Both the position numbers and the translations under genes were made by a program. A DNA stretch of 64,000 nucleotides from Mesaphorura yosii (Eukaryota; Arthropoda; Collembola; Poduromorpha; Tullbergiidae), in assembly GCA_009869945.1 (NCBI GenBank), contig WIXG01000127.1:124001-188000 (forward strand). Direction: 5' to 3'. The notes under the pieces are model-generated. The model saw only the letters and a list, made by a program, of their open reading frames with translations. It was not told where the DNA came from and ran no database searches. Shown here in pieces: positions 1 to 64,000 of the stretch (its first letter is position 1; each line of letters starts with the position of its first letter).

Positions 1-2063
1 GGCAGAAGAAGAAAGAGGAGAGGACGTCGTTCTCGTCGCACTGCCGCAGTGGATCCTTTATATTCCGATGAGGAAGACGAGAGCGAAAACTGTAGCGAGA
101 ATGATTCCGATACTGGAAGTCATGAGTCCGATCTTATTCTCTCAGACAGTACAAGCTCGTACGAGAACGATAGCTCCAGCGAAGACGAATTTGACTCTGA
201 TATAGAAGGCGAAGAAGCCAGCGAAACTGCTGAACCTAAAGATGAATACATTCGCTATGAGGAATCAGTCTCTTCGGGTAACGATTATCACTCCGAAGGA
301 TCTTGTGCGAAGACAAACGAAACATCAGACTTCGAAAATAAGGAGGGAACCGTGAAGAAAGAAGAACAGTTAGTTCTGACAATCAATGATTTATTGGCGT
401 CTATCCGCGACCTCGAGCCAGTCATTATTGCCATGACCCCATACATAAGGTGGTTCAATTCTTCTCCACTGATTGTTTCAGCATTTATATCAAACTGTGG
501 CAACGATTTCATGCAAAACATTTGTGACATAATGAATATCTTGGGAACACTTAATTGGACTTCAATGTCGACGACCTCTACGATGGAGGAGAAACCGAAG
601 GCCGAACTTGTTCGTGGCTGGTACAGCCTAGTACAAGGGCATGCCTCACATGACCAAGATGAGATGGAATATGAACTTCCTGAAGACCGTTCAATGCTTG
701 GTCTATCAAACTTTGCCGATGATTTGAAAAAGGTGAAACGGAGCGAGAACCTGTCTTTTTCTGATATGGTAAGGATATGGTTGCCCATTCTCCATGTTAT
801 GGTTCCCTTCAGTAATTCGTGTTTATTTCCAGGCATCTTAGAGAATCTTATTGAGTAACTTTGTTTATTTAGGTGTTGATCCGCGTTGGAAGAATTTTAG
901 CATTTGGCCATTGGTTGGCATCGCTCGATGGTGTTGCACTGAAGTATTTCAAAGAGCTGGGTACGTTTGCTCTCGAAACTGGCAAGAATGAAAAATTTTA
1001 CGACCAAGCGAGACGTTTGAAACACATTCGTGATAACAACTCGGACCAGGTGAAAGCACTTACAAGCATAGTAATTTGAAATAGTAATTGCGAAGGCTGT
1101 TTAAATGTTAACTAAAATTGACCACGCAGGCCGCGTACGATGATGAATCAAAGCCCTCGTGGAAAAGAGGCAGAAGATTTTCTAGAAGGAAGAAGGATTT
1201 CGAAGGACAAAGACGACTACCACCACGACTTCGCCGAAACCGCTCAGATGACCCAAACAAGCATATTACTGCTGATGATATCATCTACGTGTTGTGCGAT
1301 TTGCCAGCCCTTCTGAACCATTTCGACATCATACGACGGTTGGCCATGTACTCCAAATTTACGATTGTGCTTCCTTATTCAGGTAAGACAGCCTGTGGCA
1401 TAACACACATAATCATTTCGGTCTTAAATCGAGCCTGTATGAAATAATTTCCTTCAATTAGTTCATAGTGCAATCGACTACTTGAAGGACAAAGAGGAGG
1501 AGAAGTCCAAGGATGCAAGAATTATAGCGTCGTGGATTGAGGAGCAAAATGACCGTGCTGGAATTAGGATGCTGCGTCGAGGTGACAAACTTCGACTTGA
1601 TTTCGAATACCCGGAACCTCCATCAGATACAACAAGGTAATAAGAGTTAACAGGATATTGAGTGAGAGTAGTTGACTAGGAACAAGAGATAGACAGAGTG
1701 TTATTACACAATATTTTAAAATAGGGAATTTCTCGACGTTTTGGAGGCTTGCAATCATTTTCGAGTTCATGAAAACAAGATCGGAAGACCGGCCACGAAA
1801 TTCTTCGACGATGTCAGGGATAAGTACCGAGTTCTGTATTTGAGTGGTCACATGGATTTATTGAAGCCGAAACATCGATCTGAGTTCAATGCGAGAGAGA
1901 TTGCTCAGACAGCGCGTAAGTCCACAGCCTGAGCCAACTGAATGTGATTTCGTCAGACAATAAATTAAGTTTTTTCGTAGATATTTTCGTGGACCGTGTT
2001 ACTTTTTACGTCGAAAATCAGGGTCGACAAACTAGGAAGAGAAGAAACAAAGGCAAAGGTTGA
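1..2063 (+). CDS. Smg5: SMG5, nonsense-mediated mRNA decay factor (5' truncated)
   Basis: This is the C-terminal part of SMG5, a 14-3-3-like/PIN protein that with SMG7 binds phosphorylated UPF1 and promotes decay of nonsense mRNAs. Exons read as 1-768, 873-1049, 1130-1382, 1462-1636, 1725-1915 and 1981-2063, all with GT-AG introns and a continuous frame, giving 548 visible residues and a TGA stop. Order in the visible part: a basic start, an Asp/Glu/Ser-rich stretch (about 17-100), a helical segment with ELPEDRSMLG and then VGRILAFGHWLASL, a very basic linker (about 325-353), and a C-terminal PIN domain. The PIN domain starts at YVLCDLPALLNHF and continues through FTIVLPYS and EFLDVLEACNHF to the end. 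SMG5 rather than SMG6 is chosen because the spacing and the final helix (HIFVDRVTFYVENQG) resemble SMG5, and the later SMG6-like acidic motif is not seen. The 5' exons lie outside the window. Confidence 0.88.
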
Positions 2064-2877
2064 ACAAAACTTGGAGGAAGAGAAACAAAATTGGCTTGAA
2101 CTTGAATTGCTGCAGCGGATGCGGACACGTACCCACTTGCATGTCGATGTTGCAGCTCTGATGACTCTAAAACAATATGCAACTCGATCAACATCAACAA
2201 GCAAAATTAAAAATTTGATAAGCGGGGTCAACGCAAATAAGTGGCAAAAATCAAATCAAGCCAGTGATTAGTGATTACGTTGTCGTAGGCCTTACAGGAA
2301 GGCTAAGATCAAGCTGAGGCAACAAGTTAGGGTGGGCGAAAGTGTAATTGACACTCGTAACTCACACCACATAATATTGATCACTCTAATTCAAATATTA
2401 ATTAAAATAGTGTATTGTTAATTAGTCATGAACAAGATAATGTTTATCATCTATTGACTAATGTTCTCATCTAGCACAGAATTGTATTGCCATCAGTGGA
2501 TAAGTGACAAAATTGAATATGAGCCTCTGACGGTTCAAACTTCAAATGAATTCACTTGCATCCCGTTAGCAGCTGGAGAAAAGTACTAGAACAGATAAGA
2601 AAGCTTGTCATTTCATTTCTTTCAATATGTTATAGTTATTCACAACTTAATTATAGTTGCTTAATAACTTGCCTATTTAAAATTTAAGCAGTTTCAAACG
2701 TTAAAATGGATGATAGAGACTGGGCACATAAAATCATACTGTATTTCTGTTTTGCTATACGCATTTGGCGTTGAACTTGGATGACACAGTTGTGAACGCG
2801 TTTTTACAAAGAATGACAACGCTTCTTAGCGTGATTGGCAAAATACAGTTACGAAGTTACGAATGCGAATATTCGTC

Positions 2878-2883
2878 TTTATT
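2878..2883 (-). terminator. Poly(A) signal AATAAA for the zinc transporter
   Basis: A canonical AATAAA on the minus strand lies about 130 nt beyond the transporter stop codon at 3012-3014. It is the nearest hexamer I see and fits the gene's 3' end. Confidence 0.5.
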
Positions 2884-2982
2884 CAGATTTCAGGGTCCTT
2901 GATTTCCAGATAACGTGACGAATTACTCCTGTAATTTTTAAGCTGCGTAGCCATTAAGGTTAACCGTGTATTGATTTAAATT

Positions 2983-2988
2983 AATAAA
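2983..2988 (+). terminator. Candidate poly(A) signal AATAAA for Smg5
   Basis: This plus-strand AATAAA lies 920 nt after the Smg5 stop and only about 25 nt from the stop codon of the opposite gene. An ATTAAA at 2401-2406 is the nearer alternative. If 2983 is used, the 3' ends of the two convergent transcripts overlap. Confidence 0.35.
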
Positions 2989-3011
2989 ATCTGTATTTAA
3001 AAACTATTTCT

Positions 3012-4971
3012 TCATTGTTTGACCGCTGCGTTCGTAGATTTTCCACCATTGGCAATTACGTTCACGCCACAACATTTACTTGAATCACAATTCACAGATG
3101 AACTTTCTCCCTTCGGACAATTCAAAAAGCATTCCTTATCGTCAAATTCGTTCTTTTCGTGCTAGTTATGGTAAATAAAACAGTCGTTATTAGGTAGGGA
3201 TTCCAGCGAAAAAAATAATGATTTGCAGTTTGAAGTGCTTTATTCTTTGTATCAGGTAACTCACATCTCCAAACTCTGCCTGAATGGTAATTGAATGAAT
3301 TCCATTTGAATGGAAGAATACCTTTGCGTCTCTTGAAATTCTGATGTAATCTTCAACATTTTTACATCTAAATAAGTGGGGATTGGTTCCAACACGAAAT
3401 GGCAAAGATCTTTCAGGAAGTTCATAATATCTGAAGCGTCGACGCCTTACATAATATGAATCGAGCCAATGACACAGTCTCCGGCCAGCTGCCAGATATG
3501 AAACTCGTGAATTCCTAATATCCCCGGCACAGCTTCTCTAAGTCTCTTCTTTAAGTCCTCCATATCAATATACGTTGGAACGGTTTGAAGTAAAATCAGC
3601 GATGTTTCCTGAACTAAAATAGAAATTTGAATGTGAAGAGATTATTGTCCTACTGATATTCCCACTTACGAATTGGCCAAGCGGAGCACATTATGAGTGT
3701 CGCCATAATTAAACTCAGCATTGGATCAATGTAATCCACAAATTTGTATGATTCTGGGTCCTTTTTTCGGGTCTCCTCGGTTCCCCAAACTATGCCTGCC
3801 GAAATTATCACGACGACCGACCCAAGCGTGTCTGCGAGGATGTGCAGAAATACGCCACGCATATTGAGCTGGATTGAAAATATTGTTCATTTGGTTTTCA
3901 GTGTTCAGGAGTTTAGTTAGTGCAAAGCACCAACAATTTTCAAGCCTCACCTGGTGCGTCTGCCGTACAGGCTTGGACCTGCATTTGCTAGTTTCTCGAC
4001 TTTCACTTGCTTCCTGTGGCAGTTCTTGGACTTGTATATTTGTGTGCTGTGACTTTGCAACGTTGTTTTTCTTATGCTGGACAGGTAACTTCGATGTAAG
4101 TGACTGTTCAGTGATTACTAAGGGTGTGGTGCTTCGTGGAGAGGGATTTCCACCTTCAAGATCCGGAGAACCATTTGCTGTCGGTGTTCCCGGTGGGCTG
4201 TTGGTCTCAGGAGTCGCGATACCACTGTCGAGCCCGCCATGGTCCTCGGGTACGACAAGACGCGTCAGTCGACCCTGATGCTGAATTGGATGGTGATGAT
4301 GGGCACGACCATGTCCCTCTGTAAAAGTTAGGCATGCAAAAAGTTTTGGTTAGCCTACTCCGATGGTAAGGTTATGGCTGAGGTTAAAGTCTCACCGTGA
4401 AATATGGCCAGACCAATAAGATTCACTAAAAGACCACCCGCACCAACCCCGAGAACCCATTTGGGCTCAGAAATTGCTTTTGGGGACAGAAACCTGTCAG
4501 AAATTTAATTCTTCAAGAAAAGCATCAAGTCCTTTAAATTCTAAATGGGGTTCCGCACCTTTCGACCGATTCCATAATGATTGAGAAGCAGAGCGCCATT
4601 AAAAATACGGAGTTGATCAATGCGCCTAGAACTTCAGCCCGAGCCCAGCCAAACGTGCTCTTCTTCCACTTCTTAGGCGATAACTACGAAAACGGAACGA
4701 TTCCGACTAGCGTTAATGACATAAGGGCACACCAATAGAACTATTATACAAGGAATTATACAAGAAAACTATTATAGGAATCACCTACCATTATAGAAAT
4801 GAACGCGACAATCAGTGATATCACGTCACTCAACATGTGGAACGAGTCTGCGATTAGTGCGACAGAGCTCGCAATGTATCCCACCAGTAACTCTGCTATC
4901 ATGTACGAAAATGTTAGTGCAAACATTATCATGAGTCGCTTCTTCCTGCCTGCATAAGTCGAAATCGCCAT
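3012..4971 (-). CDS. SLC30A1-like: ZnT1-type zinc exporter (SLC30/CDF family)
   Basis: A complete cation diffusion facilitator, expected to export Zn2+ across the plasma membrane in exchange for protons. Exons in transcript order: 4971-4789, 4683-4559, 4493-4396, 4318-3951, 3868-3670, 3613-3451, 3367-3265 and 3161-3012. All have GT-AG introns, and the frame joins to 462 residues. Family marks: TM1-2 with the HxxxD pair (His45/Asp49 in DSFHMLSD), FGWARAEVLGALINSVFLMA for TM3, a His-rich cytosolic loop (HGRAHHHH at about 138-145) followed by a long Ser/Pro/Thr-rich loop, TM5 with the second HxxxD pair (His267/Asp271 in HILADTLGS), then TM6. A ferredoxin-like cytosolic domain follows (IHEFHIWQLAGDCVIGSIHI, GIHSITIQAEFGD). 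The last 49 residues form a Cys-rich tail ending in a CCG-containing segment, as in ZnT1. The ATG at 4971 is the only good in-frame start; an in-frame GTG lies six bases upstream. This is the ZnT1/ZnT63C subfamily rather than vesicular ZnT2/3/8. Confidence 0.93.
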
Positions 4972-6187
4972 TTTCACAGCCCTTAAACAGTATTAGAAGG
5001 TGGTGACTTTAGCTGCTCAACAGATTGTTGTAAGAACGGGACTGGAACCAGGAGTCAAGCTTGCCGATGGCACTGGCAGAAGTTGATGATGGAACTGGGA
5101 TCTGGTTGATGAGAACCAGAAACGAATTTTGTATTTTTGCCTCATGCCCTAAATAACAATGAGCAACCAGCGTCGAGAGTACCTATTGGATTTGTGTTGG
5201 TTGAAGCTCCATGATTCTTGAACGTAAAATTTTAATTGCCTTTTTACGGCCCGGCGCGTGTTAAAGCCGTCGGTAAAGCAAGGCTCGTAAGCTTTTAGTG
5301 TGTTTTCCTCGAATTACTCTTACAACTTGCTTCGATTTTTATGTGAATTAATATTAAGGGCATAGGAACAGGAACACCTTGCATCATGATTTGATATTAA
5401 ACGTTCGCGGTGGTGCCAATTGCCGACGGATCTGCGAAACTTGGTGAACGGCGAAGGCCATGCAAGCCACGCATGCCACTCCGAGCGCGATTCGGATGGC
5501 CCTCACACGATATGCCGAAGTTGTAATGAGTAAAAGGGTCATTCAGGGCAGGGTGATTTCGATGACTCGAAATGAAAATGGTATTTCCATAAGTAGAGTA
5601 CATGCACATGAAACAAAAGCCTGAAAAACTTGAGTCATAAAGTCCCTCGTTCTGGTTTTACACAGATCGCAATTATTATTGTACACCATTACATGAGTTA
5701 TGAATTCGACCACCTACTGTTCCTAGTTTCAGCTGGCCAGTAATTTGGCAAGAGGGTCCAACGAGTAGGAGAACGAGGGTCTGCGAAACAAAGAATCAAC
5801 ATGAGCGCACAAGCTGGAACCTCACATCTTCCATCGACAAAGAAGACGCTTGGTCGATTGCGTCTCGTCGGCTGATGTGAGTTGGTGCTGCTCTTAGAAA
5901 AGTGTGACTCATAAAGAAATTATTGCTGCGTGACATGCATGTGGTCAATTCCTAATTAAAAAGAGATTGAATCAGGCAACACAACGACCATGAACTCTTT
6001 TTGGTCGCGCGAACTCAATTGCAACAAGACTTAGGTCGGATGGTTGCCGCTTCGAATTAAAAAGGTATTTTTTATTCAGAATTTATACGCGTAATGCTAA
6101 TTTATACATTATTTTTCTGCTAATTTTGAAGCTTTTCGTTTTTAAAACACTTGTTTTTCCGCACTATCGCCTTGTTTGATATCAATT
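4972..6187. other. Intergenic region, zinc transporter promoter side
   Basis: This is the region between the transporter start codon and the phosphatase stop codon, both on the minus strand. It should hold the transporter promoter and 5' UTR. The short open frames here show no family resemblance. One 7-mer fitting the metal-response core (minus strand, 5803-5809) is present, which is about what chance predicts. Confidence 0.5.
6071..6076 (-). terminator. Poly(A) signal AATAAA for the DUSP23-like gene
   Basis: A minus-strand AATAAA lies about 112 nt past the phosphatase stop codon, a typical distance for a short 3' UTR. Confidence 0.5.
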
Positions 6188-6934
6188 TTACTGTCCAGTT
6201 GGTTGCCAGCAACCATCGGATGGATAGCGACAAAGTTCTTCGTAGTATTCTTGAACAACTGTTTCTTGTGCCATCGTATCAATTGAGTCGGGACGAACCT
6301 TTCGCAACTGCATAATGGCCATTTCAGCAGTCAGTCCACAAAATCGTACAAGGTAGCATGCAGCCAATGTAGCAGAACGACCACGGCCAACTCGACAATG
6401 GACTCCGACCGGCTCGTCCACTTGTCGAGCATTTTCACAGAAGCAAATGAACAGCTTGATTTGATTTAGCGTTGGAGCTTCCAGTTCCTCAAACGGAAGT
6501 TCAGTCCAGTAAAGTTCTAGTCAAATAAACAAAAGGAAGCATTAAACCGCCCCAACTCTTTAAATGGTACGGATTTTACCGGTAAACATGTGGACTGGTG
6601 GGCGATATTCCTTTGACAAAGAGACTAGTCGACGAATCCCATTTTTCAGAAGGTAGCGCAAATGCTCTGGGTACTGCGGCCACGCCATCAACGCCAGCTT
6701 ACGCTTAATGATCCATTGAAAACGCCACGGGGCACGAGCTTCACCTTTCTCCTCCAAGAACGGCGATACAAATGATCTCTAGAAGTATATTTTTCCACGT
6801 TATTCATATTATTTCCCAATTTCTTTAACTTCGCACAATTCGGAGTAGAAAGCCTTGATTACCTGTTTGACAGCCCATTCAGGAAGGGGAGTTGAAGGGT
6901 GAAGTTCCATGTACCCGTTGTAACTGCCTGCCAT
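6188..6934 (-). CDS. DUSP23-like dual-specificity phosphatase
   Basis: A small cysteine-dependent protein phosphatase of the DUSP23/VHZ type. Exons in transcript order are 6934-6863, 6778-6580 and 6516-6188, giving 199 residues and a TAA stop. The P-loop is HCRVGRGRS, so the nucleophile is Cys131 and the phosphate-binding Arg is Arg137 (the CX5R motif). The N-terminal signature FQWIIKRKLALMAWPQYP and then GIRRLVSLSKE, and the following ACYLVRFCGLTAEMAI and LRKVRPDSI, match the DUSP23 order. Where DUSP23 proteins carry the general-acid Asp ahead of the A-P-T segment, this protein reads LPFEELEAPT, so Glu replaces Asp. The first 24-residue exon is poorly conserved and its ATG (6934) is the least certain part. 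The protein has about 50 residues more than human DUSP23, at both ends. Confidence 0.88.
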
Positions 6935-7163
6935 TTTGACTCTTGGGTTTGGAACCGAATTATGATGATCGCGGCCGAATTCGGAAATTGGGGTGGGAAA
7001 TGAAATCACCTATTTGAGATGAAGGCCGAGGTTAATTCTGAGAGCCCATAAACAAAGACTCACACCACGTAAAGACGTGCATTACAATGTGCACGTCAGC
7101 TTTTTACGAGTAGAACATTAGAATGGGTCACTCAGAAAATCGATCGGGCTCAGTCGTGTAGTA

Positions 7164-7754
7164 TTAAGATAGTTGTCAAGAAACGGATCAATCGGGCCCA
7201 AATAATACTTGCCAGGTGAACAAGAAATCCTTCGATTACATGGAGTCATCTCAAAAATGGCATCAGATTCTCTTATCCAAGTTTATGTGCTTCTCGCCGT
7301 TTGAACGTTTGCTCGAGTGCAAAAATACAGCAACAATGAGACGCAAGGCGACTAGGACATATTTTGCGCCAAAACTATCTACTCCCTCAGTTTTGATCGG
7401 AGTCACTTGGGGGTGAGTTTGTTCGATTCCCAGATATCGGGACCGCAGATCGACATGGATGGATTTTTTTAAAATGTGTCTGGGCAAAATAATTCCGATC
7501 CAAAGCGCAGTCGGGATAAAAGGTAACGACAAATTGTTTGATCATGAACTACGATGGCGAGACACATTTTTAATGACGAGATTCGATTCCCAGATATCGA
7601 GACGATGCCGTTCCGATACCTGGGAATCGAACAAACTCAACCCCAACCGGTTTTGACCATTATTGGGGGAGGAGATAGATTTGGCGCAAAGTGATTTTAT
7701 CACGGGAGTCCCTATCTAAAAATTAGTTGCTAGTTTTCTTGACAACTACCTTAA
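7164..7754. mobile_element. Foldback/MITE-like element with nested inverted repeats
   Basis: About 590 bp with inverted symmetry at several scales. Outer arms 7164-7183 and 7733-7754 share a 20-bp inverted match around AGTTGTCAAGAAA. Inner arms 7363-7445 and 7609-7690 are about 80-bp imperfect inverted copies that share TTTGCGCCAAA, TGAGTTTGTTCGATTCCCAG and ATATCGG-like blocks. A short hairpin sits at 7584-7629 (16-bp stem, one mismatch), and an 11-bp inverted pair (AAAATGTGTCT) lies further in. It has no transposase. It sits about 230 bp upstream of the DUSP23-like start codon, so it lies in or next to that gene's promoter. Target duplications could not be defined. Confidence 0.7.
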
Positions 7755-10700
7755 CGCTTTGGTTATGCAGTGGCAATCTCGAATTAACTCCTATGGAGGA
7801 AGTATATATAGTAAAACTATCCACCCAACTCAGCAGCTGTCTGCAGAAAAATCTTCGGAACGCATTCAAATGATGCATATGCTCAAGCTCATGCAATTTA
7901 GTTACCCGTTTTGATTCATTGCAAATCATATTTGTGTTGTTTCAAGAGTCTGTCGACAATCGACAATACCATTTTCTGCCCTCTGGTCTGCCCTCGTTGC
8001 AAGGAGTAGTAGCCTTATTAACTATACTCTTTCGGTACAGATAATCCCATGAGATAATAATGAATAGTAGCAAACGCACACCACAGAGGTTTCGAACCGG
8101 AAAATTTTTTTTAGACGTTGGAACGTGGTGCTGATGCTCTGGGCCAACCTCCAACCCGGTGCCATGATGAGATAAGTTGATCACCAATGATTCCTTTTTT
8201 TTCATTTTGCATAATAGTTGGAGGGTGGGTTTTGATTCCTATTGCATCTGTGCATAACTGCACACGATCGAAAGCAACGCAAGGCGATCTTGGGAGACAG
8301 GATCCTTTGATTGTTTTCACCTTTGTCGGCCGCTACTTCGTTCTTCGAGATAAAGGCGATTTTGATGACAGACCAAGAGATATTTCGTGAAATATTGCGA
8401 TTGATTGGAATGATTCTAACGCCGGTATGATCGTGTAATTTCAAATTGAAGCTCATAGAGTTGAATCAAAAAGTTGGTAGAGCATTTCACGAGACTTGCC
8501 ATCCCCTCCTTCCTGTCCTGCACACATTTCACATTTTAAAGCCGTCGACTGACAAAGTATATAATAATTGTTAATCACCGGTTTATTTCATTATAAAACT
8601 CTGGCCTTTGGTCGCATGCAGCCGTCAACCAAGCCGTGTTTGATCATGGACCAACCGACTGTCGCCAGACCCACACGCAGCGATCGCCGGAACCGTCTGT
8701 TGCCACTCGACTTTTGAAATTCCTGTTTGCGTTTAAATGCCATTGTGTTTTCTGCTCCTTTCTCCCCTGCACGATAACTTATTCAATATTTCATAATCCA
8801 GCTTGCATGCGACGAGGACGACTGAATTGAATTACTTTCAACCCTCTTTTTCTGTAAGCAAATCGCACGCACCAACAAACGCCGAGCCAAATAAACTCAG
8901 TGCCTGAACAATTGCCTCCTGCTTCCTCTTCGTCCGTGGCACCGCCGTGTTTTGTTTCATAACTGGGGTCATCTCGTCATGACCACTGATGATGAACCGT
9001 GTGAATTTAGAATTACATATTAAGTTCTTTGTTCGACCTCCCCTCGCTTATGGCTCTCGATCGCTCTCATTTATTTCAGCGTCTGTCATGCGTGCCATGC
9101 CTTGATTCCACTCCAAGCCCGCCTGCCTGCCGTTCCCATTGTCAATTTTTCACCCTCATCCTCTCGTAATCCCTCGCCCCTTTCTCCACACTTTCCATCC
9201 GTAATAAATTAGGCAGGCACGACGCAGAGTGCGGGGCGATGGGCGAGCGACGCATGAGTGTGTGTGAGTGATTTAGAATCAGGTCAGGAAATGCGGACGG
9301 CGCAAGGGTAAGCACGCATGGAGGGGATATGTGCCATGTGCGTTCCATGCAACAATAAAACTGGGGATAAGCATTACGCAATTGTGTATTTATTAGTAAA
9401 TGGACAAATGTGGAGGGTAAACCAGTGCAAGCCCTTGCAACCTGCTCTGCTTTTAAAAATGGCGAGTCCTAACGGTAAAATGTAGCCAGTGTTCGTTCAA
9501 GACCACTGCACACTACAAAACTGCATCTGCCCGAATTAAATAATAATTTGTAGGCAAGAGTTCAAAACTTAATTTTTTAATCTTTAGTAAGTGATTCCTC
9601 AACATACCGACTGGTCAATTCCATATTCTCCCTAATAGCATCCACGCCCGGGAAAACCTGAAATTTTTTGAGCGCTGAATTATGAAACGATGTGATGTTA
9701 TACTGTTCTCTGCGTCTTATCCGCGCGACGTGTATGAGGCTGAGGTTGGCCGGGTTTGACGAATGTAGCTCAAGAGCTGATGCACAATTAAAGAACCGGA
9801 ACACGGAAACTGGCTAATTTTGACTGGACAATGCCTGAAAGGACTTTATTTAACTGAAAACTAATCACTGACAACTGAACGAGGAACAAGACTCTGACTT
9901 AATCTCAACTGCACGCTTCTGCTGCTCCTCGAATGACGCTCTCTCCGCTCGCTTCCCTGCTTGCCTCTCTATCAACTCTGCTTGGCTTGGTTTGACCTGA
10001 CGCGAACTCAAGCAAAGGGACACAAATAACTCACTGCTTTGACTGGGACTGGGCTGAGTCTAATTTAAATACTTGCAATCTAATTCTGGTAATGCATATT
10101 TCTGTCTCCGCTACAATTAGGAATTGAACTACTTTCGATAAGTTCACCCTCACGTCGTGTTTCCGCTGCGTTTTGGGAATAAAGCAATCTCATGGGTATT
10201 TGGATTTGGCTCTCTGGTGTTCCAATAACAACGTGTTGCACTCGCGTTTGAACCTTTCATGATTTATTGCAATCATGCGCCCTTCATGTAATTCACAATG
10301 CAGTATGATACAGAATACGTTATTATTATTGATTTCTGTCCAGATGAATTATTCCATATTCCGGGAACAATGCTGGAAAATGAGAACCGAAAAAATCGTC
10401 TCCCTTCATCGTCGCCACATCACATCTGTGCAGCGCAGAGGATGAAGTTTCATTCAATGATGCTAATACGTTAATAATGCGAGCGAATTCTGGGCGTATT
10501 GTTCATAAACGTGTTTTGGAGATTAATAATTCCACTCTCCTTTTAATAAAACAGTCGAACCAAATGCATCACTGCAGTGGCTGGGACTGGGGACTGGGGC
10601 AAGCTGCATAATTAATAAGAGCTTGGATTTGTGCAAGGCGGTGATTCGTAAGCATTTTTAGATTTTGGATCGAGAGCCAAGCTGCATACTGTGCTTTTGT

Positions 10701-13700
10701 TCAGCTGGCTTGGGCTTTGTTGACCAGAAACTGCCGCGCAGATATCTCTAATTAGTTATGAGATAATGAACTGTTGACCTTTCAGAACTGCGTCATAGGA
10801 TGTTGTTAGATTCTAATCCCAAAAATTCTAGTATTGTTTCCTTAGATGTCTTGAAAAGATGGGGGATTCAGCTATCGTCAAGGGTGCAACGTGTTCGTTT
10901 TTTCAGCAGGCTTGTTAAGTTTTTATTGCACAATGTAAGTTGGATATTGAAGAATAAAATAACTGTAGGTCCATGTTCGCTCGATTCAATTCGCTACCAT
11001 TAAGTAACACACGGATGCCGGGAACTCACGGTCGCACGCGAGCCGAACCGCTGGATCGGTTTCTGTTCGTCAGCACAAATAGTTTAGAGAATTTTTATGG
11101 TTCGTTGACTTTCACCTTGCCTTAAACACTACGCGGGCACAATACAATGTGTTTTATGTGAATGGAATGACATGGTAAATGTATTATTGCCATCCGATGA
11201 GGGGAAAAGAGCCTTGTGCATTTTTGGGATTGTTTTGGTGTGAAATATTTATTTGATGGTCTGTTTCTAGTGTCAATGTCATTAGCACAGCCAATTTCTG
11301 CACGCACATTAGGCTGGTCAAGCACTGGACAACTGGACATGCCACATGGCTTGCACCCAGTGCAATAGACACCAGGCATGGAGGACCCTCTACAATAAGA
11401 GCGACGGTTTTATAACAATGGATTAGTTTCACAAGTCAAGGTTTCCAGCATTGGGAACCATGTCATTCCTTGTGTTTTGAAAAGAGCAAGAGCTTACAAA
11501 GAAAACCAAGTTTAAACGCTGAGTTATCTGACTTTCTCCCGTCAATTAAACGATCAATTAGGCTTCAATAAATGCTCGGTGAAAGCACAATTTACTAAAC
11601 TTAGACATCGCCATCGACTCACAAAGCCAAATAATAAAAGTATGGTGAAAGAGGTTTTTATTCTCATATTCTGCCTGTTTGCAATTATTTGATACAGACG
11701 AATGCGATTTGTATTCGATTACAGACGAATGCGACATGCGAGTCTGAACAATACAAAATATTCTGCTACGCAGAAAATAAAACAGGCCTTGCGGTGGTGA
11801 CAAAAATGTGGCTTAGAGCAGAGGCAGATCCTTCTGGGACTAGAGCCCGGTTCAAATTAATACAAATCTAATGTAAAATTCCATTAAAAGAGAATCTTCT
11901 AATTATTACTGTACAATGGAAAACTCGCGGTTAATGTCTGGTATTATAGAAATGGTAATGTTAGGTTGGCCTGAGAAGTTTTTGCAGTCTTGCCAATAAT
12001 GTTTAGGTTTGGAGGCAGACACGCACGCACGGGGACGGGCAGAGCGAGAAGCATTTCATGTGGTTTCCCAACCGCACACTGAACGCATTAACTAAATTCT
12101 AAACTAGTACTCACCTAATAAACTCAAAGACTAAAGATTAGGGCAACTAATGCGAATAGCGAAAGAGGCGAAATTGTACTTTCATTCCGTGCCACGATGC
12201 AATTAAGTCTCCAACTGTGTTGGTCCTGTTCTGTGTTGTTCTTTCGGTTTTCTGTCTTTTTCACTTTCACATTGTTTGCACCGCGATTTTCTCTGCCCCT
12301 GCATTTGCCTCACACCACAACCACAATGTACGCAGCAGGACCAGGCCCCGCCGGTATAAAGCGGTCGTGCAAGTGCACCGCAGTTTGTCTCTCTGTGCTG
12401 CTATTGCTGTTGCTATTATCAAGCTTCTAATTATTTATCCAACCCACAATTTTAGAGCTAACGTGTGCGGTGAACTGCGACTCAACTAAAAGGTGTGTTG
12501 TGTTGTCCTGCTTTCACCTTAGCCAAAACTATATTATTGCTTTCTCCAGTGTCAGGAGGATTCAGCGTCTGGAAATTCGGAATTACTTTGGCTAATTTTT
12601 GTGATAACTGATCGACACTTGGCTTGGCTTGTGTACAAGAAACTTTCCCTGAAATGAAGGCGAAGAAGATTCACAGTCACAAGACCGAACGCATTCGTAC
12701 TGTCAACATTTCTTAATTGCTTTTTCTTTGCATAAGCTCTTTTGTTCTTTTCTGTTGGTGTTGAATTAACGCGTCTTGTATTTGTTTTGGCGTCGTTATT
12801 TTTAAACACAAACAAAAGTTACTTGCATCTTGACTTATGTCTTGTGTGATCATGAATGCGATTAGTGCTAATCCTTGATCTTGCGTATAATCAGTGGAAG
12901 TGGAGAGAGGAGTAAGAGTAAGAATTTGCGTTAGGAATTTGGAAGCAGCATTTGTTTTCGCTTTGGCATTTGCTTGTTCCAGCCAAGAACGTGGTAAATA
13001 TCATTTAGTCACCTTCATGCCGTGCATGAACACGCCAAATGACATATTTACTAGCACCATATCAGCATTTTGCCAGCAACGAGCATTTGTGGATGGAATC
13101 ATATTACAAGAGTCCCGCAATGATGGCCCATTCCATTTCTTGACTCGAATACGACTACCGGATGAGATCAAAATAATTTTTGCGAGCATTTAGCTTCATT
13201 ACGATAAAGTTACATTTGTTGGATGGATGCAGCACCTTGGAAGATTTTACTGCAGGAGAATTATTTATGACACTTCATCGGTGCCATTCAACTGCCAACC
13301 ACATTTTGGATCGTAAACCTCAAATAAATACCTTTCTTTGCACATCATACGAATGAAAGGGTTAAGTACCTCTGGACGGATGCAGTGCGTTGCGTTCGGT
13401 GTTTGTCTTCTGGATCATACTCCAGAAATTGATGATGGAAGGATGAGTACCGCCACTGCACAGTTGCAGTGCATAGTAGTTTTGTCTTTTGAAATTGATT
13501 GAGTGTCTCATCTCCGCTGCCGCTGCTTCTGGCTCGCTTGTCTTGTCGCCATGCTCATTTCCGCCATGCATTCGAGCATTCGGAGGAGTCGCGGAGCGAG
13601 TAACAAATGCTAATACACATTACAGAACAATTATTTATTTGTACAATCTGACTCGCCTTGCCTGCCTTTGAAATTATATATTCATTTTTCTTGGCGAGAC

Positions 13701-16700
13701 TCTCCAGCGTCTCGTATTACTTCCAACATGAAAAACGGTTGTAATAATAAAGGCATCGCTCAATATGCGGGGAACGCGAACGCTCCATGTTCAATATGCA
13801 CGAAAACCACAACAAATTATATATAATTATAAAGCGCGTTGGCTGCGAAGAAAAAAAGCGCTCCTTTCTTACCGAGCGAGCCAGCGTGCCGAGCTGCTGC
13901 TTCTTCAGTGCCGTAATTGTAATCTGTGAAAAAGGATGCGGATGGATGCAGCCAGCTCCGAGCCTTGAGTCTCATCATCATTATCATTATCATCGTCAAG
14001 CATAACACGGCACGGGATGGGATGCCATGGCACAAGCACACAATATGAAAAGTACATATTTATTTATACAGCACTCCTCGCGAGTCGTGGACTCGAGTCA
14101 GTTAATACTCATTATTGTAACCTCTCCTCGCTCTCGCTCTTCATCTTGAGAATTCCTCGTCATCTTCATCGTCCTTTGAAATTCCAATCCAATTCTCTCA
14201 AATTCTCGGTTTTTTCTCGGAAAGACACAACACGGCACGTAGCATTGTAAAACTTAGCATGAATGAAGATCCCGTATTTTTACTCGGAGACTGGATTACT
14301 TTACTGATTATTATTATTGCTGCTGCAGATATTTTTAAGGTTCTAAACTGCTCCGCTGCACGAGTGCACTGGAAGCCATTCTCCGTGTCTGTATCTTCTA
14401 TCTTGGCATTTCAGTATCAGTGGCACATTTTACCGCATTCACTTTCGTCGTCATGATGGCTGCTGCTGCTGCCTTGCATTGCACGGTCGTGAGCATGACT
14501 ATGACTATTTTCATCTCTTCGCATTGCGTATTGCGTGGTGGAACCAATTTCAATTTTTTCTTTCTATTACCAGTAAAAGTTATTGTATTACTCTCCGTCG
14601 CTCATTTCTTTTCCGTTCGCAAAGAATCCATTCAAAAAGAAGAGGCAAGCGGATGGATGATATAAGCAACTTGCGCATAAAAGTTGTGACTTTGTTCGCT
14701 AAACTCAATCTGAATTCTATTCTCATCCCATCTCAGGGAGGTAGCGCAACGGCTTAAAAGAAAATGCTTTCGCTTATTAGAGATAACAAGTTTTTAAGCA
14801 TAAATGCAGTTCGGCGGAGACGAAAACGACGCTACCGCGATGCGAACTTTCCCATTCGCTCCATGCCGAATTCATTCACCAAGCGAGTCGGTCGCATATT
14901 TTCTTACGCTCGCACTCGAGCCGAGCTAAGTCGAGAATCGAGAAACGCCTGCTGCCTGTAGAGAGCATTTTAATATTTTATAACTTTGCGTCTTGAGTCC
15001 TGAATTCTTGCATCATTCGAGTATTAACGACATTGACTGAGAACAGAGAAAATTTCAAAATTGAAGTGCAAGTACAAACCAGTAGTTACGGTTACTCGCT
15101 TGTGTTGAGACAAGGCTTGAGTAAATTCTCGGCTCAGTCAGGAGCAGTTGTGCTGCGTGTACTTGTTTGGGTTTTGCAGAACTCGGGTCCACATGGACTC
15201 TTGCAGTCTTGCATTCGCAATTCAGCCAGAGCTGCTGTAAAACTGTATTACACACACAAACTTCACACAGTCTAATTTCACCAATCACCAACACTCTCAG
15301 CGGTGCTTCGTTGCCAGTGATTCGTTGTTTTACGGCTTCGCGTACGCTGCCAGTGTTTCAGCAGCTGCACCCTTCTCGATGTCCATTGGCTGGCTTAGCA
15401 CTCATCCACGTGGGTAAAACTATAGCCGAGTGAGGTACGAAGTGAACGCAGGCAGCTATATGAGAAAAGGCTACGCGTTTGCTTTTGCTATGCTCGTTGT
15501 TGGAATCGGAGCGAAGTTGGAAGGCGACACAAAAAATACATTGCGAGATTACTTATATACTTTGTAAAACTTTTTCTGGTCTCTAAATAATGCAAAATGT
15601 ATTTGCTATACGTTTAGGAAGCACTGCATAGAAAAATAAGACTTTTTCGTATTACTTTGTATTTTACTACTGCTCACTACCGCTGCCGCTGGCTGCGCTG
15701 CGTTTGTGCTTGTGTGCACTCCTTTTTATCATCACGACTCTACGCCTGCTGCATTGGCTTCTGTTCCTGGCCCGAATACAAATGGCAATGCAGGCCCTGA
15801 ATCCGAATGGGCAAATAGTGAAAGCACGGAAAGGGGAAATCAGTGAAATCGTGAAAGGAAAGAAATGTATCAAGCACCGCGTTGCGGCGCGTTTCTTGGC
15901 TGTGACTCTACAATAATAAAAGACTGACTGTGACTGCTTTCCTCGCGCATAGAAAAAGAAGCCTGTCTTTCGAAACTTTCTATTACCCAACATTTCCATT
16001 TCTATCAACCCTGATAGCGCGATAAGTACTTTTTGTTCCTCAAGTATAAATTTCATGTGTAACTCATTAAAGGGCGCGGATACGGCAGAAGACAAGGCAA
16101 GACTGCCTCAGCGCACTGCAGTGTGTGAATCTGCTACGTCGTCGCTCGGTCGGTATGAGGCGACGCCGAGATAAAGGAGGCTAAGTACCTTGTGAGGTTG
16201 AGATGAGAAGATTATCGTCCACGACGCGACTGCAAAAAAGGAAAGATTTATCCGGAGACAAAATACTTCTGTGTTCATGTTCAACCCTTCTGGATTTGCG
16301 CCGGACTGGCATGGCTGGCTGAGGCTAAGCTTGTCATAAATTCACTTCCCCTGCCATACGAGCTGAGATCCCCAACATTTATATTCATTTCTCTCGCATT
16401 CATCCACCGCTGAACGGCTGCCGGAGCTGATGATTCGGAAATTCGGGTGCATCACGAAACAATCTTCGTGCTTCCTTGCCTCGCTTCCTTTTTTTCGTGT
16501 CACAGAGTCATGCAACAATCTAGTACGAGCACTGCGACGACCGTGGATCATTAGGGAGCCCAGAATTTTTGGAATACATTGCGGGATTATGGAGGAGGGA
16601 GTGCCAACAGTACAAAATTAATGTGTAAAGCGACCATGCAAGAGGTCTTCCGCTTTTCGAGTTCCCCTCGCCTGCTTGGCGAGACCAACTGCTCGCCATG

Positions 16701-19700
16701 CCATGCCACACTGCCATATCGCGTGTTTAATCTGTTATCCCCTGCACTTTGAGAATCTCATGCAATGATCTCGAAATTGGGGTTTGAGAACGCGATCGCG
16801 ATGGATTAAGTGCTAGGCAATTGAAACTGAAGCACGGTTCAGGAATCAGACTTCTCAAGTTCACAGAGTTCAGCCATTTGCGACGGTCGGACGCATGAAG
16901 ACAGCGTACGCTTGCATTTGCATTTGCGACTGCATTTTGTATTTTGGCCAGGGCGACCAGAAAATGGAAACAATGCAATTCTCACACAAGCCAGTACAAA
17001 TTAACCGCTAAGTTATTCCACTTCTGTTTCGTCTTGCTCGTGTGTATATTTCCCATAATTTAGAGGAATGTTGCTTTGAGAGCGCTCCGACGTGACGTTG
17101 GTTTGGGTTGGTTCTGTCGAGCCTCAGTTGCATTTTGCAATGCAGTCATCGCTGAGACGATCTATATGAATGAGCTCGTAATTGTAATGTCTAGTTCAGT
17201 TTATCAAGCGTCAGAACTACAGCTACGAGAGGTTACAGCGTTTAGCTAGTGTTATCGTCCCCTCGTGTTTATAAGTACGTGCGGCTTGGTTTCACGTAGC
17301 CGCCACCATAGTAAATGTCTGATGTGCCGTTGTACATTGTTCCTACATCAGCTGAATACTTGTTTCCACTTCGGCTCTCCATTGACTGACTTGCTCATTG
17401 CTCTTGGCTCGTAGCCGTACCGCAAATACACCAAGCCATGTCGCGTCGCAGCCGCTTCTACAGATGACTGTACAATGCAACTTTAGTTCTCTTTCAGCAG
17501 TTGTTCAGAGCGGATCTACAGACGTGTGCTGTTCAGCGTCACATTTTGGAGTTGGAATCCGGATACCTTGTTTGGCCAGCGACCTTCAGTTCTACGGTGG
17601 TTGTGATTCGGAGCTTCGATTGACGCCGCGTATTTCGGGAAAGTTGGATTGGAATCTCGAACCAATCTTGTTAGTGTTGGCGAGCTTTCGTGTGTGGCAA
17701 GTGGCAGCAAATTAGTGTCGGCTTTCTTGATTGTTCAAAGAAGCCGGCTTGCGGCACTTTGTTTTTGCCGTGCCGTTGCAAATAAAAACTGTATACACAT
17801 TTCGATCAATTGTGAGTGCAAACTGCAACCTTCTCCTGGTGAATGAGAGTACGAGTGTACGCGGAAAAACACGCTTTTGGTGAGTACCATAAAATTGAAG
17901 AATACATTTTCATCACTTTGTGATCCAAACACGTGACACGAGCCATAAAAATGAGAACGACAATATTATTAACGCCATGCATTGTGCCGTGTGAACAATA
18001 AAATGAAAAACTTCTCGGCATAGCTTAAGCGTATCGGCACGTGTGTGTTCGAGATGACAAGTGAAGGATTCTTTGACATTTTTCTTTAAGAGACCTAATG
18101 GAAGGCATTAATGCATTTTCTAAATAGCACTATGACCTTGCCCAGCAATATGCTAATATACACGCCAAAAGCCTGGACTACTGCAATGGCCGTGGGAGTA
18201 ATCTGGCAACTACTCGAAACTAATTAACACACAGTTATTTTAGAGCGACAAGCGACAACACAAGCGTTCGTAGCCGGACAAGTCTGGACATTTCAACGTA
18301 TACTATTGATGGGTTGCACTTTTCGCATGTTACTTTTGGAACTAAAAATTGGAATTTCCGTTATGAAAGTTTAATGACATGTCAGACACGATGTGGAAAC
18401 CATAGTATTTTCCTACTCTAGTCTGGCGGTAAGCCGGTAAACATATGGACATGCTAAAACTAAAACGACAATACGTAAGACATCAAGCAGAGACAGTAGC
18501 TTGGAAGGAGGTTTGTGCTACTACTCTTCCCAGAATTCGTAATTCATACAACCGCTATCACATAGATTCTAAGATTCAAATTCTCCATCACCATAAGATA
18601 ATTTATAACTCGGTTTACCCCGTAATTGAATTGTAGTAAGTGATGACGTGGTAGCTAACTTCTAATATTCCTGGAACCGGGAATATTGGAATATACGGTC
18701 ACCAAGAATTAGAAGAGGCACTGACGCAGTAGCATGATTCAATTTGATAAATCAAGCGTAATGAGATCACGATGAACTTGAAGTCGTACTTTTCCATATT
18801 GACAAGTGGGGCTATAAATATGATTTTCCAGCAGTCCGACTCTCATGCATAAATTAAGATAAAGTGAGCCATAAATACGCTTTTATTGTTTAGTGCACAA
18901 TAATTGTCAAAGATTGTATATCGCGTTCAGCTTGACTTACCATTATTGCCCTAATGGAAAAAGGTCTTTTTTGTCTGTCATCTTTTTTATTGGTCTTTTG
19001 TCCACAGCCCTCATGGCACATGTGTTGATCTTCACTGGTCTGGTCTGGTGAGCCACGACTCACAAGTCCAACTAACCAAAGAGTTCCGTTCCAGTTGAAT
19101 TGAAACTCAAAATAAGTTGTAGTAATAATGGTAATGGTTTTCCCCTTCGCCTCTCTCTGCTCGGCTCGACAGCGGGAGGACTGGCTTCACAAAAATATGG
19201 TCTCATCTAAACAAATAATAAAAATGTTAGCAGCATTTAGCGATTTTGATTTATGACGCCTGCCTGGAAGTGAGTCCTTAACTTGTGGAGCCTCAATTCA
19301 AACGGCGTCTCCTGTCCTGGTCTCCTGAGGACAATTGACGCAGTCCCTCTCGTGCAATGCATTTTAAAAATGAGTTTTATTTAAATTAACAAAGTGCAAA
19401 TTCATTCCATTTTTCTTAAGTTCAGACAAGGCAAGGCGAAAGGCAAGTAATTTAAGAATTCATGCAGCACGCAATGGGTTACGATCACGAGCTCCGAGTG
19501 CAATGCGATTACCAGACGCACGTTGGGACCATTCAGCACCATTTTGCATGGGAAACTTTAACTGAATTGCTTGAGTGCAACGTGCAATGTACAATGTTTG
19601 GGGAGGAAAGGACGCAACACGAAAACTAAGAAAGATTGATTGTTATTCGTTTTGGGCGGCTGTACTGGCGCGGCCGCCGCAGCGTGTACGCGTACGCATA

Positions 19701-20973
19701 ACTTGCCTTACACGAATGGCGTGCTTTGCTACTGGGCTGTGGCTGCGGTAAATAGTTGGCTACATGATTGTGGGAGATGGAATCTGCGTCAAGATTCAGA
19801 ACATGGTGCACGGTGCCTGAGTACATGGTTAAATATTGGTGGTTTCCGGTCATGTGGTTCTTGTTACAGAGTTTTGAACAATCTACTGTAATAATATTAC
19901 AACAGCATGCCTTTCATGAGGTTATTTGGGAAATCATTTTTCTGAAAAGCTGCTCGTATAATATTTTAATATTCTGTAGAGCGCTGAGTCGATGGTTGAT
20001 GGAGTAGAGTGAGAATTTTCTGAGGTTTTGGTTGTGGTTCGTCCAATCCAATGAATGGCAGCGTTTGGCATGGGTTTACCAGAAAATGCTTCTCGCAAGC
20101 TGCCTTTTGTTGTTCTCGATAGAATTTGGGCACTCTCTTCTCGTCATTAGAACCCATCACTGACGGACTGACGGACTAACTGCTATACTGAACTGCAATA
20201 GCACGATGGCCACAGTTGGTGTGGTTTACCACACGAAAATGAACATGCACGATACGCGTTATGAATTATGATTTACGTTTGACTGCAATGGCATGTGCAA
20301 TGTGCTTTACGTTCGTTCGCTGCGTTTGCGAATTTGAAAATAGCAGGGAAGGATGAAACCGCAAAGATTTCCTAATTTAATTTAATGCCTTTCCTTCTCG
20401 CATGACAAGGGCAACCTGATTTCATTGACGGAAATTGCGTCGTGCAGAAATTGATAACTTGACGTACAAGTTACGATGCTACGTACAACTTCTAGTACTC
20501 TTTCGACTTCGACTGATCCTGCTTCAGCATTGAATTTCATTGAGTATGGTCAGTTTTAGCTAATTGCGTTGGTTAAATGAGTGCTGAATATTTATTTACT
20601 GTTTCTCATATTTCTAATCGTTTTCCAACAAGTAATATTTCGAACGTTCACTGGACAGAAAGCATCTTCAACGTCATTCACGTTTTGTTGAAGCATCTCA
20701 TATAAACAATCTGCAAGAACAAAGCGTACAATAAATTTCAAAGTCACATACATACGTTTGGACAATTGTGCGTGCACAGTGCGGTTACGATTGGGATTGG
20801 CGTTGTAATAAATGCTTATTAACCACAAAATGCGAATATCTTTCATCTCGTCGTCTGGCTCCGTCCTTTTATGATTGAATAGGTCGTTTTGTTAGAATCC
20901 TGCCAAAATTCACATACTTTACTTTACATTCAGATGGATGCCGTCTCACTAATTAGTTCTTTGATTTTTGCAG
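7755..20973. other. Long non-coding stretch upstream of groucho; no gene seen
   Basis: About 13 kb of AT-rich DNA in which every open frame is short (longest 142 codons, 15667-16095 on the minus strand) and none resembles a known family. It has many low-complexity runs, such as TTGCATTTGCATTTGC-like blocks near 16910 and an ATC/ATT run near 13973-14000. Because groucho's first visible exon begins at a splice acceptor, one or more untranslated 5' exons and the promoter are probably hidden here. I could not place them. Confidence 0.5.
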
Positions 20974-21169
20974 GTCAGTGCCAGCGAAGATTGGAGTCTG
21001 CAACTTCTGAAGGTCTACGGTGGGAAGAATAAGAACAAGCAACCATAACATTTTTAACTGCACCTAGGATGTAGTGAAGTGCATTGTGCTCCTGATTGAA
21101 GCCGGTGAAACACTCTCATTGCAAAAGCTTTGTGTTTTCTTCGTATTTCGTGAATTGGTAATGTGAATT
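20974..21169 (+). promoter_or_regulatory. groucho 5' leader with two AUG-stop minimal uORFs
   Basis: The leader part of the first visible groucho exon starts after a pyrimidine-rich acceptor (TTGATTTTTGCAG, ending 20973). It contains exactly two upstream ATGs: 21069-21071 followed directly by TAG, and 21161-21163 followed directly by TGA. The second ends three bases before the main ATG at 21170. AUG-stop elements of this kind can hold initiating ribosomes and lower translation of the main frame. That role is inferred here. Confidence 0.6.
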
Positions 21170-21220
21170 ATGTACCCGTCAGCAATGAATGCAGCAGCAG
21201 CAGCCGCTGCTCGTCATCCG
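21170..21220 (+). CDS. gro: groucho exon 1 (coding part)
   Basis: Seventeen codons starting MYPSAMN, followed by a run of seven alanines and ARHP-like residues. The exon ends in phase 0 at a GTAAAT donor. The Ala run is coded by GCA/GCC/GCT repeats. Confidence 0.85.
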
Positions 21221-24200
21221 GTAAATAAGGTTTCGTTCGTTTTTGATTCTATCCTACTCATTAATTAGTCAGGTTCGCGCTTGTGCCCAACAATTTTTGC
21301 TGATCCACACTGCCTTAGTTTAATTAATTACTTGGGCTGAAACCCTCCAACGTTCAAGGTATTTCGGGTGAAATTGGCATTCGCAGGATAAATTACGTCA
21401 ATATTACTGTACTTAACTTAATTTCGAAGTTTGCATACCAGTCGCGTAGGAAGGCTTCAAATTATGACAACAACAGTATGAAGTACGTCTCAGTTAGAAG
21501 TTCTGCACATTTAGTATTTACAGCCTTAAACACGGACACTCTAATGAGTGATAAATAGAATTATAAGCGTAGCCAGTCCAAGAGCAAGAGGATTGTAAAT
21601 TTCAGTGCCCGAGTCTGGTATCTCCTTTTCTGAGTATAGTTTAAACAAACTAAAAGCAAATCTAAGCAATGGAACAAATAAGTGTCATAAATAAATATTA
21701 CGCACACATAGTGCTTTCATTTCTTGACACTTTTACACTAACGTAAGTTTCGTACGGCTCAGAAAGTCCGTACCGGCTTTGTCATTGCAAAGAGTAAAGA
21801 TCGTGTCATTGAATTGAGCCAAAGAGCTACCGTCGTCGTCAACTGACTACTATTGAGACCTGAGAGAATGGAAAAGGGACACCAGCCGCGGGTTTACGTT
21901 TGTACATCAAACAGAAGGACCTCTTAAAAGTAAATAAATACAGACAGAAAGGGTAGGGTCAGAAAGCAATAAATGTTGCGAAGAAAGGGCTGGGTCATCT
22001 TGGAGGTAGACATTTTAACACGATTTACCACCACACTACACGGTCCGTCTCTTCTCTGTACGCCATGGCATTAAAAAGCTAAATTAGTATAATATACTCT
22101 GGCTACCATATAATACGGTGCTGGAATTTCAGAGGGCTAAATACTTTATTTGAGTACACATACGCAGCGCACAGCACAGCACAACAATAATAAAAGGGAT
22201 GGACGCCGTGATGGAAATCTGTTCCAGAAATAATACGACCCTTATAAAATTGTTAACAATCGCCAGCCATTCCATTCCGTTAGGGTTCTCTCCCTTCTAC
22301 GTCTCATCTCTGAAGCCAGGCGTAAACGTGAACCCTCGTTTGTGCCTGAGAAACAGATTATATGGAAAACGCATAATTTATTCCGTTAAATGAATTACAA
22401 TTGTTACCGCTGAACCTTCCTCAGCTGTACGTACACCAATATTGACATCAGTGACGGGATTGGAATTTAGACTGTCCCTCCTTGGCTTACCCTAGTCTCG
22501 CGTTGGTGAGGCTGACTACTCACTCATCTCGAATGTTACGATTATGTGCTTACTGCACGGTGCAGAGGGATTCCATCGAATAAAATCTGGTTAGTCACGG
22601 AAGGGTCTTATTCATGGCCCGACGATCGGAGGCGAGGGTAGATTCTTTTACGCATACAAGGCTTCAGGCTACAAGCATAGGCTTGGCTATCCTCACGCTC
22701 GCTCTGCACCAAAAGAAAACAATAAATTGTATACACCGATTTTTTGACGAGTAACATGACATTCCCTGCTTTTGTGTACTCGTAGCGAAACGTTAAATTA
22801 CATCTTGCCTGAGCCCTTCTCCGAGTGCCGCATACATGTACTTGTTGATGCTGATATATGTTATTCAATTCTCATTCACATCGGCACTTCTTAAAAATTG
22901 CTGGCGCTCCACTTGGAAACTCCGATTTCCATGTTATAATACCGCAAGGATCTAACATACACCATACACGATGGTGATGCTTTTTCATGGTTAACAGCTC
23001 AACAGACAACAAGACACGAGCAGAGAAGACTTCAGAACTACATTAGGGAATTCAGCAGGAAAAACGAGAAATGCTCACGCATTGAGCAGACAGACCTTTT
23101 ATTACTATTACTTAAACTTTCTTATTTAATAATATTACTAGCTCATACTGTAATGTGGTGCAGTGCAGTTTTTCTGAATAAACAGGCTTCCCCTTCTTCG
23201 CCTCTGAGCAGTCAGCGAGGATGGCGATGGCAGGCAACACGATACATAATCTAGAGACTTTTTTTCCGTTCCTGACTTGAGTGTTTTCTTTTAAGGCTAA
23301 GGATATATTTTTCCAAGTCTCACTGATGAGATGAAAAGAAATATCAAATAATAATAAGTAAACACGCACCACACATTTTTCACTCTCTTTGAGTTTGACG
23401 GCCAAGGCGAAGGGGAAATCTTTTCATAATGTAGTAAATGAATACGTGAAAGAGATTTTCATCTTGTATAAAGCCTTTTCCCCATTGTCATGTTTTCACT
23501 CTAAAAAATCTTTTCTCTACCATCCTTTCAATTCCACCCTAATTTTTCTGTAGCGCTTAATGCTACCTTTTATGAAACCTGATTATTATAATCAATTCAC
23601 GCACGTTCATAATATGGGCGCTTGTTTGGAGAACCCCGAACCTGAAAGCGGGCTTAAAAAACGGGTCCGCTTCAAATGAATAATGATAATCAGGTTGCGT
23701 ATGTGCAGCTCGCATGTGAACACCTTTTCCGTGTGATTAAAAGTCGACCGCACCACCTGGAATGGGAGGAATGGAGGGAATGAGAATAGGAATCGAGTTT
23801 TGGTTTGGCATGATTTGATGGAAAACTGAACTGACCTTTGATTCGATTTTAAGCTGAAGCTCTCTTTTTTTATAAATCTGTGTTATATTCAGACAATTAT
23901 GGCACGATTGAGTTCCTTCTGCCACAATAAATTTGTTAACCTTTTTAGATTTTAAAAATGCTTCCCTGTTCCCATTAACGTGTCATGTATTTCTCGAGCG
24001 CCTTACATTTCGAAAGCCCGTGCTCGGCTTTCATTGTTCATAGTTGCGCAATATTCTATTCAGTTGAAGAGAAGACTCCAAACTCTAAAAATTGAGACTG
24101 AGTTGTTAAAGGAATTCGACATTTCTTTGGAAGTAACAAAATCACAAGCATCAAGCGATTGATGCAATGAATCGTGCATGGCACCATTAACACCGAAACA

Positions 24201-27200
24201 CCGCATTAGCCGAGGCATGCTTCTCGTTCTATTTAACTAATATTTGTCTCTTTTGACATTTCACAGGGTCCACCACAACCTGGACAACCATTCAAGTTCA
24301 CGGTTGGAGAGAATTGTGATAGGATCAAAGAAGAATTCAATTTCCTCCAAGCTCAGTATCACAAGTAAGTTCTCATCATAGTACGTTAAGACTACGTTGG
24401 GTTCTCAACTTGGCACATATTGAACTACTAGAACTAGTGATGTCCCGAATAAATAAAAAATAATTTCGCATACGCCAAAATGGCAATTGCGCGAAGCAGT
24501 TTATTTTTGTAAGCTTATGATTTATTAAATAAAATTACTCGACATGTTCGCGCTGTCATACTGTAGTTGAGTACTTTCGCCTTAAAAAGAAGTGTGGGTG
24601 TTAAAATTAGTTGCAATTGGACAAACCTTTCTGAATTATTGTGGCAATAACTGGCAAATGACTTACATCGTGATCACGACTCTTCAAGGTAAACTACTGA
24701 CGATGACGACCGCTTTTGGCAAGAATGACAGAACACGATACGCACTGACATAGAACGGACTGTGACAGAAGCACGACCATGTTGAATGTTTGATACGTAT
24801 TGAGAGATAGCCCATAGTTAGTATTTAATTGTTTATTGCAAGACGCGACGCAAAAAGTAACCGAGTAATTTTTTGCCTTACAAGCGAAAGTGATAATGGG
24901 TTTAAATCATCACGATTTTGACATGTTTCTTTGTTTCAATTTATTTAGTCTATCCGAACTCAAGATTGTTTCCCATTTCTGTACATGAATCATACTAAAT
25001 TTTGTACATTGACAGAGAAGTATGTACTGAGACTCAAGTTAAGCAATGATCAAGCGAAATCTGGCGAGAGGAGATTGTGTCGCTTGATAACAGACGCGGA
25101 CGTATAAATCAACTTTATTTCCCCTGGCACAAAAATTAAAAGACATGCTAATTTTTTAATTTATTGCGTTAAAACGGGTACGTCTATTTTGTCTACGAGA
25201 AGATGACAGATGATGAAACATTTCAATCTTTTTGTAAAAGTGGCAAAATATTTTTTGCTCGTTTCTGCTGTTCTTGTTCTCGCTGACGTTTTAAAGTAAT
25301 CAAGTTTCTGAAATGTACATTTTTACGTTAATTTTGAAGTCTTGCATTTCGTGTTTGTGTCTCCATTCTTCCACGATGAAGTTAAGTTATCGAGTCTGGT
25401 GACGGTGGCGTCAAGTCATCTACGGATCTTGAAAATCAGGTTCAACAGTCACTCTGAAATGTCTAATCTTTAAGAAATTTTATGTGTCATTATAATGCTA
25501 GTAATTATACAGTTCACTCTGCAAAGTGAGAATCGCGTCGCGTGAGCTCATGAATACAAAAATTAAATCGTCTTGGTCGTAAAATGCCAAATTACTTAAT
25601 AAGAGAAGGCTTTGGAAATTGAGAATAAATATTTTATGGCATAATCATAATTACGACCTCCGGTAACGCCGATCCTTATATCGTGTCACTCGTCTCTCAA
25701 AATCTCTGCAAATGTATGCAAACACTGCCAATGTAAAAATCACGTTTCTAATTGTACGTTCAGGAGACAAATTTGTATTTTGGCGTGTGTATACACTACG
25801 TGCTTGGAGCTTGGCCAAAGCTGCAGTTGTAACTGACAACAGGATTTGAATTTTGAGTGCGATTCTTCCATATAAAGACGAAGTTAATATTTTTAGTATT
25901 GCTGTATCAATAAATAACACAGATTGTAAAGAATGTAGCAGACTTGAGTCCCGATGGCCGAACCAAAATTGTCAAGTCATTTTTCTCGGTAAGAATGTAC
26001 TATCGCCCCAAGAACTGTGTACAATTCAATTATTTGAGAAGTCAAATGAAATACGATTTGGCCTTTAGTATTTAGCATGTGATTCATTTGTTGTACCTTG
26101 CATTTGATGTTTTGATTGCATTATTAATGAGTCGCATAGTGTTAAAAGAAAGTACAACTTATAATTGTATCTTTCAGAAATGAAGAGCTTAAGGCGTGGC
26201 TGTTATGTCTTTAGTTCTTTGAAGGTGATTAGATATTGTTGTTAGCATCTTCTGCGTGTCTGCTCACATAAGTGAATTGTTGGACATGCTGCACCTGTAT
26301 TGCAACCCCTTGTTTGTGGACTTGTGAAGATGATGATAATTTTAAAGCATTTACCGGACGCAGCAGAAGAATGGTATTATAAATGGCCATGCCTAATTGT
26401 AACTGTATACAGTACATAAAAGTCCACATCTAGAATGATCTCGTTGATCTTGATTATAGCTCGGTATTTGTTTTTGGTGAGCAACACGATAAGAAGTCAG
26501 TCGTTGATTCATCACCAACCACTAGTCTTCCCATCACATCATCGTGCATCGCAGCTAAATATAAAACATGCCTTCAAAATTCCTTTAATGATCAGGGAAT
26601 TAAAATCACGTCTGTAATCTCTACAGTGCGTGTAGAATGGCCCTACAAAGGTTGTCGCGTTCAATCAGATTACCGCACCGTCAATATTTTAACACTACGA
26701 CTACTCGGAGATTGTTTTTGCTCCTTTTGATTTGAATCCTGAGCTTCTCTCTTAATTTGTATATCAATGACCCAATTCATCTCGTGAAAGTGTCGACGAG
26801 TCTCTGTTTAAACGATTAACTGTTCTAGTCTGTCGCTGCCTCCTCATCTCACAACTCATGCAAAGTTTACTTCCACTTGGCTGAACCTTATCCCTCGCCT
26901 CGTGCCCGGCTGATGCGGAGCAGTACACATCAAGTGTGTAAACATGATAAATTATTCATGAGCGAATGTCTTGCCTCCTCGCGCTGAGCGTGAGTGTCCC
27001 AAACCGTTACTTGTTCCGTAATTATTCTGAAGGCACTTTTTCTCTCTGTCTGTATAATTTGCGCAAGCAACCATAACTAATGATAATTATTTGTACATGA
27101 GAGAATTTGCTTCTTTACTTGGTTTGTGCACTGTTGCCTGTCTGCCTGCATATTTCTGTTTCTACTTGCCGAAGCATAAAATTGCATTAAAAGGTTCATC

Positions 27201-30200
27201 CCGCGTTCTCAGCTCCCTTATTTACAATTACAATCTTCAACTTTGACAGGAACTTTGACGCAATCTTGAAAACAAATTTCCCCGAAGCCAGGATTAAAAT
27301 TTTGATTAAAATTCGACGGCGCAGGATCAAGTGACTAAGAAACAATTTTATGTTTACTAATTCTGTGTATACGCATAGCATTGGCCTAAGCTCACAAAAT
27401 AATCTTCCATGAATTATCTCGAGGCATGCCCGTCATGAAACATGATATTATTAACGTGCCACTCATTTAAATCGATATAAAATAATAACAGTAATAATCG
27501 GCTAATCCCAAACAGTCAACAACAGCAGCACGATTCGAGGCAAGCCAAAAGTCACAACTCACAACTACAAAGGGAAGTGAGTTGAGCGATGACGTTGACA
27601 GGTTATTAAAATACTCAACAAATTAAAGTCTCTTGACATACGTATCGCATTCAAAATCTTTCATGGGAACGATTAGCAGAAACAATCAACCAACTGTACT
27701 TTTACGGCGAGTGCCGGGGGAATCGTTGCCCTATTTTGTCCGTATCAGTTTCTTGAGTTGAGTGTGAAATGTTAATTAGATTCTGTAATGAGTACAACAA
27801 CCAAGCGAAACTAAACTTATACCAACGCCTATTAATAGATCGCACGACTTTGACTAGACTCCATGTCGATTGCATTTGAATGCTGCAGGTGAACGCTGAC
27901 GGTGAATGCTATTTGGCACTTGAATGGGAACCTTTGGCATTACAAAGTGAGTGGACTTGGTTTACAATAATAAAAGGTGTGAATTAATTACCACTTATAA
28001 GTGTATGGCTGAGCGCTTAGCGTTTACATTGTACGTGGGATGAGAATGTGATTAGCGAGTCGCGAAACCCATTAAAATGAGTAACACGTATAGATCGCGT
28101 TTCGCGTGTAATTTTTTGCTGTATCATATTACAAGATATGACCTGCAACCACCGCTGCGTCGAGCTGCCAAGCCACCGCAAATCTTTCTCGTCTAATTCC
28201 ATCATTCACTTTCAAGGCTAAAATCTTCAGCGGACAGACACGCAAATCTCACAGCTCAGCATCAACGTCAGCGTCTGCTCGCAATTTACAACACAATGTG
28301 CACTAAATTTTAATCTGACACTTTAAATGACAAACGCGAATACGAGGCGATGTTTGTATGTAATGCTAAGCAGCAGGCTTGTATTAATTACGGGGGATGA
28401 TGGGTAAATAACAATAACAACTCTGGCTGTAATAATAATAGTAGTCATTCGTGTTTCCACTTAAGTCATTGTCTAAGCCGTCGTCTGGGCCTAAGCCGAA
28501 CATGCAGTTGCGCTGCGTTACGAAGTTGTATTGCATTTGCATTATGCATTCATTCATGCGTAGCGTGTAATGTGCAATGTTGATATATTGAAATTTTATG
28601 CCATGTTTTGCTTTTGCTGTTAATTTCATTGTAGTTTGTAAAATTGAAATTTCTCTTTGCGTGACTTTTGAGCCGGATTTTCCTGCTCATTATAATAATC
28701 ATGATAATTATGATACTTGAGCGAATGTGAGCCCATTTTCACAGGCAAAAGTCACGGTGTTGGCACCAGTATGCTCTTCTGTTGTGTACGGGTGTCATAC
28801 GCACGGTATTCATTTAACCATTATATTTGACTTGACAAAAGAACAAGATTTGTATACGTGTATGCGCTTTACGTGTAAATATTTTGTGTTGAACTCATTC
28901 TCATCACAGACAATAAGCCTTCGCGTCGTGGCTCTCGTCCCGCAACAGCAGCAGACGAGCGCTTCTATCGGCCTTTGAACATGATGAAGATGAATATGAT
29001 AATGTATTCTGCGTGCATCGTTTTGAAGTTAACAAGTTTATGACATGGCACAAGCAACGCAACTAGTCTTCACTACACTTCTTGCAGGATTCTACTCGTA
29101 CACCTGAAGACAGTGTTCTCAGGCAGCGTATCTAATGACAAACTTGAATTCCTCGGTATGCCAGAAGCTCGGATCATAATGACTCTTTTTGATTCCTCAG
29201 AAGACGTGGTTCGCATGTCAATATTCAATCAAATTGATCGAACGAGTCCGAGTTCGTGTCAGTGCTTCTTGTTGTTTTAATTCCTGTCAATTCGGCAAGA
29301 AAATTATTCAATCATCGCACGAAGTTTGTTGTTAGGCGACGTGCTGCAACCATGCAAGAAAGCAGTTGGCATTCGGTGATTAACTGCACGAAATGATGAG
29401 CATCTTGTTCTAAAATGGGACTTGATTGGTAAGCTATCAGAAAGGCGGTGGAAATAATCGAAATCACAACTCAGATGAGAAACTCGTTCTCAGCTGTGCT
29501 CTTTGTACATGCCAAGCAGGCTTCAAATTAACTATCGATTCAATTAATTACCGTACTTCATGTTTACTTGCTCAGTCAATAATCAGGATCTAGTCTGGGC
29601 GCATCTTTCTTGTCTCGGATACATCCGGCTTTCGTGTAAAACCATCTGTCAATTCGCTTAGGCTTTGCCTCTTCCCTTCGTGATTATCGGATTCAGTGAG
29701 CAAGCACTTTTGTGCGAATATTCGCCAATTAGACAAACCAAATGACTGTTTGAAGCTAATTATACTTTAAAAATGAAAGTAATATAAGAGGCGCGATGAG
29801 TGTTATAATAATGAAATAAATCGTTTGGCCGGAATCGGAACTTAGCTTCCGAATGAACAGCAGCGCATTAACGACGCGACAGCTTAAAGAAAGTAGGGCG
29901 CACGAGCGCGCGGTTGTTGAACACTTAAAAACACTTTTGTCAAAAGACAAAGGCAATTCACAAGGGCTCCGAACTTTTACATGATTATGCCGCACTGCAT
30001 AATTTGTTCCGAACGTAGTAATGATAACGATTCAATTGCAACAAGAATTGCAGATTTGGCAGATTGACATTTGGCGTAACCGTGTCGCTGAGCGTGTGGC
30101 ATATAAATCAGCAGCGAGTGACAAAATGAAGTAGGAACATGAAATCATGCCAAAATATTTGAATAAGAATAGAATAGATCCTGCTTGACTTGAATTTTTT

Positions 30201-33200
30201 AGCACCAGTACGTGCAGTCAAGAAGTTATATTTTTCTCGAAGATACAACATCATCAGCACAAGAGCAGAATTCACTATGCAAACTTCATGACCACCTCAG
30301 CGCCATGCCGTTCTAATCTATCAAATATCCATGTGCGGAACTAAACATGTTTAATGTACGTAAGTTAAGATAAGAGAATGATTTAATTTTTATGTCCCGT
30401 CTCGAGCCAGGCCATGAATAAGTAATTATCGCCTGCATCGAAGTTCGCATCACTCGTTTATGTTTATGAGGTCTGTAGCCTCACCATCCCTCACATCATC
30501 ATGACATCATGCGCGTAATTACTTCTTCACAAGCGCCATGGGAGACCTCTGAAGCAATAAACTTTACTGTCTCCCAAGTATTATATTATTAACTTCGTCC
30601 GTGTGAGGTTATGGGAGTGCGATTACGAGGCTCGTAATTTATAACAACTTGGCTCGACTTTAGTCATCATATTGAGCATCACGCCAAGCAGCAGTCCAAA
30701 TTGGAGTTCGACGTCTGCTTCTCAAGTTGCCGTTGCTGGCAAGAATGATTGCCTAATGTGGATGAAACAGTTGCAACTGTATCGTGTATGAGAGCGAAGG
30801 TTATCAATAAAAATTTAACTGCTCGTTAATCCGTCCTGTCTGACCTTTGACGCTCACCAATTTTGATTGATATTTACTGTGAGACAATTTTCAAACTTTC
30901 AAATGTGCAGCGTGCAAGTAATTGCATTTATAAATCAAACGAGAACAGAACAAGCACCACTCGACTCCCTCAAGTACAAGTGCCATCATCGCTGACCGCG
31001 GTCACTGCTGTCAAAATAGTACACTTTGAGGAATTAGTTGAACTCCGTTGATGTGTTCTCGGCCGCGTCGTCTATTGCGCAAATATAAACTGCTTGAACT
31101 TTGCCACCTCTCACGAGCATGTCGAGTGCACCGAAAACTTTGCCCGGGCTTGTACTTTGACATGTTCAAAAGTGGCATGAGAGGGCCCTTGCGGTGGCCA
31201 ATTCGCATAGGTCACGTCGAGTCTGGCTTCAAGAGAGACACGATCGGATCATGATCCATTCACTTGAAATTGCAAGCTTGCATTTTGGCATGTCATCAAC
31301 ATCAACGCCGAAATTAATGAATTCAAAACCAGAGTGCTCAATTTTGTCTGAATTTGAAGTGTGTACTCAAGTTGCTTGAGTGAATAAATGTAGACAAATT
31401 AGAATTAGATCACTGATAGATCATGTGAGAAGACAGATGTATGACCTGATCGCGAGCCGAGCATTGAATGAATCATCAGTTGAAGTAGAATGTGCACGTG
31501 ATAAAGATTACTGCGAGCACTTAATAGTTGGATTTCACTGGGAAATCTATTTCAAAATTCCCACCTTTTGGGCTCTCGAAATTCCACGAATTAATCACGC
31601 CAGGTTTACGTTGTCAATATTTCCGATCCGCATTTGAATAGTCTCAACCAGTCTGCCATTGATAGATGGGCTCGTTTTATTGAAGAGTTAGGCTGATGAA
31701 AGTCAGATAGGAATTGCAAATTATACGTTCACGTGATATATGGGGAACAATTTGTCTACGGGCGAGAAAAACACGAATTCCGAGGGCATGTTCTCCGTGA
31801 TGATTTTCTTCTTGAGCTTGTCATAATAATATTAATTTAATATCAAAACAGTGTCATGCTTCTGATGCTTCGAGTGCTTTAGGTTAAAGCTGCGACGTGA
31901 TGGATGACCAGATAGCACAAATTTGACGATTCATACAGTACAGCTTTTGTCTCGTGCCAACCAGACTAGGCAAATCTCAATTTATTACCTCAGTCAGTTG
32001 GGCTTACAAGAAATTTTCTATTCAGATTTCCTCAAGCCATTTGTGAAAAAGAAAATTGCTTAAGTCTTTTCGTTACAATATAATTATGGCTCTCCAATTA
32101 TGTTATCTTATGGATAATTTTTATGGTAGGTAACTAAACAGGCACGAGAGTAATTTTTAAAATGGTTATGAAATTAATTTGTTAAGCCCTCAATGCCTCT
32201 GCCTTGCCTTGCTCGCTTTGCTTCGTGACTGACGGACTCACGCGTAACTTTAAGTGCAAGAAAGCCCACGCGAGACGCGCGTAAATAAGAAGGCAGTAAT
32301 TGCAGCGTGCTAGCTTTCAAGGCACGCTCACTTGTGAAATGTGAATTGTAATCGTAATTACAGATGTTATTTAATTAGACGATAAGAACAAGAACAGCAA
32401 ACGCACGGCGAAGAAGGTGAGCGGGACGGAAATGGATTATTAATTTCATTAGCAACGTTAGCGATTCGATTGCATTGATAAGAGTCAATCCTCTCTAATG
32501 TGTGAGTTTTTGCACTGCCGCCGTCCGCCTTGGACAGGAATTAGTAACGAGTTCACGTCCTTTGCTTGTCTAATTGATTCTTATAAAAAAATAACATGTT
32601 TACAATTAATGCGATTATTTTGAATTGTTGCCAGATTTATATCAACTCATTGCCTGCCTGCCTACATAATCAGAAATCAAATAAAAAGCACAATTCCCAC
32701 TGCCCATTGGCCAGACTAGCACTTTGTACAAAAACTTGTTGTAGATATGGGTACTATACTTATACATTGTAATCTTGTTTTTGCGAATCATCCAAGCGAA
32801 CAACAATTAAATGATATACGGCAATAATTACTGCACATAATAGGTATGGAAATTATTATGTTATCACGTTTCATTTACTAAGCCCGTCTGTCACATTGTT
32901 ACACAGGTGGATGGCTCTCGTTGGCATTGATGGTTTTCTAATGCGTGTTTCAGTTTGCAAGCGAATTCTCCATAATTCATTGCTAATACAAAATTAAAAA
33001 GAATTATTGCCATTGCCTCTCCCGCAACGCAATTGTAGCCTTAGCCATTCTTGGTGCAAGCAACGTAAGCACCAGTGTTATAATTATTAGCATATAAATA
33101 ATGTGGTAAATAAAAAATGAGATTTTAAACTAGTTTAACTGGTTCCAGAATGGAGATGATAAAAGCTTCAAACTAGAATATAAATTATGTTGCATGTGCA

Positions 33201-36200
33201 ATATATTCAAGTTTATGGATCCTCCTGCCGGTTTTTGCTCATTGTGAGCTTTCTCGTCGGCTTTTTATTCCAACTTTGCAAGTCATTGAATTACGACTTG
33301 GGACATGAGACGAAAGTGAAAAGAATGTTGATGTTGATGAGTTGCGAACGGAATTTACTTTCAATTGACTTGAGGCGACTTTTACGTGATGCTAGGTGAC
33401 GGACAATATGCTTAGAATATACAACATCGTAATATTCGTAGTGCTCTCATTTACGATGATCTCTATTTCTGTCTCTTTGCTCTTTACAGCTTGAAATTAG
33501 AATGCGAAAAGTTGGCTAGTGAAAAGATTGAGATTCAGCGGCATTATGTAATGGTGAGTGGTGACTCTTTCTTTTCTTTCTCCTTACACTCTCAATTCTT
33601 TCTTTGCACTGCACGCTTTTGCCTTTGCCTGCTTTTCTACTGCATTGCTGAACATTTTGTAACTCCGCTTGCACTTGTCCTGAAGGCTTTCTAATTAAAT
33701 GCGTTATGACTCCGCGCCTTGCCCCTCCTCAGTGGCATTGGCACCAAAAACAAAAATTAATTATCCGTATCCACGCTTACGCTTTGTTTAAAGTAAGACG
33801 CCTTAGCCAAGTGTATTAACTCGTAATTACACATAATTTGATTCCGGAGATTATACTTTTGTTCGCGAGCATGTTATAATTATAAGCCTTAGTAATGACA
33901 TTTCAAGACGAGAGGATTTATTCCGGATCATAAAAAACTCAGCTGCAGCCAACCAGCAACAAAGCAACAGCGTTACCAGAATTAAAAACACTGTGGCATT
34001 CTTCGTTTCTGTGCGATAATAACAGCCAGCGAAACTACTTAACCGAATAAAATTAATGGTTGCAGCCACAGCCAGCCACATGCGTGGCTTAGCACGCCAT
34101 AATGTTGGTTATAAATAAACCGAGCGTGCTTTTTACTCCGCACCGTATCCGAGATGGTATCAAACGATGAATAATCACGAAAGACGAAGAAGATGTGTGA
34201 AACTTAACTTGAGTTGTCAAGAACAAAAACGCGCACATAAATAAAAGGCTTTTTCATGCATGATATGCGTGCGAAGAACAATGAGACTGGGAATGATGAT
34301 CCTTACGTGCCTGCACGGAGGATTCCTGCACGGCGTCGGCTACGCTGAGCACATGTTTGAGATTTTATTTGTAGATTATAATGGGGATGATTGTATGATA
34401 ATACAAAAATTAAGAAAAATGCAACCAAGCGTGAAGAAGATTGTAAGGGCGAAGAATTAAGGAGAGACGAGCGTAAAGTATTTCAAGTCAGGATCAAGAT
34501 TATGGTATTATGGTTATGGTTACGAAACGACGCGACGACGGAGAGAATGTTACGCGATCCAAGGTCTTAACGGGCAGACCAAAGAGGAGTTCATTTAACG
34601 CACAAAGTGTTTTCGTTCGTTTACACGCACGACTTTCCTCTTTAAAACAGGCGTCAAATCTTCACTGCTGCCTGCTGTTGCTGGCCGTACTCTTGTGTGT
34701 GGCATTTCGTTTTGGTCCAACAACTCGCGACGATGATATTCTGTAATTTTCCTCTTTCGAGGGTAATCTGTTGAGGTTAAATAACAAATACCACTACTCA
34801 TCCGAGAAATCGTAACACATGAAGCGCTCTTTTGTGCGAAAGCATTTGCCACGGCTTTTGCGAGTCGAGTTCGGGCGCAGGAATGTCTGAACTTGTTATA
34901 ACGCTTAACGAGTCAAAATATCATTGTTAACTCAAAAAATCAAGAGTCACGATTTTCTTTCAGGAGAGGCAATTGAATAAGATTTCTTGTTGCTTTGTGC
35001 ACTTGAGATGGAATTTAGGAAGCCAATTGAAGCACATTCGAATTCGTAAGCGGTCCAACCTAAGCGCTGTGATGATTATCTTGAATTCGAAGATGCGATG
35101 CGATACGATGAAGCAAACAGTAATAAGGTGAAGGTGAACTTTCAACTACTCTTCTTCTTGCTCTCTCCTCAAAGATTACGCTCAGTTTTCAACAAAGACA
35201 GATTAATGGACCAACTTTGTTACTTCGCTCTGACGCCATGGAAAGTCGCCTATCGCGTTGAGTGGACGCGACTAACCTTTTAGTCGAGAGGACACAATTT
35301 GATCAGACCCAGGACAAGTTGTGATCTGACAACATTGTAACGATGCTGTTTGCTGGGTAGGGAGGCATTTAAGATATGAAGTTATTCTTGGTATTCCTCA
35401 AGGGTGGTCTGCTCTGCCATGGCTTACACTTTTTTCGTGTAATTTTTCATCATCATCATCTTAGGCCCGTTGATTGTACTTGTTCTTGTATTGCAGGAGA
35501 GCAGTAGTTTAATACTTGTTGAACCATAAACACATCATAACAACAATGATATAAAATATGTATTGTTGAGGCTCAGCATTAGCCTGCCTGCCTGTCTCTG
35601 TTCGGTCTCGAGCAAGTAACCTGATACTGAAAACATGTTTTCTCGTATCTAGGAGATTAGATGCTTTAAAATGTCGTTGTTCTGTACTTGTGTAAAACAT
35701 TTCAATGTTAAATTGTAAATTAACTTGAAAAAGAGTACAAGAGCAAAATATTCCCAAGAGGCAACCAAAATGAAAAGTTCAACTCTTTGAGAGCTAAACC
35801 ATGTTCTCTTTGTTGTACAGCGATACAGGAAAAATGTAGTACGAGCCCTACAATAGTGCAACTGTGGACGGTCGTTACCATTCCAAGCACAGGGCAGAGC
35901 AGTGTCCTAATGTGATGTGATAACGATCATGGCTATAAACTAATTGTAATCAATCAAGTTAATGCACTCGAGCAACACAACCACGCAATTTAATGGATGT
36001 GGATCCCACTTTTTGTAAAAACAAGTCTCACAATGAGAATGGCAAAGGCAATGCGCAATTCACACAATTTAAAAGGCGGAGATCTGCCACGCCGTCGTGG
36101 TAGATTTTATGGGCTGATGACTTTTAGTAATGAAAGGAGCATTATCTATTAGGATTGAATGGATTACATGCAGAATGATTATAGTCCGAGATTGACGATG

Positions 36201-39200
36201 CGATAAGTGTGAATCAACAATGTATCTTGTATCACTTGCGTTCAGTGTTAATGTAAATAACAATTGAATGATTTTTAAGTAGTGGATACGACGTACGGGC
36301 ATAATTGTTTTCGATCAGGTGAGTGAGCATTGTGCACTGAGTTTTTGTTGTAGCGATCGTTGCAGTCGCGAAGTTTATAATTCATTGCAGGCACTCGCAT
36401 TGTATTGTAATCACATTATTATATATGCACGTCATGTTAACCGGTGTATGACTTGACTGAACGTGAACGTGCGGTATTGATGACTTTTAACCAATTTTAA
36501 TTGCGTGCTGTGGCAGTGGCAAGGTTCGCCTCACTTCACACAGAGGAATGTTGCTCATTCAACGTTAAATCCTAAAGCAGGTTGTGGCACTTTAAGTGCA
36601 ATTGATTTTTCTTCGTTCTGCGGAAATGAATTCCAGGCTCACATTCGCATTCGTGATTCAGGTATTTTCACTTTCGACGTAAAAAAGAAGCCCGCAACGC
36701 AGGCAACACAAAAAATACTTTTTCAAGCATGACATAATAATAATTCATTAAATTATAATGGAAATGACTCTCGAATGACTGTGTATAATGTTGGCACGTA
36801 ATGAAACGCGTTAGTTGTGGAATGAAATTAATGACCGAGAGTCGGGATCAAGTCAGGACCTTGAGAGCCGCCGCGTCGGGAGAAAGAACGAGTTGAGTGC
36901 GTGGAAAAAACACGAGAGGAGGTTTCCTCTTTAATAGTTTTGTAATTAGTCATGAAAGAGTTGAAATAAGGTTCTTTCTACTATAAAACCCATTAATGCT
37001 CATGTTTACGATGCATTACATGCATTGTTCTGCTCTGCGCTTTGATGCATGTCGGCGTCTTTTTCGCCGGCTCCTCTTCGAGAGCGTGAGGAGTGAACGA
37101 ATGCGGTCGTCGAGTACGGCGACTGAGAATAATGGTTATTTGTAGTGGGAAAATGTGCAAGATAAATTATCAAGATAGCTGCGTACATTTAACATGTATA
37201 ATTATTCTGACATTCGTGTAATTTCATTCGAAAGCAATGCCCCAATGTATCAGGTGGGTAAACAGAAAACGGTCATTATTTAATTTACATGAATCATAAT
37301 GGCCTATTCGGCGGAGTTGCAGGTTAATGTGAGAACAGTGCAGTAATTAATTAATCAACTAATTATGGTTGAATACAGGAAGAAGTTATTAGTGTCAATA
37401 TGTGCCAATTGAGATACTCGTGTCAATGCAGTTCATTTTATCTCTGTATTCGTATTGCTCATTGTCCATTTTTGTTCTAGCTTGAAAGTTGAGTGTGAGA
37501 AAATGGTTCAAGAGAAGGCCGAGATGCAGAGACATTATGTCATGGTGAGTAAAGCTGGAAGTGACGCAGGCATTATTGCCACCACTCGATCCACAGCTCT
37601 TCCACATTTTCATCCTTCCTTTACTTGCGAACTTTACGCTTTACCTCTTTCATCAACTCTGTAAAATTATCGAATTCCTTATTTCGCAATCTCGTCGAAT
37701 TAAATTCTTCAGTCTTGACCACGAATATTCAGCAAGATCTCCGAGCAAACTGATAAAGGTTGGCTTTGTTGGCGTTGGCAGTTGTGGTTGTACTTTTAAT
37801 GTGGCAGTGCAGTTGTCTTGTACAAATCTGCGTAGTAAATATGTCAACTTAAAAATAAAATGTAAACAAAATGAGCGTTTCTTCTTTTCCCAACTTGAAG
37901 ACTGCTGTAAATTGCAGCAAGAGTCACAACATATTTTGTGAAACAAATCCCAGTCAAACTAAAACCAGAAAAAATGCAGCAACAGAAACGACGACTTCTT
38001 TTTATCACTTCCCTTCCATTTTACTCGCTTTTTACGTCTTTTTCTTGGCACGTTATGAAAGAAGTTTTGTGTGCATGTGTTTATGAGTCCTTTGTCGTGC
38101 TGCTGGCTAGTGAGATTGTGTTACATGATCATTTGCCGATTCCGTCGTCGTGTGTAGGTTTCTAAAGTACAATAGCAGAGATTCGTACACGCGCCCGCGT
38201 GCACATCGACTTTGCACTTGCTCTGTTCATTGTACACTGCGCTTCTGTAATAATAATTTAACGATGATGAGCACAATGACAAAACAAAGGATAAAGAATC
38301 CAGAATAAATCCTGCCTTCTGACTCACATTCCAACTCTAATTTAGTAAACATTTTATGCCCCTTTTTCTCGACATTCTTCATCTGAATAAACACAAACAG
38401 CCAACGCATTGCGAGATAATCCCGGTACCCGGTACGAGAACAAGAAGTAATGAAGAGAGTATTTGTGAAAGTGAGCAAGTGTGAATGGGAAAGATAACCA
38501 CGGAAAATATGGTTTGTGTTGGCAGCAACTCAAAAAATCCCATATTTTTATTTGATATTTCTGGCTGCCGTTACTCGAATAAAGTTGTAGCATATGTGCA
38601 ACTCATTTATTCGCTCAGTCGCAGCGTATAAATTATGTGTACTTTTATGGCAACATGACAGGACACGAGAGACGGAATTCCGCATCCTTTCGTCTGCCTC
38701 TCATTCCAAGATTTCTAATTCAAGATTTATAGCACACTCGCTGTTCGTCTCGCTTTGCGCCTACCAAATAAAACGCGATGCTTAATAGGCACAATGATGG
38801 AACATTTTATGGATCCTCAGCAGTTGATTAGATTAGAGTATTCCTGGGCTCATTAAATGTGTCACCACATTCCTTTTCCCTGTTGCGTTCATTTTAAGAA
38901 ATGGTTCATCTCAAAGTTATTTGCTTATACTTCAGCCAAGTCGTAACTAGTGAAAGTATGGAAAGAGCTAAGTCAAAAGTGAGTTGGAATTGCCTAATTT
39001 ACCCACGAGTTAAGTCTCGTTGGTCGTTCGCATATCCGAAAGACGTGATGATTAACACTTTAAAGTTATCTCCCTTTCCCTTCCGTCTCGCTTCTAACCA
39101 AAGCCAACAGTCTCTTTATTCTTAATGACGCAAACGCTACTCCAGTTTGAACTGTTACTTCGCTACGCTCTCTGTACAGACAAATGCCAAATCCGCTGGT

Positions 39201-42200
39201 TCATATTTTCTTTGCACAATCATCATAAATGCTTGTGTAAACTATTTACTTTTGCACGACTCTCCTGAATTTTTACCAGCGTTCACATTTGCATGTAACT
39301 CGTACGCCTGTGACCGTATCGAATCATTACACTCTGCACACTGTTTACCCTCATTATATTTGCACAGGCTTCGTATTCAGCCGTCGCGTTTTATGACCAA
39401 GTGTTGCAGTCTGAGCGTCATTGCCTACTCGTAGTTAATTTTTTCATACGATTGCTTTTATTTACTGAAGTCACTCTTTAAATACATTCTAGTTTTATTA
39501 TCGTTCTGCTACTGACTGACTGACTGGCTGCTGTGTTTTGTGCATCTCAATAATGGCCCCTCTGTACTTTACTGTTCGTTCGTCCTCTATTTATATTTAA
39601 TGAATGTAAATTTTATTATCTTTCTGGCGAGGCAGTTGTTTGCTTTCATTCCGAATCTGTTTTGCCTTGTGTACACTATAAAAATGTTTAATTTATCAGG
39701 TTAAATATTTACTTTGTCATTTACTACACGTTGAAATGTATGACCGACAGACTGCATTGGAGCGTTCGAGTTCGGTAGCAGCGACAGGATTTAACGGGCC
39801 AAAATACTGTGCGCATTGTTATTTTATTATGCCACATTTCTCGCTCTGTGTTCGTATTTGTGTTTGTACAAGATTTATGGCACGGCGAGAGCATGACGGA
39901 CCAGTTGTTTAAATTGTATGCATGCAACGAACGATAAATGCTAAAATATGATAATTGTGAGTTTATGGATAATGCAAGGCAGGCTCTCCGTTTTTCTGTT
40001 TACGCATCCAGTTTATATGGAATGGAAATCGTTTTTGTTCACTCACATCACGCGTGGAATACATGATTAGATTTTAAATACGTTGGAGACGTTCTGAGCT
40101 GAGACTAACTTTGTGTCCATATTTGACCTGGCCAGTGTGGCCAGATCCCGTCATAGACACTCTCGCAATAAGCTTTTTGGAAAGTTCTGGCAGAAGGTGT
40201 AAAAATCGCAGCAAAACTTTCGCTCCCAGAAAATTAACTCGCGACTCAGCTTGAAGTTCGCATAATTCAAAATTCACTTCTGCTGAACACTCTCATGCGA
40301 GTCCGCGTACAGTGTGGAAAGTGGTTTCTAGCAGAAGGAAGTTAACATTGACACCATTTGCGGCTGTGGCTTTTAAGCCGACAGGAATCCCTTCTATTCA
40401 TTTTCTGATCCTTATTTGGTGTGGCGGTTGAGCACGTGTAGGAAATCTGAACCACTTATTTTACTCTGTCGGAACCCGACTTCGATGCTTTGACTCCATG
40501 CGTACTGGTGCGGGTGCTCTCATTTGACTTGATAATTAATTAATGAATATCTCTTCCTTGCTTTGTGCTTCCTGACTGGCTTGCCTTGCTCTTTCCGCTA
40601 CTAGATAATGAATTTGTAATGTGTTCCCTCACTTGTGCCTTGCAGACTTTCACTTTCACATGCTTTCTCTACACTTTCACTTTACTCGTTTTGTTGTGTG
40701 CTAAGTCTAATGTAATTATTGATTCTGTTTCAGTATTACGAAATGTCGTATGGACTCAATGTGGAAATGCACAAACAGGTAAGTTCATTTTTTGTCATTA
40801 ATGAGTATTAATTCCATTGACCAAAAACTAGCACTCAAAATATAAGGAGTGCGCAATTCCCTTTGGTCCATGTTCATGTTCAGCTAGTGGAGAAATGGAA
40901 GAGTAACGTAGGTGAAACATTTGGCGAAGAGGTGGAATAATTATGCGTAAGCAGCACGCGAGCACTGATCTAAGAGGAGCATGAAAAGTTACCAATTGCT
41001 GTGGTAAATTGTCAAGAATGGTTCTACTGCATATTGTCACTTCAAGGTTTCGTGCGACATGCCTTGTTTTGAAGTTTTACCTTAATTGCAATAAAATAAT
41101 TACAAAATTACACGCTCGACTAAAATATTAAAATCCAATTGTTGCTAAAAATGTACAGTACTTTGAACACCAGTATTTGTTTTGACTAATTTCGTGCAAG
41201 ACTCGTACAATAGTAAGCATTCAAAACCATCACACACGAGCACGGCCAAAGTTAGTCTCATTCGCATTCCGTGTTGTGTAAAGTTTGAGTGATTGATGTG
41301 CATATTTCATGAAGCCGCTGTCCTACAACTTACATAACGTGTCTGCATGGCATGACAAGAGTTAGAATTTGCGTGCTTTGAAACTCCTCAATTACCGTGT
41401 GTTGACCCGACCGACGGAATCTAATATTCAATAGTGCTAAATTCGACTATCGTATATTGAGCTGCGAGCTGGTGAAATGATTGGCTCGTCCTGTCCAGCA
41501 GGCAACCCATTGATTCAATTTATTTAATTAACTTTTGCTGAAATTCGTTTATCGGCGATTGAATTAAGACTTCTGTGTCCAAAACCAGTGCATGATGCAC
41601 GAAATTATTCATGCAGACGAAATGCGGAGACCTGACAGCGCTCCGGTGTGAAACTTCTCCTTCGAGCATGCAACATGTTTTGAACCCCGCAAACAACGCC
41701 GAGGAAAGGATTTGTTCGCTCCTGCTGCTACTTCCGTCGATAAGGAGGGCAAGAAAAGACCAGGAAAGGGAAAAGTGAAGCATGCATTTGGAGAAGTGAG
41801 AAACAGTGGCTTTCATGTGGCTTTTTATGCTCGGTGAACGCGAGTTCATTTCATGTCATAAACTTTCCCTTCATCTGTTTTCTCTTGAAAGATTTTCTCG
41901 CTCTTGTCTTTTCCTCTTCTCTGTCGGTTCCCCGACTGACTGTTTGCGTCGCGTGAGTCTGCGGTACGCGTGTCTGGTTGAATTCCTCCAGTAACTGGTG
42001 CGGGGGAAATGGAATATTTATACGTGATGCGATGGTTTCCAAAGTGTCAAAGAAAAGCCTCAGACTCAACCAAATAGAAAAAGTTTAGACAGCACTAGAT
42101 TTGAACTTTTTCTGCTCGGCTAACTTGCACCGCGCATATCCCTTTATCTTGATCTCGTGTTCTTCACTGTTGGCCTTTCGGTAGTTCGTGCCGGAATCTA

Positions 42201-45200
42201 GGAGTGAATCTTCCCGGATCCAATCTTCCTAGGAACGAATCTTCCCGAAACGAATCTTCCCGGGAATCAATCCTCCCAAGAACGAATCTTCCCAGTCACA
42301 TGCGCATTGATTAGAGTCGGTCTGCAGTCGCAAGAATAACTTGCAAGTGCAGTTCAGGGCCACTGCGGGCAAGTCTCTATTTTCGGACCCGATGCGGGAC
42401 GGAATTAAGGATGGAAAGTATACAAGGGAATGCTCCCAATACCCAATATCAGTGTAAAATACTTCCTTAGTACTATGCACTGAAAATGTGGACTACTTTA
42501 AACGTGTACAGAGGTAGGATACATATGTTAAAAATATGAAACAATAATTAGACGTTATATTCAATGTTATGAGCCACGCCGCGCAAGTAGTCCAGGAATG
42601 AGTCGTCGTCGTTGTAGTTGGCGGCGACCTTCAGTTTGACTGGCAGTTTGGAACAAAAGCAAGAGAAGCCTATATTATCATGTTGATAGTGAAGTCCGGC
42701 TTCTGGCAGTATTCTTCAGAAAACGCTGGATGGATTGCAACAAACGATAGAAGCAGCCTCGCTGGCGAGAAGTCGGGAACACGACGTGAAATGCTTTGAT
42801 TCAAGTTTGCTCGAAATCTGACGATGCTGATTGGGGCCAAATCAGGTGTCAAGTTTTATTGCATTAAACACCCTGGTGTAGGAGGCGTGCTTCCGGTTTG
42901 ACATCAGCACAAACAACATTGGCAGAACAAACTCGCGAAATTTTCCGTGGATTATGAAGAGCTGGTCAAACAATGCGGGGCTGGCTTTGAATGTTCCGTC
43001 GAAGAACCAGTGGTCACAGCGTCCAAGAACATCTAAATGAGCTGCATATTGTTGCCAGAATCGAAGAATTTTCTCCATTGGCAACGTTGTGAAGTCTTCT
43101 GGAAGACCCAAGTCACCTCTCGAAGGCGCTGATCACTGATTACCTTCGTACTTTTCTTGCCTTACGCTGACGTTGCGTTTGTGCCATAATTCACTTAACT
43201 GCATAGTGCTTCTTCCTGAACTAAAAATGTATAAGATTAATGAATTTGACGATAAAACAAAATGAAACACTAAAAGCGCAAGTTGCCTCGATATCTTGCA
43301 ACAATAAAATCAGTACATTTATTAAAACGAACAAAACTCTGCAAAGTTTTACCGCATCTTTAAAACGTTCAAAAGAGGTTGGAAGATCCGCCTCGTGCTT
43401 CGTGCACATTACTTTGTTCTTGAACACGCTGGGACGGTCACCCCTTTGTTCGGCAGAGCTCGCGTGTGATCTAGGAAGATTCGTTCTTAAGAAGATTGGA
43501 TCCGGCAAGATTCATACCGGCAGATTCGCTCCGGAAGACTCACGCCTGTTACGTTCGTGCCGTGCCTTCTGCTCAAACTGAAACGCAACACGAATTCAAA
43601 TTCACTGGGAACAATTTTCAATCTTAATTACCATTCACCGCCAACGGAAGTCGTGTGCCCAAAATGCACGTGTGCTGTACAAAAAGCGCAATTACTCGGG
43701 TAGCGTGCGAACGAACAACCCACAATTTATTACGGCTATTGGCATGTTTTTCCCCAGTAGTTAGCGAGAGTAAAGGTGATTTTTGTATTAATTTAAACAA
43801 ATACAATGTAAACCTGTCATGCAATTCATCTTCCTCTACCGGCCAAACTGTACTATTGTAAAGTCCTGCCACACGACACAGAATGACTTATTTGCATGTG
43901 ATTAGGCAGTTTAGCGTACTGGATAGTACTTGAGTGTAACAAGTAAGCTGTAGTATTTATGCCCGAATGAACTAATCTGCATTAGAAAGCCATTTTAGAC
44001 TTTTCTCCACGATTCCTGAGGCTGTTGCCATGCGGGTTCACAAATGGCTGGGGTAGGGGAAAGACACTCGTGGCCTGAAGCCACACTTTCCCCTCCTTTC
44101 ACTTCAACGATGCATAAAAATCTTGTGGTAGGATTCCGATGCGTTTTATCCACCCATTGGTAAACAAATGCGAAATAATAAAATAGAAAATCCTTCTCGA
44201 ATTTATAGTCTTTTATTTACATGTTGCAACAATAATACCGCAGCACGGTCGGGGGAGAGCGAGACCTGTGCGTGGTCCGTACAGGAGTGCTTGAATGGCC
44301 ACGTACATTGTAAGCAGCGACAGAAGGAAACGCGGGAGCAGGAAATTGAAATCGAGCATTGAATGGTTATTACTCGGCAGCGCACGAATACAGAGTCGGA
44401 GATGGCTAACGATATCCGAAAAAGAAATTGTATGGAGGAAGACGTTTGTGCATTCAAGTGGTAATCTTGGTGCAACACAGTACAAAGGAAAGCCATAGAA
44501 AAAACCCATTTGACATTTATATGTAGGAGCAGCGCAGAGAAAGAAAGAGAAAAGGTGGTTGATCGAATGGAAACATATGGACAATCTCGTTCAATATAAT
44601 AGCAGTAATAATAACGATCCATTTACTGCCATGCACTGCACTGCCCTCACATTGGGATTTTTTATAGGATGCAGTGCAATAAAGATTCAATGATATTCAT
44701 AAGTTCATGGATCGTGCAGGAGTCATGATAATAACCGTGATATCCCGGAAAGAAATAGAAAGTGAGCAGAGAGCACTCCGAGAGAAAGCTTCCAATTCTT
44801 TCGCTACGTTCATTCGAACGAATCCCAAGCGTTTACTTTAACTTAGAGAAAGCTGGAACTTTCATGTCCAGTCGCAGCTTCATTTCAATTAAATTACTTA
44901 ACCCAGAATATTTTGATATAATTTTTAACAGAACCACGAGCTGGTTCATCAATCAAATCACTGATGCAGCTCAATCTTTGAAACTTTCCTCTACACTTGC
45001 TACGCCAAGCCCTGAAACTGTTGCTTGGAGCAATTGCAGTAGTTTCATGTTGATGCACTGTTTACTTGCAATGCGGCACCCTTCATTCCTATTTCACACA
45101 GGCGAATCGTCATGCATGCTTGTGCCGTAGACCGACAGAAAGCCAACAAGGCTGAGCTGCAGAGCACAGAAGAGATAATAACAACAAGGGGAAAACTTAC

Positions 45201-48200
45201 GTTGGAAACGTGCTTGAGTGTATCCGTGAATGATCCATGAAAAGAAGGGAAACAAGAAAAGATTCGTTTTTACAGTACACTGTTTAGAGCCGCCGCCCTC
45301 CTTCACGCCATGCCATTTCTGAGTGATCAAAACTAATCGTGTGTCAATGGGAAATCAATACTCGTGTAGAAGAGGCCCCGTTCAAGTTCATTTTTTATGC
45401 TATTTACCAGTCTAACAGCCGACTTGCATTCAAGTCCGGGCAAATTCAATCCCATAATAGCCGTCGTATTTTCTCAGGCTTCAAAAACCATTACATTTTC
45501 TATGGTTTAACGATAGTCATAATAATAACCCATTCCAAGATTTCCCCTTCTCAAGCCTCCGCCGCATTTGCCACGCTGCATTGCAGACAGACGCAAGACA
45601 CTCGTCAGGTTGGCAATTCCTTGTCGTGCTCGCTCGCTCTTTTTACTGCGCCCCATTCAAGTAAAGCGTGTGTGGATGATGTAATAAAATTCCTACACAT
45701 TTTCACGATTTTCACTTTTTTGCCACTTGACGGCCTCCTTCTCCTTGAGCATCACATTGAGCAGAATAACTTTTATTGTTATTGGTAATTGTGAAACACC
45801 CTCGGATTCGCATTCGCACCCGTCATGCTAAGCAAAAGCTGTAAAATTATGCTCACTTTTGCGACGGGCTGCCGGGTCCGAATTGCCTTCGACTTCTGGT
45901 TTTAGGGCTCGTAAACATAATTTTTGTCTATTGTGTATGCTGAATATGAGAACGGAAGTACCCGCACAAAGAGCTTATTGCCCAATATAATTTTATGGTT
46001 CTTTATATGTGCCAATGAGTAAAACGAGAAGTTCTTGAACTGTGGGCCTAAAGCACCTGTCCAGGATTTGGAGAGTGCCAATGATAGCTTTTAATTTGAA
46101 TTACTTGAGCATAAACACAAATTACACTTATGTCACGTAAGAATGCTTACAATCGTACTGGTCACACAATTGCATCATTTGAAATTGAAGTTAGCAGTAA
46201 AGCATGAAAATATTATGGTCGAGAAGCAGTCATTCAATTTTCCACCTAGAGTCTAGAGTTCTTCGTCACTCCTAGATGAATATGCGACTTTAAGTAGGCA
46301 TCCTATGCCTCCAGATGGACACCCACTCGATTCAAAAATTCTCCGGTAAAGTGAAGCTAACACGAATGAAAACTTCATACATTTTTAATGATTGCTAAAA
46401 GTGCGAGTTCTTGTTCTTTTTCTCCCAAGGTGCACAAATAAAGACATCGGGAATCTCGTTGGTGGATTGCTTTGTCTCTCCAAAATTGCATGGGGAGTTA
46501 AACTCCATTACGCTTTGCTGGGTAACCTTCAACAGGGAAACTTGAGGATTTTTGAGAAGATGGGTAAATAATTTGATTTAGAAAAGAAAGGCGAAGCAAG
46601 TTGAATTGACAAATGTCACCACGGAAGAAGAAGTATTAAATTAGTGATCGTGATTCTTAAAGTAGAGTGACATTTAAATTTTGTGAGGTAACTTGTCAAT
46701 GCCAATACCGAAGAAAATTTACAATACAATACTGTAGTGGTTTTGGATTATATACTTCGCAACTTCTAAATGCAGATGCTTTCATTATCGTCTCCAAATT
46801 CGGCTTCACCTGGTTGTGCTGAACGTATTTGCTCAAAGATGTTCAAATCCTCAGGATTAGAAGAAAGTTTGGCATGCAAATCCTACTGCAGAAAATACGC
46901 AATTTTGAGTCGGTTCCACTCATTCTATCTGTCCTTCCTTAAGTTGGTTGTAGTAATTCTATTCCAGAAATCGACGAAGTCTCCTTATTGGGCCAGTAAA
47001 CTCAAAGCAACGACAATTCAAGCAGTCCCTTTCTTTTTTCATTATTCTGTCACAGCTGGTGCTTTCTTCTCGCTCCGCCGTCGTCGTCGTCCTCATAATC
47101 ATCATCGTTGTATAGTGAATGTATTCCTTCCTCTAATCATATTCTTTGTGACTACGAAATTCGTCCCAAGATCGATTTTTATTCCCTGATTTTTCTCAAG
47201 GCATTTCATTCGTTCTTGGCGTCCCCTTCTCTGTCGCTTTTTATTCACTCGTTTGCCTTCAGCTTGTGAGAGTTTTGTACGCAGTCAGTTCACGCATAAC
47301 TTTCTCCAAGGAAGGGGAAAACAAGAGAGCACAAGCAGGCGGCAGCATCCTTTTATAATATTCTAGCACATTGAAATTTTTTCAAGTGAAAAAAGGGAAA
47401 TTTTCTCTTACTTTACATTTCTCGCTCTCTCTCTTCTTAAGATCTTAGTTTTTTCTCTTTATTAAGAAAGAGTTGAGGACAACTACTTATTTAGCATGCT
47501 ATGTCAAGTAGTCTCATTTTTATTCTCTTTGGATTCTTTACCAACTTTCTTCCTCTTAAGTTCCCAAAAGTTCTTTCGTTGCGCTGTTCCTTCCCCTCCG
47601 CTTTTTATTATTATTTCTTGTGTTTTCGTTCTTCAACTTATCCCTTTCAAGTCGCCCTCATTCAATATCCACACTTGACTTGCTCGTCGTGGGCTGACAT
47701 GTTTCCAACTGCAGACTTTCATAGCTTCACCATCACCTTATTAAATATAAAACGCAAGGAAGCGGAGGCAAGTAAACTGGTGGGACGAAGAAAGAAAGGA
47801 TTTTAAAAGTATGAGAAAAAGTTTTAATACATTTGCCGTGCCTCTCCTTTCATAAATACATAATTTCTTAGACATTGTGCACTAACAAGGGGCATACTTC
47901 AGCTGCGTATTGAACCCAAAGTCACCACCTCACTTTGGGCCCCGGATTGCAGAAGTGATCAAGAAAAACACACCACCGAATATATTCGTGACGTATACAA
48001 AATCCGGAAAGCTCAATAAGCGAATCATGAGGGAATGGGTTGAGGAATGCTTATTTCCGCTAGTAACAGAAAAGCCTGTACTGCTCCTGGATTCGTGGAC
48101 GGGCCAACAAGATAACACTTCAGTCTGGTTTTAGATAATTGGAAAAGACTCTAGATCCCCCCCCCCAAAAAAAACCGCCATAAAATGAAAAATATTCATT

Positions 48201-51200
48201 TATTTAGCTACCTAGCTATTTGGTTTGAATAAAGTTAATGTGTCATATATAAATGGCGGACAAACATCACTACAAATGCGTCAATTTTCAAATTCGCGCA
48301 TTTAATCGAAATATGAGTTTTACAGACCAAAATCGGTCTGATGCGATTAGGGCGACTAGTAGAATAGGAAAAGTGAGGTGGTGACTTTGGGTTCAATACG
48401 CAGCTGAAGTATGCCCCTTGTAAGTGACATTTGCGCCAAAACGCAAAGACTGCCAGGCTCAAGATAATTACGTTAATGCAAAATCGCGTAACCCCTCGCA
48501 TTACTTTTGATTTTGTATGCAGGCGGGCACCGAATTGGTCGTATTTATTAGTCGAGTCGAAAGTAGGCGACAAGACCAGATGACGGGAACAGTTTACCAT
48601 TTGAAAGCGCTTAATTGCATTATGCAGCGATACAACTTGGCTGACTACAGTGAGATGTGAAATTGTGTGCCATCGGGTGCCGGAAGGTTCCACATAGCTT
48701 TGTCATTAAGCTCTTGCCAAGCCCGGGGAAAGTTGTTTACAGAGATAACTGCCGTACAAGGTGACGGAATCACGAAAGAGAATACGGGTTCATTACGTAC
48801 GAAGAGAAATTTACGTGAGAACCGAAATGGCAGAACACCGGCTGCTTTTGGAATTCTTAACCTTCTCGGGCAGCAGTTTATAGCAACTGGAAGATCTTTC
48901 ACTTGCATTGTAATTATGCTTTCTAAGCAATTATTCTTGGAATGTAAGCGGGAAAAGCAAACAAGGCTATTCCGCTATTTGGTCTCTTTTATGAAGTGTC
49001 TTAATTAATGAATCCGTAAAGAATTAAGCATCAGGGTTGGCGGCGGCGACAGAGGAAGTTGGGCATGAAAGAGGAAAAGTGAAAGTCGTTCATTTTAATG
49101 ATCTGCCCACATCCGTTTATTTTTATGTTTACTCAAGCAGATGCGCTACTTGCTTATAGCGAATTATACGAAAGTGAATTAATTTTTCAAAGTAGAGTCT
49201 GTTATTGCGACGCTAAAATAATTCTTTTAAGTTCAATTCATGTGCAATGCGCATGTGAATTCAGGAATCATTTTCAGAGTGAGAATCAATCGATTTTGCA
49301 TTTAAATCGGCCATGAGAAAATTCTAAAATGTGGAAAAGAGCTGTGAACAGAACTGACCACAATAATCAAATTCGCTTTATGACAAGGTTATGGAATAAC
49401 AGAATGAGTGTATGATACTCCTTGTTTGATTGCTCATCACATTTCATGCGCAGTTCTGTCCTTTCCCTTTTGTCTATCTGCTATTATCAAAAATTGCCTG
49501 GCCCTAACCATAATGGGTAAGCACAGTAGCAACTTCAAGTAAACTCTGATATAGGACTCTATTATTATTTTTACGACTTGTGCAATATGAATGGTTCCAT
49601 TCCAGCAGCGGCGTATCACGGTCGCAGTCGCCGAAATAGCTTTTGAATATTTTAATAGCCGCAGCACGGCACGGCGGCTGCATTTTGACGTCGGCTTAAA
49701 TCGAGTCGTAATGAAATAAGGCATGAACGAGTTTAAGAAATGACTTGAGCACAAACGCTTGACATTTATGTTAACAATTTCGGGTACGATAGAGAAAACT
49801 AGTTCCATCTCATTTTTTATGTTTTTAATAACCGTTAACACTTTAGAGCTACGGTCCTTATTGTTATATTTGTAATCTTCGAAATTATTGCAGTTATAAT
49901 CGCGGGCCCGCTCTTTTATGGTTATTTTTATGACAGGAAGCGGCAAAAACACTTTAGCGAGCAGCCCGCTGCGGGGCAGGTAGAAGAAGAATGATCATGC
50001 AAATGAGAATTAAATATTATTACCGAATGCCGTGCTGGCTCAAAGTTTTATTGTCGCAATCAGAAATGGGGAATCGGAACACAAGAAAGAGGATTTGATA
50101 TTACACAGGATTTGTTACACCCGCGTAGAAATCAATCTTGTGACAACGAGTTAATAGTAAAATCGTACACAAAATCTCTAAAGATTGAGTCGTCTCGTCA
50201 CTTTGTCGAATTTCTTCAGCTTTTTCTGCTGAGATCACGGTGGTATGAATTCGCACTAATAATTTTGCATCGTGTTGTGTTTTCCTTCCAGAACTGTGAC
50301 GTATTCCCATTCTTTCATCAGCAATTTGAGCAGTTATTTTAGTCGTGAGTGCTTTAAGCTCCGGTTCTTTCAATTAATTTGGTGGCATTGTAACTCAATT
50401 CATTCCACCCTGCCTGTTTTGTACTTGGGTAATGGTTGAGTGAATGTTCCTTGGAACACTGCTGTTATGAATCACGATCTTAAATTATGGAGTACGAATA
50501 ATGCAAATTGTAGGGTTGGCTAAATTAAAGGATATTTTTTCTCATCTCAACATCTGAAAGGAAGCAATAACCACAAAAAGAGCGATGTTTAATGACAATA
50601 CGAATCTATCATGATTATGGCAGGCGATTTCTTTAGTTCGTACCCAAGAGTGCGATGCATGAGTCGACGGGAATGGTGTGTCGTGTCTCTATTCATAAAG
50701 CATGAAGCCCGATGGACTCACGCGCTGTGCCATGCAGTATGCACAAAGTGTTTGCACGAACTCGCCAATCTAAAGTGTTTTCCGTGCCATTTTCTCTGCG
50801 CCCATCCCTAATAATACGTTGCTGTCAAGTTGGTTAATTTTCGACGATGGGATTACAATTATCCTGGCAAGACGACGGGCGAAATGACGGCTGACGTGTA
50901 CCCTATACGTACGAAGTATGAATTGCAACTTTTAGCACCGTGATTATGCTTAAGTATAGGCCGTCTCAAATTAAGCTTATCTAGACGTATTAATTTTTTG
51001 TACTGAGCCAACTTGATTATTATTGTTTACTCTAATCCTGCGAAACATGGTAACTATTTTCTGTCTTGGAGTTGCCAATGAATGACGGTAATTTGAATAA
51101 TGATGATGGGTTCTGCGTTCTGGTCACGATGTTGATTACGCGTCAGACTTACGTCATTCTTGATTGTGTGCCTTGCTTCGTGTTCTTGAGAACAAAGAAC

Positions 51201-54200
51201 TGGTTAAGAATGGCAATCAAACTCAGCCGAGATTAGTGATCTTAAAAACTTTATGCCAAAGTACGCGAAAATCAGCTGGGTCATGCTTATCAATTCTTAT
51301 GGCTTTCCATCTTTCAAGATGGATTAATTTTACATGTTTGCACAACCAGCAAGTTCGTTGCTTTCAAGATCGTGAGCAATCAACGATGATATTCATAATT
51401 TGTCATCAAATCCGCTTGTGTTGGGATGTGGAACGAATTGCTTGCGTTTTAGCACAAGGCGTATGATTAGAAAAGTACACACATTACCACTTTAATGTGC
51501 TTTAATGCTCCGCAGACACGCACAACCACAATGCAGAAGGCGAACAGGAGCAAACCTTCAACTTGAATTGGGCGATATTTAATCAATATGTCGTGTACAC
51601 GCGCTCCGTGGCCAGGGTATGATAATTGGCAATAAAAGCCACCCTTTCAAAAAGCTTATGGCACCACTGCACCGGCGGTCGTTGCGACTAATGTGGTCAT
51701 GATTATATGATGTGCTTGGCGCTTGGCCATGTGTATTTTTGTGACAAAAGATTCCAAGACTGAGTCTGATGAAATTAAAAATCTCGACGCAGGGAAAATT
51801 GTACGCATCCTAAAGTTGTTACAAAATGCTGACTGGCAAGGCTAAAAATGCTTGAATTTACGGAACATGGCGACATGACTTAGCTAATAATATACTATTA
51901 GTGTGCGCCGGGCACAACAGGCATCGAACAGCTGGCAGAAGTCACAAGTTGGTTAAGGTTGTGATTTTTATGCTCATAGTTTTATTAATGGGCTCGTAAC
52001 TATATGTTCGTAGTCTCCTCGCAAATAGGGGACGCCAAGTAGAACTGAATGAAGAGTGCAGACGTTGCGCTGCGAGTGCGACATATGGGGTCTATTGCAC
52101 TGCCAAAGTCAACCAGCCGTCTGTGCTTATTGTTAACTGAACTTTAAATTCAAAATAAGAAATATTACGCGTGACACAGACACAGCCCGAATGAATTCCG
52201 AGTCAAGGACAAGGACAGGTTATGATTGAGCTGACACTCAGTTTAGCAGTTCCACATTCCCCTTTGCATTTATTTATGTTTTAAACAAACATTTCATAAA
52301 GTGAAAGTTTTACGAGCTAAGCCCAAACTGTGCAAAATGCATTTCAATTTACAATGCATGTACCCCTCATGACACGTTGTTATTGCAGTTAATCTGAAAT
52401 ATTCAAAACTATAAATATGTAACTACAACTGCATTAAACCGGTAACTGAAACGGCTCTGAAAAAGAGCAACAAAGTAAGGAAGAGTGGCGCCAACGCCAA
52501 GTTGGGGTGAGCCGAGTGAAAGTGGAAAAGAAGATGCATGAGTTGGGATTTTATTTTATTCCCATTTCGATTAAATGGCGACACTCGAGAGAACCTGCCG
52601 CGTGCGAGAAGAGGGAGAGGAAGCGAAGTGTAAGGCTAAAAAGAATGCAGTGCATTGGTGGGACGACTGAATGAATAGATAATAACTGCTCCATTTCGTC
52701 GTCGACTTCGGTTAGAATTCCTTTAACTTGCGCTATGCTCTAACATTCCACCGAATCACATTTTACATCCGATTTGACTACTTAGTCCGGTTGCCCTTTC
52801 ATCGTGATCGGATTGCAGTTGCCGTGAAATGACATGTAATTTCTGAACTGAACTTTGAAGATTCTCTGTAGTTCCTGGGAGCATAAATTGGCTCGCCTTC
52901 CTCGCTGATTCTATTCGGCTCATTAGTATGGATACTTACAGCATCGCATCACGTCTTATTTTCCCTGGAAGTAAAATTCCTGGATTGGTTTTGATACTTT
53001 TGAACATTGCGAGAGAAAATAGCGCATACTTTGCGATCCGAATCTGAGAAGAGGAGAACGCAACAAAATGCCAAAGGATGCTCGGCAACAACAAAATGTA
53101 TAAATATTGCACGCTGCATGCTGTTGACTCGAAGGACGCGAAACACGACGACGAAATAGAAAGAATGGTTTTAGAATATGAAATGAAGACGAAGAAAGTC
53201 GAAAAACACAAAATGCACCTTGACGCTTTCTTCCGTCCTTTCTCTCGCGTGCACGTTTTGGCTGTCAGCATGTACCGCATTTATTGTATGGGGATTCGTG
53301 ACTTTTCTTTAAAGCATAAATGAACGACAGGAGAAGAATTACTTACTACGAGGAGGACAAGACTGTGGCTGGAAGTCCACAAATGTCACCACCGCCAATA
53401 GTTGTTAGTTTTTGAACTTTTCTCGTCTCACTTCGCTTCACTTACGGTCTACTCGGATTCTTTATTTTGTTCCGTGTATGGGTAGTGCTCTTTGTCGTAC
53501 TCTGCTGCATAATGCAGCAACATGGGGGATTCTGATCACGGTTATTGCTCTCGTGCGAGCAGTGCTTCGATTGCGGAATTGAAAACGTGTTGTTTGCCGA
53601 GACTGACTGCATCGGAATGGTTTTATAAATGTATATTTGTGTGTTTAAGATCCGTTCTTTCCTCACGACATTCCCTTCGCCTTTTGTCGGTGGTCGACAT
53701 GCCCTTATATCTACGCACTGTTGGAACTTGGTGGAAAATCGATTCCATTTTGTTGAATCCATATTATATTTACTTTTTCTTATTTTCTCCGGGAACGCAA
53801 CACAATACAATACAACGGGGCGAAGTGCAGTGCATTGAGTACGATGTGGTATTGGCAGCTTGAGTTGCTCACTTCAGTATTCAGCTTCCTTCAATTCTCG
53901 TTTCTCCTTGTCTTGTCTTCACGGAACTGTTTGAATTATTCCCTTTCTCCGGGGACATTGTTCCCTGCTCGAGCCTTTTTGCCAGTCGCGAGCGCGAGAC
54001 TTTTCTTATTTCACTTCACAAGGCGGAATGCATTTTTCTCAGAGATATTATAAATTCCTTACTCTGACATGACGAAATTCCACAGCATACATTATGCAGT
54101 GCAGAGCTCTCGGCTTTCACTTTGAGTGGATTTCGTTCCATGTCTTTGACTCTCGCCTTTCCCCTTCGCGGAGAAATTTAATACAAAACATCTTGCTCAC

Positions 54201-57200
54201 ATTGCATGCAAAGAGAATACAAACTTTCTGGCAATTTCCCTCATATCTTTCTTTAGAACAGTTCTTCGTGAATCAAGCGAACGTTGAATACAAATTCTTG
54301 CACGTTGTTGGAAAGCTGAAATTCGCATGCATTCATCCCATTCGTAATTTATTTCTGATTTGTGCTCCAGGAATTCATATTCCATATGAATACACTGCAC
54401 CGGCCATCAATCACAACTGCTTTCGCTTGACGACCCCGATTGTCCACTCATGTCTACGATACGAGCACTTGCAACCACAACACTCATTCTGCAGTGGTGC
54501 GTGATTTTCCATGTCACAGCTTCGTATAGTGTTCTATCAACATGCCGGTCGCCTGCCATTTACCAAACAACTCAAGCTCGTATGCTCATATAAATGATCA
54601 TGTTGTTATGTGCCTAATAATAATATGGTCTCCTCCGTCATCATCTGCTTTGTCATCTATCTCTCCTCTCTTTACTTTCCGTTTATTTATTTTTCTGGCA
54701 AAATAAAATAAAAAAACGTCTACGCGGCACGGCACAGCATGGCATGGCGCACAGGGGAAAAGTAGCAAGACAGAAAAGTACACATACAAATAAAATTCAA
54801 GTAAGCTACAGTGTTCAGTGCAAGCAAACCGTAAAGCAGCATGCTCTGTTTGCTCTGCAAATAGAGAGACAAGCAGCAGCGACATAGAAGAGTTTTTCTC
54901 TCTCCGCCAAGAACATATTGTTTTGCTTTCCATAACCTTAAAGACATCCCAGAATTGAGGAGATAAGGCAGAGCACGCATTTTGTGGAATTTTGTGTGCT
55001 TGCACTACGCTGGGCTGCGATGCAGTGTACACACAGTTAGTTGAGTTGAGTTTGTGTTTGGGGAAAAACTTGAGTAAATATTGACTCTTTACCACATCCA
55101 TCCATCGCGAGCATATTATGCTGCTCTAGGGCACTGAGCAAAGGCAGGCACAGGAGGATAAACCCCAAATGTTCTGTGTACACTGGACGCAAACGGAGCG
55201 ATAGGACAGCACAGAAAATTAAGCTGGGCTTCGCGAACGTGTACGGAATAATAGAAAACTACTTTGACATGTAAACCTGACCTAGCTGGTAGTACGCTCG
55301 TACTTCAGGAAAGAAATATTTGAAGAGCAACACTTAAATTCGGTTCGGTTTGTTTGCATGCACTAAACTTCTGCAATGCCAATGAAAACTCCACAACGCA
55401 CAACCCAAAGCAAGAACTCTCTTCTTGGGAATAATAATGTTGCACAGTTCCAATGTGTGCCCCCATGTCAACACCTGGCACATAGTATGTGACTCGTTGT
55501 CAGTATTTTGGCACATCTCGAAAAATTGCAATGAATTGACTGCCATGAAATTGTCATGAACAAGAACATGGAACAAAGGGATCAGCTCAGCGTGTGTTAT
55601 TTCTGTCTACATCGTAAAAATATTGCACTTGAATGAATCAATTTTAATGTATGCCTTTTTTCTGTTTTCAGACCGAGATTTCGAAACGACTCAATGCAAT
55701 TATTGCACAAATCCTTCCATTCTTATCGCAGGAGGTAAACTGTCATTAAATATTCCGTGCGAAATTAACTTATTATAATATTAATAGATTTCTGTCCAAG
55801 TGGCAATAAAATGCGATAATTTACGACACGACACCACATTTCTATGATTGCTTCGTCCATGCTAATTAGGCATTGTGTGATTCTCTTTCAGCATCAGCAA
55901 CAAGTGGCAACAGCGGTTGAGAGGGCGAAGCAAGTGACAATGACCGAGTTGAATGCAATCATCGGAGTAAGTACAAATTCTCTGACTAGTTTTTATATTT
56001 TAAGAAGGCATGTCATTTCATAATTTTTTGGTCGTGGCCGTGTCGTGGATGAATGCCACGCTGCGCTTATTTTTATGCTAATGCACGCTAAAATGTCATG
56101 CCGTGCTGTGCCGTGCTAATTTCACTCTGTTCTTTTGTGCATGAACTCGCAAAATTAAACTCCCTTTTTATTTGCACACTAAATTAGCATTTACATTTTG
56201 CATATCGAAAATATCGCATTGCGTGGCAATGACAAGGTTATATCTCGCTGCCTGAGTCATTAGCCTGCCTTCTCATGTGATGATTTTTTGCCGTGACAGT
56301 GGCGCCTGTTTTTCATTCAATTTGCAGTGTAATGTGATAAGTAAAAGATTCGCGAATTTGTGATGCGTAGCGAATTCTCAAAAGTGCCGTTGCCATTCTT
56401 TGCCGGTGCCATAATTCTATTAGGCGACTGAAGATAATGGACTCTTGATTATGTCGCACCTACTCAATTTGCATACTAATTACAAAGGCGTCTCGCCCGT
56501 AAGTCGGTGTTCTTTTATTGTCGAATTGTGTCAATGCTCTCTACTCTAATAAATAACATTCATTAAATTGTAATTGCGAGCCGACGAATCTTTTATTGTG
56601 AGTAATTAAGTTATTTTGCAAAGAGCGATGGACGGAGCAGAGCAGGCGACAATCCACTCAGGGAGGACAGACAATGCGAGGAATTCATAATATTTTACTT
56701 ACTTAATAATATTACCATGCTAATTGTTCAAGAAGCGAGCAGAGACAAGAGACGCGTCTTTTGTTATTCTTCCTTTGGTAGGAAGAGCTCAAAAGAATCT
56801 CTTCCTTTGTTTCCTGTCATAATTCCCCTGAGAAGTAACAACAATAAGAAATTAGTGAATGGAACCCGGTCTCAGTGTAGAGATTATCGGGCGGGCAGAC
56901 GATGTGCTCTCGCAAGTTGGAGCTCAAACTCAACCTTCCATGACCACAATATAAAGCCTTAAAAATATGTTCATAATAAAATGATGATTCTGTTGCTCTG
57001 TCTTGGGTAATAACAATAAGTCTTCTCATAATAATGTAATCATCATCACCCCTTCTTACTCTGGCGTACAGACTGGGGAGTATTATGTTTAAAGCCTTTT
57101 AGGAACATTTACCATGCTTGTATTGCATTGGTTATCAGCTCTTCACATTAATGCCCGCCCGCTAGCTCGCCTTTTGTTCATTCAGGAGATCCTCTCAGCC

Positions 57201-60200
57201 GTTGATACCTCATCGAGCACACAATGCACGTTCAAAATAATAACAGAGAGGTTTTGTATTATTTTAGGGCTTCAGTAACTGCACATCGCGTACGCTAGAC
57301 AGACACATTAGTCACACTCACTTCATTTTTAATCTCTCCGTGCTTCCTTACACACGAACTGCTCTTGAGCCTAAGCCCTTGCGATATTGCTATGCTGCGT
57401 GGAGGATCATTAAACCGAATCCCTTTTTATTACGGCAAATCGCAAGTGGCATCTGTCCGTGCGTGCCGAGCGTACGCGCATGTACATTTGTATTCACACT
57501 GACATTAAATTGGAATTATTGTTATGAATTTGATTACTAAGAGTCGGCGAGGTGAAAATAGGAATTAAACGCGGGATTAAAACCTCCAGGATGATACCAC
57601 AGCTTACTTGGGACACAGGGAAATTACAGGCTTGCAAATGGATTTATAAAATCATGCGTTTAATCTTTTACAGCCTTGCGTTATTAAATAAATCCTCGAA
57701 TTTCTATGACTTCCATTAGTAATAAAAATTTGCGTATAAACGACAGGCAGATAGACTACTGTTTTAATCTTGTGTCGTATTGGGGAGGATTTTCCCTGTG
57801 TCCGTTATCCTTTTTAAATTTGTTTGTGCTTCTGCGTGTGCGACATCCAATGCGGCTTACGGAAATCTTTCATTGAAATCTCTAGGTCCAGTTCAAACGT
57901 TATTGTCGTTAGCCTTTGTACCGCTTCGCGCACATTCACGCGAAGTGCGCTTGAAGGTGAGGCAGAGAAACCCCACAGAATTAAGCGCTCGAGGATAGGA
58001 TCATTATACACCATGGTGAAGGTGTTCAACCTGTGATTAAAAATCACGAACGTGCCCGAGTTGCGTAATGCTCACACGCATCAGGTTTCTTGTGCTCGGC
58101 TTCACTTTCACTGATTCCAGCTCCATGATCCGAAAACTAATTAAAAGTTTCTGCAGCAGCAGAAAAATTAAAGGGTTGGCTTGCTATGTGTTCTCTGTAG
58201 TAATTAGTATGCTATCATTGAGATGACTTTGTGGCATGCTCTAAGTGCATTGTTCAATTTTTAAGTTGTCTTGTTTCTTTCAGCAACAGCGGCCGGATCT
58301 CCCTCGCTTATTGGTTAGTAAACGGTTGAACTAGACCAAAAATCAACCTGATAATCTTCCACAGGGCTAAATGTGAATATTCTGTTTCCTTTCAGCAACA
58401 AATGCATGCACAGCAGTTGGGTCCAGCAGCCGCAGCTGCTGCGGCGGCAGCCTCCGGTCACCCTCCACTTCCAATGTTACCACACCCGGGACTCCCTGGT
58501 GCACCACTACCTCCATCCTCAGCTGCCTCACTACTAGGTTTAAGTGGATTAGGTGGTCCTCATCCGCTAGCAATCTTGAATGCTAAACACGATCTCCATC
58601 GAGATGAAAAACCATCAGGTCTGTATTTTTTCTCCTTTCCCGTTCTCTTTCGCCCGTCTTTTATTAGGCACTTGGACTTCATATAATATTATTCTATCGC
58701 TTATCTTAAATCTCCGGAACCCTCTCCCTGAATCTCGCTGTCTCCTCTTCCCACACGGCTCTCCTCTCGAGGAACTAGATGAAGAATAAGTGTCTTCCAA
58801 ATTCTTTATCTCCTCTTTAGTATTCTGCTCATGCCACTCCATTTTATACTGTTTGGCTGAATTATGTGGTAGACGCCGGGAGAAGGGTTCTTTCTTCTCC
58901 GTCAATATCTTGCTTTCCTACCATCATTAAATGCCAGGCGATGAGCAATGCCTTCGCTTGCATTGGAGCCTGACAGTATCATTGAGATTTTTCAATTTCT
59001 GTAATCCCATCAGGAAAGTCGGTCTGTTCTCGTTGTTCAGGCGTTCTTAGTTCATAACTTGTTGTGAGGATGCAACATGGATAAGGTCGGGTCGGCAGAG
59101 GCCTAAGGTCAAACTCATTTGCTGTGATCCGAGGTGTGAAAAAGAACGTCGAATTATGTGGGCGTTCGTAATCTTCCAATTATTACACCCCAGCACCAGT
59201 CCGTCAGTGCTAAATCCTTTCAGTTTAATGCTCACATCCATTCGCAACGATCTACGGTACAGCGAGAATTAATTTTACCTCCTCGTGTAGTAGTCCAAGT
59301 CATAGTTTTGTCTTTAAGCAGTAAGACTTCAGATTCCCTTGCAGACTCTGACCGCACACATTGCTCGCAAGAAATATTTGAGTGCTTACATTTGTATTGT
59401 TCGCCACACATTTGGGCGCAGCAAGCAAATAAACAACCGAGATGCCCAGATAAGATTAAGACGCGTAACAACAAAACAGGACGGGTTTCCATCCATTGAG
59501 AACAAGAACAAGAGGCGTCTTTCTTGCCCTTTCAAGTTCGGTTATCTTCAAGCAGCACTGCACTCCGACTGGATTCTTTTGTCTGCGATCTTCTGCTGAG
59601 CTGCGCTGGGCTGGTCTGATAATTTATGCTTCGGAATTAACTTCTGCTTTTCAATGAGCGTAATTTGGAATGAATGGTTCGCTTTCAACTTGTTTGTTCC
59701 CCACCCGTGGGTTTATTATTACGCACTTGGGTGTTTTTGTCTTGAACTTGAGCAGGGCTCGCTGGAAAGAAAGCCAGCAGAGAGAAAATTTATTCACAAA
59801 ACATTTATTCCCTGTGCATTTGGCCTGCCCAAGACTTGACTTGTCTGAGTTTAGGGTGTGGTTCTATTTAACATGTATTAAACTTGATCTTCGTGTAATA
59901 GGACTAGAACAAAAGAGCCTGGCTAATCTTTGGAGGTGTTACAAGTAACAGGCGAGCAAGGAATTTAAAACCGCAAACATGTGTACATGCTAGATGCACG
60001 GTGTACGTGTTTTTGTTTTAGTGAAATGTGTGCTGGTTGAAGTCTGCATTATTTAAACAGGTAATAATGGACTACCCTTTTTGGTTTGACTCCAACTTCA
60101 CCACAGCACACACTAAACTGGTGATAATTAACATTCACGTGAGCATTGACACAGGAATTAGTCAAGTCAAGTCAAAGTCAAGTAAATATAGCCTCGAAAT

Positions 60201-61146
60201 CGGCATATTAACCTGTGCGGAACGGAAGGTACCTCCCTACCCGATTGTGGGTCTCGCCTCTTGTCTCATGTCATCGTCGTCGTCGCTGTTGTCTGTCATT
60301 GTCATTCTTCTCCTACGCAATGTCACTTACCTTAAATTAAATGAGTTAAAGCGTATTTACTCTGTGTATGTCTTGCCTTGTCACTGCGCTTCTCTGTTTA
60401 CTCCTTTCCCATCCTGACTTTATTAGCAGTAACAGTAACAAAACTGAGATTATTTTGACAAATCCAGATGACAAACAACTACAATGACTGCTTGCATGAA
60501 CTCTGCGTGAGCCTTTCCGTTGAATCGTATTAATATGCCGTGTCGATTCATACCGAGACAAGAAAATGAAAAGGGCATCGGTTCATTGTGTTCTAAATGT
60601 AGAGCAATTCCTCTTCATGTTTCGTGTACATATTTCTCGGTACCTTAATGATTATTATTCATCGTCCATGACCAGACCACACATTGGGATCAATTCATCA
60701 AATCGTTAGGTACATTCAGTGTGATTACCTGTCTGGTGCATGTATCGTGCCTGAGAAAAGGGCATGGGCTTGGACATGAACTCAGTGATTAACTATTGAC
60801 CGGAAAATTCTCCGAAAAGATCCTAGGAGGTTATTCTCTTCGCTATTCGCTTCCACGGACCTGGTCAAATCCTGTGTTTGTTTCTCGCTCCTTCTTGGAA
60901 TTTGATTGTATATTTGTCGTCCAGCTTTTTCAAATAAAATGTAGTCTGCACAATTCAACGCTCAACATATTTGGGACACTGTGCCACAGATGACCAAAGA
61001 ACAATACATCCATCTGACGAATAAAATTCTAATGAAAACCTTTTGTTTGTTCTTTCTTTCATGCTCTTCTTCATTACTGGATTCGTCGTACACTTGGAAT
61101 CCGCAATTGCAAAACTTCAGCTCTATCATCGGTGGACGACCGCCAC
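21170..61146 (+). CDS. gro: Groucho/TLE transcriptional co-repressor, N-terminal half
   Basis: Groucho/TLE proteins are nuclear co-repressors recruited by Hairy/E(spl), TCF, Engrailed and others. The N-terminal Q domain tetramerises and the C-terminal WD40 propeller binds peptide motifs. Exons: 21170-21220, 24267-24364, then either 33490-33553 or 37481-37544, then 40734-40778, 55672-55734, 55892-55966, 58284-58313, 58396-58618, and probably 61121-61146. All introns are GT-AG and one frame runs throughout. The Q domain reads [20 protein letters not shown], then the alternative 22-residue block, [32 protein letters not shown] and [17 protein letters not shown]. The GP region begins with QQMHAQQ, an alanine run and Gly/Pro/Leu-rich sequence. 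About 225 residues are visible of a usual length near 700. The CcN, SP and WD40 exons lie to the right of the window. The ATG at 21170 has A at -3 and gives the typical MYPS start. Confidence 0.95.
21221..24266. other. groucho intron 1 (3.0 kb)
   Basis: Intron between exon 1 and the Q-domain exon at 24267. It holds only short open frames with no family resemblance, and no repeat pair was noticed. Confidence 0.7.
24267..24364 (+). CDS. gro: groucho exon 2, start of Q domain
   Basis: 98 nt. It encodes [18 protein letters not shown] and then [14 protein letters not shown]. It is flanked by a TTTCACAG acceptor and a GTAAGT donor. It ends with two bases of a codon (AA), which either version of exon 3 completes to Asn. 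Confidence 0.95.
24365..33489. other. groucho intron 2 (9.1 kb)
   Basis: Intron before the first exon-3 copy. No third copy of exon 3 was found when I scanned for its conserved HYVM-coding end. Open frames are short, and no transposon ends were recognised. Confidence 0.6.
33490..33553 (+). CDS. gro: groucho exon 3A (alternative copy)
   Basis: 64 nt, acceptor CTTTACAG, donor GTGAGT. Joined to exon 2 it encodes [20 protein letters not shown] and then VM. This is the second part of the Q-domain coiled coil, with a core similar to the fly and vertebrate proteins. It is a diverged duplicate of 37481-37544 with the same length and phases (enters after two codon bases, leaves in phase 0). Confidence 0.93.
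33554..37480. other. Intron between the two exon-3 copies (3.9 kb)
   Basis: Non-coding spacer separating exons 3A and 3B. No recognised gene or transposon. If the exons are mutually exclusive, regulatory RNA elements or pairing sites may lie here, but none was identified by eye. Confidence 0.55.
37481..37544 (+). CDS. gro: groucho exon 3B (alternative copy)
   Basis: 64 nt, acceptor TTTGTTCTAG, donor GTGAGT. It encodes [20 protein letters not shown] and then VM. Sixteen of 22 residues match exon 3A, and about 45 of 64 bases match by hand count. Its [11 protein letters not shown] end is closer to the single TLE/Groucho sequence known in other animals than is the IEI of copy A, whereas LASEK of copy A is closer than MVQEK of copy B. 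Confidence 0.93.
37545..40733. other. groucho intron after exon 3B (3.2 kb)
   Basis: No coding exon recognised. The longest open frame, 37561-37941 (+), begins just after exon 3B and shows no family resemblance. A short TGAC tandem run lies at about 39515-39530. Confidence 0.6.
40734..40778 (+). CDS. gro: groucho exon 4
   Basis: 45 nt, 15 codons ([15 protein letters not shown]), phase 0 on both sides. Acceptor CTGTTTCAG, donor GTAAGT. This is one of the most conserved Groucho/TLE segments. Confidence 0.96.
42193..43552 (-). mobile_element. Decayed Mutator-like (MULE) DNA transposon
   Basis: The element has iterated ends. On the left, six copies of a GAATCTTCCCGG-like unit start near 42207, 42222, 42238, 42253, 42269 and 42285. 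On the right, five inverted copies lie at about 43478-43540. Arms 42204-42246 and 43472-43515 match as an inverted repeat over about 43 bp with few differences. Between them a minus-strand transposase remnant is visible. The 9-bp word GTTCGTGCC flanks the unit directly (42184-42192 and 43553-43561). That fits the usual 9-bp MULE target duplication, although the two ends are not symmetrical in length. Confidence 0.8.
42561..43135 (-). pseudogene. MULE transposase fragment, frameshifted
   Basis: The minus-strand frame 43111-42842 contains [20 protein letters not shown] and then [18 protein letters not shown]. This is the core of a MULE transposase domain and includes the first catalytic Asp in DGTF. 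The frame then stops (TGA) at about 42843. The homology appears to continue in another frame (42852-42670, starting at LAPISIVRF), where the next acidic motif is lost. A further frame near 42560-42660 gives [15 protein letters not shown], like a C-terminal piece. The gene is broken and the N-terminal part is missing, so it is not functional. Confidence 0.75.
47937..48134 (+). pseudogene. DDE transposase fragment inside the short element
   Basis: The plus-strand frame 47910-48134 reads from the left terminal repeat into [40 protein letters not shown] and QQD, then stops. The SGKL...PVLLLDSW arrangement resembles the part of DDE-superfamily endonucleases around the second catalytic Asp. Only about 60 residues remain and both ends of the protein are missing, so it cannot be active. 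The exact superfamily could not be set. Confidence 0.6.
48157..48174. repeat. Homopolymer junction C10 A8
   Basis: Ten C followed by eight A inside the short transposon. This is a likely place for replication slippage or assembly length error. Confidence 0.9.
55672..55734 (+). CDS. gro: groucho exon 5
   Basis: 63 nt, 21 codons ([20 protein letters not shown] then E), phase 0 on both sides. Acceptor TGTTTTCAG, donor GTAAAC. It forms the Q-domain helix after the conserved YYEMSYG segment. Confidence 0.96.
55892..55966 (+). CDS. gro: groucho exon 6, end of Q domain
   Basis: 75 nt, 25 codons including [17 protein letters not shown], phase 0 on both sides. Acceptor TCTCTTTCAG, donor GTAAGT. The intron before it is only 157 bp. 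Confidence 0.96.
55967..58283. other. groucho intron 6 (2.3 kb)
   Basis: Nothing recognisable; short open frames only. Confidence 0.6.
58284..58313 (+). CDS. gro: groucho exon 7, 30-nt cassette microexon
   Basis: Ten codons, [10 protein letters not shown], phase 0 on both sides, after a strong TTGTTTCTTTCAG acceptor and with a GTTAGT donor. Both it and exon 8 start with CAACA (QQ), so skipping it still gives IIG-QQMHAQQ, the arrangement in fly Groucho. It is followed by an intron of only 82 bp. It is likely an optional insertion at the Q/GP boundary. Confidence 0.75.
58396..58618 (+). CDS. gro: groucho exon 8, start of GP region
   Basis: 223 nt encoding [10 protein letters not shown], nine alanines, then Gly/Pro/Leu-rich sequence ending DLHRDEKPS. 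Acceptor TTTCCTTTCAG. The donor GTCTGT is weak, but reading on soon reaches a stop. It leaves one base of the next codon (phase 1). Confidence 0.88.
58619..61120. other. groucho intron 8 (2.5 kb)
   Basis: No recognisable gene. The open frame 60028-60417 (+) carries simple TCG/GTC repeats near 60270 and a short CAAGT tandem run near 60165. Confidence 0.55.
61121..61146 (+). CDS. gro: Probable groucho exon 9 (26 nt)
   Basis: After AACTTCAG, 26 bases followed by a perfect GTAAGT donor. With the one base left by exon 8 they form nine whole codons, ALSSVDDRH, returning the frame to phase 0. In fly and other insect Groucho proteins a short Glu/Asp-Arg block of this kind precedes the NSVSPADR motif, which would be the next exon, outside the window. 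The acceptor has a poor pyrimidine tract, so this rests mainly on frame, donor and likely peptide. Confidence 0.5.
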
Positions 61147-64000
61147 GTAAGTAAAGTAATGACAACATACTTTTTTTTTTATTTTCGCTTTTGATTTCAC
61201 AATTAGTCATGCTGAGCCATTAGTTACCATTCCAAGATTAAAAAACGCCGCCGCATTTGCTTGCGGAGAAAGATTCAAAAATATGTGACCAAAAACACAA
61301 AACGATGGCCTTTGGAATCCTGTTTGTCACACGACACACGACAGACTTAATGAGTTTTTACTAGACACGTTAATTTGGCGCTTGAGTACAGAAAGTTGTA
61401 AACATGTTATTTTCAGTTCATCAAGCATAAACTGATGGTATGGTCATAAATTTCGGATTGCTAAACTAGGATAGCTGATGCCATTGAAGGATGAAGGAGC
61501 CGCATGTATTCCTAACCATTTGACTAGCCTAATAAAAGCAAGGGGCAAGGCGGATGTGTTGTGCAATGATTCCAAATTCCCATTTAGTTGATTCGGCTCG
61601 TTAAAACTTTAAGTGTGCAACTTTACGTGCCAGCATCCACTTTTGAGACGTCATAAAGTACCGGAACTGGGTTCCGCTAATCCAGGGCGGTTGGAGGAAA
61701 CTTTAACTTTCTCTTGACTTTCAGTTTTATTGCCGTTCAATCTGCTCATTTTTATACCAAAGTTATTTAAAAAGTTTTAACGGCCTTCTGAAATCCAGTA
61801 CAAAAACCGCCATGCTCAATTGCCTACTGAATGAAAACGGATAAATGAACAGCGGACATAAAATTTGAAATAAATCATAAACAAGTAGTTTCGGAGATGG
61901 AAAGAGAAACGGGTAGCTCTCTACGCCGTTCAGACTCACATTGTTCCACCAAAGTCCCCATTTTTACGATTCCACAGATCACGTGGTAGAATGAAGACGT
62001 TACTTTTTTTGATTATAATCGTAATCGTAAAAGTATATATTAAATTAAGTAGTGCGAGAAATGGCTATAAAAGCCAGAACAACGAGTAGTAAATTCCACT
62101 CCTTGCAACGCCACGAGTAATGAAAAACTCTCAATTCATATCTGGAAACGGCCTTATGCTAATTTTTTTGTATGTAAAATGATCCTCATTTGGAGTTTAA
62201 TTAAAAGAGAAAGGGAATGTTTTACGAACTCTCACAAACCGTGAGCCTGTGCTTAAAGGAGTAATTACAACATTTCCCGACGAATTACGATTGCAAGGTG
62301 CATGTTTAGAATGCGAATACGAATTCTTAATGAAGAGGAAAAGTCATACAAGCAGGCGGGGACTCGACCCTGCACTCTGGGAAAGTAATTAAACTAATGG
62401 ATGATTGGATACACCCCAAAATATCCCACTGTCCGTGCAATGCGGTGGAAGAGAAAGGGAGACCAGAAGTGAAGTCATCCAGAAAATATTAATTATGATC
62501 AATGAGCACGAGTTGCGAAAGGTGCATCTATCTTAATTCATATCAAATTACTACCGCTCCCCGCTTCACTCTGCTGGCATTAACACTATAATGTGGAGTC
62601 GTCGGGTGAAAGAATCTCCTTTCACTTTCACTGCTTGAATGGTAATAAGTCGTATAATTTTATTAGAGTAACTCGCCGGGCAAGCAGACTGTGGAACAAT
62701 AGTATGTGCAGGGCTAGATACTGTAACACTGCTCGTGGCTGCCAAGTGAAAGTGAAAGTCGTATAATGATAGTGTCATGTTTTTATTTCAAGAGATTGCA
62801 GGCACTGATATGAGAGAAACCATAATAGAAAAGAGAAAGGACGAGAGATCAGAAGGGAACCCACGAGACCGAGAGAGAAAAATAGAGAAAGTCCGAACGT
62901 AGTGCAGGGCAGCAGCTTGAATTGATGTGACATTAATAAAAAGTTATTATAATGTTATATGAGGACATAAACCAGGAAAAGAAAGCAAGTTGGCTACATT
63001 TTCCTTCCGACTAACGGTTTGGGATTTCTTGAAGCAAGCCGGAGCTATACACTGAATGATAATAGAAACGCAGAGATAAGACGAGGTTAAGTGGTTCTTC
63101 TTTACAAACTGATTGAACTTGAAAGCTCCTTTCTCTGCTTTCCCTTTTCATTTTCCTCGTGCGCTGTTGCATCGCTGCATAGCATGTCTACGTGCTGGTC
63201 TTTTCTATACATCACTCTAATCTCGCATCCATCTCACTGCCCATTCGATTAGGGGATTTGCTCTTGCGGGTGGCAGTCCCGCACTTCTCTTCTCGTGAGT
63301 CTGAATTTAACACAGTGCAAATAATGGCTCACAAGATTGCATAGATTTTCTGCATATTTTTACACACTGTGCAAAACAACCTAAATTAGATTCTTTCAGA
63401 AGATCATGATTCCTTAACTAACTTCCTCTTTGCCGTCATGCTGTGCAAGATTTCCGTTGTTTTCTTTGAGATGTGCGAATTCTCGTAGAAGGAGAAGTAG
63501 AGAAGGAGCCACACGATTAGGCAGTTTCTCAAGGCAGGAGGAAAATAAAATTACATCACCTTCGACATGTAGCATGTCTGCTTTCTCCCGCATCGGTTGC
63601 GTGTCAGGCAGGAATAAAATGAGTGATGAGATTAGGGTGCAGCGTTGAGAGAGGAAATGAAAAAACCAAGTTAGTGTGCAAACTAAATTAAAGGATCCGA
63701 TTCGCAGCCACTGCGAGCATACCCCGAGTTTTATAAGACACGACTACAGAGGCTGCGGTTCGGAGGAGAGAATTGATGATGATGAACTTGAGGAGAGGAG
63801 GTTGGCAACACGCGTACGTTCGTGTTCGTGTTCTTGTTCATGCTCTTCTTTCACGACTCGATCAAGAATCCAATGAATAGAATTGAAAATGAGGAATCAT
63901 CTGTACGAAACGGGGAAACGGAATCAAGATGCGAGCCGAGATAAAAACAGTGCGGTGGTGGTGAAAGGTTGCTACGTTACTTGAAGTAATAAAAATATAA
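61147..64000. other. Right-hand flank, probably groucho intron
   Basis: No further groucho exon was recognised. It contains purine-rich GAGA-type runs (about 62820-62890), a short inverted pair TTTCACTTTCACT / AGTGAAAGTGAAAG (about 62618 and 62746), a minus-strand tRNA-like B-box word (about 62358-62372) and a GTTCGT tandem run (about 63817-63850). Confidence 0.5.
63817..63850 (+). repeat. GTTCGT-type microsatellite
   Basis: An imperfect tandem run of a six-base unit (GTTCGT and variants). It yields an artificial Ser-Cys repeat when translated. Confidence 0.6.

Follow-up and report, generated by a model that had tools for sequence, protein, structure and literature searches.

Two copies of exon 3 in an arthropod groucho gene, probably spliced in a mutually exclusive manner

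On its + strand, the 64,000-nucleotide window analyzed here (contig C127, positions 124001-188000, from an assembly of 93.0 Mb in 1127 contigs) contains exons 1-7 of the groucho gene gro1, including two copies of exon 3 that encode alternative versions of one segment of the Q domain. This arrangement is best explained by mutually exclusive splicing: with a probability of about 0.8, exon 3 was duplicated long ago and a productive message contains either copy 3a or copy 3b, never both or neither. Mutually exclusive exons are a known kind of exon organization, and groucho would be a new case in an unexpected and highly conserved place. Groucho is a master repressor of development that serves many developmental repressors. 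Use of both copies would mean that splicing adjusts the assembly region of a general repressor commonly regarded as having one invariant form, and nature would have supplied two variants with which to test the roles of the coiled-coil residues at which they differ.

Two groucho genes and the duplicated exon

Exon 1 of gro1 (21170..21220, 17 residues, ending in phase 0) is predicted from a scan for start motifs, a GTAAAT donor and an in-frame join to exon 2, which spans 98 nt (24267..24364), begins the Q domain and ends in phase 2 at CAA/GTAAGT (exon/intron). Exons 3a (33490..33553) and 3b (37481..37544) each encode 21 residues preceded by an N from the split codon. They are followed by exon 4 (40734..40778, 15 residues), exon 5 (55672..55734, 21 residues), exon 6 (55892..55966, 25 residues) and exon 7 (58396..58618), a GP-like region whose donor (CAG/GTCTGT) is the least certain boundary and for which no relative was found in the PDB. 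When exons 2-4 are joined, they match the Pfam TLE_N family (PF03920) with 126.3 bits if 3a is included and 119.4 bits if 3b is included (cut-off 32), and the Q domain aligns to the solved human TLE1 Q domain (4OM2, 4OM3). The genome gives 66 matches to Chitin_bind_4 and is therefore that of an arthropod, which makes gro1 an arthropod groucho; a search for 7tm_6 returned no match, a result that does not demonstrate absence and is no more than a hint at a non-insect.

A second groucho gene (gro2) is located on the + strand of contig C219, with an exon 1 candidate at 103413, a WD40 set at 117233-118420 and a single, canonical copy of exon 3 (107689-107752, 21 residues) that is followed by an 81-nt intron. 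A search with the WD40 region of human TLE1 found no WD40 exon for gro1 on C127, which ends at 192917. The same query detected two groucho-like sets, both on C219, the second of which lies on the minus strand (129755-126682) beside the contig end, where the translated sequence contains further stretches that resemble, as judged by eye, the middle region of Groucho. Once C219 is reverse-complemented, its end overlaps that of C127 exactly over 120 nt; since the overlapping sequence resembles a piece of a repeat that has CAGGGTG/CACCCTG at its ends, the join is likely but not proven. The minus-strand WD40 half at the end of C219 probably belongs to gro1, in which case gro1 and gro2 would probably be tail-to-tail neighbors.

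The two copies of exon 3 are both 64 nt long, have the same phase, carry a C right after the acceptor AG and end in ATG/GTGAGT. Their 22-residue peptides (split codon included) are identical at 16 positions and represent versions of one Q-domain segment. The original prediction had described two 64-nt exons, 3.9 kb apart, with equal length and phase, consensus splice sites and this degree of identity, all of which can be read directly in the sequence, and the four junctions that it had proposed (24364-33490, 24364-37481, 33553-40734 and 37544-40734) are all correct.

The likeness of 3a and 3b exceeds what chance would give. All 63-nt frames of the window, on either strand, were scored with BLOSUM62, and either copy used as reference retrieved the other with a score of 85, the next place scoring 27 or 29. 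With gro2 exon 3 as the sole reference, 3a scored 95 and 3b 89 (next best place 29), and with the human peptide the scores were 98 and 90 (next place 30). Each 22-residue peptide on its own matches TLE_N, with 37.9 bits (E 2.6e-9) for 3a and 32.1 bits (E 1.6e-7) for 3b against the cut-off of 32. A genome-wide search with the PF03920 profile gave 12 matches, of which 11 are exons belonging to gro1 or gro2 and the last is a weak hit on contig C2 (E 0.216, 18 bits), and a genome-wide search with the 3a and 3b peptides, each joined to exon 4, returned only 3a, 3b, gro2 exon 3 and exon 4 of both genes. No further copy of exon 3 stood out in a homology scan of the window or of 41.5 kb of C219, in the latter of which gro2 exon 3 alone is prominent (109, a self-match; next 31). 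Among other sequence collections, none of 12 pattern matches was confirmed in genome_contigs and none of 132 in viral_contigs, both of which exclude animal genomes by design.

Splice sites were scored with a generic matrix that is untrained on this genome. Both copies have a donor score of 9.9, compared with a 99th percentile of 7.9 over the 3624 GT sites in the window. The acceptors score 7.3 (3a) and 3.6 (3b), the 95th and 99th percentiles over 3477 AG sites being 2.3 and 5.0, and the acceptors of gro1 exons 4 and 6 score 3.2 and 3.6. At the nucleotide level, 19 of 64 positions distinguish 3a from 3b, and gro2 exon 3 differs from them at 17 and 18 positions, respectively. Identity to the human peptide is highest for gro2 exon 3 (21/22), followed by 3a (19/22) and 3b (16/22).

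Reading frame and the choice of one copy

The length of the duplicated exon leaves a remainder of one when divided by three (64 mod 3 = 1), and the frame stays open through the end of exon 7 with either 3a alone or 3b alone. If 3a is joined to 3b, the message reads L-E-S-stop, with the stop at the fourth codon of 3b, 9 nt into this exon and 52 nt before the 3b/4 junction; if both copies are skipped, the frame is shifted and the first stop appears at codon 101, in exon 6. Since joint use introduces a stop and double skipping shifts the frame, a productive message holds exactly one copy.

Neither crowding (less than 50 nt from donor to branch point) nor a U2/U12 mismatch (AT-AC sites) is found: 3927 nt separate 3a from 3b and all sites are GT-AG, and thus exclusion is not enforceable by incompatible site types or by crowding. 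Exclusion of joint use would instead involve a regulated choice, together with the removal of bad messages. In a survey of human genes, 377 of 629 clusters of such exons (60%) were reported to have lengths not divisible by three, while possible crowding applied to 57 (9%) (PMC5740500). The WebScipio predictor searches for exons of similar length with compatible splice sites, the same reading frame and homologous peptides, with a default relative score of at least 0.15 (PMC3228551). In length, frame and homology, 3a and 3b agree as this predictor demands, with a relative score of 0.81. Among 16180 exons without known mutually exclusive use, the same source reports 90 (0.56%) that resemble a neighbor in these features (PMC3228551).

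Age of the duplication and retention of exon 3b

The differences between 3a and 3b are distributed as 5, 3 and 11 over codon positions 1, 2 and 3, with seven silent codon changes. Third positions differ at 11 of 21 sites, and between gro1 and gro2 at 14/25 (exon 2), 3/15 (exon 4), 12/21 (exon 5) and 14/25 (exon 6), or 43/86 in total. Because the divergence of the two copies is about the same as that of the two genes, we conclude from these comparisons that the duplication of exon 3 is old. A recent duplication was ruled out by the 300-nt flanks of the copies, which are no more alike than shuffled sequence both upstream and downstream (49/200 and 40/200 shuffles reach the score). The two WD40 halves are less diverged (76/230 third positions in six segments; Fisher P 0.006 versus 43/86) and patchily so, from 4/40 to 12/16, and no single figure can therefore be given for when the gene itself was duplicated.

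To what extent 3b has been preserved was addressed by a clock simulation that started from 3a as the ancestor, let the line leading to 3a accept 3% of protein changes and sampled 60,000 pairs from a flat range of divergence. If 3b decays freely at the mutation rate of 3a, six or fewer amino-acid changes are expected with P 0.0013, 0.0027 and 0.012, given 11, 9-13 and 7-13 third-position differences, respectively. Requiring also that no stop is present and that AG and GT are kept lowers these values to 0.0004, 0.0009 and 0.004, which are inflated because 3b was noticed by those very features. With 3a, 3b and gro2 placed on a star tree, a codon model that allows the 3b branch to be short does not reject a neutral 3b (2dl 1.77, P 0.18); the test is low in power because branch lengths ran to the bound. 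In favor of retention, first and second positions differ less than third positions (Fisher P 0.0096 between 3a and 3b, 0.015 between 3b and gro2). Against it, of the eight changes that occur in 3b only, five affect first or second positions. A shuffle of the 19 substitutions (P 4e-5) was set aside, since it assigns every change to one neutral copy and the clock simulation is fairer. With modest power, 3b is read as kept but diverged.

Two claims of the original prediction are thereby qualified. That both copies are under selection holds for 3b under the clock (P 0.001-0.012 on amino-acid changes alone) but not under the star-tree codon model (P 0.18). That the copies are used alternatively agrees with the presence of two copies in equal phase, the frame arithmetic of one per message, and the age and retention of the duplicate, the splicing of both being a prediction.

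Mutually exclusive splicing would account for the equal length, phase and donor of the copies, their unrelated flanks, the 16 of 22 residues in common, the frame outcomes, the age of the duplication and the existence of a paralogue with one canonical copy. Set against such use are the star-tree result (P 0.18), the five of eight unique 3b changes at positions 1 or 2, the weaker 3b acceptor and the fact that the pyrimidine cluster beside 3a, described below, is not unique. Part of this evidence would also fit a decaying or unused 3b that merely still looks intact while only 3a is spliced: the star-tree test does not reject neutrality, the acceptor is weaker than that of 3a, and the match to the human peptide is 16/22 rather than 19/22. 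We consider such decay unlikely, considering that despite high synonymous divergence the frame, both splice sites and 16/22 residues have been kept, an outcome that is rare under the clock (P 0.001-0.012).

The stop that arises on double inclusion, 52 nt before the next junction, would also suit a poison exon, whose joint inclusion lowers Groucho output by nonsense-mediated decay and for which the second protein form matters little. Such an exon would have no need of protein likeness, matching phase or the conserved QRHYVM end, yet 3b possesses all three, and this role seems very unlikely. Still less probable is an assembly artefact that has brought alleles, or stray gro2 sequence, together on a single contig. 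Although gro1 and gro2 are probable neighbors and a repeat within gro1 interrupts the assembly, the copies differ at 19/64 nt from each other and at 17 and 18 nt from gro2 exon 3, their 300-nt flanks show only shuffle-level likeness, and single exons 2 and 4 are present on either side of them.

Consequences for the Q domain and control of exon choice

Q domains dimerize as a coiled coil, two such dimers meet head to head to form the tetramer, and TCF is bound through this domain (PMC7458405). With 3a exchanged for 3b, the resulting Q domains would differ from each other at six positions, all in one coiled-coil stretch. The original prediction proposed that such a swap might be regulated by tissue and would give one gene two forms of the co-repressor. 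We take L44 of gro1 to be the counterpart of fly L38 at a core 'a' position. In the heptad register based on this assumed equivalence, the six differences (L53V, L58M, A59V, S60Q, I63A and I65M) fall at positions c, a, b, c, f and a, so that two of the swapped residues (L58M and I65M) would be on the core 'a' line and four elsewhere. The net charge, counting K, R, D and E, is equal in 3a and 3b. In fly Groucho, 38D/87D changes block self-association, whereas 40D/89D changes do not (PMC3272004). Two mild core changes and four outer changes suggest tuning of pairing or partner binding rather than loss of the tetramer; the swap may modulate the pairing of Groucho chains or the choice of repressors that they hold, with the tetramer neither made nor broken. 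A more far-reaching proposal, which we regard as doubtful, is a splicing-controlled assembly code, in which three Q-domain versions (gro1-3a, gro1-3b and gro2) differ at the core and exon choice decides which chains co-assemble and which partners (TCF/LEF and others) the Q domain binds.

Compared with known mutually exclusive tandem exons (Dscam, Mhc, U2AF1 and the 629 human clusters), the gro1 copies are likewise homologous, equal in length and phase and adjacent, with joint use breaking the frame and both copies encoding one segment within a folded helix (PMC5740500, PMC5224494). Unlike those clusters, the groucho case sits in the Q domain and is a prediction from sequence. The gro1 Q domain matches both human TLE1 and TLE_N, and a matching WD40 half is probably on C219. 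Whereas the human TLE structures and gro2 have one version of residues 51-71, gro1 has two alternative versions. The expectation that other animals use a single version thus holds for the solved human structures and gro2, and its scope is these together with the open-access papers listed by literature searches, in which, judged by titles and the openings of abstracts, no alternative groucho exon 3 is reported; an existing isoform annotation of arthropod groucho is quite possible. The word 'groucho' is absent from the main texts, supplements aside, of PMC5740500, PMC3228551 and PMC3923563.

Within the wider family, the AES/GRG5 proteins are short TLE proteins that are not known to carry the WD40 half. 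As in these proteins, Groucho function would be diversified in gro1 through the N-terminal half (PMC2997355); unlike these separate short proteins, the gro1 case would be an exon swap in the long form.

With regard to the control of exon choice, intronic RNA pairing of the Dscam type, with docking and selector elements, was considered in this one genome, and 13 weak inverted pairs of 15-25 nt were found in 8.4 kb, none of them distinctive. A candidate splicing control site, offered as a lead only, is a cluster of pyrimidine motifs on the + strand (33554..33703) that adjoins the 3a donor. Proteins of the PTB type bind pyrimidine tracts, and sites both upstream and downstream of an exon have been linked with repression, the downstream ones also with enhancement (PMC3907290). 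A splicing factor that binds pyrimidines might conceivably act around 3a to determine exon choice. The first 150 nt downstream of the 3a donor contain 29 UCUU/CUUU-type motifs; the corresponding counts are 1-18 for the seven remaining gro1 exons (12 for 3b, 18 for exon 7) and nine for gro2 exon 3. This cluster, a post hoc lead, stands out but has an equal elsewhere: among 6385 windows, the maximum motif count of 30 is reached at two places, one at 33461, covering the 3a acceptor tract, exon 3a and the start of the cluster, and the other at 47401, in the intron after exon 4.

Arrangement of the two groucho genes

The groucho gene gro1 lies on the forward strand of contig C127 from window position 21170 onward, and a second groucho gene, gro2, occupies the plus strand of contig C219 (103413-118420), where a second groucho WD40 set, likely the rest of gro1, is found on the minus strand (129755-126682). 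The two genes probably form a tail-to-tail pair spanning a contig break. The end of C127 (192798-192917) overlaps the end of C219 exactly over 120 nt, and the shared stretch appears to belong to a short repeat element whose ends read CAGGGTG/CACCCTG.

Comparison of the WD40 parts

In the WD40 protein of both genes, all 230 compared residues are identical. Third-position divergence is uneven, ranging from 4/40 to 12/16 across segments, and such patchiness may reflect local gene conversion.

Other features

Outside both genes, a weak match to TLE_N, the Groucho Q domain (E 0.216, 18 bits), at C2:781112-781276 is probably a chance coiled coil. An open frame of 285 codons at window positions 1-858, which enters from upstream of the window, is acidic in its first half and had no Pfam match at E 0.001. 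Within the gro1 intron following exon 4, UCUU/CUUU-type motifs at window positions 47401-47550 reach a density equal to that at exon 3a.
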